DNA of 45,740 nt, from IMG/VR virus record IMGVR_UViG_3300049827_000336, positions 1-45,740 of that record. One strand, given 5' to 3'. The position numbers were made by a program, and so were the translations under genes. Below are positions 1 through 45,740 of the stretch, one piece after another (positions within the stretch are counted from its first letter, which is position 1; every line of letters begins with the position of its first letter). Origin of the DNA: a virus. The notes beneath the pieces are model-generated. The model worked only from the letters and a program-made list of their open reading frames with translations. It made no database searches and was not told where the DNA came from.

Positions 1-20
1 AATCGCGCGCATTCGCACCC

Positions 21-50
21 ATTATACACACGGTTAATCCAGCTTGTCAA
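21..50 (-). promoter_or_regulatory. Early sigma70 promoter at the circle junction
   Basis: On the minus strand there is a perfect -35 box TTGACA (plus 45-50), an 18-nt spacer and a perfect -10 box TATAAT (plus 21-26). It is repeated at 45618-45647. On the circle it reads into the small-gene operon that begins at 45546, so it is probably the main early promoter. Confidence 0.88.
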
Positions 51-87
51 GCCCCTTGCCCCCCAACTTCCGTCCGCCGTACCCGGG

Positions 88-136
88 CCGCACTCGCCCC
101 GCGTACCGCACTCGCCCCGCGTACCGTGTTCGCCCC
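88..136. repeat. 18-bp tandem repeats with CCGCAYTCGCCCC core
   Basis: Three units begin at 88, 106 and 124 (18-bp period). Two are CCGCACTCGCCCC and the third is the variant CCGTGTTCGCCCC. The corresponding end copy lies at 45685-45733. The same 13-mer recurs in either orientation at 167-179, 237-249, 270-282, 3160-3172 and 3177-3189. Confidence 0.85.
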
Positions 137-195
137 GCCCCCGGGCGGGCTAGTGGATCGAGTCGAGGGGCGAATGCGGTATGCATATGTAGGTT

Positions 196-226
196 AAAAA
201 AAGGGGACAGCGCAAGCGCCATCCCC
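196..226 (-). terminator. Rho-independent terminator of the 295-831 gene
   Basis: On the minus strand a stem GGGGA/TCCCC and an inner stem GCGC/GCGC are separated by a small TG/TG internal loop. They are followed directly by seven T residues (A run at plus 196-202). It lies about 70 bases past the stop at 295, so it closes that transcription unit before the junction promoter. Confidence 0.88.
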
Positions 227-236
227 TGTCCGCTGT

Positions 237-282
237 CCGCATTCGCCCCGCCCTTAGCGGGCTGGTCTCGGGGCGAATGCGG
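237..282. repeat. 14-bp perfect inverted repeat of the 13-mer motif
   Basis: CCGCATTCGCCCCG is followed after 18 bases by its exact reverse complement CGGGGCGAATGCGG. It sits between the stop at 295 and the terminator. It could be a cruciform, a protein-binding dyad or an RNA hairpin protecting the 3' end. Confidence 0.85.
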
Positions 283-294
283 TTTACGCTCCCG

Positions 295-831
295 CTAGAC
301 CGGGAAGTCCAGCCCTTCATCCCCTTTCTCCATCGCTTTCGCGAGGGCTGCCCGTGCCTTCTCCTCCCGAATGATGGCGATTTGCGCCTTGACCTGGGGC
401 AGTGCCCTCCAGGCCTTCCGTTGCTCATCGCTCGCGCTTGCCACCTTCTCTTGCACTGCTGCGAGGTCAATCCCCTTGATCCTGGCAATGGCGGCTGCGA
501 GTTCCGTCGTCCTCGGCTTCGCTTCCCCGCCGCCTCGGCTCGCTTTCCACTGGCCCGTCTTCAACTGCTCGATGACATCCTTCGCCCACTGAATCCCGTC
601 GGCGAAGACGCCCTTCGCTCCGGCGTAGGAATCCCCCACCTTCTGCATTGCGCCGTGGAACATCAGCTCGCGCTTGATGTCGTCACTCAGCTCGTCCACG
701 TTAACCGTAAGCGTTGTCCCGTTGCCGAAGTTGAACTCCGCCACGCCGCTGTCGAAGTCGTATTCCTTCGAGCAGAACTTGACCTTCGCTGCCGTTGCTT
801 CATTATTCTCACTTGCGACTTGATCATTCAT
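295..831 (-). CDS. Conserved-type phage early protein, paralogue of the 2348-2872 product
   Basis: A 178-residue acidic/charged protein of unknown function. The ATG at 831 is chosen because an AGGAG site lies 8 bases upstream; an in-frame GTG at 837 is less likely. The C-terminal half (IARIKGIDL, then EQRKAWRALPQVKAQIAII) closely resembles the end of the protein at 2348-2872, so the two are diverged duplicates. The middle contains a predicted compact alpha/beta stretch (FNFGNGTTLTVNVDELS). It is transcribed from the promoter at 880-908 and ends at the terminator at 196-226, so it is a single-gene unit. No catalytic motif is visible; the charged helical C terminus could bind nucleic acid or protein, but that is inference. 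Confidence 0.8.
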   Translation of the reverse strand: MNDQVASENNEATAAKVKFCSKEYDFDSGVAEFNFGNGTTLTVNVDELSDDIKRELMFHGAMQKVGDSYAGAKGVFADGIQWAKDVIEQLKTGQWKASRGGGEAKPRTTELAAAIARIKGIDLAAVQEKVASASDEQRKAWRALPQVKAQIAIIREEKARAALAKAMEKGDEGLDFPV

Positions 832-879
832 CTTCACTTCTCCTAGTTATGCCGACTGGCGAATCCAACCGACGAATGC

Positions 880-908
880 ATCATGCACGAATCCGTCGAG
901 GTTGTCAA
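880..908 (-). promoter_or_regulatory. Early sigma70 promoter for the 295-831 gene
   Basis: Minus-strand TTGACA (plus 903-908), 17-nt spacer, -10 CATGAT (plus 880-885). The -35 region reads GCTTGACAACCT, almost identical to the promoters at 1683-1711 and 40272-40300. It overlaps the 3' end of the preceding small gene. Confidence 0.75.
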
Positions 909-1159
909 GCAACTTCGCGGATGACTGCGTCATCCGGCCGGCGAATGATGCATGTATTCCCAGTCCACATTACCGCACAGCGGGAAAGCCAGGCTCCACA
1001 TGTCGCGTGCATTCGGCAGAAAACTTCCCACTCTTCCATGAGTCGGTGTTGAGTATCTGGTGTTCGCCGGCGAATGGATACTTCATTCACTTTATACAAA
1101 AGGTCAAACATTTCCTCTGGAAGTATTGTTCGAGTTGTAATCTTCATCTTCATCTTCAT
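905..1159 (-). CDS. Small early protein of unknown function
   Basis: An 84-residue protein whose ATG at 1159 overlaps the TGA of the gene before it (ATGA), so translation is probably coupled. The start is a run of M-K repeats (MKMKMKI), giving three possible ATG codons. The first half looks like a normal helical protein. The last 30 residues run through palindromic DNA (GATGAC/GTCATC) close to the next promoter, so the native C terminus may have been altered. Not recognised. Confidence 0.6.
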   Translation of the reverse strand: MKMKMKITTRTILPEEMFDLLYKVNEVSIRRRTPDTQHRLMEEWEVFCRMHATCGAWLSRCAVMWTGNTCIIRRPDDAVIREVA

Positions 1160-1629
1160 TCTCCCATGAATTCCTTCCGCATGAGCGCAGCGACTGAATC
1201 ATCTTCCTCATGCTTTATCCCCTGTTCGCTAGTGCCTGGCCCTACCCTATACTTTTGCAGCATTCTTTCCTCAGCGCTTGTGCTTTCTCCTGTCCGTTGT
1301 CCTGTCCGTTGTCCGCCTCCTCCTGTTTGCCTTGCCAACTGTTCATTAATATCTTGCATTAAGCTCGACGTATCTTTCCACTCAAACACTAGCGTCATGC
1401 CTTCCCTTGTCGCGGCTATTCCATTAATGACTGCCGCTTCCGATTCATGTCGACGACTTGCCCGCAGTGATTTTGCAAAGTTATACCACATTCCTCGAAA
1501 GTGTTTTAGCTTCTTCTCCTCTACGAAATCAAAGCGTAAAGCCTCTGCATCTCCTCCTTTATCTGCAAAATGCGCTACGATGTTAAACAGTGCAACAGGA
1601 TACCTTGTCGGGTTTGATATTGCAGGCAT
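1156..1629 (-). CDS. Hypothetical phage early protein
   Basis: A 157-residue protein with an AGGAG site 7 bases before the ATG. The N-terminal 80 residues look folded, alternating aromatic/charged (YPVALFNIVAHFADKGGD). They are followed by a Gly/Gln/Thr-rich linker encoded by a short tandem repeat (TGTCCGTTGTCC type, near 1291-1312) and an acidic C-terminal tail. It is the first gene downstream of the strong promoter at 1683-1711 and the origin-like region, so it is early. No enzyme motif is visible; a DNA-binding or replication-accessory role is only suggested by position. Confidence 0.75.
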   Translation of the reverse strand: MPAISNPTRYPVALFNIVAHFADKGGDAEALRFDFVEEKKLKHFRGMWYNFAKSLRASRRHESEAAVINGIAATREGMTLVFEWKDTSSLMQDINEQLARQTGGGGQRTGQRTGESTSAEERMLQKYRVGPGTSEQGIKHEEDDSVAALMRKEFMGE

Positions 1630-1682
1630 GGGTTGACTCCTTAGTATGGTGGGCGGCGAGTGCTGCCCGTATCCATTCCCCC

Positions 1683-1711
1683 ATTATGAAATGGGTTGTG
1701 TAGGTTGTCAA
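1683..1711 (-). promoter_or_regulatory. Early sigma70 promoter next to the origin-like region
   Basis: Minus-strand TTGACA (plus 1706-1711), 17-nt spacer, -10 CATAAT (plus 1683-1688, 5 of 6 to consensus). It reads leftward into 1629-1156 and lies at the edge of the AT-rich repeat region. Confidence 0.85.
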
Positions 1712-1738
1712 GTGGTATTATCACATCCTCTGTATTTC

Positions 1739-1882
1739 ATTCCCATTAGAGTTTATTATCGTAAGTATCTTATTCCTATTAGATTCCCTGTATTCTATTC
1801 CCATTAGATTTCAGTGCTGTGAGTATCCTATATTCAATATTCCCATTACATTGTAATATCCCATTCCGCCATTCCCATTAGA
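1739..1882. repeat. Five iterated ATTCCCATTAGA repeats (origin-like, left array)
   Basis: Copies of ATTCCCATTAGA or one-base variants begin at 1739, 1772, 1797, 1839 and 1871. They lie in markedly AT-rich non-coding DNA within a GC-rich genome. Intervening GTAAGTATC and GTGAGTATCC words are also related. They read as iteron-like protein-binding sites. Confidence 0.85.
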
Positions 1883-1888
1883 TCTTCA

Positions 1889-2010
1889 TTAGATAGTAGT
1901 ATCCCGTAGAACACCCCCTTTTGTGCTAGATGTATGAATGGAAAAATAAAAAAAAAAAGAACTACTACTACAGCCTATGGGGGGGTATTCTACGGTACAC
2001 TACTATCTAA
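1889..2010. repeat. Large imperfect inverted repeat with A-rich loop
   Basis: The left arm 1889-1918 (begins TTAGATAGTAGT, contains CCGTAGAA, ends ACCCCC) matches the reverse complement of 1981-2010 at 26 of 30 positions. The 62-base loop contains a nearly pure A tract around 1944-1959. Possible roles are origin dyad, cruciform or primer RNA. Confidence 0.87.
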
Positions 2011-2082
2011 TAGAAATCTAATGGGTATTTCGTCATTTATCGTGAACACGATACTACTCCCTAATAGGAATGAAAAAGTATC

Positions 2083-2176
2083 TAATACGAATTGTATACT
2101 AGCAATGTAATACGAATTGTATACCAACAATGTAATGCGAATTGTATAGTACCACTACGAATCTAATACGAACCAT
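2083..2176. repeat. 25-bp iterons TAATACGAATTGTATA (origin-like, right array)
   Basis: TAATACGAATTGTATA begins at 2083 and 2108, with TAATGCGAATTGTATA at 2133: an exact 25-bp spacing. A fourth partial copy is at 2164. The TCTAATnnGAAT core is the reverse-complement counterpart of the left-array word ATTCCCATTAGA, so the two arrays face each other across the central inverted repeat. Confidence 0.87.
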
Positions 2177-2244
2177 CTCCAAGCGCCAACCTTCACCTGG
2201 CCACCTCCAAGCGCCAAAGGCCGAGCCGACGGTGCTCGAAGAAA

Positions 2245-2285
2245 GGCCGGGAGTCCAGGTGCATGACGCACCCAGAGCCCCGGCC
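2245..2285 (-). terminator. Probable terminator or structured RNA after the 2348-2872 gene
   Basis: The outer stem GGCCGGG (2245-2251) pairs with CCCCGGCC (2278-2285). An inner stem GGTGC/GCACC has a 5-base loop. On the minus strand it is followed by TTTCTTC. A second hairpin lies just upstream at 2315-2336. Confidence 0.55.
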
Positions 2286-2314
2286 CCGAAATGCTAGCGT
2301 TTGGTCAGCGCATT

Positions 2315-2336
2315 CCGGGGGACTTTCATCCCCCGG
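2315..2336 (-). terminator. Perfect 8-bp hairpin downstream of the 2348-2872 gene
   Basis: CCGGGGGA and TCCCCCGG with a 6-base loop, 12 bases past the stop. There is no U tract, so it may stabilise the 3' end rather than terminate alone. Confidence 0.5.
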
Positions 2337-2347
2337 CCTCGGTTACG

Positions 2348-2872
2348 CTACTTGCCTTTCGGCGGGTTGAAGGACGCCAGCCCGTCATCGTCGCCGGCGG
2401 TCGCGAGGACCGCTTCCGCCCGTGTGCGCCGCGCCTCATCCTGAATCAACGTCACCGCCGCCTGCACCTTCGGCGCATTGTACCAGGCTTTCCGCTGTTC
2501 CGCGGTTACCGTCGGCGCGAACACGGTCTCCCGCACTTTCTCCACGGTAATGTTCTTGACTCGCGCGATCGCCTCGCACAGATACGGCAGGCTGTCACCT
2601 CCGGCCTGTCCGGTCACAACCATCGAGACCCGTTCTGCGAATGTGGCATCCCACTCGGCACCGGACTTGGACCCGAGCGGGTCCATGATCCACTGCTTGA
2701 CACCGTACCCCAACAGGAACCTCCCGCTAGGCGTCATCTTTGCCCATACGTCCTTGCCGCCAACTGCCGCGTGGCAGTCGATTTTCGTCGCCTTCCCTGC
2801 TGCACTGGAGAAAACCATCTTCCCCTGCTCGTCAGGCGTCTTCGCCCAACTGCCATTGAATTGTCTTGCCAT
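2348..2872 (-). CDS. Conserved-type phage early protein, paralogue of the 295-831 product
   Basis: A 174-residue protein from ATG 2872 (GGAG 11 bases upstream). In-frame upstream starts at 2947 and 2998 overlap or precede the predicted -10 box at 2946-2951, so they are unlikely. The C-terminal segment (EAIARVKNITVEKV, EQRKAWYNAPKVQAAVTLI) aligns with the same region of the protein at 295-831, and the preceding segment also corresponds. The N terminus (MARQFNGSWAK) differs, suggesting a distinct domain fused to a shared helical tail. It is the first gene of the leftward block after the divergent region. Function unknown. Confidence 0.75.
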   Translation of the reverse strand: MARQFNGSWAKTPDEQGKMVFSSAAGKATKIDCHAAVGGKDVWAKMTPSGRFLLGYGVKQWIMDPLGSKSGAEWDATFAERVSMVVTGQAGGDSLPYLCEAIARVKNITVEKVRETVFAPTVTAEQRKAWYNAPKVQAAVTLIQDEARRTRAEAVLATAGDDDGLASFNPPKGK

Positions 2873-2945
2873 GATGCGAAGGTCTCCATTACTCAGGTTA
2901 ATCGGGCCTGGTTTCCCGGTCGGCCCGCACTGCGCCGATGAATTC

Positions 2946-2973
2946 ATTATACACGGGCTAGGTACGAATGCAA
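2946..2973 (-). promoter_or_regulatory. Leftward promoter at the divergent region
   Basis: Perfect -10 TATAAT (plus 2946-2951) and a weaker -35 TTGCAT (plus 2968-2973), 16-nt spacer. The sequence around and after the -10 (GTGTATAATGAATTCATC) resembles the promoter at 40272-40300, including a shared GAATTCATC. Confidence 0.6.
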
Positions 2974-2998
2974 CTAGTGCGTAACTCATTGATTCCAT

Positions 2999-3206
2999 GG
3001 GGTATCCGGCCCGCCACCCTTGACCGCCATGCTCCTAGGGCGACTCCACTCAGGAGTTTGCGTGAGGGATTTAAGACCGCGCGGTTTACCCCGGATAAAC
3101 GGAAGGATTAATTGGCCCCAGTCCTCACTTGCCCCCAACCAACCCGCCCGCCTCTAGGCGGGGCGAATGCGGTATGGGGGCGAGTGCGGTATGAGGGGAC
3201 AGGCGA
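2999..3206. other. Divergent intergenic region between early and late blocks
   Basis: About 210 non-coding bases. It holds a CTCCT/AGGAG dyad near 3030-3055, a GTTTA/TAAAC dyad near 3083-3101, a CCCGCCT/AGGCGGG hairpin near 3147-3162, and copies of the 13-mer motif at 3160-3172 and 3177-3189 with a partial one at 3202-3211. I could not identify a convincing rightward sigma70 promoter, so late transcription may need an activator. Confidence 0.6.
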
Positions 3207-3211
3207 ATGCG
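3160..3211. repeat. 13-mer motif cluster upstream of the late operon
   Basis: GGGGCGAATGCGG at 3160-3172, GGGGCGAGTGCGG at 3177-3189 and a partial GGCGAATGCG at 3202-3211, all in the orientation opposite to the 88-136 array. The third overlaps the upstream candidate start codon of the terminase small subunit. Confidence 0.8.
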
Positions 3212-3815
3212 AACGGGAGAGGACTTAAAAGACAGGCTTGACACGAAGCTGCCATTGAGATATGGTTGGAACATGGCGGATATACAAAGACTCTCCCACA
3301 CGCATGAAGCGTTGATGGACTGGATGTTGGAAAATCCAGGGGCGGCACTTCGGGACTGCGCGGCGTACTTTGGGTATACGCAGGCTTGGGTCTCGACAGT
3401 GATTCATAGTGATATCTTCCAGGCGAAACTGAGGGAGAGGCGCGGACACATTGAGGCCGTTGTCGCCGCCGATATCCCGACGAAACTGCGGGCGGTAGCC
3501 GACATCGCCTTGGAGAAGTTGTCCGCGGCCCTCGAGGCGAGTGATAATGCAGGGTATATCGCGGAAACGGCGGATATGGTGCTGAATCGATTGGGCTATG
3601 GCGTGAAGGGAGGCGGGACGGCCCTGCCAGTCGTGCAGAATAATGTATTCATGGTGGATCAAGGGATGCTAGCTGCGGCCCGAGGAAGGATTGTGGAGGG
3701 GCTTCCGACGATAGAGGCAGGGCGAAGTATGGAGGTTGGGCGAAGTATGGAGGTTGTGGGGGTTGAGCATGGCTTGCAAGAAGCACAAGGGCGGGAAGCC
3801 GCCGAAAAAGGTTGA
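3207..3815 (+). CDS. Terminase small subunit-like DNA-binding protein
   Basis: Probably recognises phage DNA to start packaging together with the large subunit encoded two genes later. A helix-turn-helix lies at about residues 41-70 (ALRDCAAYFGYTQAWVSTVI followed by HSDIFQAKL), a pattern typical of phage terminase small subunits. An Ala-rich helical oligomerisation region and a low-complexity tail follow. The start is uncertain: ATG 3207 has GAGGGG upstream but lies inside a copy of the GCGAATGCG motif, while ATG 3273 (MADIQRLSHTHEA) starts where related proteins usually start. The C-terminal tail contains an exact 18-bp duplication coding GRSMEV twice. First gene of the late operon. Confidence 0.75.
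   Translation: MRTGEDLKDRLDTKLPLRYGWNMADIQRLSHTHEALMDWMLENPGAALRDCAAYFGYTQAWVSTVIHSDIFQAKLRERRGHIEAVVAADIPTKLRAVADIALEKLSAALEASDNAGYIAETADMVLNRLGYGVKGGGTALPVVQNNVFMVDQGMLAAARGRIVEGLPTIEAGRSMEVGRSMEVVGVEHGLQEAQGREAAEKG
3720..3755 (+). repeat. 18-bp tandem duplication in the terminase small subunit gene
   Basis: GGGCGAAGTATGGAGGTT occurs twice in tandem (3720-3737, 3738-3755), in frame, giving GRSMEV-GRSMEV in the C-terminal tail. Confidence 0.9.
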
Positions 3816-4294
3816 TGGCTTGGGACGGGGTTGAGCGGCGGACGCTGGAAAGGGCGAGTCGTGCGGACATTACACCAGAACATCTGCGAGATGTGCTTTC
3901 CGCCCTTGTGCAGCATATCGAGGAGGAAGACGCGATTGGCCGGTCAGTGGTTGAGCTGCGCGGGTCCGTTGGGTCGATTAGCGGTGAGCTAGCGCAGATG
4001 AAAGAAGCGTCGGTGGCGGTGACGGAGAATATGACGCGGGTTAGCAACGGCCTTGCGGATCTTCGCCATGTTGTTCAGGGTCTTGGCACCCAGATTGAAT
4101 GTCACTTGAAGCAGGCGCAACCAATTATCGAGGCGTCGGAGTCGGTCATGGTACTGGCGAAGGCGGGAAGCATGATTTGGCGGTTGAAGTGGGCAGCACT
4201 CGGCGTAGGATTGCTGGTATGGGCGATGCTGCGCGGGGATATGCCGGGCATAGTGAAAGCCTTTAGTCTAATCTTTACTCATACGCCGCCGTGA
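3815..4294 (+). CDS. Coiled-coil protein with C-terminal membrane segment
   Basis: A 159-residue protein whose ATG overlaps the previous stop (TGATG). Residues 20-110 are heptad-like helices (HIEEEDAIGRSVVELRGSVG, then LAQMKEASVAV). One hydrophobic segment lies near residues 128-148 (WAALGVGLLVWAML). The topology is the reverse of Rz-type inner-membrane spanins, which have their membrane segment at the N terminus. Position between the terminase genes is where several podoviruses carry small lysis or membrane genes, so a role in lysis or membrane docking is possible but unproven. Confidence 0.7.
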   Translation: MAWDGVERRTLERASRADITPEHLRDVLSALVQHIEEEDAIGRSVVELRGSVGSISGELAQMKEASVAVTENMTRVSNGLADLRHVVQGLGTQIECHLKQAQPIIEASESVMVLAKAGSMIWRLKWAALGVGLLVWAMLRGDMPGIVKAFSLIFTHTPP

Positions 4295-4494
4295 GCTATC
4301 GAGACCTCCTCGAATCCGTGCATAAGGCATTGCACTCTGCAGGAGTCAGTCAGTCCGACACGCACTTTTATCTCGACTGGATTGAGGATGAGGTGAGAAG
4401 GGAGAAGCAGGACTGGTGGGCGTGGATGGGAGTGGCGACCGTTGGCGGGTTTACGGCGGGGGCACTGATGTGCGTTTGGAGCCCCGTCATTTGA
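4291..4494 (+). CDS. Small single-span membrane protein
   Basis: 67 residues from a GTG start that overlaps the preceding TGA (GTGA). An amphipathic charged N-terminal half (DWIEDEVRREKQD) is followed by one transmembrane helix at about 44-64 (WWAWMGVATVGGFTAGALM). Together with the preceding gene it forms a pair of membrane proteins wedged between the terminase subunits. It could be holin-like by size and context, but one span and no sequence family leave this open. Confidence 0.65.
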   Translation: MSYRDLLESVHKALHSAGVSQSDTHFYLDWIEDEVRREKQDWWAWMGVATVGGFTAGALMCVWSPVI

Positions 4495-5966
4495 ACTCGC
4501 CCGTCGCGATTAATCCCGCGGAAGCCGTCGCCCTCGGCGCGGAATCGCTGGTGTTGTTCGGGCAGGTGTTTTTGCCGAAGACGTTTCGGCAGGCGTCCCC
4601 TGCCATGCATCACGACATGGCGGGAATGCTCTACGCACCCACCCGTTACAATGAGTTTCTCTGTTTCCGCGGCTCGGCGAAGACAACACTGCTTCGTGCC
4701 TTCACGCTTCAGCGGATTGCCTACGGCATTTCCCGGACGATCATGTACACCTCGTCGAGCCAGGGTCACGCGATCCACTCGATTCGGTGGTTAAAGCGGC
4801 AAATTGAGTCGAACCCGCGGCTGGCACCCTTCGCACTGAAGCCAGGGACGAAGTGGACGGATGAGTGGATTGAGATCGTCCACGGAATTGAGGGGCACAC
4901 GATCAACGTCTTTGCCGTCGGGATTACGGGGCAAATTCGAGGGTTTAACCTTGATGACTATCGGCCGGATTTCATCGTGGCAGATGATATCCTAGATGAG
5001 GAAAATACTGCGACAAAGGAACAGCGAACGAAGGTGGCGGATAGGTTCATGGGGGCGCTTATCAACAGCCTTGCGCCGGCGAGTGAAGCCCCGAGGGCAA
5101 AGGCGGTTCTCGCCCAGACGCCTTTCAATCGTTACGATCTGTCAATGCTGTGTGCAGCGGACCCGCAGTGGAATACCCGCAAGTACTCCGTGTTTGATGA
5201 GGCGGGGAACAGTCGGTGGGCAGTACGGTTTCCGACGGAAATGCTGAAGACGGAGAAGGCAAGCGCAATCGCCCGGGGAATGTATCGGAACTGGATGCGG
5301 GAGTGGGAATGCGAAGTCGTTATCGACGAGACTCAACCGTTCGACGTGGAGAAATTGCAGCACTGGTCCGCACTCCCCGACGACTTGACGAAGGTACTGA
5401 CGATCGACCCGGCGTCGTCGGACTCGAGGAAGGCCGATCAAAACGTAGTTATGGTGGTCGGCGCACGGGGCAAGGATTTTTACGTATGCGGGTACCACGC
5501 CGCTCAGGCAATGGATCCGGGGAAGACGAGTGCTAAGTTCTTCGAGCTGGCGATGGCCCACTCGCCCCTTCAACGCGCGGGAGTTGAGGCGGTCGCGTAC
5601 CAGCGGACCCTGAAGTGGCACATTGAGCAGGAGATGCAGAAGCGCCGGCTGTGGGTGCCGTTGCAAGAGATTAAGGCGACGGAGAGGAAGTCGAACCGGA
5701 TCATCGCTGCGATTGCGGGGATACTGAACTATGGCCACCTTTGGATCCACCCCTCGATGACGGAGCTGGTGGAGCAACTGGATCGTTATGATCCGGAAGA
5801 CCCGGATGCGGAGGACGACATTTTGGACGCGCTTGCGATGGCGGTGGTGATGCTGAATCCGGCGCTGCGGGCGTATTCCGGCCTGGATGAGGAAGCGATT
5901 GAGGGGGAGTTTAGTGTAATGGACGAACGGGAATACAAACAACTGAGGGTTGCCGCATGTCCCTGA
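4491..5966 (+). CDS. terL: Terminase large subunit (packaging ATPase/nuclease)
   Basis: The motor that cuts and translocates DNA into the prohead through the portal. The ATPase P-loop is RGSAKTT at residues 60-66 and Walker B is FIVADD at 161-166. The nuclease domain has an acidic residue in TIDPASSD (D306) and the late acidic cluster DDILDALA (D442, D443, D446), in the canonical order. The TTG at 4491 is preferred because GGAG lies 9 bases upstream and it overlaps the previous TGA; an in-frame GTG at 4470 and ATG at 4416 are alternatives. Length 491 residues fits the family. The stop overlaps the portal start. Confidence 0.93.
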   Translation: MNSPVAINPAEAVALGAESLVLFGQVFLPKTFRQASPAMHHDMAGMLYAPTRYNEFLCFRGSAKTTLLRAFTLQRIAYGISRTIMYTSSSQGHAIHSIRWLKRQIESNPRLAPFALKPGTKWTDEWIEIVHGIEGHTINVFAVGITGQIRGFNLDDYRPDFIVADDILDEENTATKEQRTKVADRFMGALINSLAPASEAPRAKAVLAQTPFNRYDLSMLCAADPQWNTRKYSVFDEAGNSRWAVRFPTEMLKTEKASAIARGMYRNWMREWECEVVIDETQPFDVEKLQHWSALPDDLTKVLTIDPASSDSRKADQNVVMVVGARGKDFYVCGYHAAQAMDPGKTSAKFFELAMAHSPLQRAGVEAVAYQRTLKWHIEQEMQKRRLWVPLQEIKATERKSNRIIAAIAGILNYGHLWIHPSMTELVEQLDRYDPEDPDAEDDILDALAMAVVMLNPALRAYSGLDEEAIEGEFSVMDEREYKQLRVAACP

Positions 5967-7906
5967 ATCCATTCGCCGGCCAGTTTAAGCTAGGCACGGA
6001 GAAGCACCGGAAGATCTCCTCGTGGCTCGATGATAGGGTGAACCTCGCGCACGACGCCTACGACAGTCGCTTCTCCGACATGCTGAAAATGGAGAAGCAG
6101 TTCAACGCCTACGTTCCGACGAAGGATGTGGATCGGGAGCGGAAGCGGAAGAAGTCGGAGGAGGGCGAACACGACTATGTAACGATCGAGATTCCGTACT
6201 CGTATGCGACACTGATGACGGCGCATACGTACTATACCTCGGTGTTCATGGGAAGGAATCCGACGTTCCAGATGGCGGGTCGGCACGGGGAAGGGGAGCA
6301 GCAGACCCAGTGCGTTGAGGCGCTGCTTGATTATCAGTTCACAACCGGCGGCGGAATGGTGCCGCTGTTTGTTTGGCTGCTTGATCCGGGGCGATTTGGC
6401 TATGGCGTGATTGGCCACTTCTGGGACACCGAGCGAATCACGACCAGGCAGTATGTGGAGGAAGTACCGACGTTTCTTGGGTTGCCGATTCCAGGGGCAA
6501 AGCCGCGGAGAGTGCCGCAGCTCACCCAATCCGTGGGGTATCAAGGGAATCGGCTGTTCAATGTTCGCCCGCAGGACTTTCTGCCCGACCCGCGAAAGGC
6601 GCTGATTGACTTCCAAAAGGGTGAGTTCTGCGCCCGCTACGTGGAGATTTCGTGGCACGAGCTGAGCGCCGGCGAGCGGAGCGGGAAGTACTTCAACGTG
6701 GCTGCGTTGAAAGCGGCGCATGAGGCGACCCTACAGGGAAACATCGGGACAGTGACGCGGGATCGGGGGGCTGAGGATCTCGTGGCGCACTTGCAGCTTC
6801 CGGATAACGCCTTTGATGGGATTTCGAGCTATGAGATTCCCTCGGGGTTGGTGAAGGGGCATGAAATCTACGTTCGGCTGGTGCCGAGCGAGTGGGGACT
6901 GGGCGAGGGAGATGACTATGAAGTGTGGGTTTTCTCCAGATCCCAGACGGGAATTGTGTTTGGGGTGGAACCGCTGGGCTTGATCCACGGGAAGTTCCCC
7001 TTTGACATCCTTCTGAACGAGACGGAGGGGTATTCGCTGTTCAGCGCGTCCATGATGGATCGGGTTAGCCCGCTGAATGATGCGTTGTCGTGGCTTTTGA
7101 ACAGCCATATGTACAATGTTCGGGCGATGCTGAATAATCAGCTCGTGGTTGATCCCTCGCGGGTCGTGATGAAGGATGTGGAGTCGAAAGAAGCGGGAAA
7201 GATCATTCGGTTAAAGCCGGCGGCCTATGGCCAGGACGCCCGATCGGTGATTTCGCAGCTTCAAGTGGGCGATATTACCCGTTCACACCTTAATGATATG
7301 CAAATGTTCGAGCAGATCATTCAGAGGGTGCTCGGAGTCAACGACAATGTGATGGGGATGGTGAATACTGGTGGGCGGAAAACGGCGACGGAGGTCAGAT
7401 CGTCGACTTCCTTCTCCGTTAATCGGCTGAAAACGACGTGTGAGTGGTTTTCGGCGACCGGATTCGCGCCGCTGGCCCAGAAGTTGGTCCAGTCGAGCCA
7501 ACAACTGTATGACATGGGCCGGAAGATGAAGATCGTCGGGGACTTGGGCCAGATGGCGCCTCAGTTCGCGATGGTTACCTCCGATTCGATTGCGGGATTT
7601 TATGACTATGTGCCGGTCGATGGGACGCTTCCAGTGGATCGGTTTGCTCAGGCTAACCTTTGGCAGATGCTGATGGGACAGGCGAGGAACTTTCCGCAGA
7701 TCATGCAGGGGGTGGATATGGTGAAGCTGTTCGGGTGGGTGGCGAACCTGGCTGGGCTGAAGAACTTCAATCAGTTTAAGCTGCAAGTCGTGCCGGATGC
7801 AATGGCGATGGGGCAGGCACAGGCGGGGAACGTTGTCCCGCTTCGTGGTGGGCCGCCGCAGCTTACGGAGCCGGGCCAGGTGCCAATGATGGGGCAAACG
7901 ACATGA
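5957..7906 (+). CDS. Portal protein
   Basis: A 649-residue podovirus-type portal that would form the dodecameric DNA channel at one capsid vertex, docking the terminase and later the tail. Support comes from the length, its place directly after the terminase, an N-terminal charged helical region (SRFSDMLKMEKQFNAY) with a long stem-like helix, and the characteristic internal YGVIGHFW-type wing segment. The C-terminal part ends in a Gln/Gly/Pro-rich barrel-like tail. ATG 5957 overlaps the terminase end by 10 bases and the stop overlaps the next ATG (ATGA). Confidence 0.85.
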   Translation: MSLNPFAGQFKLGTEKHRKISSWLDDRVNLAHDAYDSRFSDMLKMEKQFNAYVPTKDVDRERKRKKSEEGEHDYVTIEIPYSYATLMTAHTYYTSVFMGRNPTFQMAGRHGEGEQQTQCVEALLDYQFTTGGGMVPLFVWLLDPGRFGYGVIGHFWDTERITTRQYVEEVPTFLGLPIPGAKPRRVPQLTQSVGYQGNRLFNVRPQDFLPDPRKALIDFQKGEFCARYVEISWHELSAGERSGKYFNVAALKAAHEATLQGNIGTVTRDRGAEDLVAHLQLPDNAFDGISSYEIPSGLVKGHEIYVRLVPSEWGLGEGDDYEVWVFSRSQTGIVFGVEPLGLIHGKFPFDILLNETEGYSLFSASMMDRVSPLNDALSWLLNSHMYNVRAMLNNQLVVDPSRVVMKDVESKEAGKIIRLKPAAYGQDARSVISQLQVGDITRSHLNDMQMFEQIIQRVLGVNDNVMGMVNTGGRKTATEVRSSTSFSVNRLKTTCEWFSATGFAPLAQKLVQSSQQLYDMGRKMKIVGDLGQMAPQFAMVTSDSIAGFYDYVPVDGTLPVDRFAQANLWQMLMGQARNFPQIMQGVDMVKLFGWVANLAGLKNFNQFKLQVVPDAMAMGQAQAGNVVPLRGGPPQLTEPGQVPMMGQTT

Positions 7907-8178
7907 CATCACCTATTGAGCGCCGGCGGATTCTTCGTGACCTCATTGAGAGTGAGGGGTGGAAAGTCTTCGCCGCGGTGGTACAGGCACAGCAAGATGC
8001 CCGTGTGGTTGATATGGTTTCAGCCCCGCTGGAGACCCTCGACGGAGCCTTGCGGCAGGAATTCACTAAGGGCGGGATCGCTGCTGTTCAACGGGTCATG
8101 CAGCTGCCTGAGGTGTTGATTGATGAACTGACTCAAGAAATCGAAAAGGAGGCCGAGAATGTGGAAACGGATGAGTAG
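7903..8178 (+). CDS. Small helical protein between portal and scaffold
   Basis: A 91-residue, mostly helical acidic protein (ERRRILRDLIESEGW at the start; LTQEIEKEAENVE at the end) overlapping the portal stop. Small genes in this slot of podovirus head operons often encode head-assembly accessory factors. The protein itself has no recognisable motif. Confidence 0.7.
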   Translation: MTSPIERRRILRDLIESEGWKVFAAVVQAQQDARVVDMVSAPLETLDGALRQEFTKGGIAAVQRVMQLPEVLIDELTQEIEKEAENVETDE

Positions 8179-9019
8179 GTTGATGGAAGCGGTAGAGTCC
8201 GACGCTGGCGCGGTAGGGGGTGAAGGCACCTCGACTACCGCTTCCCCAAAGGAGGACTTGTGGAATGACATGATGGAGTTTGATGACGATTCTCCATCTC
8301 AGAATGACGTGCCGCCGTCGGAAGGAGCCGAGACGACTCCTCCCATCGACGCAACTCTGTCCGAACTGGCGGCACCCCCGACGGTTGAGGAACCGAAACC
8401 TGCGCCGGCGCAAGCGCCTGCCGCCACTCCGCAAGAGCCGAGTGCGCCACAGACGCCCGCTGTTCAGCCGATGGACGCCTCGCCCGCTGCCCCTGTGGAT
8501 TTCGCGGCACAGAGGACAGCGTTTATGGACGCGCTCGAAAAGCGCTACGCCATTCCCGCGGAACTGGCTACGCAGTTGCTGACGGAGCCAGAAGTCGTTT
8601 TGCCCAAACTCGCCGCACAGGTGCATATGGCCGCCGTAGAGCAAACGCTCGCGCAATTGCAGGGGATTCTCCCGCAGGCGATCGAGCAGGTGACCGGGGC
8701 GCAAGTGCGAGAGAACCAGGCGAAGCAGGAATTCTATTCTGCTTGGCCGGAGTTGAAAGGATATGAGCGACAAGTCCTTTCGGCGGGGCAGATGTTTCGA
8801 CAGATAAACCCGTCAGCGACGAAGGAGCAGGCTGTTCAGGCGATTGGGCAACTCGCGATGCAGGCGCTTGGTTTGCAGCGAGCGGTAGGTGCTTCGTCCA
8901 CGCCGGCGGTCACGAGTGCTCCGAAACCGTTCCAGCCCGCAGGGGCAGCCTCCGCGCCGCAATCGGCGCCGAAACCTGCACCGTCGGTCTGGGAAGACAT
9001 GACACAAGACGTTTGGTGA
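8159..9019 (+). CDS. Scaffold-like head assembly protein
   Basis: 286 residues. The N-terminal half is acidic and very Pro/Ala-rich (about residues 60-110), followed by a helical middle (FMDALEKRYAIPAELATQLL) and a Pro/Ala tail with a short C-terminal helix (WEDMTQDVW). Composition, helicity and location immediately before the major capsid gene fit an internal scaffolding protein that shapes the prohead. The start ATG 8159 has a strong GGAGG 6 bases upstream and overlaps the previous gene by 20 bases. Assignment is by context. Confidence 0.7.
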   Translation: MWKRMSRLMEAVESDAGAVGGEGTSTTASPKEDLWNDMMEFDDDSPSQNDVPPSEGAETTPPIDATLSELAAPPTVEEPKPAPAQAPAATPQEPSAPQTPAVQPMDASPAAPVDFAAQRTAFMDALEKRYAIPAELATQLLTEPEVVLPKLAAQVHMAAVEQTLAQLQGILPQAIEQVTGAQVRENQAKQEFYSAWPELKGYERQVLSAGQMFRQINPSATKEQAVQAIGQLAMQALGLQRAVGASSTPAVTSAPKPFQPAGAASAPQSAPKPAPSVWEDMTQDVW

Positions 9020-9032
9020 AAGGAACTGAATC

Positions 9033-10256
9033 ATGGCAATTCTTGGTTTGAGGGGTACTGGTGATTGGGGCACGGACGAGCGGCCGAAGAACTTCCGCGA
9101 GTCGATTCTGTGGATGGAGCCGAATGGCAACGCGCCAATCACTGCGCTGCTGGCGAAGGCGCGCTCCGAGTCGACGGATGACCCGGAATTCAACTGGTGG
9201 TATGAGAAGATGCAGTCGATTCGGGTCAACGTTTCGGCCCAAGCGACTAACACTACCGCCACTGTGACGCTGACGCTGACGGGCACTCTGACGGCGAGCA
9301 TTACCGGCAATGGCACGGATCTTGTGGTCGGCGATGTGCTGATGGTGGAGCCGGCGGTAGACGCTACGCTGACCCATGTGGAATACATGGTTGTCTCGAC
9401 GGCACCGACAACTTCGACTCAGATCATTGTGACGCGGGCCGCGATGGATTCGACGATCCAGACGATTACGACCAACACGATCTTGATCAAAGTGGGCAAT
9501 GCGTATTCGGAAGGTTCATTGAGCCCGGCGGTCACTTCGCGGAATCCGACGAAGACGACGAACCTGTGTCAGATCTTCAAGACGGCATATGAACTGACCA
9601 GGACGGCAACCCAGACCTACGCCCGGACCGGCGATCCGCTGAAGAATGACAAGAAGCGTCGGATGTTTGACCACGCGGTGGCTATGGAGCAGGCGTTTTT
9701 GTTCGGTCGCAGGCCGGCAACGGAAGGCACGGGCGCGAACGGCAAGCCCCTGCGCTACACCCAAGGGCTGGTCTATCAGTTGATTCAGGCGGGTCGGTTC
9801 TCGCGCTTTACGGCGACGGCGACGGAAGCGGGCTTCATTTCCGCGTTCCAGGACTGCTTCGATTGGTCGGCGAATGGTGCGGGGGATGAGCGGCTGGTGA
9901 TCGGCGGGAACAGCTTCCTGATGGGACTGAACCTGCTGGTGAAGGCGAGTGGCCAGATCCAGTTCGGCGATACGGTGAAGTTGTACGGGATGAACTTGGC
10001 CCGTTACATCACGCCGGTGGGGAACCTTTACTTCCGCCGGCACCCGCTGTTTAACCAGTCGCAGGTTCTGTCCCGGTCGGCGATTTGTCTCGACTTGTCT
10101 GCAGTCAAGTATCGCTATGTCCAGGATACGATCACGCAGGACAACATCCAGGCGAACGACAGCGACACGAAAAAGGGCCAGTGGCTGACGGAAGCGGGGT
10201 TGGAACTGACCATTCCTGATACGTCGAAGTTCATTCAGAACTTCTACTACCCGTAA
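9033..10256 (+). CDS. Major capsid protein
   Basis: A 407-residue protein expected to form the icosahedral shell (HK97-like fold). The N-terminal stretch (NAPITALLAKARSE, then DPEFNWWYEKM) is a signature I associate with podovirus head proteins of the SU10-like group. A beta-rich insertion (about 75-150) is full of Thr/Ala, followed by a conserved ELTRTATQT and KRRMFDHAVAMEQAFLFG region. A good AAAGGA site precedes the ATG, and a strong terminator follows directly at 10268-10305, as expected for the most highly expressed virion gene. Confidence 0.88.
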   Translation: MAILGLRGTGDWGTDERPKNFRESILWMEPNGNAPITALLAKARSESTDDPEFNWWYEKMQSIRVNVSAQATNTTATVTLTLTGTLTASITGNGTDLVVGDVLMVEPAVDATLTHVEYMVVSTAPTTSTQIIVTRAAMDSTIQTITTNTILIKVGNAYSEGSLSPAVTSRNPTKTTNLCQIFKTAYELTRTATQTYARTGDPLKNDKKRRMFDHAVAMEQAFLFGRRPATEGTGANGKPLRYTQGLVYQLIQAGRFSRFTATATEAGFISAFQDCFDWSANGAGDERLVIGGNSFLMGLNLLVKASGQIQFGDTVKLYGMNLARYITPVGNLYFRRHPLFNQSQVLSRSAICLDLSAVKYRYVQDTITQDNIQANDSDTKKGQWLTEAGLELTIPDTSKFIQNFYYP

Positions 10257-10267
10257 TCGGGTAGGGT

Positions 10268-10305
10268 GGGCGGCTCGCATGACCTCCGGGCTGCCCGCCC
10301 TTTTT
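10268..10305 (+). terminator. Terminator after the major capsid gene
   Basis: Stem GGGCGG (10268-10273) with CCGCCC (10295-10300), further pairing in the intervening arm, then TTTTT (10301-10305). It lies 11 bases past the capsid stop and should reduce transcription of the downstream tail genes. Confidence 0.82.
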
Positions 10306-10321
10306 CTGGAGTCAAAGAATA

Positions 10322-11041
10322 ATGCCTAACGCAGACGTTAAGGAAGCAATCGCCCGGATACATAAAGACCCGAAGCTTTTTCGGGTTGTAGTTTGTGTGC
10401 CCTCGGGAGATGAGTGGAAGGCGGGAATGGGGATTTCGATGGCGGTTATGGCAGCGCATGTGGCGCTGACGCCAATTCCCGGATATACTCGGCATCAGAT
10501 TGCGTTTGCTAATGTTAGGACTTCATTGATCGCGCAGTCGAGGCATTCGCTGGTGGAGCAGGCGTTGATTCACTTCCGGGCGACTCACATTCTGTGGATT
10601 GATAGTGATCAGGTGTTCCCCGCGGACGTGATTCATCGGCTGGCGGCGCACCGGAAGATGTACGTCGGGGCGAACATCGTGACGAGGAAGATTCCGATGG
10701 TTCCCTCCGCGCTTGGGTTAAATCTCGAGAAACTGTGGACGCGTCCGGAGTCGAAGGGGCTGGAACAAGTCGCCTCGATTGGGACGGGGGTGGCGCTATT
10801 GAATACAAAGGTGTTCGCCGAGCTCGAAGTGCCGTACTTCGAAAGCTACTTTCATAAGGATTTCGGGAGGTATGTAGGGGAGGATGTGGACTTTTGCAAT
10901 AAGATGCGGGCGAAAGGTATTCCGGTGTTTGTCGACCATGATCTGTCGAAGGATATCGAGCACCTAGGGGAGTTCGCGTATAGTTTTCCAACGGCGTGGG
11001 AACAGGGCGACTTGCCAGGCGCGATGAAGGAGGCGGCGTGA
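10322..11041 (+). CDS. Glycosyltransferase of the GT-A fold (family 2-like)
   Basis: A 239-residue protein likely to transfer a sugar from a nucleotide-sugar donor. The GT-A metal-binding motif is visible in HILWIDSDQVFP (about residues 88-99). The catalytic-base acidic pair appears in YVGEDVDFCNKM (about 181-192), followed by the usual DHDLSKDIEHLG end. The Rossmann-like start (FRVVVCVPSGDEW) is also typical. It sits between capsid and tail genes, so it may decorate virion proteins or alter host surface glycans; the target cannot be read from sequence. It begins just after the capsid terminator. Confidence 0.78.
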   Translation: MPNADVKEAIARIHKDPKLFRVVVCVPSGDEWKAGMGISMAVMAAHVALTPIPGYTRHQIAFANVRTSLIAQSRHSLVEQALIHFRATHILWIDSDQVFPADVIHRLAAHRKMYVGANIVTRKIPMVPSALGLNLEKLWTRPESKGLEQVASIGTGVALLNTKVFAELEVPYFESYFHKDFGRYVGEDVDFCNKMRAKGIPVFVDHDLSKDIEHLGEFAYSFPTAWEQGDLPGAMKEAA

Positions 11042-11301
11042 TGGATGGATATGGGAATCAGGTGTCGATTGAGGATGGACTTTCCATCCCGACGGTACAT
11101 CTGGAACTTCGAGGCGCGCAAACGAAGCAGCTGGATAAGGTCGAAGCTGGTGCGACGGTTGAGGTCGTGCTGAAGGGGAAGGTGGTTTCGGTCACTGAGC
11201 GCGATGAAGAGGGGGTGTATTCGGGGAGTTGCTGCATCGAGTATACTCGGCTGAAGCTTCTCCCTGACAACGAATTTTCTGAGCTGGTGGAAGATGACTG
11301 A
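11041..11301 (+). CDS. Small beta-rich phage protein
   Basis: 86 residues from the ATG at 11041, which overlaps the preceding TGA (TGATG). It is mostly predicted beta strands (ATVEVVLKGKVVSVTERDEEG) with an acidic C terminus. Placement among virion genes suggests a head or tail accessory protein. Not recognised. Confidence 0.7.
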   Translation: MDGYGNQVSIEDGLSIPTVHLELRGAQTKQLDKVEAGATVEVVLKGKVVSVTERDEEGVYSGSCCIEYTRLKLLPDNEFSELVEDD

Positions 11302-11542
11302 GTGGATTCGCCATGCCTTCACGCGGGAGACTTACACTCACCCCGCGGCGCTGCGGGTAGATGTCGACGGAACTACGATGTATGTGGGGATGGCGACTTG
11401 CGGGACTGTGGAGAGCGCGGATAACTGGCAGATTAAGAAAGTGGTGACAACGGCGGAAGGTGATGTATCGATCACGTGGGCGGACGGGAATGACTTTTTC
11501 GACAACGTTTGGGCGGATAGGGTCGCGCTGACGTATATTTAA
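11294..11542 (+). CDS. Small protein of unknown function, likely virion-associated
   Basis: An 82-residue beta-rich protein with three Trp residues in its second half (ADNWQIKKVV, SITWADGND). It overlaps the previous gene by 8 bases. No family recognised; context is the structural operon. Confidence 0.65.
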   Translation: MTEWIRHAFTRETYTHPAALRVDVDGTTMYVGMATCGTVESADNWQIKKVVTTAEGDVSITWADGNDFFDNVWADRVALTYI

Positions 11543-11577
11543 TGGCACGGGTAATTCGGAATTAAAGGAGCGATTAA

Positions 11578-12063
11578 ATGGCAACAGGTGACGTAAGTTG
11601 GTTTAGACAAGCCCTGCTTGACGTTGGACTGAAGGTGCATAACCTCGAGACGGACACGCTGCGGATTGGGATCGTTACTTCGACGACGACTCCAACGGCG
11701 ACGACGGCAGATCCAAGGTGGGGAGCCGGCGGCACGACGAACTTCTCGACGAACCAAGTGGCGACGGGGGGTACGAGCTATACTGGGCCAAAGCTGTTGG
11801 AGATTAGTTCCGGTGGTGCGGGGACACAAACCTTTACCTTGGTATCGAACGTACCGACACTGCGGGCTGATATTATCACCCTTGCTCAAGATGCGGCGGG
11901 TTTCACGAACGGCAGGTGGGGGATCATTTACAATGATACTGCCGCGGGCAAGAACGCCCTTGGTTTCGTGGATTTGGGCTCCGATCGGTCGCTTGTTACC
12001 GGGCAGCTGGTGATCGACTGGAACGGCGCGACCAATGACATTCTGACGATCACGACGCCATGA
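11578..12063 (+). CDS. Beta-rich virion protein (decoration or tail candidate)
   Basis: 161 residues preceded by a strong AAAGGAG site. The composition is Thr/Gly/Ala-rich with alternating strands (IGIVTSTTTPTATTADPRWG; GTQTFTLVSNVP). It resembles the small immunoglobulin- or jelly-roll-like proteins that decorate phage capsids and tails. The start of the next gene overlaps its stop. Specific role not determined. Confidence 0.68.
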   Translation: MATGDVSWFRQALLDVGLKVHNLETDTLRIGIVTSTTTPTATTADPRWGAGGTTNFSTNQVATGGTSYTGPKLLEISSGGAGTQTFTLVSNVPTLRADIITLAQDAAGFTNGRWGIIYNDTAAGKNALGFVDLGSDRSLVTGQLVIDWNGATNDILTITTP

Positions 12064-12470
12064 GGGCCGCTCTTGCTGCCATTCTGGCTATTATGGCGCT
12101 CAGTGCTCAGGCGCAAGGGACGTGGGTTGGCGAGTGCACGGTTGAAAAGCCGTGTGCTGTTGTCGCCGACGTTCCTGCCGCGCCGGCAGGGGCCACGCTG
12201 GCGACCTGTACGCTCAACGGGGCTCCGGGTGGCGTGCAAACCAAGCCAATTGTCGCCAAGGCAACGCTGCCTGCGCCATTCAATACCAATGTCACGATCA
12301 AAGACCCGACATGCTTCTGGTATCCGCTGACGCTGGCTTCTGGAACGTACTCCTTTACGGCGGCGGTCGCTGATACTGGCGGGAGGTCCAGTCCTTTGAC
12401 CGACCCTTTATCTGTCACCGTGTTACAGCCTATCGCTCCACCGGCCAACCTCCGCCTCCTGGGAAATTGA
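12060..12470 (+). CDS. Secreted protein with Sec signal peptide and Ig-like region
   Basis: 136 residues. The start is a textbook signal peptide: MRA, then a hydrophobic core (ALAAILAIMALS), then AQA before Gln, matching a signal peptidase I site near residue 18. The mature part has four Cys (in GEC, EKPC, ATC and PTC contexts) and strand-rich segments (GTYSFTAAVADTGGRS), like an immunoglobulin or fibronectin-like domain stabilised by disulfides. It overlaps the previous gene (ATGA) inside the structural operon. Phage virion proteins do not normally carry Sec signals, so it may act in the periplasm, for example in superinfection exclusion; that is inference. Confidence 0.72.
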   Translation: MRAALAAILAIMALSAQAQGTWVGECTVEKPCAVVADVPAAPAGATLATCTLNGAPGGVQTKPIVAKATLPAPFNTNVTIKDPTCFWYPLTLASGTYSFTAAVADTGGRSSPLTDPLSVTVLQPIAPPANLRLLGN

Positions 12471-12519
12471 CCGTTTGCAGGGACGTTGTTCAATGACGAA
12501 CGTCTTCAGGTGACCTGAC

Positions 12520-13209
12520 GTGGCAATTGCCGTAACGAAATCCGTCAAGCAGACAGTGAGTGGTACCACCACAGCCGTTGCCACGCTCAGTAACACCACC
12601 ACAGGCCGCACGCTTGTTGCGCTTACCCTGTGGGATGCGGCGACGACTTTTTCGAGCTTTGTAGATAGTGCTGGTAACACTTGGACGCAAGCTGGAACCG
12701 AGCTTGATTACTCACCGGGCAAATGGAGGGTCTATTACTGCATCAATGCCACCGGAGCGGCGACGCACACCTTTACATTTACGATTGCGACAAGCGCAAC
12801 ACTCACCCTTGTAGTGTGGGAACTTTCTGACGTAGATAGCTTTATTGGCTTTACCAGAACGACCGATGCTGCGACTCCGTTCGCGTCGGGCACCGTCTCC
12901 ATCCCCGCGTCCACCGTTGCCGGTGTGTTGAGCATTGCCGGGCTAACGTCTTCAAACAGCAACGACACCGTTACTTGGACGAATGGTTCAACCTCCTTCA
13001 TATCTGAAGTAGACGGCTCGAACTATTGGACCTTCGACATCGGGTTCGAGCGCAATGCGGCGCAAGGCAGCGGCTACACAGACGAAGCTACTTGCACTGC
13101 TGCATTTTCAACAACAGTTGGAATTGGGGTGCTGGCGTTCAGTGAATACAGTGGCCCCCCGCCCGCCGCTCAGCGCGTCGTGGCCCCGGTCGTATCGGTT
13201 TCATTCTAG
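12520..13209 (+). CDS. Beta-sandwich-like virion protein, related in style to 13660-14310
   Basis: 229 residues from a GTG start. Almost entirely Thr/Ser/Gly/Ala-rich strands (GRTLVALTLWDAATTFSS; HTFTFTIATSATLTLVVWEL), ending in a short Pro-rich tail. It shares size, composition, GTG start and MAI beginning with the protein at 13660-14310, suggesting duplicated surface-exposed lectin- or decoration-type domains. The spacer before it holds an ACGTT/AACGT hairpin and a TCAGG/CCTGA dyad. Confidence 0.68.
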   Translation: MAIAVTKSVKQTVSGTTTAVATLSNTTTGRTLVALTLWDAATTFSSFVDSAGNTWTQAGTELDYSPGKWRVYYCINATGAATHTFTFTIATSATLTLVVWELSDVDSFIGFTRTTDAATPFASGTVSIPASTVAGVLSIAGLTSSNSNDTVTWTNGSTSFISEVDGSNYWTFDIGFERNAAQGSGYTDEATCTAAFSTTVGIGVLAFSEYSGPPPAAQRVVAPVVSVSF

Positions 13210-13218
13210 GAGCATATC

Positions 13219-13656
13219 ATGGCACGATTTGCAATCGCAGGACGGTCCAGCATCGCTGGCACGAACTTGCGTGGGATGTTCTCGCTCTACGCTCCGGCAT
13301 CGGTGGCGCTGAAGGTGCGGGAGGTCGGGGTTTTCAACACGACGACGACCGCGCTTGCAGTTGCCTTGGCGCGGTTCTCCGCAACGGGCACGCAAGGAAC
13401 CGGCTTGACGGAGTCGAAATACGATCCGGCATCAGTGGCCGCCAGTGGGACCGGATTCGCCGGCCATACGGCAGACGCCACAGTGGGCGATACGCTGGCG
13501 CAAGCGTCGCTCGGCGCGGCAATCGGCTCAGGCGTGATCTGGACCTTTGGCGACACTGGCATCGTGATTGCGGCAGGCACAGCCAACGGCATTGGCATCA
13601 TCATACCGACTGGCACCGGCCAGATTTGCGACTACTACTGCATCTGGGACGAGTAA
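13219..13656 (+). CDS. Small virion-associated protein
   Basis: 145 residues with AGGAG before the ATG. The protein is Ala/Gly/Thr-rich and beta-rich, with the pattern LKVREVGVFNTTTTALAVALARFSATG, a type I associate with conserved phage structural-region proteins. It probably folds as a beta barrel, as a head or tail accessory. No enzymatic residues seen. Confidence 0.7.
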   Translation: MARFAIAGRSSIAGTNLRGMFSLYAPASVALKVREVGVFNTTTTALAVALARFSATGTQGTGLTESKYDPASVAASGTGFAGHTADATVGDTLAQASLGAAIGSGVIWTFGDTGIVIAAGTANGIGIIIPTGTGQICDYYCIWDE

Positions 13657-13659
13657 GCT

Positions 13660-14310
13660 GTGGCAATTAGCTATGTCGGCGGCGCAAATGGCACGACCAG
13701 TGCCACGCTCCCCGCTTTCCAGAGCGGCGATATAGCGGTTGTCTTTGCGTTTCGTGATGGAAGTACAACCAACCCAACTGTTCCAACTGGCTGGACCACA
13801 ATTACAAATACGGCAGACGGTACATTGTGTTCTGCATCTATTGGCTGGCGGCGGCTAGTTTATAGCGACACAACCACGGGAACATGGACAAACGCTTCTC
13901 GTGTAGTGGTTGTTGTCTACCGTGGATGCGAGCCCTTTATCACGCCGGTCGGCGGAGGGGCGAACGGGGTAACCACGACGGTTACCGTTCCGTACACAAC
14001 CTTCACAATGACTCGCACGAACGGCACGAGTTGGGTTATCGGGCTGGTTGGGCACAGAAGCGTAGATACAAACATTGATTCCGCCACAATTACTGGAATG
14101 ACGGCGCGCACTTCTGGTGTAGATGCGACTGCGGAAGCTGCGGCATGGGATACGAATGGCGGCGTGTCGTCCTGGCCGACAACGAACCAGACGATCACCG
14201 GTACAGCGAGTGGGTCTGTCACGCGAACGGTCGAGCTATTGGCAGTGGCAAATTCCGTGTTCTGCGACTTGGTTCGCGCCCCCGGACAACCAGTTGAGAG
14301 AATGCTGTGA
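13660..14310 (+). CDS. Beta-sandwich-like virion protein
   Basis: 216 residues from GTG. Strand-rich with Gly/Thr turns (SGDIAVVFAFRDGSTTNPTV; WTTITNTADGTLCSASIGWR). It resembles the protein at 12520-13209 in length and N terminus and probably belongs to the same tail-surface or decoration type. Its stop overlaps the GTG of the repeat-protein gene. Confidence 0.65.
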   Translation: MAISYVGGANGTTSATLPAFQSGDIAVVFAFRDGSTTNPTVPTGWTTITNTADGTLCSASIGWRRLVYSDTTTGTWTNASRVVVVVYRGCEPFITPVGGGANGVTTTVTVPYTTFTMTRTNGTSWVIGLVGHRSVDTNIDSATITGMTARTSGVDATAEAAAWDTNGGVSSWPTTNQTITGTASGSVTRTVELLAVANSVFCDLVRAPGQPVERML

Positions 14311-15368
14311 GCGAGAATCGTTGGAGTCCTGGCGGGCAGAATCCACTCAGGACACGCTCGCGGCCTCGTGTTGTTGCTCCGGCGTGGGAGGATACCGCAC
14401 CTGGCGTAACGATTAGTTGTACGGTTGGAACGGCAACTGCGAGCGGTCTTGCCGCGGGGATTACAAGCAATCTAACTATCGCCGCAGCAGTCGGAACGGC
14501 AACGGCCAATGGGTTTGTTGCAAGCGTTCAGACCATTACTACGATTGCCTGTACGAAGGGAACGGCAACCGCCAACGGGCAGATTGCGAATGTCGCTACG
14601 AATGTAACCCTACCTGCGATAATCGGTACTGCAACGGCGAATGGAGCTGTTGCGGGGGTTGCAACAAACGTTACGATTCCCTCAACGGTTGGAACAGCGA
14701 CGGCGAATGGACTGGTTGCGACAGTTACTCTCAGCGGCACGGTCACGATCAGTTGTACTGTAGGGACCGCGACAGCTGAGGGGGCTGCGGCAGGAGTTGC
14801 GACAAACGTCACGTTGCCTGCGACAACCGGAACGGCAACAGCCGAGGGTCTCCCCGCGGCGATTACGGTAAGCAGTACGGTAACAATTTCCTGTGTTGTG
14901 GGGACTGCGACGGCGAACGGAGCCGTAGCGAATGTTGCGACAAATGTTAGCCTTCCAGCGACAGTTGGAACTGCGACAGCCAGTGGACAAATTGCTGGCG
15001 TTGCCACGAATGTTACAGTCCCAGCGACCGTAGGAACGGCGACAGCGAATGGCCTCGGAGCAGGGGTTGCGCTGAACGCAACGATCGGCTGCACGACCGG
15101 AACGGCTACGGCTTATGGCCTGTCCTTCACGGATGTTGTAAGTGCAGTCATCAATGCGTTAGTTGGCACGGCGACAGCGAATGGTTTGGCTGCGAATGTT
15201 TACATTAACCAGCAAATTGATGCAACAATCGGAACTGCAACGGCGCGAGGTCTTCCCGCGCGCGCCGGGATTCGCACCTTGAGCGATGCCGAAATTAAGA
15301 GTATCGTTGACTCCATCATTGCTTCGCCTTTGGGCTTAACCGTGGCTAAATACTTGGGGGTGAGATGA
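14307..15368 (+). CDS. 13-copy GTATANG tandem-repeat virion protein
   Basis: 353 residues. After a basic, Pro-containing N terminus (about 30 residues) the protein consists of 13 copies of GTATAxG, each within a unit of about 22 residues (VTLPATVGTATANG, then a five-residue variable segment, then VATN). Three units are extended to about 24. A non-repeated helical C terminus (SDAEIKSIVDSIIASP) ends it. The regular strand-turn-strand pattern suggests a beta-solenoid or repeated hairpin fibre. GTG start overlaps the preceding stop. It lies just before the connector and tail-fibre genes, so it is probably a tail or head fibre; function unknown. Confidence 0.8.
   Translation: MSENRWSPGGQNPLRTRSRPRVVAPAWEDTAPGVTISCTVGTATASGLAAGITSNLTIAAAVGTATANGFVASVQTITTIACTKGTATANGQIANVATNVTLPAIIGTATANGAVAGVATNVTIPSTVGTATANGLVATVTLSGTVTISCTVGTATAEGAAAGVATNVTLPATTGTATAEGLPAAITVSSTVTISCVVGTATANGAVANVATNVSLPATVGTATASGQIAGVATNVTVPATVGTATANGLGAGVALNATIGCTTGTATAYGLSFTDVVSAVINALVGTATANGLAANVYINQQIDATIGTATARGLPARAGIRTLSDAEIKSIVDSIIASPLGLTVAKYLGVR
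14420..15250 (+). repeat. Degenerate 66-bp coding tandem repeats
   Basis: DNA encoding the 13 GTATAxG units. The unit length is mostly 66 bp, with three longer units of about 72 bp. Codons for the GTATA core vary (GGAACGGCAACT, GGAACTGCGACA and similar), so the array is old or under protein-level selection rather than freshly expanded. Confidence 0.8.
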
Positions 15369-15454
15369 CTGACCTAGACCTGATTTTAATCGCGGAAGCT
15401 TTTTGGAGCGACCCGCGAGTTTTGAATCTTGCAAAGTTTCTCGCGTTGAAGTGA
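15365..15454 (+). CDS. 29-residue miniprotein
   Basis: The ATG overlaps the stop of the repeat protein (ATGA). The product starts MTDLDLILIAEAFWSDPRVL and ends LAKFLALK. It fills the only gap before the connector gene at 15462. The hydrophobic/acidic pattern could form one amphipathic helix. Real by coupling and spacing, but too short to be certain. Confidence 0.5.
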   Translation: MTDLDLILIAEAFWSDPRVLNLAKFLALK

Positions 15455-15461
15455 GGATACC

Positions 15462-16106
15462 ATGACCGGCGAGACGATGTTGAATATGCTGATGCAAAGG
15501 CTGGGGAATCGAACAGACCCCGATCTGCGCGCTGCCTTGTTGGTTGAGGCAATGCAGGCTCAGTCAAATGTGCTTGAAGCGATGGAGTACATCCCGTGGT
15601 TTTTGCTTTCGGAGAACACCTCAACGACGACAACGGTTAATGAGCGGAGGCTGGCGTTGCCGCCGGATTTCCTCGCGGAAGATGAGGACGGTGCGCTTAT
15701 CTACATCGACGCGAATCGGAAAGAAAACATCTTGCCAAAGGACGACTTCGACTATTGCGTGGAATACTTTCGGGACTATTCTCCGGGGTATCCTCGAGCC
15801 TACGCACTGCATGGAGAGTATTTTCACATTTTCCCCGTGCCAAATGCGGCCTATACGGTGCAGTTGAGGTACTTCGCGCGGGATACTGTGCCGACGGATG
15901 GGGCGGTGGAGAACAAGTGGCTTCGGAATGCGGGGATGTTGCTGCTTGCCGAGACTGGGAGGGTCGGTGCGGCGCTCTACATTCAGAATCCCGAGTTGGC
16001 GATTTCCTTCACTGAGGAATACAAGAGGCAAAAGGAACTCCTAAAGGTGCGGAATGAAACCCAACTGCACACGAACCGCGACTATCGTAAAGGGGGTGTG
16101 TCATGA
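15462..16106 (+). CDS. Head-to-tail connector/adaptor protein (P22 gp4-like)
   Basis: 214 residues, helical N terminus (MLNMLMQRLGNRTDPDLRAA) followed by a middle with strands and conserved-looking aromatic signatures (YALHGEYFHIFPVPNAAYTV, LRYFARD) and a C-terminal helix pair (NPELAISFTEEYKRQKELL). This layout is typical of podovirus adaptor proteins that ring the portal and receive the tail. GAGGATAC precedes the ATG. The stop overlaps the next ATG. Family identification from pattern memory; moderate certainty. Confidence 0.65.
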   Translation: MTGETMLNMLMQRLGNRTDPDLRAALLVEAMQAQSNVLEAMEYIPWFLLSENTSTTTTVNERRLALPPDFLAEDEDGALIYIDANRKENILPKDDFDYCVEYFRDYSPGYPRAYALHGEYFHIFPVPNAAYTVQLRYFARDTVPTDGAVENKWLRNAGMLLLAETGRVGAALYIQNPELAISFTEEYKRQKELLKVRNETQLHTNRDYRKGGVS

Positions 16107-17296
16107 GTTTGATCGACCCGACAGTTCCAATCTTTGGCAATCCGACGACGGAGAGCGTGAGGACGAACTTCGCGCGGGCGAAGTCGGAGCTCGAAACTCT
16201 CGAAACGTCAGTTGCGGCCCTTCAAGTGGATGTGACGGCCGTGGAGGCGGATATCGTCCAACTTTCTGCGCCTGCCTTGACGGAATACGGCGGGATAAAC
16301 TTCAACGGCTCGACGGATTACCTCGATACGAATCCCCTAACAGGGATCACCGATACGTTGAAGGGAACGCTGGCGATTAAGTTGCGTTGCGCGGATGCGA
16401 TTCCGGCGGCTACGCAGTATCTCTTTCACACTACCGGACCGCGCTTTCAAGTCCTCCGCGCGGTGACGACGGGGGTGCTGTCGATCGCAGCCTTTACTGC
16501 GGGTGGAACTCAGATTATGGGCCGCAACGTTGGTACAATTCTACTTAACCAAGCCCGCGAATACACTATTCTCGTATCATGGGATTTGGCAGTTGTGGGA
16601 TCGGCGAAGTGTTGGATTAATGATATTCAGTGTACGATGACGGGGCCGTTTTTTGATGGTTCTTCTGGGAACATTGACTACACCGTTGCGGAGTGGGCTT
16701 TGGGTGCGACAGTTAGCGGGATTTTACCGTTTGCCGGCGACATCTACATGGTCTGGTTCGACGAGACTGTTGCTCTCAATTTCGACGACGTAGCGGTGCG
16801 CCGGAAATTCTTCGATGAAGCGGGTCGCACGGTGTGGCTGGGTGCAACGGGGGATGTTCCCACAGGAACCGCGCCAATCCTGTTCCACGCCTATGATGAC
16901 TTCGCCGAGTGGATTTATCAGCGTGGGCGGACGACGACGGCATGGACAGTGAATGGAACTCCGGCGAATGTGGCGGTTGTTGACTATGGCTATGACCACT
17001 ATACAAGTCGCCACTTCGCCATCACAACCGCCACCTTCACCGTTGGCCGCACTGTCGCGTCGATTGCGGTTAACTATGCAGGAACCTGCACCTTGACCCT
17101 TCCCGACGCTGGCGACTGGGTTGGCCGGGAAATTTGGATTCGCACCTTGACGGCGAACGCCGTTATCAGCAATTCAGCGAATGTGATCCCCTCCGCGAGC
17201 GGGACACCTGGCACCGCGATCTGTGCAGCCACCGCGGGGAAGAGTGTGTTGCTTAAGAGCGGCGGGGCATTTTGGCAAACCGTGATGACGAACTGA
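16103..17296 (+). CDS. Tail fibre-like protein with coiled coil and lectin-like domain
   Basis: 397 residues. Residues 20-55 form a coiled coil (FARAKSELETLETSVAALQV), as in trimeric fibres. The next 200 residues start with GGINFNGSTDYLDTN and have the strand pattern of concanavalin A/LamG-like domains. A smaller C-terminal beta domain (about 300-397) ends in WQTVMTN. Probably a trimeric host-contact or tail accessory protein. It overlaps the adaptor gene by 4 bases. Confidence 0.7.
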   Translation: MSLIDPTVPIFGNPTTESVRTNFARAKSELETLETSVAALQVDVTAVEADIVQLSAPALTEYGGINFNGSTDYLDTNPLTGITDTLKGTLAIKLRCADAIPAATQYLFHTTGPRFQVLRAVTTGVLSIAAFTAGGTQIMGRNVGTILLNQAREYTILVSWDLAVVGSAKCWINDIQCTMTGPFFDGSSGNIDYTVAEWALGATVSGILPFAGDIYMVWFDETVALNFDDVAVRRKFFDEAGRTVWLGATGDVPTGTAPILFHAYDDFAEWIYQRGRTTTAWTVNGTPANVAVVDYGYDHYTSRHFAITTATFTVGRTVASIAVNYAGTCTLTLPDAGDWVGREIWIRTLTANAVISNSANVIPSASGTPGTAICAATAGKSVLLKSGGAFWQTVMTN

Positions 17297-17297
17297 T

Positions 17298-17468
17298 ATG
17301 ACTTGGACCCCCGTTCCTTCGGGAAGTCGGCAGTGGGTTGGCGGCGTTAGCCTGTGGGATGCTGGCGCCACTGCGTGGGATTCCAACTTTTCCATTTGGG
17401 ATAACTTGCCGGGAAGTCCCTGGACCGCGGAAGTTACGATTGGCTCGTCTTGGATAAGTGAGGTTTGA
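17298..17468 (+). CDS. 56-residue Trp-rich small protein
   Basis: The ORF starts at ATG 17298, one base after the preceding stop, and ends at TGA 17468, one base before the tailspike ATG, so it fits exactly in the gap. The product has seven Trp in repeating contexts (SLWDAGATAWDS, SIWDN, SSWIS). Similar short WDxxxxxWD proteins accompany phage tail fibres, so a small tail-associated protein is likely; function unknown. Confidence 0.65.
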   Translation: MTWTPVPSGSRQWVGGVSLWDAGATAWDSNFSIWDNLPGSPWTAEVTIGSSWISEV

Positions 17469-17469
17469 T

Positions 17470-19854
17470 ATGGCGCTTGAAAGTGGGACGTATTTGAATG
17501 ATCTGGTTGCGACGAATCCGACGGGAACGGATCAGTTTTCCGAGGGCGACAATCACCTGCGGTTGCTCAAGACGACGCTGAAGAACACGTTTCCGGGGAT
17601 GGGTGGGCGGGCTTGGCGCGCGCAATCGAAATCGACGAACTACACGCTGGAAACAACCGACAACATGTCAACGATTGTTTGCAGTGCGACGTTGACGCTG
17701 AGCGGGACGGCTGCGACGCTGGGGAATGGATATTGGGTGCTGGTGGAGAATACCTCCGCTGCGGGCATCGTGGCGCTACCAGGAGCGACGTTCCTCGGTC
17801 CGGGAGAAGCGACACTGTTGACGTGCGATGGGACGAACTTCCGCTCGGTCAATGTAGGTAATCACCATGTCTTCAATGTGAGGGGCTATGGTGCGAAGGG
17901 AGATGGAGTTGCCAATGACACGACGAAGATACAGGCAGCCATTAACGCGGCAGTAGCTGCTGGGGGTGGCATTGTTTACCTGCCGCATGGTTCCTATCTT
18001 GTCTCGGCCACCTTGTCTTGGATTGTAGATAAGATTTCCCTCCTCGGCGATAGCATGTGGACTTCGATCATCACAAGGGCAACCGATTACGGCGACACGG
18101 TTCTTATTAATGAAGCGGAAACGGTTGCCAACGCGAGGCGTGCATACACTTCAATTAGCAACTTGCGCTTCGTGTCGACTACGTTGACGACGAATGGTGC
18201 GCATATTCACGCTAAGCGAATGCAGTTTAGCATTATTGAAAACGTAAGTATGAGCAATGGGTTCATCGGGATTCTGTGCGAGGGGATCGCCCAGACGATG
18301 ATGGATAACCTCTGGTTTATTTTCAATAATTTAGGCGGATCAACGCTAGGAAGATCGTATCTTAAGTTTCTTCCGAATGAGGTGGCTGGAAACGTCGCGC
18401 GCGCGGGAGACTTGGTAATCTCTAACTTCAATTTCCGACAAGGCGCGAGTAGTCCTGTAGTGCAACATGGAATCTGGATTGAGTGCTCGGATGGGATTTG
18501 GCTTTCGAATGGTCACGTCGGTGGCGGGGATGATTCGCAGCTTTACATTAACCACTCAAATACTACCTCTGATGACGTTATCGCAAACATTGACTCTACA
18601 AATGTTATCTTCGATGCTGGGACAGGGACAAGTTCTTATGGGTTGATTATGTCCGGCGCGGTGGCAGAAAAAGCCTTTAGAAACATCGGATTTTCCAACT
18701 GTCGTTTCCTCGGCGGTTCGGTTGATTTGACTGGCATTTACGTCGCTGCGGGCTGCGATGCGCGGAGTGTTACCTTCACTGGTTGCCATGTGTTTGGGTA
18801 TAAGCAGAATGGTATCCAACTCAATTCGACCGATACTGGGCCGTTCACCTTCACCGGCATGATGCTGACGCATAACTCGGCTTCGAACAGTGGTGTCTAT
18901 AGTCATATGCAAATTGGTGCGGGGGTAAAGCACGTTACGGTAACAGGTGGAAACTATGGATCTACACTTTATTCCAGCACCCAACCTCCCACCGCAAGGT
19001 ACGGCATTTCGATCAACCCCTCTGCAGAGCACATCACCATCAACGGTGTATCCTTCCGCGAATTGTTCTGGACTGGGATTAACATCGGCCAAGTTTCGAA
19101 CACGGTCGTTATTGAGGGGTGCAATGATGAGACGAGGGATTACGTTTATCTCTACTTCGACACACAGACGGCAGGCTTTGCTGTTGGGGATACTGTGCTT
19201 GGCAGTTCCTCGGGTCACACTGGTATCGTTGTTAGGCAGTGGGATGCGGGCACCGCAGGAGTTCTCATTATGCGGAGTTCCACGGGGATCTTTACCGACA
19301 ATGAAACTATTACCAGCACGAAATACGATGGAAGTGCGGGAGGTTCTGCTCTGGCAAATGGAACGGCCTATCGCGCTTGGCATATCCCGACAACGGATGA
19401 CTTATTGCTAATTCCGCAACAGCGGATGCAAAATGTTCGTGCGGGCGCGACTTTGGCCTTTGATACCCAAACGGCAGACTTCGTGGTGGGCGAGTTCATT
19501 CGCGGGGGGACGAGTGGTGCAATGGCGCTGATCTGGGCGCAGACGGATTCTGGTGCGACGGGCACGCTGAACCTGGCGCACGTCGTCGGTACCTTCCAGG
19601 CTGGCGAGACGCTAACCGGAGTGGAGGGTGGTGCGGCTAGGGCGACTGGCGCGCAAACGACAGTTTCCACCGTGACGGACATTAATCCAGTCCAGCGCGA
19701 TCGGCTGGCGATCTTGAAGTTCGCGCAAGCTACCACGATGACGGATGGAGGGAATATGAAGCTGAACGGTTCGGGCAGCTTCGACGTAGACGACACGCTA
19801 ACGGTGGTGTGCGACGGCGATGTGTGGTATGAGATAGGCCGAAGCACTAACTAA
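17470..19854 (+). CDS. Tailspike with pectate-lyase-like beta-helix
   Basis: 794 residues from ATG 17470; an in-frame GTG at 17458 adds four residues and is less likely. The N-terminal virion-binding region (ESGTYLNDLVATNPTGTDQF, then GDNHLRLLKTTLKNTFPG) is typical of podovirus tail fibres. At about residues 137-165 FNVRGYGAKGDGVANDT opens a right-handed parallel beta-helix, the fold of tailspikes that bind or cleave capsular or O-antigen polysaccharide. Near the C terminus two related modules of about 70 residues both begin with FDTQTAxFxVG (near 568 and 660). The active-site residues cannot be assigned by eye. Expected to determine host range. Confidence 0.85.
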   Translation: MALESGTYLNDLVATNPTGTDQFSEGDNHLRLLKTTLKNTFPGMGGRAWRAQSKSTNYTLETTDNMSTIVCSATLTLSGTAATLGNGYWVLVENTSAAGIVALPGATFLGPGEATLLTCDGTNFRSVNVGNHHVFNVRGYGAKGDGVANDTTKIQAAINAAVAAGGGIVYLPHGSYLVSATLSWIVDKISLLGDSMWTSIITRATDYGDTVLINEAETVANARRAYTSISNLRFVSTTLTTNGAHIHAKRMQFSIIENVSMSNGFIGILCEGIAQTMMDNLWFIFNNLGGSTLGRSYLKFLPNEVAGNVARAGDLVISNFNFRQGASSPVVQHGIWIECSDGIWLSNGHVGGGDDSQLYINHSNTTSDDVIANIDSTNVIFDAGTGTSSYGLIMSGAVAEKAFRNIGFSNCRFLGGSVDLTGIYVAAGCDARSVTFTGCHVFGYKQNGIQLNSTDTGPFTFTGMMLTHNSASNSGVYSHMQIGAGVKHVTVTGGNYGSTLYSSTQPPTARYGISINPSAEHITINGVSFRELFWTGINIGQVSNTVVIEGCNDETRDYVYLYFDTQTAGFAVGDTVLGSSSGHTGIVVRQWDAGTAGVLIMRSSTGIFTDNETITSTKYDGSAGGSALANGTAYRAWHIPTTDDLLLIPQQRMQNVRAGATLAFDTQTADFVVGEFIRGGTSGAMALIWAQTDSGATGTLNLAHVVGTFQAGETLTGVEGGAARATGAQTTVSTVTDINPVQRDRLAILKFAQATTMTDGGNMKLNGSGSFDVDDTLTVVCDGDVWYEIGRSTN

Positions 19855-19864
19855 GGACATAGTT

Positions 19865-21463
19865 ATGCCTCTCATCCCAATCCAACCCGCCGGCTCCCTC
19901 GGAGTCATCTACGACCAAAAGCCGCACGAACTCACCCCGACTGCCTGGAGCGATGCGAGGAATGTGCGCTTCCTTGATGGGTATGCGGCGAGGATGTCTG
20001 GGGAGGAAAGCGTCATGCCGACGGTGGCGACTGCCCCGATCTGGCTCCTCCCCTTTTTTACCTCGACGACCGCGTGGTGGATTTACGCGGGGACAGCTGC
20101 GGTCTACGCCACGGATGGGACGAACCACTATTCTCTCGACGGGGCCGGTGCGCCGTACGCAGCGACCCTCGACGCGAACTGGACCGGGGGAATGCTTAAC
20201 TCGATTCCCATCTTGAGCAACCCCGTGAATGGGCCATTCTACCTCCCTGGTCCGACGCCCGCAACGCTCAACCTGACGGTGCTGCCGAATTGGACGTATG
20301 GTACCGTGGCGGCAATGACTTGCCGGACAATGAGGCCGTTTCGGAACTACCTCATTGCCTACGACATTACGAAAACGGTCGGCACTACGCCGACGAGGTA
20401 TCCGCAGCTGGTCAAGTGGAGCCACGCGGCGGACCCCGGATCACTTCCGATTTCGTGGGATGAAGCGGATACGCGGTACGACACGGGAGAATTTCCCCTC
20501 GCGGATACCGACGGAGCGGTTGTGGATGCACTTCCCTTGCGCGACCTCAATGTGGTCTATAAGGAGGACTGTACCTATCTGATGCAGTGGGTGGGGGGTG
20601 CGTTCATCTTTCGCTTCCAGAAGGCGTTCTCCTCGTTGGGGATCTTGGGACCGAAGTGCATGGCGATGGTGCCGCAAGGGGAACATGTGGTGCTGGCGCA
20701 GGACGATATTGTCTTGCACAACGGGACGACCGCGCAGAGCTTAGTCGACCGGCGAATGCGGAGAAATCTGTTCGCGCGGCTTGACTCGACCTACTATGGG
20801 CGTTCGTTCGTCGCGCAGAACAATGCTGCGAGGGAAATCTGGATATGCATTCCGGAGGTGGGGCATACCCTTCCGAACCTCGCCTTCGTGTGGAACTGGG
20901 GCAGCAATACATGGACGACAAGGGAGTTGAATTTTCCAGCTTTCATAACGAGCGCGGTTGCGTCCCTCAGTGGTGCGGGAACGTGGGATGCGACGAGTGG
21001 AGCGTGGGATTCGCGGGAAATTGTATGGGACTTCCGGCCCTTCAATCCGGCAGTGCCCTATTTCATTGGAGCCTATCCGAATGAAACGCAATTGCGCCTG
21101 CACGACATCGGGGGCTCGTTTGTAGGGACGAATTATGATACCTTTTTGGAGCGCATCGGCCTGGGTGTGCCCTTCGACGCAAATCAGCCTCCTGACACCC
21201 ACTCCGTGAAGTTCGTGCGGGGAGTCTGGCCGCGGATCGAGGGATCGGTAGGAGCCTCCGTGACGGTCGAGGTGGGCTCACAGTTCGACCTGTCCGCCCC
21301 GGTTGTGTGGGCCTCGCCGCGCACCTTCGTCATCGGCTCGACGGAGAAGATTGATGTCCGGGTGAGCGGGCGGCTACTCGCATTTCGCGTGTCATCGCTA
21401 AGCGATGTGGTTTGGCGACTGCATGGTTTCGATGTGGATGTTGTGCGGGGAGGGGGGTTCTAG
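19865..21463 (+). CDS. DNA-stabilisation/tail hub protein (P22 gp10-like)
   Basis: 532 residues, beginning MPLIPIQPAGSLGVIYDQKP and ARNVRFLDGYAARMSG, a start I associate with packaged-DNA stabilisation proteins that plug the portal after packaging. Repeated Trp/Tyr-containing strands (WIYAGTAAVYATDGTNHYSL; FVWNWGSNTWTTREL) suggest a beta-propeller, as in the gp10 group. It follows the tailspike and precedes ejection proteins, consistent with a tail-hub position. The stop TAG shares its last base with the next GTG. Confidence 0.68.
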   Translation: MPLIPIQPAGSLGVIYDQKPHELTPTAWSDARNVRFLDGYAARMSGEESVMPTVATAPIWLLPFFTSTTAWWIYAGTAAVYATDGTNHYSLDGAGAPYAATLDANWTGGMLNSIPILSNPVNGPFYLPGPTPATLNLTVLPNWTYGTVAAMTCRTMRPFRNYLIAYDITKTVGTTPTRYPQLVKWSHAADPGSLPISWDEADTRYDTGEFPLADTDGAVVDALPLRDLNVVYKEDCTYLMQWVGGAFIFRFQKAFSSLGILGPKCMAMVPQGEHVVLAQDDIVLHNGTTAQSLVDRRMRRNLFARLDSTYYGRSFVAQNNAAREIWICIPEVGHTLPNLAFVWNWGSNTWTTRELNFPAFITSAVASLSGAGTWDATSGAWDSREIVWDFRPFNPAVPYFIGAYPNETQLRLHDIGGSFVGTNYDTFLERIGLGVPFDANQPPDTHSVKFVRGVWPRIEGSVGASVTVEVGSQFDLSAPVVWASPRTFVIGSTEKIDVRVSGRLLAFRVSSLSDVVWRLHGFDVDVVRGGGF

Positions 21464-22116
21464 TGTTCACGATTCACTCGAAAGTTGCTCTTGAACCTCA
21501 CTTGAGGGATCAAGGGGAGGTTAGTGCGAGGGAGAGTGCCTATCTCGCCAGGTTGGAGGATTTGCTTCGGGAGCACGCGACGGCGATTAACGGGGATGAT
21601 GTTTGGGAGGATTTGTCCTTCCAAGCGGCGGGGATTAACCCAGCGGGTGCTCCAGATGCGGCTTCATTCGATACGACAACTTATCCCGGAACCTTGCTGT
21701 TTGCTGGGAATCTTGACAATCATATCGCAGGAACCGCCCAAATGCCGCACTCGTGGAGGGATGGAACAGCCGTTCGTCCGCATATCCACTGGACGAAAAC
21801 GACGGCGGATGGCAGTGCGTTAGCGGTGGAGTGGGCAATGAGATTTGCAGTCGTTGACATTAACGCAACAATTCCCGCGATGAGCGCCTGGGTTCCTGGG
21901 ACGTTGCAAATTGGAGACCTGACGACAAATGGTCGGCATAACATCACGAGCTTTAGTGAGCTGGCAATGACAGGTCGAGGAATTTCGACGATCATTATCT
22001 GGGAGTTACGGCGTGCCGGCTCGACGGATGCTTATAACTCCAACGCACGACTGTTGGCCCTTGACTTCCATTACCAACGAAACGCGTCGGGATCGAGAAG
22101 GGAGTATGTGAAATGA
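21463..22116 (+). CDS. Conserved-type tail-region protein
   Basis: 217 residues from GTG 21463, supported by a strong GGAGGGG site and the one-base overlap with the previous stop. An N-terminal helix (ESAYLARLEDLLREHAT) is followed by a beta-rich body with the distinctive HSWRDGTAVRPHIHWTKTT and ending LLALDFHYQRNASG. The two His in RPHIHW stand out and could bind metal. I recognise this as a phage structural-region type but cannot name a function. Confidence 0.68.
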   Translation: MFTIHSKVALEPHLRDQGEVSARESAYLARLEDLLREHATAINGDDVWEDLSFQAAGINPAGAPDAASFDTTTYPGTLLFAGNLDNHIAGTAQMPHSWRDGTAVRPHIHWTKTTADGSALAVEWAMRFAVVDINATIPAMSAWVPGTLQIGDLTTNGRHNITSFSELAMTGRGISTIIIWELRRAGSTDAYNSNARLLALDFHYQRNASGSRREYVK

Positions 22117-22550
22117 TGCCGGAGGGGGTGGTGGTGAAGCAGGTTGAATACCACGATCTGCCGGAGGTATGGGATACAATTGAACCGTTGTATGAGGAAG
22201 TTATCGTCAACGGGTATGCTGTGCCTCAACTGTCCTCCTACATTCCCATCTTCCAGCGTGGACACGCACAACTCTGGATTGGAAAGTTGGGGGAGGAGAT
22301 TGTCGGGATGATGATAACGGAGTTGGTTGATCTTCCCTCCGGTCGGATTGCACGGATTCTCGCTCTCGCCTCGCACGCGATGAGGGACTTGAAGGCGTAT
22401 CAGACGACGTTTGAACTGTGGGCGTCGGTGAACGGGGCGGGCGCGCTGGAAGCGATTTGTTCGGATAAACTTCTTGCGGTTCATGCAAGGTATGGGTTTG
22501 AAAAGGTGGCGAATGTGATTCGTAAGGGACTCGGAAAGGAGATGCATTGA
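22113..22550 (+). CDS. GNAT acetyltransferase-like phage protein
   Basis: 145 residues with the outline of a GNAT fold: an N-terminal VVKQVEYHDLPEVWDTIEPL helix, a central strand pair (AQLWIGKLGEEIVGMMITEL), helices, and the closing ARYGFEKVANVIRKGL typical of the GNAT C terminus. The canonical acetyl-CoA loop is not clear. GNAT-like proteins next to internal/ejection genes are common in podoviruses, and this may be a structural derivative that has lost catalysis. Overlaps neighbours on both sides. Confidence 0.68.
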   Translation: MMPEGVVVKQVEYHDLPEVWDTIEPLYEEVIVNGYAVPQLSSYIPIFQRGHAQLWIGKLGEEIVGMMITELVDLPSGRIARILALASHAMRDLKAYQTTFELWASVNGAGALEAICSDKLLAVHARYGFEKVANVIRKGLGKEMH

Positions 22551-22903
22551 TGGCAACAAATCCATTGTTGGCTTTGTTTCAAGCGCAGGCGGGGATACAG
22601 AACTCGGGGATGAGTCCGCAAGAAGCCTCGGTATACATACCACAAGTTCTGCCACAACTTGCACCCCTTTTTCAGTCAGCGGCAACACCGGCAGCATCCG
22701 CGCCGAAACCGCAGATGCAGCTGCCGGCGGCAGCAACGGTGCAAGCTCCTCGGTTTGAGCATATTCCATTTCCCTCAGGGAAGGGTGCGACCCCCGGAGC
22801 AACGCCGCAACAGTTTGCACCGCCCACGCAACAGACGGGTCGGCAGATCGCCTCCGCGGCGAGTCCTTGGGCTAACATGCTTTATGGAGCGACAGGAAAA
22901 TGA
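22550..22903 (+). CDS. Small Pro/Gln/Ala-rich protein
   Basis: 117 residues, ATG overlapping the preceding TGA. A short helical N terminus (NPLLALFQAQAGIQ) precedes a disordered Ala/Pro/Gln-rich body. Probably an internal virion or assembly factor coupled to the ejection-protein gene that follows; no motif seen. Confidence 0.65.
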   Translation: MATNPLLALFQAQAGIQNSGMSPQEASVYIPQVLPQLAPLFQSAATPAASAPKPQMQLPAAATVQAPRFEHIPFPSGKGATPGATPQQFAPPTQQTGRQIASAASPWANMLYGATGK

Positions 22904-23823
22904 CTATCGGATTGCTGAAGCATCGGTTGGCCAGGCCGTGGAGATTTGAGGGGTCTGGCGGTGGTGGATCAACAACCTCGACAACGCAGAACTATTCGCC
23001 AGAGGAAGCTGCGCGCCGAACGAAGGCGATGGACGAGGCGGAGAGAATTTACAATGCCACGTCTGGGACAATCTCAAATGCTCCGTATCCGGGGGCAAAG
23101 CCGATTGGACCGTCAGTGCCTACGCTACAGGGGCAGACGGCCGCGGGGGTAGCTGCGAATGCGATGGTTCCGACGGTGGATATGCTTAACCAAGCAACTC
23201 AGTTCGGCCTGCATGATGTACTGTATCCCCAGTCAAATCCTGCGCTCAACGCGACGATTGATGCAGCAATTCGGCCCATTACGCAGTCGTACCTTGATCC
23301 GAACGGAGTGATGTCGGCTATTCGGACAGAGGCAGGTCAAGCGAATCAAGTCGGGGGGAGTCGGCAGGGGGTTGCGGAAGGTGTTGCCGCCGGGCGATAT
23401 GCGAATCAGGTGGGAGATACCGCTGCGGGAATTGCAACGGAGGGGTATAATCGGGGGCTGGATACCTTCGGTCGCACAATGGCGCTTGCACCTCAGTCGA
23501 TGCAGTCGATGCTGTTGCCCGCGCAGACTCTTGGAGCTATCGGCGGGCAAAGGGAACAATATCAACAACAGGCGGAAGACTACAACGCGGCCTCGCGGCA
23601 ATGGAGGTTGAATGCGCCATGGGTACCGCTGCAGAACTATGCTTCGCTAATCTACGGTGGTGCGAATCCGACGGGGGTCTCGACGATGAGCGGGGGCGGG
23701 CCGAGTACAGGGCAGAAGGTGGCGGGTGCGGCGATGGCGGGACTGGGGACGTATGCTGCCCTGGCTTCAACGGGCTATGGAATCCCCGCGGCTGCGTTAA
23801 TGGCTGGGTTGTCTCTTTTCTAG
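22900..23823 (+). CDS. Internal virion/DNA-ejection protein candidate
   Basis: 307 residues. After a Gly-rich linker (GSGGGGSTTSTT) come long Ala/Gln-rich helices (EEAARRTKAMDEAERIY; RYANQVGDTAAGIATEGY) and a hydrophobic Ala/Gly C terminus (VAGAAMAGLGTYAALASTGY) that could insert in membranes. This matches the gp14-type class of small ejection proteins that form the trans-envelope channel. Overlaps the preceding gene by 4 bases. Confidence 0.68.
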   Translation: MTIGLLKHRLARPWRFEGSGGGGSTTSTTQNYSPEEAARRTKAMDEAERIYNATSGTISNAPYPGAKPIGPSVPTLQGQTAAGVAANAMVPTVDMLNQATQFGLHDVLYPQSNPALNATIDAAIRPITQSYLDPNGVMSAIRTEAGQANQVGGSRQGVAEGVAAGRYANQVGDTAAGIATEGYNRGLDTFGRTMALAPQSMQSMLLPAQTLGAIGGQREQYQQQAEDYNAASRQWRLNAPWVPLQNYASLIYGGANPTGVSTMSGGGPSTGQKVAGAAMAGLGTYAALASTGYGIPAAALMAGLSLF

Positions 23824-23832
23824 GAGTTGAAA

Positions 23833-24309
23833 ATGGCTGCACTGGATATGTTGCAAATGCTGATGAACCAGAACACTTCCCCGCAAATGATTGACCAAAT
23901 CATCTCGCAGTTGTCGATGAACATGGCGCCTCCGGCGATGCCGGCAATGCAGCCGGGATTAGCAGGCCCGGGGGGTCAGGGATTTCCGCAGAACGGACCG
24001 TTTCTGGGGCAGATGAATCCGGGAGTTGCTCCACTTCCGCAAGGACCCGCGCCGGTGGTGGATCAAAGCATGACGGCTGGACTGATGCCGGGGGAAACTG
24101 GCGGGATGCCGAACCAAAAGCCGGGTGCGCTGACTCCGCAGCAAATGCAGGGGTTTTCCCAGATGCTCAGCGGGGATAAGCCCCCAGTTGCTCCGGCGGT
24201 GGCACCGGCGACAGGCCGCGGTCCGACGGCTCCGATGCAAATGCTCGGGGCGACGCCGGACCCGAGGCTTGTACAGACCTTGGCTCAACTCCTCGGATTC
24301 GGGAGGTAA
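23833..24309 (+). CDS. Pro/Met/Gln-rich internal virion protein candidate
   Basis: 158 residues from ATG 23833, with TAGGAG upstream. Two helices at the ends (DMLQMLMNQNTSPQMIDQII; RLVQTLAQLLGFG) flank a low-complexity middle rich in Pro, Met, Gly and Gln. It sits among ejection-protein genes. Function unknown. Confidence 0.65.
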   Translation: MAALDMLQMLMNQNTSPQMIDQIISQLSMNMAPPAMPAMQPGLAGPGGQGFPQNGPFLGQMNPGVAPLPQGPAPVVDQSMTAGLMPGETGGMPNQKPGALTPQQMQGFSQMLSGDKPPVAPAVAPATGRGPTAPMQMLGATPDPRLVQTLAQLLGFGR

Positions 24310-24311
24310 TC

Positions 24312-25295
24312 GTGGACGAACTGAACAGTTTGCTTAATCCGGTTCCGCCGGAGGTAGCGCAACCGCAGGTAGCTGCGCCGACTTCGCCGGAGGAGTTTCA
24401 GACGAGGAAGAGCGGCTGGACGCAGATCGTTGACGCGATGAGGAGTAATCCGAACATCGCGCAGGGGTTGTTGTTCGCCGGGGCGAAGATGCTGCAGGCG
24501 CCAAGGTTTGGACAAAGTAGTGGCGGGGCGATTGCGGAGGGATTGTTCGGCGGGATGCAAATGTACGGGGCGCTGGAGCAGAACCGCGGGGATCAACAGA
24601 GGGCGGATCAGGAGTTCGCCTTGAAGACGGAGGAGTCGAAAGCGCTGACGGAGAACCGGCGGGCGAGTACGGAAAGCACGAAGGTATCGACGGACAAGGC
24701 TCGGCAAATGATGGGGAGTGAGATTGCAAAGGCGAACCTGGATGCGGAAGTTGCCGCGCTGGATGCGAAGCTCAAGAAGATTGACTTCGATGTGGAGTCG
24801 GGAATTACGACGGCAGAACGGGTGAAGAGTAAGCGAGAAGCGATTGCCCTGGAATTAAACGCGAAGCGGGCGCAAGCGGCGGCCTCGTTCTCGGCAGCGG
24901 GAGCAAGCGATGCCCTGGCAGCAGGACGCCGGGCGGAAAACAAGTGGATTGATGCGAGGCAGGCGGGGGCACTTTCCGGAGACTTGAGTCAGACGGCGGA
25001 AAGGCTAAGTCAGACATCGTGGAATCTAGGCGGGCGAAAAGGGGGAGGTGCAGGAACCTCCCCGGAGAAAACAGAGCAAGCTTGGGCAAGGCTAGACCAC
25101 ACGGTAAAAGGGCAAGTGGTTAAAGCCTACTATGATGCAAAGAATAAGGATCTTCTTCCGCGGCCGGAGATGACTGTGCAAGAGTTTCATCAGGAAGTAT
25201 GGGAGGGACTTCCTTCTGTACGGGGAGGGAGCGCGAAACCAGCATCGCCGGCGGGGGCTTCGCCAAATCGTCGCGTTCCCTACGATCCGAACTAA
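24312..25295 (+). CDS. Helical internal virion protein candidate
   Basis: 327 residues from GTG with GGGAGG upstream. An N-terminal hydrophobic/Gly segment (PNIAQGLLFAGAKMLQAP) is followed by a long charged coiled coil (about 95-205; DAEVAALDAKLKKIDFDVES), then a basic C terminus. Size and composition match T7 gp15-type ejection proteins. It precedes the giant virion protein, so the two may form a complex; this is inference. Confidence 0.68.
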   Translation: MDELNSLLNPVPPEVAQPQVAAPTSPEEFQTRKSGWTQIVDAMRSNPNIAQGLLFAGAKMLQAPRFGQSSGGAIAEGLFGGMQMYGALEQNRGDQQRADQEFALKTEESKALTENRRASTESTKVSTDKARQMMGSEIAKANLDAEVAALDAKLKKIDFDVESGITTAERVKSKREAIALELNAKRAQAAASFSAAGASDALAAGRRAENKWIDARQAGALSGDLSQTAERLSQTSWNLGGRKGGGAGTSPEKTEQAWARLDHTVKGQVVKAYYDAKNKDLLPRPEMTVQEFHQEVWEGLPSVRGGSAKPASPAGASPNRRVPYDPN

Positions 25296-25328
25296 CTTAA
25301 TTGACGCCCTTACTGTAAGGAGTCTGTA

Positions 25329-28300
25329 ATGCCTTATGATGTAGAACTGCCAGACGGAACCCTGATAACCGACATTCCTGATGATGTGGATCAGAAGACG
25401 GCTCTTACAAAGATGGGGAGGAAGGATCCGCGGATAGCGAAATTCGCCCCGAAGACAGAGCTTACTTCACTCCCCGGACTTATCTCGATCGGAACGGCAG
25501 TTAAGCGGAGTGTGGGAGAACTTGGCCTGGCAGGAGCTTCGTCGGCGATTGAAGAGCCTGCGGTTGCCGCCGAGCAATCTCGCACAACGCAGCCTTGGCT
25601 CGAGGCATTACAGCGGAAGTATAATCCCTTTTACGAAAATGATCCGGCAATTGATGCTATGGTCGGAGCCCCGACTGATCCAGCGCGGCAGGAGTTGGCT
25701 GGAATGCGGAAGGAGTTTGTTAAGGGCAATCAACAAACGGCTGCGGTTAATCCGTCGCTTAATCTAGGGATTGTTCAGGGGACGGCGCAGAACTTTGTGC
25801 AGCAAGCGCCGGGGTTACTTGCTTCTGTCGCTAGTGGAAATCCGGCATTCGCGCTGGGGAACGCGGCCATCACGACGCAGATGTCTGGGCAGGAGCAAGC
25901 GATTGAGTCCGGTGTGGGGGCGGAGCAGGCAGCAGCGTCGGGTGCATTGCAGGCGATTCCGGAGGTAGCATTCGAGCTTTGGCCGATGGGAAAGTTGCTG
26001 AAGGAACTCGGAACGGATGCGTTTGTGAAGATGGCGGCGAAGTTTGTATTGCGGGAGGAAGTGACGGAACTCCCCACGACGGCGGCGCAGGAGATTATCA
26101 AGCTAGCGGTGGAGCGACCGGGGGAGTCGATGGCGACATTCCGGCCTCGACTGGTGGAAGCGCTGAAGGATACGGCTATACAGACGCCGTTTTCAGCCGG
26201 CGTAACCGCGGGAGCGGCAAGGGGACTGTATGAACTGGGCGGGAATACCGCTCCGATTATGGGGGATAAACCGCGCAATGTACCCCCACCTCCATCTTCA
26301 GTCGCCCCGACACCGGCTTCCGTAGTCGACGGAACCCTTCCAGTCGAGGACGGAGCGGAGACCTTTGTTGACTCCGAGCGGGGACGATCGCTGATTGACG
26401 CGCTAGACACCGTACCGGAAGAAGCAATCGCAGCCGTCATTCCTCCTGCGCCGGTGCAAGTTATTCCCGCCACGCCGTCGGGAGCCGCACTCGCCGCCGA
26501 CATCAATACTATCGTCGGGGCAGACATTGGAGAGTTCGGGCAAAGCCGTAAGGCAGCGGATAATGCAGTCAACTATCCCAATCCGAATAATGCGATTCCT
26601 CGGGGCGAACGCATTATCACGATTGGGCCGGAGGAAACTGTCGGCCAACCGTTACAGTCTATTGACTGGAATTCCGTTCCTCCAACGACGGTAACACTTG
26701 GGAAAGACACACTCGATCGTCCAGGATTCTGGATGAAGGGGGTGGCGAATATTACGGAGGCGCTGCGTTCTACCTTCATGCCGGATGCGACGTTCATTAT
26801 CTCGAATGAGCAGATTCCGAATGACGCATCTGTCGGCTGGCATTATGCCACCGGACGACCGAATACTTACATGATCGTGCCGGCTGCGTTGAGGAGGATT
26901 GGAGAACAGGCGACGAGGCAGTTCAATCCGAAAACACTGGTTAAAGCCTTTTATAACGTCTTTCACGAGTTCGGGCATGCATTGCTTGTGCATAGGATGT
27001 TTGAAGGGATGTCGCCGGAGTCACAAAAGGTGCTGCGCGGAAACGCTCACATTTCGGAAATGACGCCGGAAATGTTGGCTGAACTCGCCGCGGTGAATCC
27101 GAAGGCAGCGGCTGTCGTCCAAGATTGGCAGAATCGGGTGAGTCGAGTCCACGATGGCTCGATGACGGCGAAGGAATTTATTGCCACTTGGTGGGGGGCG
27201 ACGAAGGTATATCACAAGGGACTCGAGGCGGAACTCGCCCTCGGGCCGAATGCGTCGGCGCTGGATCTTGTGCGGGCTGTAGCGTTTAATAGTATTCAGC
27301 GAGAGCAGGACAAAAGTGGCATGATGGATCAGGTGTTCGGCGATCTCGTTAAGGAGAAGATGAGGCAGTACCTCTCGCTGGACGAGTTCGTTGCGGAACA
27401 AACGGCGAGGTATGCGCGGGACGTAGGAGCGGATATAACCTCCCCCTTCTTTCAAGATGCCTTGGCTAAGATGCGGGCATTTTTCCGGCAGCTGAAGCAG
27501 GGCATCCAGGCGCCGGACGGGACGACGTACTCGCTTGCCGCGGGGACAACGTTCAAGGAATGGATTGAAAGCATGGGGAATATGAGGAAGGGACTCAACT
27601 CCATGCGGGATGCGAGGATTGAGGCGAAAAAGGCGCTGACGGTGAAGGGGGTGAAGGTAGCGGCGAAGGCGAGGAAGGCGAAACCGCAAGCGCCGCCGAA
27701 GGAGAAAAAGGTTGCAGTCCCGAAGGATGTTTCAACGCAGGCAGCAACAATGCTCGGGATCGTGGATTCGATTGCCCCCTCTGGCGAGACGAATGATAAG
27801 ATTCGGGAGCTGATTGCGAAGGGGCGGTACGATGCTGCAGCGGATTTGCTTGCCCAGGCAATGGAGGGAAAGGTTCAGTGGGAGACGGATGAAACTTTCG
27901 AGGATGTGATTGACCCGCTGGAAGAGATCAAGGCAGAGGACGCGGCGATCGTCGATTTCATCTCGACGAATATGCCGAAGTATACGAGGGAGGATTATGA
28001 GCTTAGCACCCAGGCTTGGATCCTTCCGAATGGGGAGTTGAGGGAGCGGAAGTTCCACCATATGCCGGACGCGATGTGGACTATGCGTTCACTCGCCGCG
28101 GGGGAGCCAGTCGAACGGAATGCGCTGGAATCGACGAAGGAGTTCTTCGATTCGAAGATGACTGATGACATGTGGGATAGTCTGAGGCGAGTATTGAACG
28201 CTGGAGTTGTTAGGCAGACGGGAGGGGCCTTTTCCTTCGGAGACATGCCGCCGACAAGTGCGCAGATAAATACCATCTTGGATCGGGCGGCGGCCAAAGG

Positions 28301-31300
28301 TATGGCCTGGATTACACTCGAGTCTTCGGATAACTCAGCAATGACGTTTTCGATTATGAAGGAAACGGAGGTTATTCGGGGGGCAAGGAATTTGTCGAAG
28401 GAATCGCGGGAGAAGCTGGTTAAGCAGATGGAGTTGTATCTGCTATCCCCGCGGGTGGAAAATGTGATATCCGAAGTTCGGGCGAAAGCCCCGTGGTTTA
28501 AGCTGGAGTCAATCAAAGCTTGGAATGAAATGCGGGAGAAGTCTCCATTCCTCATCCGTTGGTTTGGGGATTGGATTCGTTTCCCGGAGTCGGCATCGAA
28601 GGTCGTAACGCATGATGGAGTACCGTTGACAGTATTCCACGCTGCGCCGAAGGGGAATTCCACCCTCCAATTTGGGGATATTGGGTATCACTTTGGGACG
28701 GCGCATGCCGCTGGAGCCAGGCAACACGGAGCGACGCAAGGGGTGGATTGGACGGTAAGGCCGTATTATTTAAGCATTAAGAAGCCGCTGGATATTGGGT
28801 CCGAGGGAGCGACGAATATCTGGGCTGAGCCGATGACGCTGGCGCTACACATTGCTGGCTTGCCGAATTCGCCGATCACAATGGAGGAGGTTTCACGCCT
28901 CATATCCGTTGGGAATCCGCAGTCGCAGGCGACGATGTACGAGGATTTCACGCCGTTGCGGGAGTTGTTGAGGGCAAAGGGATTCGATGGAATCAAATAT
29001 AAGAATGAGGTTGAGGGTGGAACATCTTGGGTAGCCTTTGACCAACCACAGGTTAAGCGTGCCGGCGGGGTCAACACGACCTTCTCGAGTTCACGAAGTG
29101 TGAACTGGGAACAGGGTGATGATTTCGACTTGACGACGGAAGAAGGCCAGGCTTCGGTGGATATGCTGAGCCGACTGAAACGGATTGGGCTGAACGTGCC
29201 CTGGATGCGGGAGGCATTGCGCCGGCGGTCGAAACTCGCCGCCCACGTTTTGCAGGGGCAGCAACTTGCCCAGCTCAACCCGGACTCCTTACCCTTTGCG
29301 AAAATGCGTGACTGGGCCGATCGGTTCGCACAGAAGAAATCATCATTCCTCATGATGCCGAAGGAGTTGTTGGACTGGGTTCGAGATCTTGGGAAAGAGA
29401 CTACGGCGAAGTTTTACGACATATTGCAGGAAGAGGCAAAGGGAAAGACGCATACCCTGACGATAATGGAAAGGGTTCAAGGGCGGGGATGGGTTCATCA
29501 GGTGAATCCTGCGGCTCATGACATTTTGCGAAGGGCAGGGATTTCCGAGGACCGTCTTGAGGAAGTGTATAAGCATATCCTAATGGAAAAGCAATCTATT
29601 ACGGACCTTATCAACTACGCCACGAATGTGCTTGCGGATAGGTATTTTCAAAAGTACAACGGGACTATGACGCCGGAGGAACTTCGTCGGAAGGTCATTA
29701 TGGAGGTGAAGGATCCACTGGATGTGTTTGCGCAAACGCCGTTTGTTCCAGAGACAAGCTTCGGCTCCGCGGCGGTGATTGTGGAAGAAAAGAAAGCGAA
29801 TGGAGCCTGGACGCCGATTTGGAAGCGAATGTTTGAAAGTGACATTAAGGCGGAAGCGGCACTAGTCGATTGGAATAGGCGTTTAGCCGGCAAGCCAGAT
29901 CTCCGGGTGGTTTCAAAGACAAGAATTCCGGAAAAGATCGGCGTGCTGATGAATTTGCCGAAGGAGTTTCTCGATGTTGCGGCGGAACAGTTGGGATTGA
30001 CTCTGGATGAACGACTGCAGCTCGAAGCCCTCCTCGTTCCAACAAAGATTGACAGGGTGACGGAACGGTTCCTGCAAAGGCTACCCGGCGCAACGAAGGA
30101 CCATATGAGGAATTATGCCGACTGGATGTGGCATACGACGAACGCTTTTACGAAGATGGAGTACGCTGGGAAGTTTTCGGAAGCCATCCGGCAAATGGGT
30201 AGTGATGTGAGATTGGCTCGTCAGATTGAAGATCCGATTATTCGCTTTCACGAAGAGCGGAGGCTTTCAATGCTGGAATGGTTCATGCGGCATCAGAAGG
30301 AATATATCCTCAATCCGCCGAATGAATATCAAGCGCTTAGAACAAGTGTGGCATTGTTTTACCTATGGGCCATGCCAAAAACGGCGCTGATGAATATGTC
30401 CTCGCTAATTTTCACGGCAACCCATCTGTCGGCGAAGCACGGACTGGTTGACGGAAATGTGAGGTTGGCGAAAGCGGTGGAGGAAGCAGCGCTATCTGTC
30501 GCCCCAACGAAGCTGCAGAAGGTGGATGAAGAACTCGCGGAGATGCTGCAAAAGGCGATTGATGAAGGATTGATTTCGGAATCGTATGCTTATCACGTTG
30601 CGGCTATAGCGAATAATGGGACGCTGTCGCGGCTGCCTTCGTCAAATCGCGCGGTTGCGTTTAAGGATAAGGCGCTTGAAGTTGGTATGTTCGCCTTTCG
30701 TGCAGTCGAGCACGGAACTCGTCGGGTGACCTTTATCGCCATGTATCATGAAGGACGGGATAGTGGGATGGCACCGGAGGAGGCCTATGCATATGCTTAC
30801 AAAATGACGAAGGCGCAGCAGAACTCGTATAACCCCTTCGATCGACCGGTAGTTATGCAGGGGGGACTTGCCCCCTTCACTATTTTCTATTCTTTCCTCT
30901 CACACTTTACATTCCACGCGCTAGGTGGATATGAAACAGGGCAGAAGCGGATGGCCCGCTTGCAGGGGGTGAGGGCGCCATCATCCTGGTTTGGATATAC
31001 GATGCAATTGCTTCTTATTGTTGCCCTCATGTCGGGGTATGAGGGACTGCCTGGAGCGGAGAGCATTTTGAACCTGCTTGACCCAATATTCCGCCGGCTG
31101 TTTGGAAAGCCTGCCCGACAATTTGCGCGGGAAGGGATGCAAGAGGTATTCGACGGCCTGGGTATTAATGCAAGTCCATCTTGGGCGGCGCATGGAGCCC
31201 TCAGTTCCGTCGGCTTGTCGCGGAGTTTTGGCTTTGGTAACATTGTCCCTGGAGCAGACTTCTTTAAGGAAGGGGATAACGAACGGGAATCAATTGCGAA

Positions 31301-31877
31301 CCTTGGCTTGGGATTGATGGGTCCGCTTGGAGGCGTTGTCGCTTGGGCAGCTTCGCCATTACTAAGTGACCGTTCATTTGAGGAAATTGTGAAACGAACT
31401 CCTGGCATCATGGGGCATGTAGCGACAGCTGTGGACTGGAGCATGAATGGAGCGAAAGGACCGGTGGGAGAAAGCCTTATGGTGGATGAAGCGGGAAATC
31501 CAGTTGAGCCGACTGCGGGACAAATTGCCTTGCGTGGCATGGGGTTTCAGAATCCGCAGGTTCTTGAGCGGCGGGAAATGCAGTTTGCACAGCTCGCCGC
31601 GAAGAACTATTGGAGTACTCGCCGGTCGGGACTGATGAAGGATTATGCGAAGGCGAGAGTAGAGCAAGATCGAGAGGCGATTGCGGATGCCAAGCTCGCG
31701 GTGAAGGAGTTTAACGAAGGGCTGCCGGAGAATTGGCGAGCCCTTCGTATCCGCGGAGAGCAGTTATCGAATGCGTTTATGGCCCGCCGGCAAGAGATTC
31801 GGGCAAGAGAATCTGGTCGGCCTCGGCAGCAAATGTATCGGGAAGTGTATGAGGAGATTGAATCTTTGTATGAATGA
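25329..31877 (+). CDS. Giant multidomain virion protein with protease and ART-like domains
   Basis: 2182 residues, the largest gene, placed where podoviruses encode the ejected internal protein (T7 gp16 position). N terminus MPYDVELPDGTLITD. A metallopeptidase-like HEFGH (HExxH) lies at residues 546-550 within FYNVFHEFGHALLVH. A Lys/Ala/Pro linker follows near 765-800. Residues about 1085-1245 resemble the ADP-ribosyltransferase-like domain of phage polyvalent proteins (VTHDGVPLTVFHAAPKG; IGYHFGTAHAAG; FDGIKYKNEVEGG; VAFDQPQVK). Long helical regions follow, and hydrophobic segments near 1850-1915 could span membranes. AAGGAG precedes the ATG. Likely injected with the DNA to act on the host; the enzyme activities are predicted from motifs only. 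Confidence 0.82.
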   Translation: MPYDVELPDGTLITDIPDDVDQKTALTKMGRKDPRIAKFAPKTELTSLPGLISIGTAVKRSVGELGLAGASSAIEEPAVAAEQSRTTQPWLEALQRKYNPFYENDPAIDAMVGAPTDPARQELAGMRKEFVKGNQQTAAVNPSLNLGIVQGTAQNFVQQAPGLLASVASGNPAFALGNAAITTQMSGQEQAIESGVGAEQAAASGALQAIPEVAFELWPMGKLLKELGTDAFVKMAAKFVLREEVTELPTTAAQEIIKLAVERPGESMATFRPRLVEALKDTAIQTPFSAGVTAGAARGLYELGGNTAPIMGDKPRNVPPPPSSVAPTPASVVDGTLPVEDGAETFVDSERGRSLIDALDTVPEEAIAAVIPPAPVQVIPATPSGAALAADINTIVGADIGEFGQSRKAADNAVNYPNPNNAIPRGERIITIGPEETVGQPLQSIDWNSVPPTTVTLGKDTLDRPGFWMKGVANITEALRSTFMPDATFIISNEQIPNDASVGWHYATGRPNTYMIVPAALRRIGEQATRQFNPKTLVKAFYNVFHEFGHALLVHRMFEGMSPESQKVLRGNAHISEMTPEMLAELAAVNPKAAAVVQDWQNRVSRVHDGSMTAKEFIATWWGATKVYHKGLEAELALGPNASALDLVRAVAFNSIQREQDKSGMMDQVFGDLVKEKMRQYLSLDEFVAEQTARYARDVGADITSPFFQDALAKMRAFFRQLKQGIQAPDGTTYSLAAGTTFKEWIESMGNMRKGLNSMRDARIEAKKALTVKGVKVAAKARKAKPQAPPKEKKVAVPKDVSTQAATMLGIVDSIAPSGETNDKIRELIAKGRYDAAADLLAQAMEGKVQWETDETFEDVIDPLEEIKAEDAAIVDFISTNMPKYTREDYELSTQAWILPNGELRERKFHHMPDAMWTMRSLAAGEPVERNALESTKEFFDSKMTDDMWDSLRRVLNAGVVRQTGGAFSFGDMPPTSAQINTILDRAAAKGMAWITLESSDNSAMTFSIMKETEVIRGARNLSKESREKLVKQMELYLLSPRVENVISEVRAKAPWFKLESIKAWNEMREKSPFLIRWFGDWIRFPESASKVVTHDGVPLTVFHAAPKGNSTLQFGDIGYHFGTAHAAGARQHGATQGVDWTVRPYYLSIKKPLDIGSEGATNIWAEPMTLALHIAGLPNSPITMEEVSRLISVGNPQSQATMYEDFTPLRELLRAKGFDGIKYKNEVEGGTSWVAFDQPQVKRAGGVNTTFSSSRSVNWEQGDDFDLTTEEGQASVDMLSRLKRIGLNVPWMREALRRRSKLAAHVLQGQQLAQLNPDSLPFAKMRDWADRFAQKKSSFLMMPKELLDWVRDLGKETTAKFYDILQEEAKGKTHTLTIMERVQGRGWVHQVNPAAHDILRRAGISEDRLEEVYKHILMEKQSITDLINYATNVLADRYFQKYNGTMTPEELRRKVIMEVKDPLDVFAQTPFVPETSFGSAAVIVEEKKANGAWTPIWKRMFESDIKAEAALVDWNRRLAGKPDLRVVSKTRIPEKIGVLMNLPKEFLDVAAEQLGLTLDERLQLEALLVPTKIDRVTERFLQRLPGATKDHMRNYADWMWHTTNAFTKMEYAGKFSEAIRQMGSDVRLARQIEDPIIRFHEERRLSMLEWFMRHQKEYILNPPNEYQALRTSVALFYLWAMPKTALMNMSSLIFTATHLSAKHGLVDGNVRLAKAVEEAALSVAPTKLQKVDEELAEMLQKAIDEGLISESYAYHVAAIANNGTLSRLPSSNRAVAFKDKALEVGMFAFRAVEHGTRRVTFIAMYHEGRDSGMAPEEAYAYAYKMTKAQQNSYNPFDRPVVMQGGLAPFTIFYSFLSHFTFHALGGYETGQKRMARLQGVRAPSSWFGYTMQLLLIVALMSGYEGLPGAESILNLLDPIFRRLFGKPARQFAREGMQEVFDGLGINASPSWAAHGALSSVGLSRSFGFGNIVPGADFFKEGDNERESIANLGLGLMGPLGGVVAWAASPLLSDRSFEEIVKRTPGIMGHVATAVDWSMNGAKGPVGESLMVDEAGNPVEPTAGQIALRGMGFQNPQVLERREMQFAQLAAKNYWSTRRSGLMKDYAKARVEQDREAIADAKLAVKEFNEGLPENWRALRIRGEQLSNAFMARRQEIRARESGRPRQQMYREVYEEIESLYE

Positions 31878-32070
31878 AGCATCGAGAGGAGCGCGGGCAG
31901 GATAGCTCCTCTAGGCGGACTCGTCGCCGCCACTTTCGTACATGTCGAGGGGTTATGCATAGCTCCTCGACAATCGCTTTAGTCTGCCATCCTCGCCGGG
32001 CGTAGAAGTAAGACCAAATGCAGCAATACCCCATTCGGCGAATGCGGACTGCAATGACCTCATATCCCAT
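31777..32070 (-). CDS. Small possible HTH protein overlapping the giant gene's end
   Basis: A 97-residue ORF whose ATG 32070 overlaps the stop of the upstream gene by 11 bases. The N-terminal half has an HTH-like run (ARRGWQTKAIVEELCITPRH followed by VRKWRRR). The last third is antisense to the 3' end of the giant gene and looks like filler. It may be the last gene of the leftward operon or a fragment; moderate to low certainty. Confidence 0.45.
   Translation of the reverse strand: MGYEVIAVRIRRMGYCCIWSYFYARRGWQTKAIVEELCITPRHVRKWRRRVRLEELSCPRSSRCFIHTKIQSPHTLPDTFAAEADQILLPESLAGGP
31885..31912. terminator. Hairpin at the convergent junction
   Basis: AGAGGAGC (31885-31892) and GCTCCTCT (31905-31912) form an 8-bp perfect stem with a 12-base loop, eight bases past the giant gene stop. 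A second perfect stem TGTCGAGG/CCTCGACA lies at 31943-31972. Neither has a U tract, but placement between converging operons fits termination or RNA protection. Confidence 0.5.
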
Positions 32071-33313
32071 GGCCAGTTGCGGACACTATTAGTTGTCCGC
32101 CCTCATTTTTGACCGTAACGTGGCCGGCTTGAATAGCTGACTTAAGCGCGACGGAGAATTCATCAGCTGACATAAGGCGAAAGACCCGTTGGTAGAGGTC
32201 ATTGTGATTGACGCGAAGAAGGTGGTGGACAATCTCGACAATTTGCGTGGAATGGCGACTTTCAACCGTCTGGCCGATCCGGGCGAAGACGCGATTGAGC
32301 GTGGGCTCGAGGGAAGATACGATGTCAGTGGCGGTGGATAACTGTTCACGGGTTATGGATAAGGTATTCCCGGCGCTCGCGCAAAGGATCATGGCGAGTT
32401 TGTGGATGTGCGTTTGCTTCCGGGCGAGGTAGCCGCCGAATTGCTCTTGGGATAAGTTGGGTGGAGGATTTTTCCAGTGATGAGAATACCACGATCGGCC
32501 CCATTCGCGGGCCGGCTGCGATATCTCAACCTCGCCGAATAGCGTGGATATTGCCTCGAGGTCGTGGATAAGGGTCTTTTGCAGATCGAGGAAATCTCCT
32601 GGAGTTGCTTCATCGGGATAGGCAACTTCCTGACGTTTGGTATCTGCGTAGACGAATACGCAACGGGAGGTGAAGCCGCCGCCAATGAGATACTCGGGAA
32701 AGTTACCGGATATCCAGGCAGGAGTGGTACAACCGATGAAGTTGATCCACGGATTATTCACCACTTCCTCTCCTCCGCCTTTAGTTAGTTTCCGTAAACT
32801 TCCTTTCTTTCCATCCCACAGGGTGACGAGTAAATCCACCATGTCACGGTCTTGAGGGTTGAGAAAGTTGCCGAGTTCGTCGCTGGCAACGGTAAGGGAG
32901 GACATGGATAGGAATTCCCCGGTGTTGGGGTCGACGACTTCCTCTGACGCCCCAGCGAATGCGGTGACAAGGGCCTGCCACGTCACTACATCTGGACCGA
33001 AGTGAATGCCCTCGACTTCACGGAGAAGGTTCATTCCGATATTGGCGGTTGTTGACTTGGATATAATACCCGGCGGAGCGACGAGGATGATGTAAAAGTT
33101 CGCGAGCCACTGGAAATACTTCATGTCGATGAAGACTTGACGACGTAGCGCGCCGGCAATGGTAGAGACTCCCGTCCACATAAGGGTGGATATTGGGGCT
33201 TCGCCGTGAGATGCGTAGTCAATGAAGGAACGTAGCCAGTCTTCATGATAACGAGTTCCGTTGACGCGGCGGACGAAAGGTGGTGCGGCGAGGCTAGGGC
33301 CATTGGCGTCCAA
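32060..33313 (-). CDS. DUF3987-like P-loop replication protein
   Basis: 417 residues from TTG 33313, supported by GGGGAG 6 bases upstream and a 20-base overlap with the polymerase C-part. Around residues 79-97 ILVAPPGIISKSTTANIG is a degenerate P-loop (SKST in place of GKS/T). SLTVASDELGNFL is a Walker B-like segment with conserved acidic residues, and FIGCTTPAWISG fits a sensor strand. This arrangement resembles DUF3987-type proteins of phages, considered helicase/primase-associated. It sits at the end of the replication cluster. Whether it hydrolyses ATP is uncertain because of the altered P-loop. Confidence 0.7.
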   Translation of the reverse strand: MDANGPSLAAPPFVRRVNGTRYHEDWLRSFIDYASHGEAPISTLMWTGVSTIAGALRRQVFIDMKYFQWLANFYIILVAPPGIISKSTTANIGMNLLREVEGIHFGPDVVTWQALVTAFAGASEEVVDPNTGEFLSMSSLTVASDELGNFLNPQDRDMVDLLVTLWDGKKGSLRKLTKGGGEEVVNNPWINFIGCTTPAWISGNFPEYLIGGGFTSRCVFVYADTKRQEVAYPDEATPGDFLDLQKTLIHDLEAISTLFGEVEISQPAREWGRSWYSHHWKNPPPNLSQEQFGGYLARKQTHIHKLAMILCASAGNTLSITREQLSTATDIVSSLEPTLNRVFARIGQTVESRHSTQIVEIVHHLLRVNHNDLYQRVFRLMSADEFSVALKSAIQAGHVTVKNEGGQLIVSATGHGI

Positions 33314-34040
33314 CGCATTCTCCCCAGGATTTATTTGAAGCTTTTAACCCCCACGGAATCGTGAGGGGATCTTCATATGGGATAGGAATGGAGATGAGAG
33401 GGAGAAGGGCGGCTAAGGTTTCGTCAAGGATGCGGGACGGAATTTGAATAACGAGGGAATCATGGACTTGAAGCAGGACTTCAGCGGGGATGCCGGACTC
33501 GTCGATGTTGAGCCAGGCGTAATTGGTAACACAGGCAACGGTGGATTGAGGAACCCAAGCAAGGGCTTCGTTAAAGACGGCGTCTGGCCGGTCGAAGTAT
33601 AGGCGGCGATATCCGAAGGGATTTCGGACAGAATGGGTGGAGGCAAGGTCGGACTTTACGCGCTCATGCCAGCGAAGAATACCGGGATGAATGGAGAACC
33701 AGCGGGCTTGGAAACGCTCGGCTTCGTGTATGGTAATGCCGAGGGCGGAGGCGACGGTGCGAGCCTTAGCGCCGTAGTTTGTGGCGTGGACGCCGACTTT
33801 CGCGCGGGTGTAGTATGGTTCACGCTTTCCGTCGGGGCCGGCGACTGGGCCGAAGATGTCGATGGCGTTGAGGGCGTGGACCTTTTTCCCCGACCGAAAC
33901 TTGGCCTTCAACGCCTCATCTCCGGATTCCCATGCGACGACCTGAGCGTCGGCACCGGCTTGGTCAATGTCGATGAGGGTGTATCCGGGGTCAGGGATGA
34001 ACATGGCCCGGAGGTTGGGTAAGTTAGCGACTGGGATCAT
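33294..34040 (-). CDS. DNA polymerase family A, C-terminal (palm/fingers) part
   Basis: 248 residues carrying the polymerase catalytic motifs: motif A TLIDIDQAGAD (catalytic D26), motif B RAKVGVHATNYG (79-90) and motif C QVHDSL (H193, D194). It starts MIPVANLPNLRAMFIPDPGY, the point where a single-chain family A enzyme would continue from the NLQNIP segment found at the end of the gene at 34084-35667. The two parts are in different frames, separated by a stop and 43 bases. The ATG at 34040 overlaps the stop of an 11-codon minicistron (ATGA). The active enzyme presumably forms from two chains. Confidence 0.85.
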   Translation of the reverse strand: MIPVANLPNLRAMFIPDPGYTLIDIDQAGADAQVVAWESGDEALKAKFRSGKKVHALNAIDIFGPVAGPDGKREPYYTRAKVGVHATNYGAKARTVASALGITIHEAERFQARWFSIHPGILRWHERVKSDLASTHSVRNPFGYRRLYFDRPDAVFNEALAWVPQSTVACVTNYAWLNIDESGIPAEVLLQVHDSLVIQIPSRILDETLAALLPLISIPIPYEDPLTIPWGLKASNKSWGECVGRQWP

Positions 34041-34072
34041 GCTTTTTCTCGCTTAAGTAAATCCTTGTCCAT
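34037..34072 (-). CDS. 11-codon bridging minicistron between polymerase parts
   Basis: ATG 34072 with AAAGGA 8 bases upstream encodes MDKDLLKREKA, and its TGA overlaps the ATG of the polymerase C-part. It lies in the third reading frame relative to both polymerase parts. The Shine-Dalgarno begins right after the TAA of the N-part. The arrangement looks like a translational-coupling device; it may also be chance. Confidence 0.4.
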   Translation of the reverse strand: MDKDLLKREKA

Positions 34073-34083
34073 TTTATTTTCCT

Positions 34084-35667
34084 TTATTCAGTGCGGGGGA
34101 TATTCTGCAAATTACCTCCGCTACCAAATGCATCTTCTGATGAGGATAAGCGGAAGGTCTCTGCTCCGGCTGGGTTAAACGATGACCTCATTCGGTTATC
34201 GCTATCCAATGGCATCTTGATGAAGGTGTTAAGGAATACTCCCATAGACCGCATTTGCAGGATCGTTGTGATGAGGTCATGGATGAGGGGCTCCTTCCGG
34301 GCGAGAACGGTAAGGGACTTTTCGTCCAAGGAGGGCATACCGGATTTACGATGGCGCTGGACAGGGAGCTTCAAGTCGTCATAGAAAAAGGCCTTCATTT
34401 GTTTCGGGGAGCTAACGTTAAGTTCAAATCCTGCGACGAAGTTGATAAGGGCTTGATGTTCGGTGATGGAGGAAAAGACTTCGCCGGCGAGTCGAGCACG
34501 GTAAGGACGGTCGATATTAACGCCCCGGAGCATGGTTTTGAATACTGGCCTGGAGGTGAACTTCATTTGTAATTTGTACTGTTCGACCAGCCCGGCTTGC
34601 TTGAGGGCGGTAAAAAGTACTGGCATGATTTCGAAGGTGCGACAACAGTCGACGGTATTGTAGTTCCAGAACGCATGAATATCGACTGGATATCGGTGGT
34701 AATCCTTGAGATCATCCTTCCAGTAAATGTGATTCTCACAGTACATGGAGGAGAGGAAATCAAGTGACTTTTGCATTCCGGGAAACAAGACAGACTGGGC
34801 AATCATCGTATCGTCAGTATGGTTTGGATTAATCCCGAGGTGCTTGGCGAAATGCTGACGATCATAAAGGCCGTTTTGCCAGATGACGGGGACAGTTGTG
34901 AGTATATCCTGGATGGAAAGGATGATGGCAGCTTCTTGTTCCGCGGACCAATAGGGGGTGCCGCCTCGACCGGCAAAGGGGATACATATAGCCTCCGTCG
35001 GTGACCAGGCAAGGCCGAGACAAGCGATATGTCGAGCGATCGTTTCGATGTCAGCAGCGACTTGACAACGCTTTTCGAAGATAAGATCAAGGGTGTCCAT
35101 GACGACTGCATAGCTCGGCTCGATGATCGCGTTGATAGCGTAAGGTTTGATCTCCGGGAACATTTGTTCGCGCTTACATCGCCGCAAGTCATGAACGGTT
35201 ATGTTTCGCCACTCGTACATGCGGAAAATGGCGAGGGGGGAGTATATGGGAATGACCTTAAGGTCAGGGACCAGCGTACAAGGCATGGTTGACCCGCGCC
35301 AGTTGCCAATGGCGTGCTCGCCGGTGAGGGCCCATAAAGCTGTTCGTCCAGCGGCGATGATGAGGTTCGGGCGAATGCGCTCGAGGAGTTCCTTAAGGTC
35401 AGCCATGCCGGATGCGACTTCAGGGCCAGGCTTTGTCTGGGACTTATCGAGGAAGAAGTGGGCAATGTCTCCGTTCGGCGGGCGAGTGGGGCAAACGTGA
35501 GTGATTGTGATATCCGAGCGGAGGATACCTGCCTCGTGAAGCATGGAGGTGAGGAAAGACCCGGCGGAGCCGGAGAATGGCTGACCGAAGCGAACGTCAT
35601 CGTCAGTTGGAACTTCCCCGACGAGGACGATTTTCGCCCCGGAGACAATAACCGGGGCGACTCTCAT
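34084..35667 (-). CDS. DNA polymerase family A, N-terminal part: UDG-like domain, 3'-5' exonuclease and thumb
   Basis: 527 residues. Residues 1-165 resemble a family 4-type uracil-DNA glycosylase domain (VLVGEVPTDDD near 14-24; VCPTRPPNGD near 58-67; IAAGRTALWALTG near 104-116). The 3'-5' exonuclease motifs are Exo I ADIETIA (D206, E208), Exo II WQNGLYDRQHF (N265, D269) and Exo III YNTVDCCR (Y336, D340). The chain then runs through the thumb and ends TFRLSSS (504-510) and NLQNIPRTE (519-527), exactly before where motif A should come, and stops at TAA. The palm is encoded by 33294-34040. UDG-like fusions to phage polymerases are known, but this split is unusual. Confidence 0.85.
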   Translation of the reverse strand: MRVAPVIVSGAKIVLVGEVPTDDDVRFGQPFSGSAGSFLTSMLHEAGILRSDITITHVCPTRPPNGDIAHFFLDKSQTKPGPEVASGMADLKELLERIRPNLIIAAGRTALWALTGEHAIGNWRGSTMPCTLVPDLKVIPIYSPLAIFRMYEWRNITVHDLRRCKREQMFPEIKPYAINAIIEPSYAVVMDTLDLIFEKRCQVAADIETIARHIACLGLAWSPTEAICIPFAGRGGTPYWSAEQEAAIILSIQDILTTVPVIWQNGLYDRQHFAKHLGINPNHTDDTMIAQSVLFPGMQKSLDFLSSMYCENHIYWKDDLKDYHRYPVDIHAFWNYNTVDCCRTFEIMPVLFTALKQAGLVEQYKLQMKFTSRPVFKTMLRGVNIDRPYRARLAGEVFSSITEHQALINFVAGFELNVSSPKQMKAFFYDDLKLPVQRHRKSGMPSLDEKSLTVLARKEPLIHDLITTILQMRSMGVFLNTFIKMPLDSDNRMRSSFNPAGAETFRLSSSEDAFGSGGNLQNIPRTE

Positions 35668-35861
35668 CTGTTATCCTCGGGGAAATATGTGCGATGAAGA
35701 ACCTCGATAACTGTGGCATCGGTTAGGGATAGATCTGGAGGAACAGCGTGGGCTTTGATCTTCGCGATTTGTAGGAAAGCTTTTGTCGCCGGAGGAAGCT
35801 GGATTTGTTTCGACTCATTGGCGGTGAGAAGCCGTTCAATGATCCAATACGAGTTTGCCAT
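35664..35861 (-). CDS. Small protein upstream of the polymerase gene
   Basis: 65 residues, mainly helical (MANSYWIIERLLTANES; LSLTDATVIEVLHRTYF). It overlaps the polymerase start by 4 bases, so the two are translationally coupled. No family recognised; a replication accessory role is suggested only by coupling. Confidence 0.68.
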   Translation of the reverse strand: MANSYWIIERLLTANESKQIQLPPATKAFLQIAKIKAHAVPPDLSLTDATVIEVLHRTYFPEDNR

Positions 35862-35870
35862 GAGGGTCTC

Positions 35871-37151
35871 CTAGATGTCGATAGACAGGGACTTGATTCG
35901 CTCGGCGCAGATGTTGGCGTAGGCATCATTAGGCTCAATCCCGATAGCAACGCAGGACTGAGCGTCTGCTGCAGGGAAGATGGGGCCGGAACCTGCGCAC
36001 GCATCCAGAATGATATCGCCGGGGAGTGCGGAACGAGACAGCAGATCTATGTACAGGGCAACTGGTTTCGCCGCCCCGTGATCTTCAGCTTCAGCGGGGA
36101 TTGGGATCACGTCGGATTTGATGAGGTTGACCCGGCGATTTCCCTTAATGGCGAAAAGGATACACTCATACATGCGGCGAGGACCGTGTTCGGGCCAAGG
36201 AAGCATCCCCCGGTTCTTCGCCCAGATGAGGGGAGTCGGCCAAACTCGCCAGCCGGCAAGCTCGAACATTCCAGTGATTGAGGCAAAATGGCGAATGTCG
36301 AGGAAAAGGTAGGCGTGGGCACCGGCTGGAGATGCGAGCCGGGCAAATTCCCCCGCGAGGAAATCATACCGCTTAAGGGCAGATGCCTCGTCGTCGACGT
36401 ATGCGTGTTCGGTTGAAGCCTGGGAACCAAACTCATCCGCACCGACGCCGTAAGGAGGGTCGGTGATGAAGACTGCGATGTTGGGAGTAATGATGGGTAA
36501 GAGGTCTTCGCAACGACCTTTGTATAACTGATGAGGGGAGGCGGCTGGATTGAACGAGGCGGCGAGATCCGCTCGTTTTTCCGCGAGCAAGCGTTTCCGT
36601 ACAATCTTTTCCGCTTCCTTAAAGGAGGTTGCTTTCCTCACTTCCGGATCGTCAAGGAATGGTTTGAGTGCGATGGCGGTCGAGACGTTTGTGATTTGCT
36701 GACCTTCGGCCGGGGAACCTTGGATCTCACTCGCCGTCGCGCGAAGAGTTTGCGTAGGGTTCTGGGCTTTGCGCAGATCGTGCAGGCGGTTCACGGCCTC
36801 GATGTGTTCGATGAAGGGGAGGTCCACGCGAATGACGTTTTCAGCGAGCTCGAGCTCGAGCGCATGCAGTGGGTCGATTTCGCCGAAGGTGGTGATGGGA
36901 ATTGAGCCCGGCGGAATGCGGATATCGCCGCAAGTAAAGGCAATGTTTTTGACTACGAGCTGCTCAATCGCTCGCATTCGCCGTTCGCCGGATACCAGCA
37001 TCCATTGTCCATTCTCCCGCCGAGCAACGGGCGGATTCTGCAAGCCGAAGTGGGCAATGCTTGAAGCAAGTTCGTTAAGCTTGCCCTGATCGAAGGTCCG
37101 TCGCATACGGTAGTCCGGGACGATTAGTTCTGATAGTTTAATGATTAGCAC
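35871..37151 (-). CDS. ParB-like nuclease domain fused to DNA methyltransferase
   Basis: 426 residues from GTG 37151 (GGAG 7 bases upstream). The N terminus has ParB-type sequence (LIVPDYRMRRTFDQGKLNEL; MLVSGERRMRAIEQL at 51-65). The C-terminal half is an N6-adenine/N4-cytosine methyltransferase: DPPYG at 231-235 (motif IV), then an AKPVALY motif X-like segment (361-367) and the SAM-binding DACAGSGPI at 383-391 (motif I). The order IV-X-I is that of the circularly permuted beta class. Such ParB-MTase fusions occur in phages and probably modify phage DNA against host restriction. Recognition sequence not predictable. A terminator separates it from the preceding gene. Confidence 0.87.
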   Translation of the reverse strand: MLIIKLSELIVPDYRMRRTFDQGKLNELASSIAHFGLQNPPVARRENGQWMLVSGERRMRAIEQLVVKNIAFTCGDIRIPPGSIPITTFGEIDPLHALELELAENVIRVDLPFIEHIEAVNRLHDLRKAQNPTQTLRATASEIQGSPAEGQQITNVSTAIALKPFLDDPEVRKATSFKEAEKIVRKRLLAEKRADLAASFNPAASPHQLYKGRCEDLLPIITPNIAVFITDPPYGVGADEFGSQASTEHAYVDDEASALKRYDFLAGEFARLASPAGAHAYLFLDIRHFASITGMFELAGWRVWPTPLIWAKNRGMLPWPEHGPRRMYECILFAIKGNRRVNLIKSDVIPIPAEAEDHGAAKPVALYIDLLSRSALPGDIILDACAGSGPIFPAADAQSCVAIGIEPNDAYANICAERIKSLSIDI

Positions 37152-37168
37152 TGGGTATCTCCAAGCGG

Positions 37169-37196
37169 AAAAAAGGAGGTGCCTTGCGACACCTCC
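37169..37196 (-). terminator. Rho-independent terminator after the ssDNA-binding-like gene
   Basis: On the minus strand GGAGGTG (plus 37190-37196) pairs with CACCTCC (plus 37175-37181) over an 8-base loop and is followed by six T (plus 37169-37174). It lies 24 bases past the stop at 37221 and upstream of the methyltransferase and polymerase genes. It would lower their expression relative to the upstream gene. Confidence 0.88.
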
Positions 37197-37220
37197 AAAG
37201 GGGAATGTTACGAGTTAGGC

Positions 37221-37697
37221 CTAGGCCTTCGTTACGGTCTTGACGTCAGCATAAACGTCCTCGCCGACAACGCGATGCGTGACCTTCCCAATCACCATCC
37301 CGCCGATGAGGTTTTGGAAACTCCACGGTTTGCCTTTCGTGTTTTGGCCGAGGGCTTCACGAAGCTGGCCGAGCCGGAAGTTCTTGCCGGGGCGAACGTC
37401 AAGACCACCATTCTCCGTGATGTCGAGGAAGATAGACTGGCGTACCGTCGGAGTCGCCATGCCGGCTACGTCAGACAGCATGTCGCCGTCAGGCGTTTGC
37501 TGTGCTCCGTCGGCCAGGTACACAACGTCAAGGATGAGCTGACCCTTTTCGGTCTGGCGAAGCTTGGTTGCTTTATCGTCGCCGAACGGGCCTTGGATTT
37601 GAAGACGGTATTCCCCGATCGGAAACGGAGTCGGCTTGGTGGACAGCTCATTGGAAACGGAAGAGGCTGCGAACTGCTCGAGGTCAAAAACGGACAT
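37221..37697 (-). CDS. Probable single-stranded DNA-binding-type protein
   Basis: 158 residues with AGGAG 10 bases before the ATG. An OB-like strand-rich body starts PIGEYRLQIQGPFGDD. The second half has DITENGGLDVRPGKNFRLGQ and LREALGQNTKGKPWSFQNLI, a pattern of phage proteins found beside recombinases and polymerases and often annotated as SSB-like. A dedicated terminator directly after the gene suggests high expression, as expected for an SSB. Function is inferred from context and pattern. Confidence 0.7.
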   Translation of the reverse strand: MSVFDLEQFAASSVSNELSTKPTPFPIGEYRLQIQGPFGDDKATKLRQTEKGQLILDVVYLADGAQQTPDGDMLSDVAGMATPTVRQSIFLDITENGGLDVRPGKNFRLGQLREALGQNTKGKPWSFQNLIGGMVIGKVTHRVVGEDVYADVKTVTKA

Positions 37698-37710
37698 GAT
37701 TGTGATGCTC

Positions 37711-37971
37711 CTATGCTATGGGTAAGTTGGATGTGTCGATTGGTTCCCACTCGGCGCGATACCACACTTCGCTCAAAGCGAGTTCCCTACCCTCGACACG
37801 GGGGCGTTCCAGCGTGAAATCATAGTTACCCGTCTGCCAGCGGATAAAGGTGACGGGGCGATTGCGGTATGTGCCTTCTCGAACAATGTAACGGATGACG
37901 GCTAAGGGTTCAAATCCCCTATAGCTTACGCCACTTTCGCGAGTGTAAATGAAACGATACCGATTAGCCAT
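37711..37971 (-). CDS. Small protein between ATPase and SSB-like gene
   Basis: 86 residues from ATG 37971 (MANRYRFIYTRESGVSYRGF), overlapping the ATPase end by 8 bases. A longer in-frame ORF reaching 38196 is antisense-free but overlaps the ATPase in another frame and is not credible. The protein is rich in Arg and aromatic residues (VREGTYRNRPVTFIRWQTGNY), which could suit nucleic-acid contact. Unknown function. Confidence 0.7.
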   Translation of the reverse strand: MANRYRFIYTRESGVSYRGFEPLAVIRYIVREGTYRNRPVTFIRWQTGNYDFTLERPRVEGRELALSEVWYRAEWEPIDTSNLPIA

Positions 37972-38797
37972 TGCGTTTTCTCCATAGCTCAATAACGGGC
38001 TTGAAGTTCGGCGCAAGGTTCGCAGCAACAGGCAGGGCGCGAGTCTTGAGGTCGGCCCGGATGGACTCCGTGTTCCAGGACCACTTGGCTCCGTACCGTT
38101 CACACAGGATAACGTCGGAGAAGTATCGAGGAATCTTTGGAGCAAGCTTTCGTCCGATGGTCGAGGGCATGAGCTTCTGCCCGCCGGACAGTTCATCCCC
38201 CTCCATCTCGAGGTGGGCCGTCATCACCGCCATAGTACGAATGCCGGTAGTGAACTTTGTGATGTAGGCCTCGAGGTTCGTCATGGCAATACCGTAGTCG
38301 GGTTGGGCCTTGACTGGCTGGGCGCCAACGACAAGGTTCATTGCCATCTGAGAGATTCCGGACAGGGAATCATTCACGACGCACCAGGTTGAGTCGAGTT
38401 CATCCGTTGGTCCGAAAGTTTCTCCGCACCGGTCGCAAGTGAAGTTTGACATGGCGGTAAGGAACCTCCACCACTCGTCATACTTTCGCTTGTTGATGTC
38501 GCGCTGTTTTGCCAGCATCTCCATCGACATGGTGTTGATTTTCTTAGCAACGTCCAACAGGACCTCCCAGTCCGGAGCTGATGGCGGAATGTAGGTGAAG
38601 TGGAATCCATCGGAGCAGGGGATGTCGGCCAAGACTTCCTGCCCCGGCTCGGTGAAGATGGCGGCGACCTTCATGCCGGCCTCAACGATTGTTCGGATGG
38701 AATGTGTCTTACCGCTGCCGCTACCACCGACAAGCAGTTCCTTCGGTCCAGGGATGATGATGCGAGAGGGAGAGTTCATTGTGATTAATCGCTCCAT
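37964..38797 (-). CDS. P-loop ATPase, RecA/Sak4-like recombination candidate
   Basis: 277 residues. Walker A GGSGSGKT at 24-31 follows the strand KELLV. Later ELDSTWCVVNDSLSG looks like a Walker B strand, and MAVMTAHLEMEG fits a downstream sensor strand of RecA-like ATPases. A Cys pair CDRCGETFG (about 120) may be half of a zinc site. Flanked by an Fe-S nuclease and an SSB-like protein, it fits a phage recombination or DNA-repair module. ATG 38797 overlaps the gene before it; a second ATG at 38779 just after that stop is an alternative start. Confidence 0.78.
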   Translation of the reverse strand: MERLITMNSPSRIIIPGPKELLVGGSGSGKTHSIRTIVEAGMKVAAIFTEPGQEVLADIPCSDGFHFTYIPPSAPDWEVLLDVAKKINTMSMEMLAKQRDINKRKYDEWWRFLTAMSNFTCDRCGETFGPTDELDSTWCVVNDSLSGISQMAMNLVVGAQPVKAQPDYGIAMTNLEAYITKFTTGIRTMAVMTAHLEMEGDELSGGQKLMPSTIGRKLAPKIPRYFSDVILCERYGAKWSWNTESIRADLKTRALPVAANLAPNFKPVIELWRKRNG

Positions 38798-39132
38798 TTA
38801 CTTTGAATAATCCGTGCGTTGTTCGTCGCCCACTCATCATACGCAAAATGCAGGCGAACCTCACGGTCCCAGAAATTACTGTCGAACGCTTTCATCATCT
38901 CCGGCTCGTTCCACACTAGCAGCGAACCGGCGTAATCCAGAAAGCGACTGGGGCCGCACCTGTCGCAGGATACGGATAAAGGATACCATCTCCATTCCGT
39001 CGTGATGAAGATGCGACCCCATAGCTCCCCGCATTGCGGGCAGACCATCGCGTAGTTACACTTCCACCTATCGGAGAAGAAGGTAGATTCTCCCACCTTC
39101 GTCATTCCGATGAAAGCTGATGCCGTTGCCAT
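38785..39132 (-). CDS. Zinc-ribbon protein
   Basis: 115 residues from ATG 39132, which overlaps the preceding TGA (TGATG). Two CxxC knuckles, VCPQCGELWG and SCDRCG about 30 residues apart, predict a zinc ribbon; the rest is Trp-rich (WRWYPL; WNEPEMMKAFDSNFWDRE). Lies between the nuclease and ATPase of the recombination module, so a DNA-binding accessory is plausible. Confidence 0.75.
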   Translation of the reverse strand: MATASAFIGMTKVGESTFFSDRWKCNYAMVCPQCGELWGRIFITTEWRWYPLSVSCDRCGPSRFLDYAGSLLVWNEPEMMKAFDSNFWDREVRLHFAYDEWATNNARIIQSKWSD

Positions 39133-40034
39133 CACTCAATCCGAACGAGGGGTTCCCAATACCTGACGACGTAATCCGCCAGCCAACGCTCGGGTTCAGG
39201 CGAAAGGCAAGCATTGCGGAATCCGCATCCGCCGAAGTCATTACATGCATGGTCAAGCGCCATATCCCACTCGCCCCGCTGGTACGATTGAATCATCGCC
39301 TTGATGTCGAGGAGGAGTTGCTTATGCCACTGGGCAATGCGCCAGTCAGGGCGGTAAGTGATGACTTGAGCGAATTTCGTTTCGTACTTGAGCAAGCCAA
39401 CACCTCGGATAATCGCACCAAGGACGGGGTATCCGTACTCGCGGGCCGCCCAACAATAGCCCGTGAATTGGCTTGCCATTTCCCACTGAGATGCCCATTG
39501 TGCGCCGAGGGCGGAAGTTGTCTTCTCGTCCACGACGAAAAGGCTGTCGTTGAAGACGCCGAGGAGGTCGAAGCGACCGCCGTAGATGAGGGGATCGCCA
39601 GTCTCGGGATTAAGGATAGGCTTGCCGTCCGTATCCTCGAGCGGAAGGGCGAAGGTGAACTCGACCGCGGGATCTCCGTTAGCCTCGATGAATGGCTGAA
39701 TAACGTCAGTCGCAAGGGGGTATTCAAGAAAGTACGCGTCGAGCGCAGACAACATTCGCGCCATGGACTTGGTGTGGTCAGCGGGAGCTTCGTATTCGCC
39801 CCAAGCATGGATTAACGCTGTCATACCTTTTGCCCGGGCCTCGTCATGCGTAAGGTGCTCGGCGTGGAAGGCACGCCGAGTGATCTCCACCCCGCGGGCG
39901 AAGCAAGCCCCTGCGTGAAGGTGGATGGAAAGGGTGGGCGGGGATAAGCCGTCGAAGTATGCGAGTTTGGCTTTTGTCGGGCACTTGATGAAGGCGGCTC
40001 GGAGGGTGTTGTCGATGATAGGTGGAAAGCGCAT
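39132..40034 (-). CDS. PD-(D/E)XK nuclease with AddB/Cas4-type Fe-S cysteines
   Basis: 300 residues. Nuclease core: GGRFDLLGV (D156), FVVDEKTTS (D169, E170, K171) and QFTGY (Q189), the RecB/Cas4 family arrangement. Four cysteines have the Cas4/AddB spacing: C18 in FIKCPTK near the N terminus and C264, C270, C276 near the C terminus (HACNDFGGCGFRNACLSPE), expected to hold a 4Fe-4S cluster. Probably an exonuclease producing single-stranded ends for the neighbouring ATPase and SSB-like protein. Start ATG 40034 is taken because the upstream extension overlaps the preceding gene; no strong ribosome site is visible. Confidence 0.87.
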   Translation of the reverse strand: MRFPPIIDNTLRAAFIKCPTKAKLAYFDGLSPPTLSIHLHAGACFARGVEITRRAFHAEHLTHDEARAKGMTALIHAWGEYEAPADHTKSMARMLSALDAYFLEYPLATDVIQPFIEANGDPAVEFTFALPLEDTDGKPILNPETGDPLIYGGRFDLLGVFNDSLFVVDEKTTSALGAQWASQWEMASQFTGYCWAAREYGYPVLGAIIRGVGLLKYETKFAQVITYRPDWRIAQWHKQLLLDIKAMIQSYQRGEWDMALDHACNDFGGCGFRNACLSPEPERWLADYVVRYWEPLVRIE

Positions 40035-40038
40035 GATG

Positions 40039-40239
40039 TTAGAGTCCCAGGGCAGCGTCGAGATCGGCCATAATGACCTGTTCATTAATGGGGGATTTTC
40101 CTTTCCGCTTTGCTGCTGTTTCCGCGGAGGAAATCCGTCCGGAGCGAAGCTGATTTACTACTTGTTGCGCAAGTTCGGGGGTGAGTTGCTCCCCCGCCAG
40201 GACGCGAATGCGAAGGTCGTCAAGGTCGATTGGGGTCAT
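40039..40239 (-). CDS. Small helical protein opening the recombination operon
   Basis: 66 residues, AGGA 7 bases before the ATG. It is the first gene after the promoter at 40272-40300. Helical with basic patch (AETAAKRKGKSPINEQVIMA). No recognised family. Confidence 0.72.
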   Translation of the reverse strand: MTPIDLDDLRIRVLAGEQLTPELAQQVVNQLRSGRISSAETAAKRKGKSPINEQVIMADLDAALGL

Positions 40240-40271
40240 GGGAGGTCCTTTCAGTTGCCGGATGAATTCCC

Positions 40272-40300
40272 ACCATACACCGTGGGGATAAGGTTGTCAA
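40272..40300 (-). promoter_or_regulatory. Early/middle sigma70 promoter of the replication-recombination operon
   Basis: Minus-strand TTGACA (plus 40295-40300), 17-nt spacer, -10 TATGGT (plus 40272-40277). It reads into 40239 and on through nuclease, ATPase, SSB-like and polymerase genes. The -35 region is GCTTGACAACCT, as at 880-908. Confidence 0.83.
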
Positions 40301-40441
40301 GCATTACTTTTCAAGAACAGGTAAGGGGTGCCAGCTTGTTGGCTTCCCTGGCTGGCGGCAGGGCGTGGAGAAGGGAGTCACACCCCTCCGTGGGGGCAGT
40401 ACGGAACCAACGCCTCTGTCTCACGGCCTTTGACATTTGGG
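40301..40441. other. Non-coding leader between interrupted gene and promoter
   Basis: About 140 bases without a credible gene. Contains the dyad ACCCCTCCGTGGGGG near 40383-40397, which on the minus strand could form a hairpin after the end of the upstream operon. No U tract. Confidence 0.4.
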
Positions 40442-40690
40442 CTAGCCCTCGTTATAGGAGACGAGGATGACGGAGGTTGAGATGATCTCGCCACTGTCCG
40501 TGGTGCCGAGGTATGTGACCTCGACGTTCGACGGGGAGGAGGCCCAGTCGCTGTACCAATCTTTGACAGGCCGTCACCAGCCGGATGGATGGAGATTCCG
40601 TGCGGTGTCCTCGTCCGGCGCATAGACAACGGCGGAGTTGTAGGTGTCGTAGTCTTCGTTTTCAGTTTGGCTAATGAGGTAAATATTCAT
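40442..40690 (-). pseudogene. Early gene with in-frame TGA at codon 39 (pseudogene or readthrough gene)
   Basis: ATG 40690, with AAGGA 8 bases upstream and five bases after the preceding stop, opens an 82-codon frame. It is interrupted once, by TGA at plus 40574-40576. Before it the product reads MNIYLISQTENEDYDTYNSA and ends NLHPSGW; after it, in the same frame, come KDWYSDWASSPSNVEVTYLG and VILVSYNEG to a TAG at 40442. Both halves look like one protein, of a small phage family whose members I recall starting MNIYLISQ and ending VILASFNAG. The TGA context is TGG TGA CGG. TGA is the normal stop in many other genes here, so the code is not reassigned. A point mutation, sequencing error or programmed readthrough (Trp insertion) would each explain it. 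Confidence 0.75.
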
Positions 40691-40694
40691 GGCT

Positions 40695-41063
40695 TTATCC
40701 TTCAGTTGTTGAACGGAGAATTTCAAGGGAGTTACGCAGGGTGGTCAGCTGGGCGCGCAGCCGCTCGTTTTCGTCGCGCAGTCGGCGAACTTCGGCGACG
40801 ACTCTAGCGAACTCCTTTGCACGCGCATCGGCAACAGTGCGCCAGAACTCCACTTCCTGACGCAGCGCGTCGACCTCGGCCAGCAGCCGTTCATTCTCGG
40901 CCCGCAGCCGTTGTGCTTCTTTGCAAATGGGGGTCCCGCCTTCGTCACCAACCACGTTCGGGCACTGATGGGCTGCGAGAGCGAAGTTCTCGACCCGCAG
41001 CCGCTCGATCTCGACGGCGGCATTCCCCATCAGGTCGCCATAATATTCGATTAGGGTGTTCAT
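40695..41063 (-). CDS. Leucine-zipper-like coiled-coil protein
   Basis: 122 residues, nearly continuous heptads from residue 15 onward (AVEIERLRVENFALAAHQ; RLRAENERLLAEVDALRQEV; RRLRDENERLRAQLTTLRNS). A Cys pair lies in the middle (HQCPN, PICKE). It overlaps the previous gene (ATGA). Likely a dimeric or trimeric scaffold or regulator. It follows a membrane protein whose tail is also coiled coil, so they may pair; this is inference. Confidence 0.75.
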   Translation of the reverse strand: MNTLIEYYGDLMGNAAVEIERLRVENFALAAHQCPNVVGDEGGTPICKEAQRLRAENERLLAEVDALRQEVEFWRTVADARAKEFARVVAEVRRLRDENERLRAQLTTLRNSLEILRSTTEG

Positions 41064-41251
41064 CTTTGATTCCCCTCAAGGTATTTGATTCGTGCCTTCA
41101 TCGACTCGACTTCCCTCTCCGCGACAAGGGCACGGTGGGCGAAATTTAGAATTTCGTCCAGCCGTGTAGCGATGGCGAGGACCAGCATCAGACCCAGGGC
41201 GGAGAGGGTGACTATCGTGGGGACAATCCAGACTAGGTGGAAAGTGTTCAT
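41060..41251 (-). CDS. Small membrane protein with coiled-coil tail
   Basis: 63 residues; one transmembrane helix at about 5-29 (LVWIVPTIVTLSALGLMLVL) followed by a charged helix (HRALVAEREVESMKARIKYL). An N-terminal span plus coiled-coil tail is the topology of inner-membrane spanin-like proteins, though it is short. ATG 41251 overlaps the previous TGA. Confidence 0.68.
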   Translation of the reverse strand: MNTFHLVWIVPTIVTLSALGLMLVLAIATRLDEILNFAHRALVAEREVESMKARIKYLEGNQR

Positions 41252-41361
41252 CAATATCCCTCCATATCCCGATCTACCCGGTTAAGCACCAGGCGAATAG
41301 CGATCAGTACGACGAACAGCAGGGCGGCAAGCGAGCCTAGGGTAATGAGGAAGCAGGTCAT
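41251..41361 (-). CDS. 36-residue membrane miniprotein
   Basis: ATG 41361 to TGA 41251, overlapping neighbours at both ends (ATGA and TGATG). The product MTCFLITLGSLAALLFVVLI continues AIRLVLNRVDRDMEGY: one transmembrane helix with a short charged cytoplasmic tail. Size and cluster position are compatible with a small holin or antiholin component or an inhibitor of a host membrane protein; unproven. Confidence 0.6.
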   Translation of the reverse strand: MTCFLITLGSLAALLFVVLIAIRLVLNRVDRDMEGY

Positions 41362-41441
41362 GCCAGCACCTCCGTCTCGGTGATGCCCGGTTCCTTGATA
41401 GTTAGGCTGTCTTGCTCGATAACTACTTGGTATAGGTTCAC
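41358..41441 (-). CDS. 27-residue miniprotein
   Basis: GTG 41441 overlaps the preceding TGA (GTGA) and its own TGA overlaps the next ATG (ATGA). Product begins MNLYQVVIEQDSLTIKEPGI and ends TETEVLA. Double overlap and exact fit in the gap favour a real gene. Function unknown. Confidence 0.5.
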   Translation of the reverse strand: MNLYQVVIEQDSLTIKEPGITETEVLA

Positions 41442-41635
41442 TTGTGCATCCTCAGCGCGTTCTCGATCCCAGCGATCAGTTCCCTGGCGTTGAAAGCGCC
41501 GATTGTGGCGCCGTTACACTCCAGAATCACCCGGTCGCCCCAGTTCCAATGGTTGCGGATGCTTAGCAGACGCACGTCTCGCGCAAGACTGCTTGCCTCT
41601 TGTAGTTCGCGTAGGGTAGTTACGACTTCGGCCAT
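41438..41635 (-). CDS. Small early protein
   Basis: 65 residues from ATG 41635, which overlaps the previous TGA. Helix (LRELQEASSLARDVRLLSIR), then a strand pair (GDRVILECNGATIGAF) and final helix. Looks folded; no family recognised. Part of a chain of overlapping early minigenes. Confidence 0.68.
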   Translation of the reverse strand: MAEVVTTLRELQEASSLARDVRLLSIRNHWNWGDRVILECNGATIGAFNARELIAGIENALRMHK

Positions 41636-41805
41636 CACAACACCTCCACGATGTAGTAGAGCAGGAGAAGCGTTCCGACTACGATCCACGGCAGCAGCCG
41701 CATCGCCTTGAGTTCCGCGCTTTCGTAGGGGCCGAAGACGGCCTGGCCGTCGTGGGGCAGGCGATCGGACATCTTCTCGAAGTACAAGGTACGCCTATGG
41801 TTCAT
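41635..41805 (-). CDS. Small C-tail-anchored membrane protein
   Basis: 56 residues from ATG 41805 with AGGAGAAGGA upstream. A polar N-terminal 35 residues (MNHRRTLYFEKMSDRLPHDG) precede one C-terminal transmembrane helix (LLPWIVVGTLLLLYYIVEVL). Third small membrane protein within 600 bases. Overlaps both neighbours. Confidence 0.68.
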   Translation of the reverse strand: MNHRRTLYFEKMSDRLPHDGQAVFGPYESAELKAMRLLPWIVVGTLLLLYYIVEVL

Positions 41806-41927
41806 TTCCTTCTCCTGGAACAGTCGAGGCAGATACGAATCCGTTTTCGCCCTGCGCTCGGAATAAACTTCCAATGCGATCCGTAGAGGCTAAAGATACG
41901 CTTACACTGTTGGCATTTCCAAGTCAC
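41802..41927 (-). CDS. 41-residue zinc-finger miniprotein
   Basis: GTG 41927 overlaps the methyltransferase TGA (GTGA), and its TGA overlaps the next ATG (ATGA). The product has WKCQQCKRIFSLYG and IRICLDCSRRRK: two CxxC pairs 24 residues apart with a very basic C terminus. That predicts a minimal zinc ribbon able to bind nucleic acid. The coupling, the metal-site pattern and the exact fit make it a convincing small gene. Confidence 0.72.
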   Translation of the reverse strand: MTWKCQQCKRIFSLYGSHWKFIPSAGRKRIRICLDCSRRRK

Positions 41928-42667
41928 GCGCCTTCCCTCCGCCGGAAGATCCAGTCAAGTCCGGCAAGGTACCGCTCATTAGGGAAGCGTGCAACCAGTT
42001 CCAGTCCGCACTTGTCGGCGAGGATCAGCATCGACCGGCGAGTGAAGATGTGGTAGTGTTCAATCTCTGCCCAGTAGGGGTTCTCCCCACCGAGGCCTTT
42101 GAACACTGGACTGCTCCCGTCGGGGGTGGAAAGGATGAGGGTTCCATCGGGGAGCAGTGACTGCAGTACCCCCTTCAACCACCCCTCGGGATTGGGGAAG
42201 TGCTCAACGACATCTCCCATGAGGATGATGTCGAACTTGGGCCAGTCGTCGCTGATCTTCGATTTAGCGAAGGGCGCACTGACTCCGAGGGTATTGAGGG
42301 CTTGTAGCACCGCCAAACGATTATCGACGAAGTAGGCAGTGCAGCCCAGGGCCTCCGCGGCGAAACCGGCGGCTCCGCTGCCGCAACCGAAGTCAAGGAT
42401 AGAACCGCGGGATGCTCCGCTCATTGCGAGGGTAAGTGCCCACTTCGGGATTTGCCCGCCAAGGGTTTGCCACTGGGGCAACTCATGAGGGAGGGTGTTG
42501 GCCTTGGCCAGCGCGCGGTCGAAGCCGCTGACTTCGGCGAAGTGGCCGCAGCTTGTACACTCCGTCCATTGGAGGGAGTGTGGACAAGCTTTGCTCCACA
42601 TCGGGTGGCGAGTGCAGTTGAAGCTAACCGCCGGATGTTGAGGCTGATTGCATATGGGGCAAGTCAT
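41924..42667 (-). CDS. SAM-dependent class I methyltransferase with N-terminal zinc knuckle
   Basis: 247 residues. The N terminus has CPIC and later ECTSCGHFAEV, consistent with a zinc-binding module. A Rossmann methyltransferase follows: ILDFGCGSGAAGF (about 90-102, SAM-binding motif I), an acidic VDNRL (motif II), IILMGDVVEHFPNPEGW (motif IV-like), and STPDGSSPVFK. It resembles the Methyltransf_23-type small-molecule, lipid or sugar methyltransferases rather than DNA methyltransferases (no DPPY). Substrate not predictable. Lies in the early minigene operon, so it may alter host metabolism or surface. Confidence 0.78.
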   Translation of the reverse strand: MTCPICNQPQHPAVSFNCTRHPMWSKACPHSLQWTECTSCGHFAEVSGFDRALAKANTLPHELPQWQTLGGQIPKWALTLAMSGASRGSILDFGCGSGAAGFAAEALGCTAYFVDNRLAVLQALNTLGVSAPFAKSKISDDWPKFDIILMGDVVEHFPNPEGWLKGVLQSLLPDGTLILSTPDGSSPVFKGLGGENPYWAEIEHYHIFTRRSMLILADKCGLELVARFPNERYLAGLDWIFRRREGA

Positions 42668-43077
42668 TCGAGGTCCTCTTGCTTCCGCTCCCAGCGCTCA
42701 CGAGCATACTCGTCCGCCAGGGCGCGGTCCTTCTCGGCCCGCTTGGCGAGCTCCTGCTGCACCCATGCGTCGGCTCTGCGACAGAAGAGCAGGTTGCGCA
42801 GCTGATGAGCCAAGGCAATCAATTGATTCTCCACCATTTCCACGTCGGGCGCGGTGGTTTCCGCTGCTTGTTGCGTGGCGGCTATCAGCGAGGCGAGGAG
42901 CGCGAGGTCCTCTTCGGCATTCAGGTCGAATTGCTCAGCAATTACGGACTGCGCTAACTTCGGGTCCCGCAACCACTCCGCAGCGTGGTTCTCAGCCTCT
43001 TCCTCGAGGGCTTCCTGCGCCTCGGCCTCCTCGCAGGCGTCTTGATACGGCTGCTCCAGCCAGTTGTCATAGCTCAT
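42664..43077 (-). CDS. Acidic helical early protein
   Basis: 137 residues, AGGAG before the ATG, overlapping the methyltransferase start. The N terminus is extremely Glu/Ala-rich (DACEEAEAQEALEEEAENHA) and the remainder forms long charged helices (LAKRAEKDRALADEYARERW). Highly acidic early proteins sometimes act as DNA mimics; that is speculation here. Not recognised. Confidence 0.72.
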   Translation of the reverse strand: MSYDNWLEQPYQDACEEAEAQEALEEEAENHAAEWLRDPKLAQSVIAEQFDLNAEEDLALLASLIAATQQAAETTAPDVEMVENQLIALAHQLRNLLFCRRADAWVQQELAKRAEKDRALADEYARERWERKQEDLE

Positions 43078-43091
43078 GATTGTCTCCTAGT

Positions 43092-43151
43092 CTATATAGC
43101 CATTGCAAGAAACGGGTTGTCCATGGAGTAGAGTACGCGCTTAAGTTTCAT
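43092..43151 (-). CDS. 19-residue leader-like ORF
   Basis: ATG 43151 with GGAG about 6 bases upstream encodes MKLKRVLYSMDNPFLAMAI and ends at TAG, 15 bases before the next gene's ATG. Could be a leader peptide controlling that gene or a chance ORF. Confidence 0.4.
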   Translation of the reverse strand: MKLKRVLYSMDNPFLAMAI

Positions 43152-43183
43152 CGGGGTCTCCGTAGGTTAGTGAGGTACAGCCC

Positions 43184-43205
43184 CAAGCCCCCGAACGAGG
43201 GCTTG
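43184..43205 (-). terminator. Hairpin after the 43212-43718 gene
   Basis: CAAGCCC and GGGCTTG form a 7-bp perfect stem with an 8-base loop, starting 7 bases past the stop. No U tract follows, so it may be a partial terminator or an mRNA stabiliser. Confidence 0.5.
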
Positions 43206-43211
43206 AAGATG

Positions 43212-43718
43212 TTACTCGGCCGACTCCTGGGGACAGACGAACTTCATAATCGGAACGTCTTCGACGATTTCGACCCACTTGAAGGTTGTCCGCTGTTCTG
43301 TCCGCTCGACGATGATTGTGCAGGTTGAGTCCTCGGCCAAGTAGGCCGCGAAAATCCAGTTGACGAATACGGACTCCTCGTCGAGGTCTTCAAGCAGAAT
43401 CGTCGTCCGCCACTCGAACGTGCGCTTCCGTTCGTTTGGATCGTCGGTCGTGACGATCTCGTCTGGATCACCCGCGGTTGCTGTGATTAGGGAATCCAAC
43501 TTCTGGGCCAGCTCGCCGTCGTTGAAACTATCGTAGCTAATCGCTGGGAGGTAGATGGAGATTGTCGGCTGATAGCTCGACATGCTGATTGTGCTGACAT
43601 CGACATCGGGGAGCTTCGTCGTGAGGGAATTAAGGCGTTTGAGCGCCAACTGCCGCTCGGCGATGATGTTGATGTAGGCGCGCTTTACTGCGGCGATGGC
43701 TTCGATCATAGAGTTCAT
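43212..43718 (-). CDS. Hypothetical early protein
   Basis: 168 residues, GGAG 8 bases before the ATG. A helical N terminus (EAIAAVKRAYINIIAERQLA) is followed by a strand-rich, acidic body (RTTILLEDLDEESVFVNWIF; CTIIVERTEQRTTFKWVEIV). Flanked by hairpins on both sides, so it may be expressed separately from its neighbours. Not recognised. Confidence 0.72.
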   Translation of the reverse strand: MNSMIEAIAAVKRAYINIIAERQLALKRLNSLTTKLPDVDVSTISMSSYQPTISIYLPAISYDSFNDGELAQKLDSLITATAGDPDEIVTTDDPNERKRTFEWRTTILLEDLDEESVFVNWIFAAYLAEDSTCTIIVERTEQRTTFKWVEIVEDVPIMKFVCPQESAE

Positions 43719-43740
43719 AGTATGGTCTCCGATTGGTTGT

Positions 43741-43793
43741 GGGTAGGCGGAAGCTTACCCCCACTAGGCCGCGTTGCGTTACGAGCGGCCTAG
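43741..43793 (-). promoter_or_regulatory. Tandem hairpins in the 43719-43808 gap
   Basis: A 9-bp perfect stem CTAGGCCGC (43764-43772) with GCGGCCTAG (43785-43793), loop 12 bases, extendable by flanking C/G runs, sits beside a GGGTA/TACCC hairpin (43741-43760). Without a U tract this looks like an attenuator, processing site or 3' stabiliser rather than a standard terminator. Confidence 0.5.
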
Positions 43794-43808
43794 GGAGGGG
43801 TTCCTCGG

Positions 43809-44150
43809 CTATCGAATTGTGGGTGCGGTCTCCGGGGGCTCAACCAGCGTGGAGAAATGGAGGATTTGCTCCGGAGTACTGTGGGTTTTGTCGGCCAGCG
43901 TGTCAGCGGACAACTTTCCCTCGGCGACGAGCATTGCCGAGAGGATGCGAATGAGTCCCCCGCATACGAGGTATTCCTCGGCCAGGGAACTCAGGGACTT
44001 CACGGCTCGCCGCTCTCCGTCTGTTCCTGCAAATTCCGACAGCAGGCCCAAGATGGGCAGCATCGCACCCATCCGTTCAGTTTTCTTGATTTGCCTTGCG
44101 ATCTCCGAGTGGATATCAGCCAGGGTCAACTTATCTTTGTCAGTCATCAT
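43809..44150 (-). CDS. Hypothetical early protein
   Basis: 113 residues from ATG 44150, overlapping the preceding stop (ATGA); a second ATG at 44147 is adjacent. Mostly helical (LADIHSEIARQIKKTERMGA; AVKSLSSLAEEYLVCGGLIR). Coupled to the ribbon-helix-helix gene upstream, so the pair could act together like a regulator and its partner. Not recognised. Confidence 0.7.
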   Translation of the reverse strand: MMTDKDKLTLADIHSEIARQIKKTERMGAMLPILGLLSEFAGTDGERRAVKSLSSLAEEYLVCGGLIRILSAMLVAEGKLSADTLADKTHSTPEQILHFSTLVEPPETAPTIR

Positions 44151-44335
44151 TCTACCTCTTGTTGTGCTGTCTTGATCCAATTCCGGAGGAGCTGACTGAT
44201 CAGCTCCGACCGGGCTCCATACTCCACTCCCCCGCGGAATACGTCTGCGAGGATGAGCTCTGTCTTAGCCGCGAGATCCGCTGGAATGTGGATACTCCAG
44301 CGGACGTAGGGCATGGCTTTCTTAGGCCGGCCCAT
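44147..44335 (-). CDS. Ribbon-helix-helix DNA-binding protein candidate
   Basis: 62 residues. MGRPKKAMPYVRWSIHIPAD gives a basic N-terminal arm and a short strand (RWSIHIP), followed by two helices (AKTELILADVFRGG and SELISQLLRNWIKT) joined by a YGAR turn. This is the CopG/Arc-like ribbon-helix-helix layout. A likely transcription regulator of early genes. Overlaps both neighbours. Confidence 0.72.
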   Translation of the reverse strand: MGRPKKAMPYVRWSIHIPADLAAKTELILADVFRGGVEYGARSELISQLLRNWIKTAQQEVE

Positions 44336-44570
44336 TTGCCTGTTCCCTTTTCAGTTTATCATACCACACTTTGACAGGATATCCTTGCGCGCCGGCGAGG
44401 CTAGCGAGGAACTTGAACTGTTCGAAGGTAAGGTTGTCTTCGCGCACTGCCGTCTTCATTGCTGCATTAACCTTGGGCCAGGAATCCCCGAACCAGTTCT
44501 GAATATCCCGCAAGGCCTGTGCCTCGGCCTCGGCAGGGTTGGTGGTGTCGTACTCGGTATTCGTATGCAT
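44322..44570 (-). CDS. Small early protein
   Basis: 82 residues, helical (EAEAQALRDIQNWFGDSWPK; TFEQFKFLASLAGAQG). Overlaps the ribbon-helix-helix gene start by 14 bases. No family recognised. Confidence 0.68.
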   Translation of the reverse strand: MHTNTEYDTTNPAEAEAQALRDIQNWFGDSWPKVNAAMKTAVREDNLTFEQFKFLASLAGAQGYPVKVWYDKLKREQANGPA

Positions 44571-44575
44571 GATGG

Positions 44576-44779
44576 CTACTCCGTTATCGGATGTGTGCGA
44601 GCCCAGGCAAGGGCATTCCGCCGAACATTGAAGCTTTTTCCTGTCTTCATATCCGTTGGATCAGTCACATACCAGCGATTATCATCAGGGTTCCAACTGA
44701 TATCCCAACCGCTGACTGGAGGTTGCCGGACAAAGGGTTCCGTTCCATTCATAAGTGGGCGTGTACGAGTTGTTTGCAT
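44576..44779 (-). CDS. Small early protein
   Basis: 67 residues from ATG 44779, favoured over the upstream in-frame ATG 44863, which lies inside the previous gene. The start is Arg/Thr-rich (MQTTRTRPLMNGTEPF) and the middle has WDISWNPDDNRWYVTDPTD, resembling a short integrase-arm-type or AP2-like beta sheet. The closing helix is NVRRNALAWARTH. Possibly DNA-binding; weak evidence. Confidence 0.62.
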   Translation of the reverse strand: MQTTRTRPLMNGTEPFVRQPPVSGWDISWNPDDNRWYVTDPTDMKTGKSFNVRRNALAWARTHPITE

Positions 44780-44784
44780 GGTTG

Positions 44785-45192
44785 CTAAATTCCCAGGGAG
44801 AGTTGAAAGTGGCCGGCGAAAATCGCCTCGATTCCGACCGCTGCATTGAGACAAGCTGGACATTCAACCTCGATTGCCTCGAGTTCTTCGACCGTTAGCT
44901 CGAGGTGGGTGTATCCTTTCCAGTCGGCCACGATCGACCGGCGAACGTAACGCTGGTCAGTTTCCACCTCCAGTCCGAGCCCACATGTCACAAGCGTGTG
45001 GTGCTCGCAGGTGGGGCAGGTTTGCCGGCGAATGAAGGCGATTCGCCGAATGGCCCTTGGCATGGGCAGAGGGTTGGATGGAATCGGGGCTACGTCCGCG
45101 TTCGCCACCGTGGGCTTTGCGGTTTTCTTCTCAACTGCCTTGCGTTTCCGCTCAGCCTCGACCATTGCGTCCAGTTCCGCCATGAGGTCCAT
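44785..45192 (-). CDS. Zinc-ribbon early protein
   Basis: 135 residues. Two CxxC knuckles (QTCPTCEHHTL and VECPACLNAA, about 50 residues apart) suggest a zinc ribbon around a strand-rich insert (SIVADWKGYTHLELTV). The N terminus is a Lys/Glu helix (AELDAMVEAERKRKAVEKK). ATG overlaps the previous TAA (TAATG). Unknown function. Confidence 0.7.
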   Translation of the reverse strand: MDLMAELDAMVEAERKRKAVEKKTAKPTVANADVAPIPSNPLPMPRAIRRIAFIRRQTCPTCEHHTLVTCGLGLEVETDQRYVRRSIVADWKGYTHLELTVEELEAIEVECPACLNAAVGIEAIFAGHFQLSLGI

Positions 45193-45362
45193 TATTTGAC
45201 TCCAAACTGAGTATTATTTTCTGCCTCAAGCGCATCAACATCCTCCGACATTGCTACCAAGGTGTTGGCTGCCCGCTCGATGAATTCATGCACAGCGACC
45301 CGTCCGCTATTCAAATCCTCGCGGATAAGGTCAAGTTCTCGCAAATACTGGGAAAGGTCCAT
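45192..45362 (-). CDS. Small acidic helical early protein
   Basis: 56 residues from ATG 45362 with AAGGA 8 bases upstream. The longer in-frame ORF up to 45488 overlaps the preceding gene and is not credible. The product is two helices (LSQYLRELDLIREDLNSG; VHEFIERAANTLVAMSEDVD). Function unknown. Confidence 0.68.
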   Translation of the reverse strand: MDLSQYLRELDLIREDLNSGRVAVHEFIERAANTLVAMSEDVDALEAENNTQFGVK

Positions 45363-45366
45363 GATG

Positions 45367-45546
45367 TTAGTCCTTGAGCCAAGAGTGAATGATGAATCCA
45401 TCATCCCGATGCATGGTACTGCAGGCCTGGATCTGCGCGTTGTGTAGGCCGTCAGTGTAGGTAACTGGCCCATGTTCATATTCCACAACGATCTGCATTT
45501 CTGGCCAGTTCGTCGCGATGAACTGCATTGCTTGTTGCTTGGTCAT
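45367..45546 (-). CDS. First gene of the main early operon
   Basis: 59 residues from ATG 45546 with GGAG 7 bases upstream. An in-frame ATG at 45615 lies at the promoter's transcription start and is not usable. Product starts MTKQQAMQFIATNWPEMQIV and ends DDGFIIHSWLKD: a helix followed by a strand-rich part. It is the first gene after the consensus promoter, a position where phages often encode host-takeover peptides. Not recognised. Confidence 0.7.
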   Translation of the reverse strand: MTKQQAMQFIATNWPEMQIVVEYEHGPVTYTDGLHNAQIQACSTMHRDDGFIIHSWLKD

Positions 45547-45597
45547 CTTGATCTCCGTTACGTTGAGTGGGAAGGTGCCCAGGATGCGCGGGGCGTA

Positions 45598-45740
45598 AAT
45601 CGCGCGCATTCGCACCCATTATACACACGGTTAATCCAGCTTGTCAAGCCCCTTGCCCCCCAACTTCCGTCCGCCGTACCCGGGCCGCACTCGCCCCGCG
45701 TACCGCACTCGCCCCGCGTACCGCACTCGCCCCGCCCCCG
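45598..45740. repeat. Terminal redundancy of circular assembly, copy 2
   Basis: Second copy of bases 1-143. The third 18-bp unit reads CCGCACTCGCCCC here and CCGTGTTCGCCCC in copy 1. That suggests real population variation or a collapsed tandem array at the junction. Confidence 0.9.
45618..45647 (-). promoter_or_regulatory. Early sigma70 promoter (redundant copy)
   Basis: Same promoter as at 21-50, duplicated by the terminal redundancy. The TATAAT box lies about 70 bases upstream of the ATG at 45546. Confidence 0.88.

Follow-up and report, generated by a model that had tools for sequence, protein, structure and literature searches.

A dyad of opposed repeat arrays most likely marks a replication start or genome-end cut site in dozens of related viruses

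The whole stretch of DNA analyzed here, referred to as the window, corresponds to a 45,740-base virus record from IMG/VR. Between two of its minus-strand genes, approximately 1.0–1.5 kb from the position at which the gene strand switches, a repeat-rich non-coding site is located, which raises the question of what function this site has for the virus. A sequence-only reading had regarded it as origin-like. Based on the comparative analysis described below, the dyad formed by the repeats most likely marks the start of DNA replication or a genome-end cut site in dozens of related viruses.

The repeat region and its genomic context

Late genes of the window are located on the plus strand and comprise a small-terminase-like gene (3207–3815), labeled according to its position and a weak similarity and encoding an N-terminal HTH-like region, the large terminase gene (Terminase_6C in Pfam, 4416–5966) and the gene for an SU10-like portal protein (5957–7906). 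Early and replication genes are encoded on the minus strand, such as those for a DUF3987/primase protein (32060–33313), a split family A DNA polymerase carrying a uracil-DNA glycosylase domain (33294–35667), a DNA methyltransferase fused to a ParB N-terminal domain (35871–37151), an AAA_24 ATPase, a PD-(D/E)XK nuclease and a small early ORF with no assigned function (905–1159). The window DNA yielded no match to named phages. Since the first and last approx. 143 bases of the contig (1–143 and 45598–45740) are near-identical, with few differences lying within a repeated stretch, a circular or terminally redundant genome map is probable.

Two further features of the genome were recorded. Two ORFs encode the polymerase, the break falling directly after NLQNIP, and the 44-bp gap holds a stop, a short ORF and a sequence resembling a ribosome-binding site; a single ORF encodes the enzyme in Microcystis phage Mel-JY34 and ctMlz233, and other ORFs lie between the two polymerase parts in Vibrio phage VS-ABTNL-3 and Caulobacter phage Kuura. 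Moreover, a second repeat, GCGAATGCGGTATG, occurs nine times in the window (0.4 expected), often as G+C-rich inverted pairs at gene boundaries (102–286, 3163–3193, 32038–32051, 37858–37871 and 45699–45730).

When up to two mismatches were allowed, the 13-bp unit ATTSSYATTAGAT was found 14 times in the 45,740 bases, compared to a mean of 4.0 and a maximum of 10 in shuffled sequences. Twelve of these matches fall within the non-coding stretch 1739–2173, where the first five are located on the plus and the last seven on the minus strand, all of them pointing inward; only two matches lie elsewhere in the window. Motif search thus delineated a left array (1739–1883, plus strand), consisting of three exact copies of ATTCCCATTAGA (1739, 1797 and 1871) and two copies with one change (1772 and 1839), and a right array (2005–2173, minus strand), consisting of three 25-bp-spaced units (2080–2154), one with a G in its core, and units at 2005, 2016, 2059 and 2161. 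The inner arms of the long inverted repeat, 1871–1918 and 1981–2028, are 85% complementary over 48 nt and lie 62 nt apart, and the full dyad has arms of 179 and 192 nt with 123 matches and 54 mismatches. Its core is a 62-bp spacer (1919–1980) with a GC content of 0.29, in which an A11 tract (1948–1958) exceeds every other A/T run of the window in length. Where the right arm meets the spacer, a GGGGGGTA box (1980–1987, plus strand) is found in a G7 run (1979–1985). The GC content of the dyad stretch is 0.346 as opposed to 0.560 for the window, which is practically the window minimum. Accordingly, the related arrays in opposed orientation, the central dyad and the AT-rich island in a GC-rich genome, all of which had been described in the sequence-only reading, were recovered.

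Twelve copies of a short site next to an AT-rich spacer with an A11 tract correspond to iterons and an AT-rich core, i.e., the usual parts of an origin (PMC7145576). Iteron origins, including the RepA_N iterons of plasmids and of the PLE satellite, likewise combine an AT-rich part with initiator-type sites in several copies; there, poly-A lies inside each short iteron, whereas the dyad features one A-tract between two multi-iteron arms (PMC7145576). Unlike RepA_N- and Rep3-type origins, the window offered no initiator of these or other known kinds, in agreement with the initial reading: Pfam analysis covered 30 ORFs, including 27 from the early (minus) strand, and identified neither a known-family initiator nor a RepA_N match among them, and a search of the record for Rep3 (PF01051) was negative. 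The DnaA box TTWTNCACA has two matches in the window, both in the overlapping contig ends (22–30 and 45619–45627), and none near the dyad. The oriS and oriL origins of herpes simplex virus are imperfect palindromes with inverted initiator boxes around an A+T-rich spacer; this is an analogy of layout only, to an animal virus with an unrelated initiator and other repeat units, sizes and genes.

Recurrence of the layout in related phages

In order to compare loci, relatives of the large terminase were fetched, and dyads were identified by aligning each side of a region to the reverse-complemented opposite side. The terminase set, from which five duplicates (L005, L007, L010, L053 and L057) had been excluded, consisted of 20 non-redundant loci; the window was one of them, and each extends 4.4 kb or more upstream from the large terminase gene. 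In 16 of the 20 loci, a dyad with a score of at least 33 and an A/T run of at least 8 was detected 1.8–4.1 kb upstream of the terminase gene. Two further loci, L062 and L046, are borderline, the latter having an A9 tract with the same neighbors, and L056 and L058 showed no such dyad. A score of 33 was reached by none of 127 shuffled loci and by one of 131 second-best dyads, and A/T runs of at least 8 occurred in 10 of 2,622 background windows. A search by means of the KAWR protein family (see below) provided 76 loci, oriented by the KAWR gene with a few orientations possibly wrong; 44 of them have such a dyad, 37 of these with the A/T run. Since ORFs and loci are mutually related, hypergeometric and Wilcoxon values served as guides only.

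The dyad is the top-scoring one of the whole record in Microcystis phage Mel-JY34, Vibrio phage vB_VspS_VS-ABTNL-3, phage ctMlz233 and Desulfofustis phage LS06-2018-MD01. In 119X, Tiera, EBPR podovirus 3 and ctLwi270, which were also scanned, a dyad containing a long A/T run was not detected. A dyad with a score of 76 and an AT-rich center lacking a long A run was noticed in ctLwi270 (L167, 35830–35960), near the large terminase gene on the other strand, and is perhaps a related element.

Across 73 regions, array similarity exceeding 100 bp was found in two pairs only, not counting repeated entries of one phage. Layout and position are conserved, and the repeat sequence differs in almost every phage. 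This recurrence of one dyad layout with different repeat sequences upstream of the terminase gene is the new, comparative result of this study; a literature search covering few subscription papers found no earlier description of the layout. In the pair L097/L101, the core is conserved and both arms changed together, as would be expected if the arms follow a changing binder; this pair and L096/L100 are the only two informative ones regarding covariation of array and protein. Constant elements were evaluated for 48 regions, i.e., the 73 regions minus 17 duplicates and eight with a dyad but no long run. GGGGGTA, represented in the window by the GGGGGGTA box, is present in 23 of the 48 (2.5 in the background) and A7 in 47 of them, or in 47 of 56 at worst when the run-less regions are counted. 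Furthermore, 18 of the 20 aligned loci have their A-tract on the terminase strand; of three additional phages, Kuura agrees and VS-ABTNL-3 and LS06-2018-MD01 disagree, resulting in 19 of 23. The phage group concerned, characterized by a family A polymerase, a DUF3987 helicase-primase and an SU10-like portal, is common in metagenomes. The dyad provides a landmark recognizable by layout rather than by sequence, giving one place to test in any group member, and its repeat arrays constitute a natural series for studying the joint change of binder and site.

The alignment also bears on the nature of the element. A single strand of the dyad can fold into a long hairpin (z = −7.2, computed as DNA), as would be expected of a structured RNA made from it. 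However, arm mismatches in the 20 aligned dyads comprise 381 transversions and 254 transitions, and those allowing G:U pairing number 132 for the top and 122 for the bottom strand, i.e., neither strand is favored or resembles a maintained RNA helix. No match to Rfam was obtained for the dyad, and terminators shield it from incoming transcription (see below). An RNA element was rejected on the mismatch pattern and the missing Rfam match and is considered highly improbable; the lack of wobble bias in the arms argues that the dyad acts as DNA.

Flanking signals and neighboring early proteins

Directly outside the left arm of the window dyad, a sigma-70-like promoter, TTGACA-N17-CATAAT, was read from the sequence (1683–1711, minus strand); it points outward, toward the ORF at 1156–1629. 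Such an outward promoter at the left flank occurs in nine of the 20 loci, compared to none of 20 in each of the three other flank/strand choices and a background of 1.5%. On the right side, a terminator-like nested hairpin with a T-rich tail (2238–2285, minus strand), suited to leftward transcription from 2348–2872, was recognized by eye, having been missed by the terminator script with its loop limit of 9. Incoming leftward terminators at the right flank were detected in 11 of the 20 loci, as opposed to 0, 0 and 1 of 20, with a background of 18 in 600. The dyad is often framed by an incoming terminator and an outward promoter. With the promoter directly outside the left arm and the first early gene adjoining, the arrays could be mere operators for a regulator of this outward early promoter. 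We regard control of early transcription as the sole function as quite improbable, because it leaves unexplained why a symmetric counterpart of the left arm exists at distances of up to 460 bp from the promoter, as well as the A-tract core and the skew break reported below.

Two uncharacterized early protein families, to which the landmark points, accompany the dyad. The KAWR family has 27 members in 17 of the 20 loci, within 3.5 kb of the dyad; residues H, G, Q, K and D are invariant across 14 aligned members, and the tail is acidic. The window encodes two members on the minus strand, namely 295–837, with the motif HG..QK..D and an acidic tail, and 2348–2872, right of the dyad, the longest ORF of which runs to 2998. 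Family A3 is very diverse, with 41 members in 36 of 51 dyad loci, and includes the ORF at 1156–1629 (minus strand), the first early gene left of the window dyad. In total, 23 of the 41 members, five of which were seeds picked at this very position, occupy the gene position closest to the dyad and read away from it, compared to 237 of all 3,597 ORFs; an A3 member takes that place in 22 of the 51 dyad loci. The proposal that a nearby early protein reads the arrays therefore gained support: the 1156–1629 product is the candidate array binder and probably reads the arrays, and 295–837 and 2348–2872, considered in the same proposal, both belong to the second family found beside dyads.

No functional match was obtained for either family. 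The KAWR model (pLDDT 83, pTM 0.50) had no PDB match at E ≤ 0.001 and three viral matches, all unnamed. For the A3 model (pLDDT 80.6, pTM 0.57), which follows the order helix-strand-helix-helix-strand-strand-helix, the first Foldseek rows were mostly winged-helix regulators, the best being a weak match to TubR (E 0.074), and a second aligner gave a best Z of 5.1, likewise weak, to unrelated folds; these matches carry no weight in the interpretation. The small-terminase-like protein (TerS) was also considered as reader of the variable repeats and is disfavored because its putative recognition helix varies less than expected, being rather conserved across 20 phages with different arrays.

Possible roles as replication start or genome end

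Based on the early-gene neighbors, the insulation from transcription, the A-tract core and the jointly changing arms, we tentatively favor the dyad as a cis-acting replication start site, with a confidence slightly short of even. Conservation of the layout despite changing sequence, seen in 16 of the 20 terminase loci and in 44 of the 76 KAWR loci, would also speak for an origin. An early protein, most likely the 1156–1629 product, would bind the inward-facing repeats of both arms, and the bound arms would build a symmetric complex straining and opening the A-tract/AT-rich core. The DUF3987 helicase-primase and the family A DNA polymerase would then load at the opened core, where replication would start.

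Strand asymmetry was evaluated on both sides of the dyad. GC3 skew of same-strand KAWR genes differs across it in all eight genomes with such genes on both sides, and that of other minus-strand ORFs in nine of nine genomes. Over 18 loci, skew on the terminase strand drops from about +0.09 at 2 kb left of the dyad to −0.08 at 0.5–1 kb right of it, and in Kuura and Mel-JY34 it increases over the entire genome, starting on one side of the dyad and ending on the opposite one. The window departs from this pattern, with third-position skews of 0.17 and 0.22 across the dyad and no change of sign; its GC skew changes near 3.0 kb, together with the gene strand, so that the skew switch suggested as a check of the origin at this site was not observed. 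A bidirectional origin usually shows a change from minus to plus in the direction of the plus strand. The window shows no change, and the shift of the 18 loci from plus (left) to minus (right) is the reverse, which counts against an origin, as do the lack of a known-family initiator, the lack of a DnaA box near the dyad and a measured end of Kuura inside a comparable structure. The skew break in relatives fits either a replication origin or a genome end. Leading strands are usually G-rich, and if this holds here, the sign is more compatible with a genome end or a meeting point than with an origin. The earlier origin proposal is thus backed by the breaks in relatives and opposed by their sign and by the unbroken skew of the window; the origin itself is what we infer.

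A genome-end (packaging) site, at which the terminase system or a partner would bind the arms around a cut in the spacer/G-run, the cut making the left border of the terminal repeat in the concatemer, is a real, if somewhat unlikely, alternative because of the measured end of Kuura. For this phage, a 606-bp direct terminal repeat was determined by PhageTerm (PMC9959647). In the Kuura record, bases 1–606 equal the last 606 (43208–43813). The left border at 43208 lies in a G-run, beyond an A12 tract (43141–43152), and between inverted GGGCAGT repeats, four rightward ones (43037–43072) and leftward ones at 43234–43249 (from 43242), with a further copy at about 43314. The sign of the skew and the position of the dyad upstream of the terminase genes also fit a genome end. 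Moreover, the small terminase of SPP1 binds the pac site (pacL-pacC-pacR) to either side of the cut, with TerS oligomers bracketing the latter on bent DNA (PMC4856287); pacL and pacR share no sequence identity, whereas the dyad arms are inverted copies of each other.

However, Kuura is one distant case, its large terminase being 29.5% identical and its dyad score of 25 corresponding to noise level. It has no KAWR or TerS-family match and a weak, non-adjacent A3 match, and no relative bridging Kuura to the dyad family was found. The rather conserved putative recognition helix of TerS and the early genes in the neighborhood likewise argue against a packaging site. The terminal-repeat junction of T7, a podophage cis site for concatemer processing, has no comparable dyad within 3 kb; the N4 junction was left out, its record having no terminal repeat. 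Among 20 full-length IMG/VR contigs, 15 have end overlaps of assembly size (96–213 bp) and five have none, i.e., no long terminal repeat was found in this set.

In some phages, the place of the dyad may also be the genome end. By analogy with N4, for which DNA synthesis is reported to start at the genome ends (PMC3896407), replication start and genome end may be one place. A control site joining both, in which a polar A-tract core and G-box are constant and the arms are repeatedly replaced together with a fast-changing early binder, is regarded as unlikely. If it existed, the pair of repeat and binder would represent an identity tag of the replicon, and co-infecting relatives or satellites could not use each other's site.

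Finally, intergenic tandem direct duplications of approximately 73 bases were observed in Kuura (L086, 43241–43381) and Tiera (L165, 43920–44080).

Follow-up and report, generated by a model that had tools for sequence, protein, structure and literature searches.

The closest described counterpart of the locus considered here is the split family A DNA polymerase published for the OM43 phages MEP401 and MEP402 and for most of their group I relatives (PMC10580990; OP830906 gp13/gp14/gp15). In Bacillus phage Aurora the DNA polymerase is likewise laid out as two ORFs, with a 44-bp mutated region between them (PMC9965433), and in jumbo phages a predicted catalytic subunit of the replicase, DNA polymerase III alpha, occurs as N- and C-terminal units (PMC7824862). 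Our literature searches for a split UDG-PolA polymerase returned only these MEP401, Aurora and jumbo-phage cases.

The DNA analysed here (the window), a virus record of 45,740 bases, contains genes for phage structural proteins (TerL, portal/adaptor, capsid, tail) and, on the minus strand, a replication block made up of a primase/helicase-like gene, a polymerase gene pair, a ParB-methyltransferase, a Sak4-like protein and an exonuclease. According to our analysis of the sequence, this pair is very probably a natural two-gene family A replicative polymerase, whose two separately translated chains would reassemble into one enzyme. The features to which we refer are the following.

34084..35667, minus strand: gene of the N-terminal polymerase subunit (N-ORF), 527 aa, ending NLQNIPRTE-TAA
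35212..35640, minus strand: UDG-like domain, residues 10-152, PF03167 (E 4.6e-20), apparently catalytically degenerate
34648..35052, minus strand: 3'-5' exonuclease domain, PF01612, with catalytic D206, E208, D269, Y336 and D340
34093..34485, minus strand: thumb and first palm segment up to NLQNIP, residues 395-525, PF00476 positions 9-134
34041..34083, minus strand: intergenic junction of 43 nt, each of the three frames having a stop codon at or across it
34037..34072, minus strand: mini-ORF MDKDLLKREKA, 11 codons, with its own AGG-type Shine-Dalgarno site (AAAGG) upstream, duplex energy -5.6 kcal/mol
33294..34040, minus strand: gene of the C-terminal polymerase subunit (C-ORF), 248 aa, palm/fingers core with motifs A, B and C
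33942..33971, minus strand: motif A, DIDQAGADAQ (D26, D31)
33774..33800, minus strand: motif B, K81-x3-H85-x3-Y89, with His at the position of E. coli F762
33456..33470, minus strand: motif C, QVHDS (H193, D194)
32060..33313, minus strand: primase/helicase-like gene (PHROG 14296 DNA primase, E 1.4e-78), downstream of the C-ORF and overlapping its end

The N-ORF matches positions 479-987 of the PHROG 17 DNA polymerase and three Pfam families, UDG, DNA_pol_A_exo1 and, over positions 9-134, DNA_pol_A; the C-ORF, which begins with MIPVANLPNLR at 34040, continues the last of these over positions 139-350. As only few model positions are missing between the two matches, the ORFs together make up one polymerase, and no second DNA polymerase was found among the approximately 30 window ORFs scanned. 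The first-pass annotation had assigned UDG-like, exonuclease and thumb segments and the NLQNIPRTE-TAA end to the first gene and motifs A, B and C to the second, with the break between NLQNIP and motif A, and the ORF coordinates and Pfam coverage bear out each of these points. A single chain holding the whole polymerase domain, which is usual in family A though not strictly defining, is thus not what the window encodes.

In an alignment with Bst and further Pol I structures, the window shows the D26, K81, Y89 and H193-D194 that identify family A. D26, H193 and D194 are invariant in all 131 aligned relatives; in the 46 alignable split pairs D26, D31, K81, H193 and D194 are kept without exception and Y89 in 45. 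The five exonuclease residues, the DEDDy set of a proofreading Pol I-type enzyme, do not vary in any of the relatives, split (46/46) or unsplit (85/85). At the position of E. coli F762 an earlier survey (PMC9069017) accepted Phe, Leu or Tyr alone, so that this polymerase family, with its His, would have been missed there. The UDG-like domain belongs to its superfamily by profile but departs from family 4, since residues 1-160 of the window protein hold two Cys only, where a family 4 uracil-DNA glycosylase has four Fe-S cysteines, and Ser143 takes the place of the His in the usual YHPA motif. Judged by the missing four Cys and His of an active family 4 enzyme, the domain looks degenerate. A two-subunit replicase with a UDG-like N terminus had been called unusual; the UDG-like domain is indeed present, but it is common to the whole family, split or unsplit.

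Approximately 200 loci were collected from IMG/VR, GenBank phages and GTDB contigs by tblastn and pattern scans, classed by profiles of the two halves and freed of duplicates. Both halves were present in 142 de-duplicated loci, 93 of them with a single ORF and 49, the window included, split at the same junction, a proportion that is not a population frequency as the sample was ranked by similarity to the query. The N-ORF stops 4-7 residues past NLQNI in 44 of the 49, typically as NLQNIPKGDEE-stop, and the C-ORFs open just before [LM]PN[IVL]R; the window shares this junction, as do two genome-database contigs (L201, L202). The gap between N and C profile matches ranges from 11 to 2,920 nt, being at most 80 nt in 13 loci, many of them with ATGA, TGATG or TAATG overlaps, and above 100 nt in 36. 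Recurrence of one junction in 48 other loci is far beyond chance. The search for homologues of the same or unsplit architecture, which had been suggested from the sequence of the window, has therefore found both, and the split is not rare in this family, about one third of the sampled relatives having it.

Both halves are maintained. For the two split pairs with the least divergence, dN/dS lies at 0.06-0.15 in each half, so that these close pairs are under purifying selection, the other split pairs being near or beyond synonymous-site saturation. The distances of N and C halves correlate in split pairs (r 0.50, with 0/1000 permutations as high), less than in unsplit relatives (0.76), and this lower correlation may reflect divergence or swapping of halves. 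The C chain of the window modelled alone with AlphaFold2 is predicted with confidence to be a polymerase core, at a mean pLDDT of 96.1 and with a query-normalised Foldseek TM of approximately 0.8 to Klenow and Taq. The alignments rebuilt for structure prediction contained no rows from the annotated-phage collection. In the model of L002, a close full-length unsplit relative (predicted pLDDT 93), the split site falls in an irregular stretch of lower confidence, 531-561, inside the fold, and a cut at this loop would be compatible with assembly from two chains.

Translation of the second chain appears to be provided for separately. Shine-Dalgarno pairing with the 16S tail before the C-ORF starts of the 49 loci has a median of -6.4 kcal/mol, compared with -1.8 kcal/mol at 2,455 ATGs internal to these genes (p 1e-16); in the window the sites are only moderate, that of the C-ORF being at -5.4 kcal/mol. 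In minimal splits such as L001, L058, L071 and L149 the K-G-D codons themselves read as purine-rich, Shine-Dalgarno-like sequences, for example AAGGGAGAT and AAAGGAGAT, just upstream of the ATGA overlap, and a Shine-Dalgarno site followed by such an overlap is a usual layout for translational coupling. In the window, the end of the mini-ORF overlaps the C-ORF start as ATGA, and the mini-ORF may possibly be a coupling leader or an insertion remnant. In unsplit relatives, too, the 21 nt that follow NLQNIP include a stretch resembling a Shine-Dalgarno site (median -6.3 vs -2.7 in random in-frame stretches, p 1e-18), which could ease splitting or could be a relic of re-fusion.

The alternatives to two separate chains concern either the reality of the break or its repair. 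A lone metagenomic contig could carry an indel, and the pair might also be a recently broken pseudogene; given that 48 other loci show the same split, Vibrio phage VS-ABTNL-3, L201 and L202 among them, with catalytic residues retained and dN/dS low in close pairs, the split is not an indel artefact, and we regard an error or a pseudogene as extremely improbable. Joining of the ORFs in translation, by programmed frameshifting or by ribosome bypassing as in T4 gene 60, would fit the short window junction and the few-base overlaps of some relatives. From the TAA to the ATG there are 43 nt, and from the P of NLQNIP to the L of LPNLR we measure 73 nt, with the halves in different frames, in agreement with the first-pass annotation, which had given about 75 bases. 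None of the three frames is open across the junction, however, and the C frame has two stops between the N-ORF stop and the C-ORF start, so that a single frameshift cannot join the halves; moreover, the C-ORF starts have Shine-Dalgarno sites, and the 36 relatives with gaps above 100 nt, reaching 2.9 kb, mostly have unrelated genes in between. Such whole gene blocks between the halves exclude recoding in practice, and we hold this explanation to be very unlikely.

Joining at the RNA level, through a group I/II intron, possibly degenerate or split, deserves mention since phage family A polymerase genes are classic intron hosts and since an intron was raised for MEP401 by its authors (PMC10580990). 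It seems to us scarcely credible here: no Rfam family, introns included, matched the window, and 13 split loci that were scanned gave no Rfam match either; 43 nt is too short for self-splicing, and what relatives have inserted are unrelated protein genes, densely packed and each with a start of its own. An intein at the junction was rejected as well, most N-ORFs ending KGDE without a splicing-domain tail. The earlier statement that the window junction contains no intron, intein or homing endonuclease is supported.

In relatives, other genes often lie between the halves. A scan of 64 inserted ORFs identified 7 dUTPases, 3 ribonucleotide reductases and 1 ThyX, along with matches to HNH endonucleases, a YfbR-like HD phosphatase, a pyrophosphatase, a DnaQ-like exonuclease, a Mom-like protein and a regulator. 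The dUTPase is the most frequent identified cargo, with all 7 ORFs in one clade, and the reductases are in another, so that inheritance accounts for part of the cargo. Genes of nucleotide metabolism are frequent in replication modules, so that this cargo may simply reflect the neighbourhood rather than an enrichment over it. A homing endonuclease as general cargo was rejected, because HNH families match only a few of the inserted ORFs. It is still conceivable, if something less than probable, that the split originated as a homing-endonuclease scar, an HNH gene having brought the stop and the start and having then been lost or replaced by cargo, which would concern the origin of the break and be compatible with the two-chain mechanism. 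Two loci with near-identical polymerases speak for it: L056 has an HNH-type gene exactly at the junction and L058 a bare 4-nt ATGA overlap, which is direct evidence that a mobile-type gene was gained or lost there recently. The HNH matches among the cargo and an intein in the L001 exonuclease, the only one confirmed, point the same way. Against a general role of such elements, HNH matches occur at only a few of the 36 cargo-bearing junctions, 13 junctions hold little or nothing, and several overlaps with coding-derived Shine-Dalgarno sites need no element.

The history of the split is not that of a single event. Mapping the split onto a 131-row tree built from both halves takes 13 changes, of which supported branches force at least 7; a 79-row mixture-model tree takes 12 changes, at least 5 forced, and the single-half trees take 13 and 12, counts which cannot separate gain from loss of the split. 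A single split clade was rejected by the AU test (p-AU 7.5e-65; 20 representative split rows constrained, 38-row subset). These counts together with the AU rejection indicate that the split is recurrent or repeatedly undone. It is also stable, since all members of one supported clade, 17-18 rows with deep divergence, are split.

Returning to a natural two-gene polymerase as the preferred explanation, we propose that the first gene would give a chain with the UDG-like, exonuclease, thumb and proximal-palm parts, and that the second, from its own Shine-Dalgarno site and start codon and ATGA-coupled to the 11-codon leader, would give the palm/fingers chain, which carries motifs A, B and C. Folded together across the palm loop, both chains would form one polymerase-exonuclease; we infer this physical assembly and activity from the data above. 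A new stop and start near NLQNIP would be enough for the split, or else a mobile element may insert there, and the split probably arises easily, since the K-G-D/E codons after NLQNIP can already be read as a Shine-Dalgarno site. Once split, the junction would tolerate inserted genes. A bolder extension, which we hold to be unlikely, is that the split is functional and no mere tolerated accident, an obligate heterodimeric family A replicase having evolved many times at one loop, with the junction a selected site at which enzymes of dNTP supply (dUTPase, ribonucleotide reductase, ThyX) would be translated between the two subunits, so that their dosage or assembly would be coupled to the replicase.

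Split replicases have mostly been reported singly, whereas here cutting, and possibly rejoining, has happened many times at one palm loop, that between the QNIP element and motif A. The natural series of split and unsplit sisters offers a test of how a replicative polymerase becomes two-subunit, and allows one to ask if a ready-made coding Shine-Dalgarno sequence eases the cut and why nucleotide-metabolism genes settle between the halves. The loop may also be of practical use as a split point for engineered split polymerases.

Among known phages, VS-ABTNL-3 (GenBank, PVS_29/PVS_27) has the same family and junction (NLQNLPKGDG stop; DCQLPNIKKLF) and a similar neighbourhood, with a 184-aa ORF of no known function between halves that are 32-38% identical to those of the window; they are annotated as separate genes, and we found no discussion of the split. 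The UDG-exo-PolA proteins of Microcystis phage Mel-JY34 (XAI96477) and Bacteriophage sp. ctMlz233 (UOF77826) have the domain order of the window and approximately 40% identity over both halves, but, unlike the window, each is one continuous ORF. Aurora differs from the window in being a single case and in having its two parts in the same frame. The polymerase of Salasmaviridae, to which Aurora belongs, is of the protein-primed family B type, and that of the jumbo phages is of family C, unlike the family A polymerase of the window. MEP401 is more similar, with an ORF for the exonuclease and N palm, a small ORF in between (77 aa in MEP401) and an ORF with motifs A-C. Its polymerase was undetected by the half profiles built here; it is cut approximately 17 residues further on, in the next loop, between ...IKTLFLSRYGE and the motif A strand that directly follows (MILNADAKALEW), and its 387-aa N-ORF (gp13) starts at the exonuclease, without the UDG-like domain that the window has. 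The window thus shares neither the cut nor the domain set of the MEP401 type, and by its different cut, its different lineage, its many repeats and its use as a gene insertion site, the split described here is new beside that of MEP401.

The two halves of the window's polymerase do not have the same closest relative among the related loci (L-numbers): by path in the tree, the nearest row is L120 for the N half and L001, at 66% identity, for the C half. Because these nearest rows differ, it is possible, from the sequences compared, that the halves have been swapped through recombination at the split junction.

In L001 the exonuclease itself is interrupted in-frame by about 250 aa (4636-5393), at the YNC|EDC motif, and this insertion matches Pfam Intein_splicing and Hint. 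Judged by these domain matches, it is an intein, carried within the same polymerase family as that of the window. Two other relatives bear insertions in the C half:

L155, 5997-6865: in-frame insertion of about 290 aa, close to motif B
L163, 6872-7737: in-frame insertion of about 290 aa, close to motif B

A Pfam search of these two insertions gave no match. The unsplit relative L032 has about 67 aa inserted in-frame at the main split loop (7671-7870), possibly a re-fused inserted ORF or an extended loop.

The same polymerase is also divided elsewhere, at sites that recur in L016, L023, L030, L038 (Caulobacter phage Kuura) and L075, and at still other points in L033, L048 and L118. The commonest additional site lies in the exonuclease at roughly positions 323-339 of the profile, ahead of the YNxxD motif, and in some loci other ORFs separate the pieces at additional sites.

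Further features of the window are:

35871-37151, minus strand: fusion of a ParB-like and a DNA methyltransferase domain, directly upstream of the polymerase genes
25329-31877, plus strand: ORF of 2,182 aa
33786-33788: His85 of the C-ORF, aligned with E. coli F762

The C-terminal third of the 2,182-aa ORF has weak PHROG matches to DarB-like/antirestriction and unknown-function families. His85 is invariant among the 131 aligned relatives; in a survey of viral PolA, F, L or Y alone was retained at the E. coli F762 position (PMC9069017).

Follow-up and report, generated by a model that had tools for sequence, protein, structure and literature searches.

The coat gene of phage Q-beta is subject to UGA readthrough. 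In bacteria, UGA followed by C is reported to be an inefficient termination signal, and RF2 frameshifting occurs at UGA-C, as described in PMC5289835. The gene described here resembles the Q-beta coat and RF2 genes in that a UGA lies inside a frame in a leaky context. In contrast to these two systems, for which the product has been shown and, in the case of RF2, the site is conserved, its stop is not shared with relatives and is known from sequence alone. The gene belongs to PHROG 5444, a phage protein family without assigned function whose members include a Gamaleyavirus gene located between two RNA polymerase genes and NVP1164O_14 of Vibrio phage 1.164.O. At the level of search listings, no literature on the family was found. 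In the Erwinia phages L012 and L013 tRNA-Trp lies close to the family gene, which in L012 is flanked by genes for tRNA-Trp and tRNA-Cys. The whole stretch of DNA analyzed here, referred to as the window, corresponds to one IMG/VR virus record of 45,740 bases. The capsid and portal proteins encoded in it gave matches to the Pfam families of phage SU10. Overall, our analysis indicates that a recent nonsense mutation probably inactivated an accessory gene of a widespread phage family.

A PHROG 5444 gene with one in-frame TGA

Translation, the PHROG 5444 profile and tblastn place the gene at 40442-40690 on the minus strand. Its 82-codon frame (83 codons with stops) runs from an ATG at 40690 to a final TAG at 40442-40444 and translates as MNIYLISQ...HPSGW*RPVKDW...SYNEG*, with asterisks marking stops. 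The translation confirms the TGA reported at codon 39 in the context TGG TGA CGG (40574-40576, minus strand), where it lies in a variable loop following an HPxG motif. It is the sole interruption, with no second stop or frameshift visible in the translated frame. A Shine-Dalgarno-like GAAGGA (40698-40703, minus strand) is found 7 bases 5' of the ATG, and the upstream gene (40695-41063, minus strand) ends 4 bases short of it, in agreement with the good ribosome site and correct neighbor spacing that had been proposed. This upstream gene encodes a 122 amino acid protein that is a probable coiled coil based on weak coiled-coil profile matches, the Pfam ones being below cut-offs. The 200-base gap following the PHROG 5444 gene contains a promoter-like site at 40272-40300 (minus strand) matching 10 of 12 positions, which represents a consensus match only.

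With the TGA read as tryptophan, the resulting protein matches PHROG 5444 over its full length (residues 1-82 of 82, E 4.7e-16, 60.4 bits). By tblastn, this protein has matches in 55 of 50,697 phage records. One of 72,556 plasmids also matches, and Pfam returned no match at E 0.01. Like other members, it contains the YDTYDSAVV, HPxG and C-terminal SFNAG-type motifs and a single tryptophan, and all six of the near-invariant family residues D15, A30, P35, W49, G62 and S78 are present. Unlike other members, it carries the in-frame TGA, and the near-invariant D18 and A81 are replaced by N18 and E81.

An alignment with 89 distinct relatives shows that codons 38-48 form a variable, gap-rich loop between two conserved halves. 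The AlphaFold2 model, based on 65 aligned sequences (pLDDT 87, pTM 0.79), is a small single domain. The proximal half (38 codons, 40577-40690, minus strand), delimited by the family HMM and the model, contains predicted strands at 2-8 and 16-24 and a helix at 27-31, while the distal half (43 codons, 40445-40573, minus strand), delimited by the family HMM, codon use and the model, contributes strands at 56-63 and 73-80. As the TGA falls between the two pairs of strands in the model, the 38-residue product would correspond to half of one small domain and, judging from this model, would not be expected to fold. A Foldseek search of the PDB with the predicted fold yielded no match at E <= 0.001, and the best Z value obtained with VIA-align 2 against 22 chains (4.3, 2hfq) is too low for a functional reading. 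A double compensating frameshift around the TGA was also considered and set aside, as relatives normally have a variable loop after HPSG and one substitution is enough.

In-frame stops among family relatives

Relatives were collected from several sources. A viral contig scan with the YDTYDS motif, which admitted either D or N at position 18, gave 165 confirmed relatives, of which 80 were kept, and a second scan with a C-terminal motif that required A at position 81 gave 97, of which 80 were likewise kept. After 36 second-scan loci were dropped because their DNA was common to earlier loci, the remaining 44 were combined with the 80 from the first scan, 7 relatives from genome contigs and 16 of the 55 tblastn-matched phage records, which were included with DNA, resulting in 147 loci encoding 126 distinct proteins. 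The scan patterns bias this sample, part of it having been drawn with motifs that constrain positions 18 and 81. All relatives are distant, with 36-50% identity in the list from the YDTYDS scan. No megablast match to window positions 38500-43000 was found in the phage collection, searches for the exact DNA pattern around the TGA found no near-identical copy, and protein-only viral contig scans with the PHROG 5444 gene and the neighboring exonuclease returned no relatives.

An in-frame TGA is absent from all 147 other loci of the family, which encode 126 distinct proteins. In 145 of them the matched stretch is free of any in-frame stop, and the remaining two, L093 and L011, each carry a TAG. 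The L011 stop is located at position 8, which is glutamine in 87% of relatives, and this copy adjoins an intact tandem copy. The tandem pair occupies 17436-18003 of Microcoleus phage L229 (OR578707.1), in which the TAG-bearing copy is unannotated. Two loci are partial matches, one near a contig end (L195) and one missing its N half (L163), neither with a stop in the matched stretch. Relatives do carry the downstream half, rather than uniformly lacking it, and the absence of the TGA from them indicates that a recent ordinary loss-of-function mutation is the most likely explanation, over a programmed translation event. The original prediction had left two readings side by side, regulated readthrough and a very recent nonsense mutation; with no TGA in 147 relatives, the second is the better supported.

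The L093 locus (IMGVR_UViG_3300028592_000099, family copy at 2001-2288) resembles the window in that its stop falls right after HPSG, in the loop that holds the window's TGA, and is followed by intact family sequence. In contrast to the window, its stop is a TAG and its second half possesses a separate ATG, at 2139, that follows a GGAGG. This near-coincidence is the only lead that deserves to be kept. The gene could accordingly be viewed as a two-chain gene split in the loop, with the second half translated from its own start, an arrangement for which the in-frame GGAGG and ATG of L093 provide a precedent. The distal half in the window contains no in-frame ATG, GTG or TTG, only ATC at codons 69, 70 and 75, so that restart there is impossible in the lack of a usual start codon, and we regard the two-chain arrangement as very improbable for this gene. 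A broader proposal, that breaks recur in the loop after HPxG, as with the TGA here and the TAG of L093, that some phages make short and long forms by readthrough or else two chains and that the 38-residue half is functional, appears quite unlikely.

Genetic code, stop context and RNA structure

Among 32 window genes chosen as confident by judgement, 15 end in TGA, 10 in TAA and 7 in TAG, which bears out the claim that TGA is used as a true stop elsewhere, and 220 TGG codons were counted. Past the 15 ordinary TGA stops the frame extends for 1-154 codons with total codon scores of at most 3.6, compared to 4.0 for the 43-codon extension past the TGA at codon 39. Larger positive extension scores are seen after three TAG stops and one TAA stop (12520-13209, 22900-23823, 35871-37151 and 13219-13656), and the extension past the stop of 12520-13209 continues in frame into the following gene. 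Reassignment, with this phage reading UGA as a sense codon, or a selenocysteine site would account for the frame remaining open past the TGA but for nothing else, and we consider it scarcely credible: the use of TGA as an ordinary stop, the low scores beyond such stops and the abundance of TGG codons argue against it, as does the absence of in-frame TGA from other genes. Furthermore, the window contains no tRNA genes and no Rfam match at gathering thresholds, and the alignment of relatives shows no cysteine at a fixed place in the TGA region. In general folding, the 68 bases including the UGA, where a bSECIS hairpin would lie, were as stable as shuffled sequences (z 0.01).

Programmed or tolerated readthrough of the UGA by a near-cognate tRNA, for example tRNA-Trp, would produce a little 82-residue protein beside a 38-residue form. 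The leaky character ascribed to UGA followed by C agrees with the description of this context as an inefficient terminator in bacteria in PMC5289835, the TGA is positioned in a freely varying loop, the distal half retains its family match and coding-like composition, and in L093, whose distal half is well kept (40.5 bits), a TAG occupies almost the same position. However, TGAC also ends three of the 15 TGA-terminated confident genes, so the context is shared with ordinary stops, and the stop is not conserved, with no TGA and one loop TAG among 147 loci, all relatives being distant. Comparing three stretches around the TGA with shuffles gave z values of 0.01, 0.10 and -1.11, revealing no unusual RNA structure, and with half of a predicted domain on each side the short form would have no obvious role. 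Positive support for the proposed pair of 38- and 82-residue forms comes only from the intact distal half and the UGA-C context, and we consider readthrough unlikely. Some probability is retained for it because a young mutation and a readthrough stop leave an identical trace in one genome.

Two further loci of the window were recorded. The family A DNA polymerase gene (33294-35667, minus strand) consists of two ORFs that lie in different frames, with Pfam DNA_pol_A matches at 9-134 and 139-350; the split leaves 43 bases between them, there is a tiny overlapping ORF, and the first ORF also encodes a uracil-DNA glycosylase domain. In the relatives L018 (802 amino acids) and L019 (928 amino acids) the polymerase is encoded by one long ORF. 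A 2182-residue ORF at 25329-31877 (plus strand) shows a weak match, below the Pfam cut-off, to a polyvalent-protein ADP-ribosyltransferase domain.

Condition of the two halves and probable loss of the gene

Using a leave-one-out family HMM built without the window sequence, we scored each half and ranked it against 83 relatives. The proximal half scores 60.2 bits, with 55 of the 83 relatives scoring lower, and for the distal half the score is 29.7 bits (E 1e-10 with three sequences searched), with 13 of 83 scoring lower. Given the proximal score, the distal deficit corresponds to a residual z of -1.2, making this half slightly weak for the family. The view that both sides of the stop code for parts of the same family protein is therefore upheld by a model that excludes the window. 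In codon use, the distal half ranks at the 16th percentile among 244 in-frame pieces and at the 95th among 732 off-frame pieces. The retained family match together with coding-like codon use indicates that this half either still codes for protein or did so until recently. The open run of 43 codons is weak by itself, with a chance probability of about 0.19 at the base composition of the window. Similarly, the lack of decay says little, as the chance of no further stop is 0.57 even at 10% neutral divergence.

At sites conserved in at least 90% of relatives, the window departs at two of 14 (D18N and A81E). Position 18 is D in 118 of 126 distinct relatives and N in none, and position 81 is A in 119 of 126 and E in none, both sites being partly constrained or fixed by the motif-based sampling. 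The two replacements are a hint of relaxed constraint in the sequence. Given that at least two departures at near-invariant sites are also found in 8 of 83 relatives, N18 and E81 represent weak evidence only. They also bear on whether the TGA might stem from faulty assembly or sequencing, or from a minority allele that entered the metagenome consensus, since N18 and E81 would require additional errors. Such an origin would be compatible with a window known from one IMG/VR record with no near-identical copy and with a gene lacking any second stop or frameshift, but where coverage is fair a consensus seldom contains a lone substitution error, and we judge an artifact to be improbable.

The PHROG 5444 gene was not found in any of 39 records with related capsid or terminase genes, many of which are fragments (nine exceed 40 kb), or in any of three records with a related polymerase, while the same search recovered it in all eight records known to hold it. 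This distribution suggests, at the level of sequence, that the gene may be a dispensable accessory gene. A second, intact copy that would make its loss harmless was not found in the window. Other broken family copies exist, namely the TAG-bearing tandem duplicate of the Microcoleus phage and the L163 copy without its N half.

Under the favored explanation, a recent nonsense mutation, a single substitution in the variable loop would have created the TGA. Ribosomes would stop there and release an unstable 38-residue half-domain, the distal half would still look intact as too little time has passed for decay, and the loss would be tolerated because the gene is dispensable. One event, a nonsense mutation in a dispensable gene, explains all observations. 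The PHROG 5444 gene as found would then be an ordinary decaying accessory gene, whereas readthrough, if proved, would make it a rare example of regulation in a small phage gene with no assigned function. The locus also carries a caution for similar candidates, as a lone in-frame stop followed by a conserved second half is how a recent nonsense mutation looks. By sequence alone, it is conservation of the stop in relatives that separates a nonsense mutation from readthrough.
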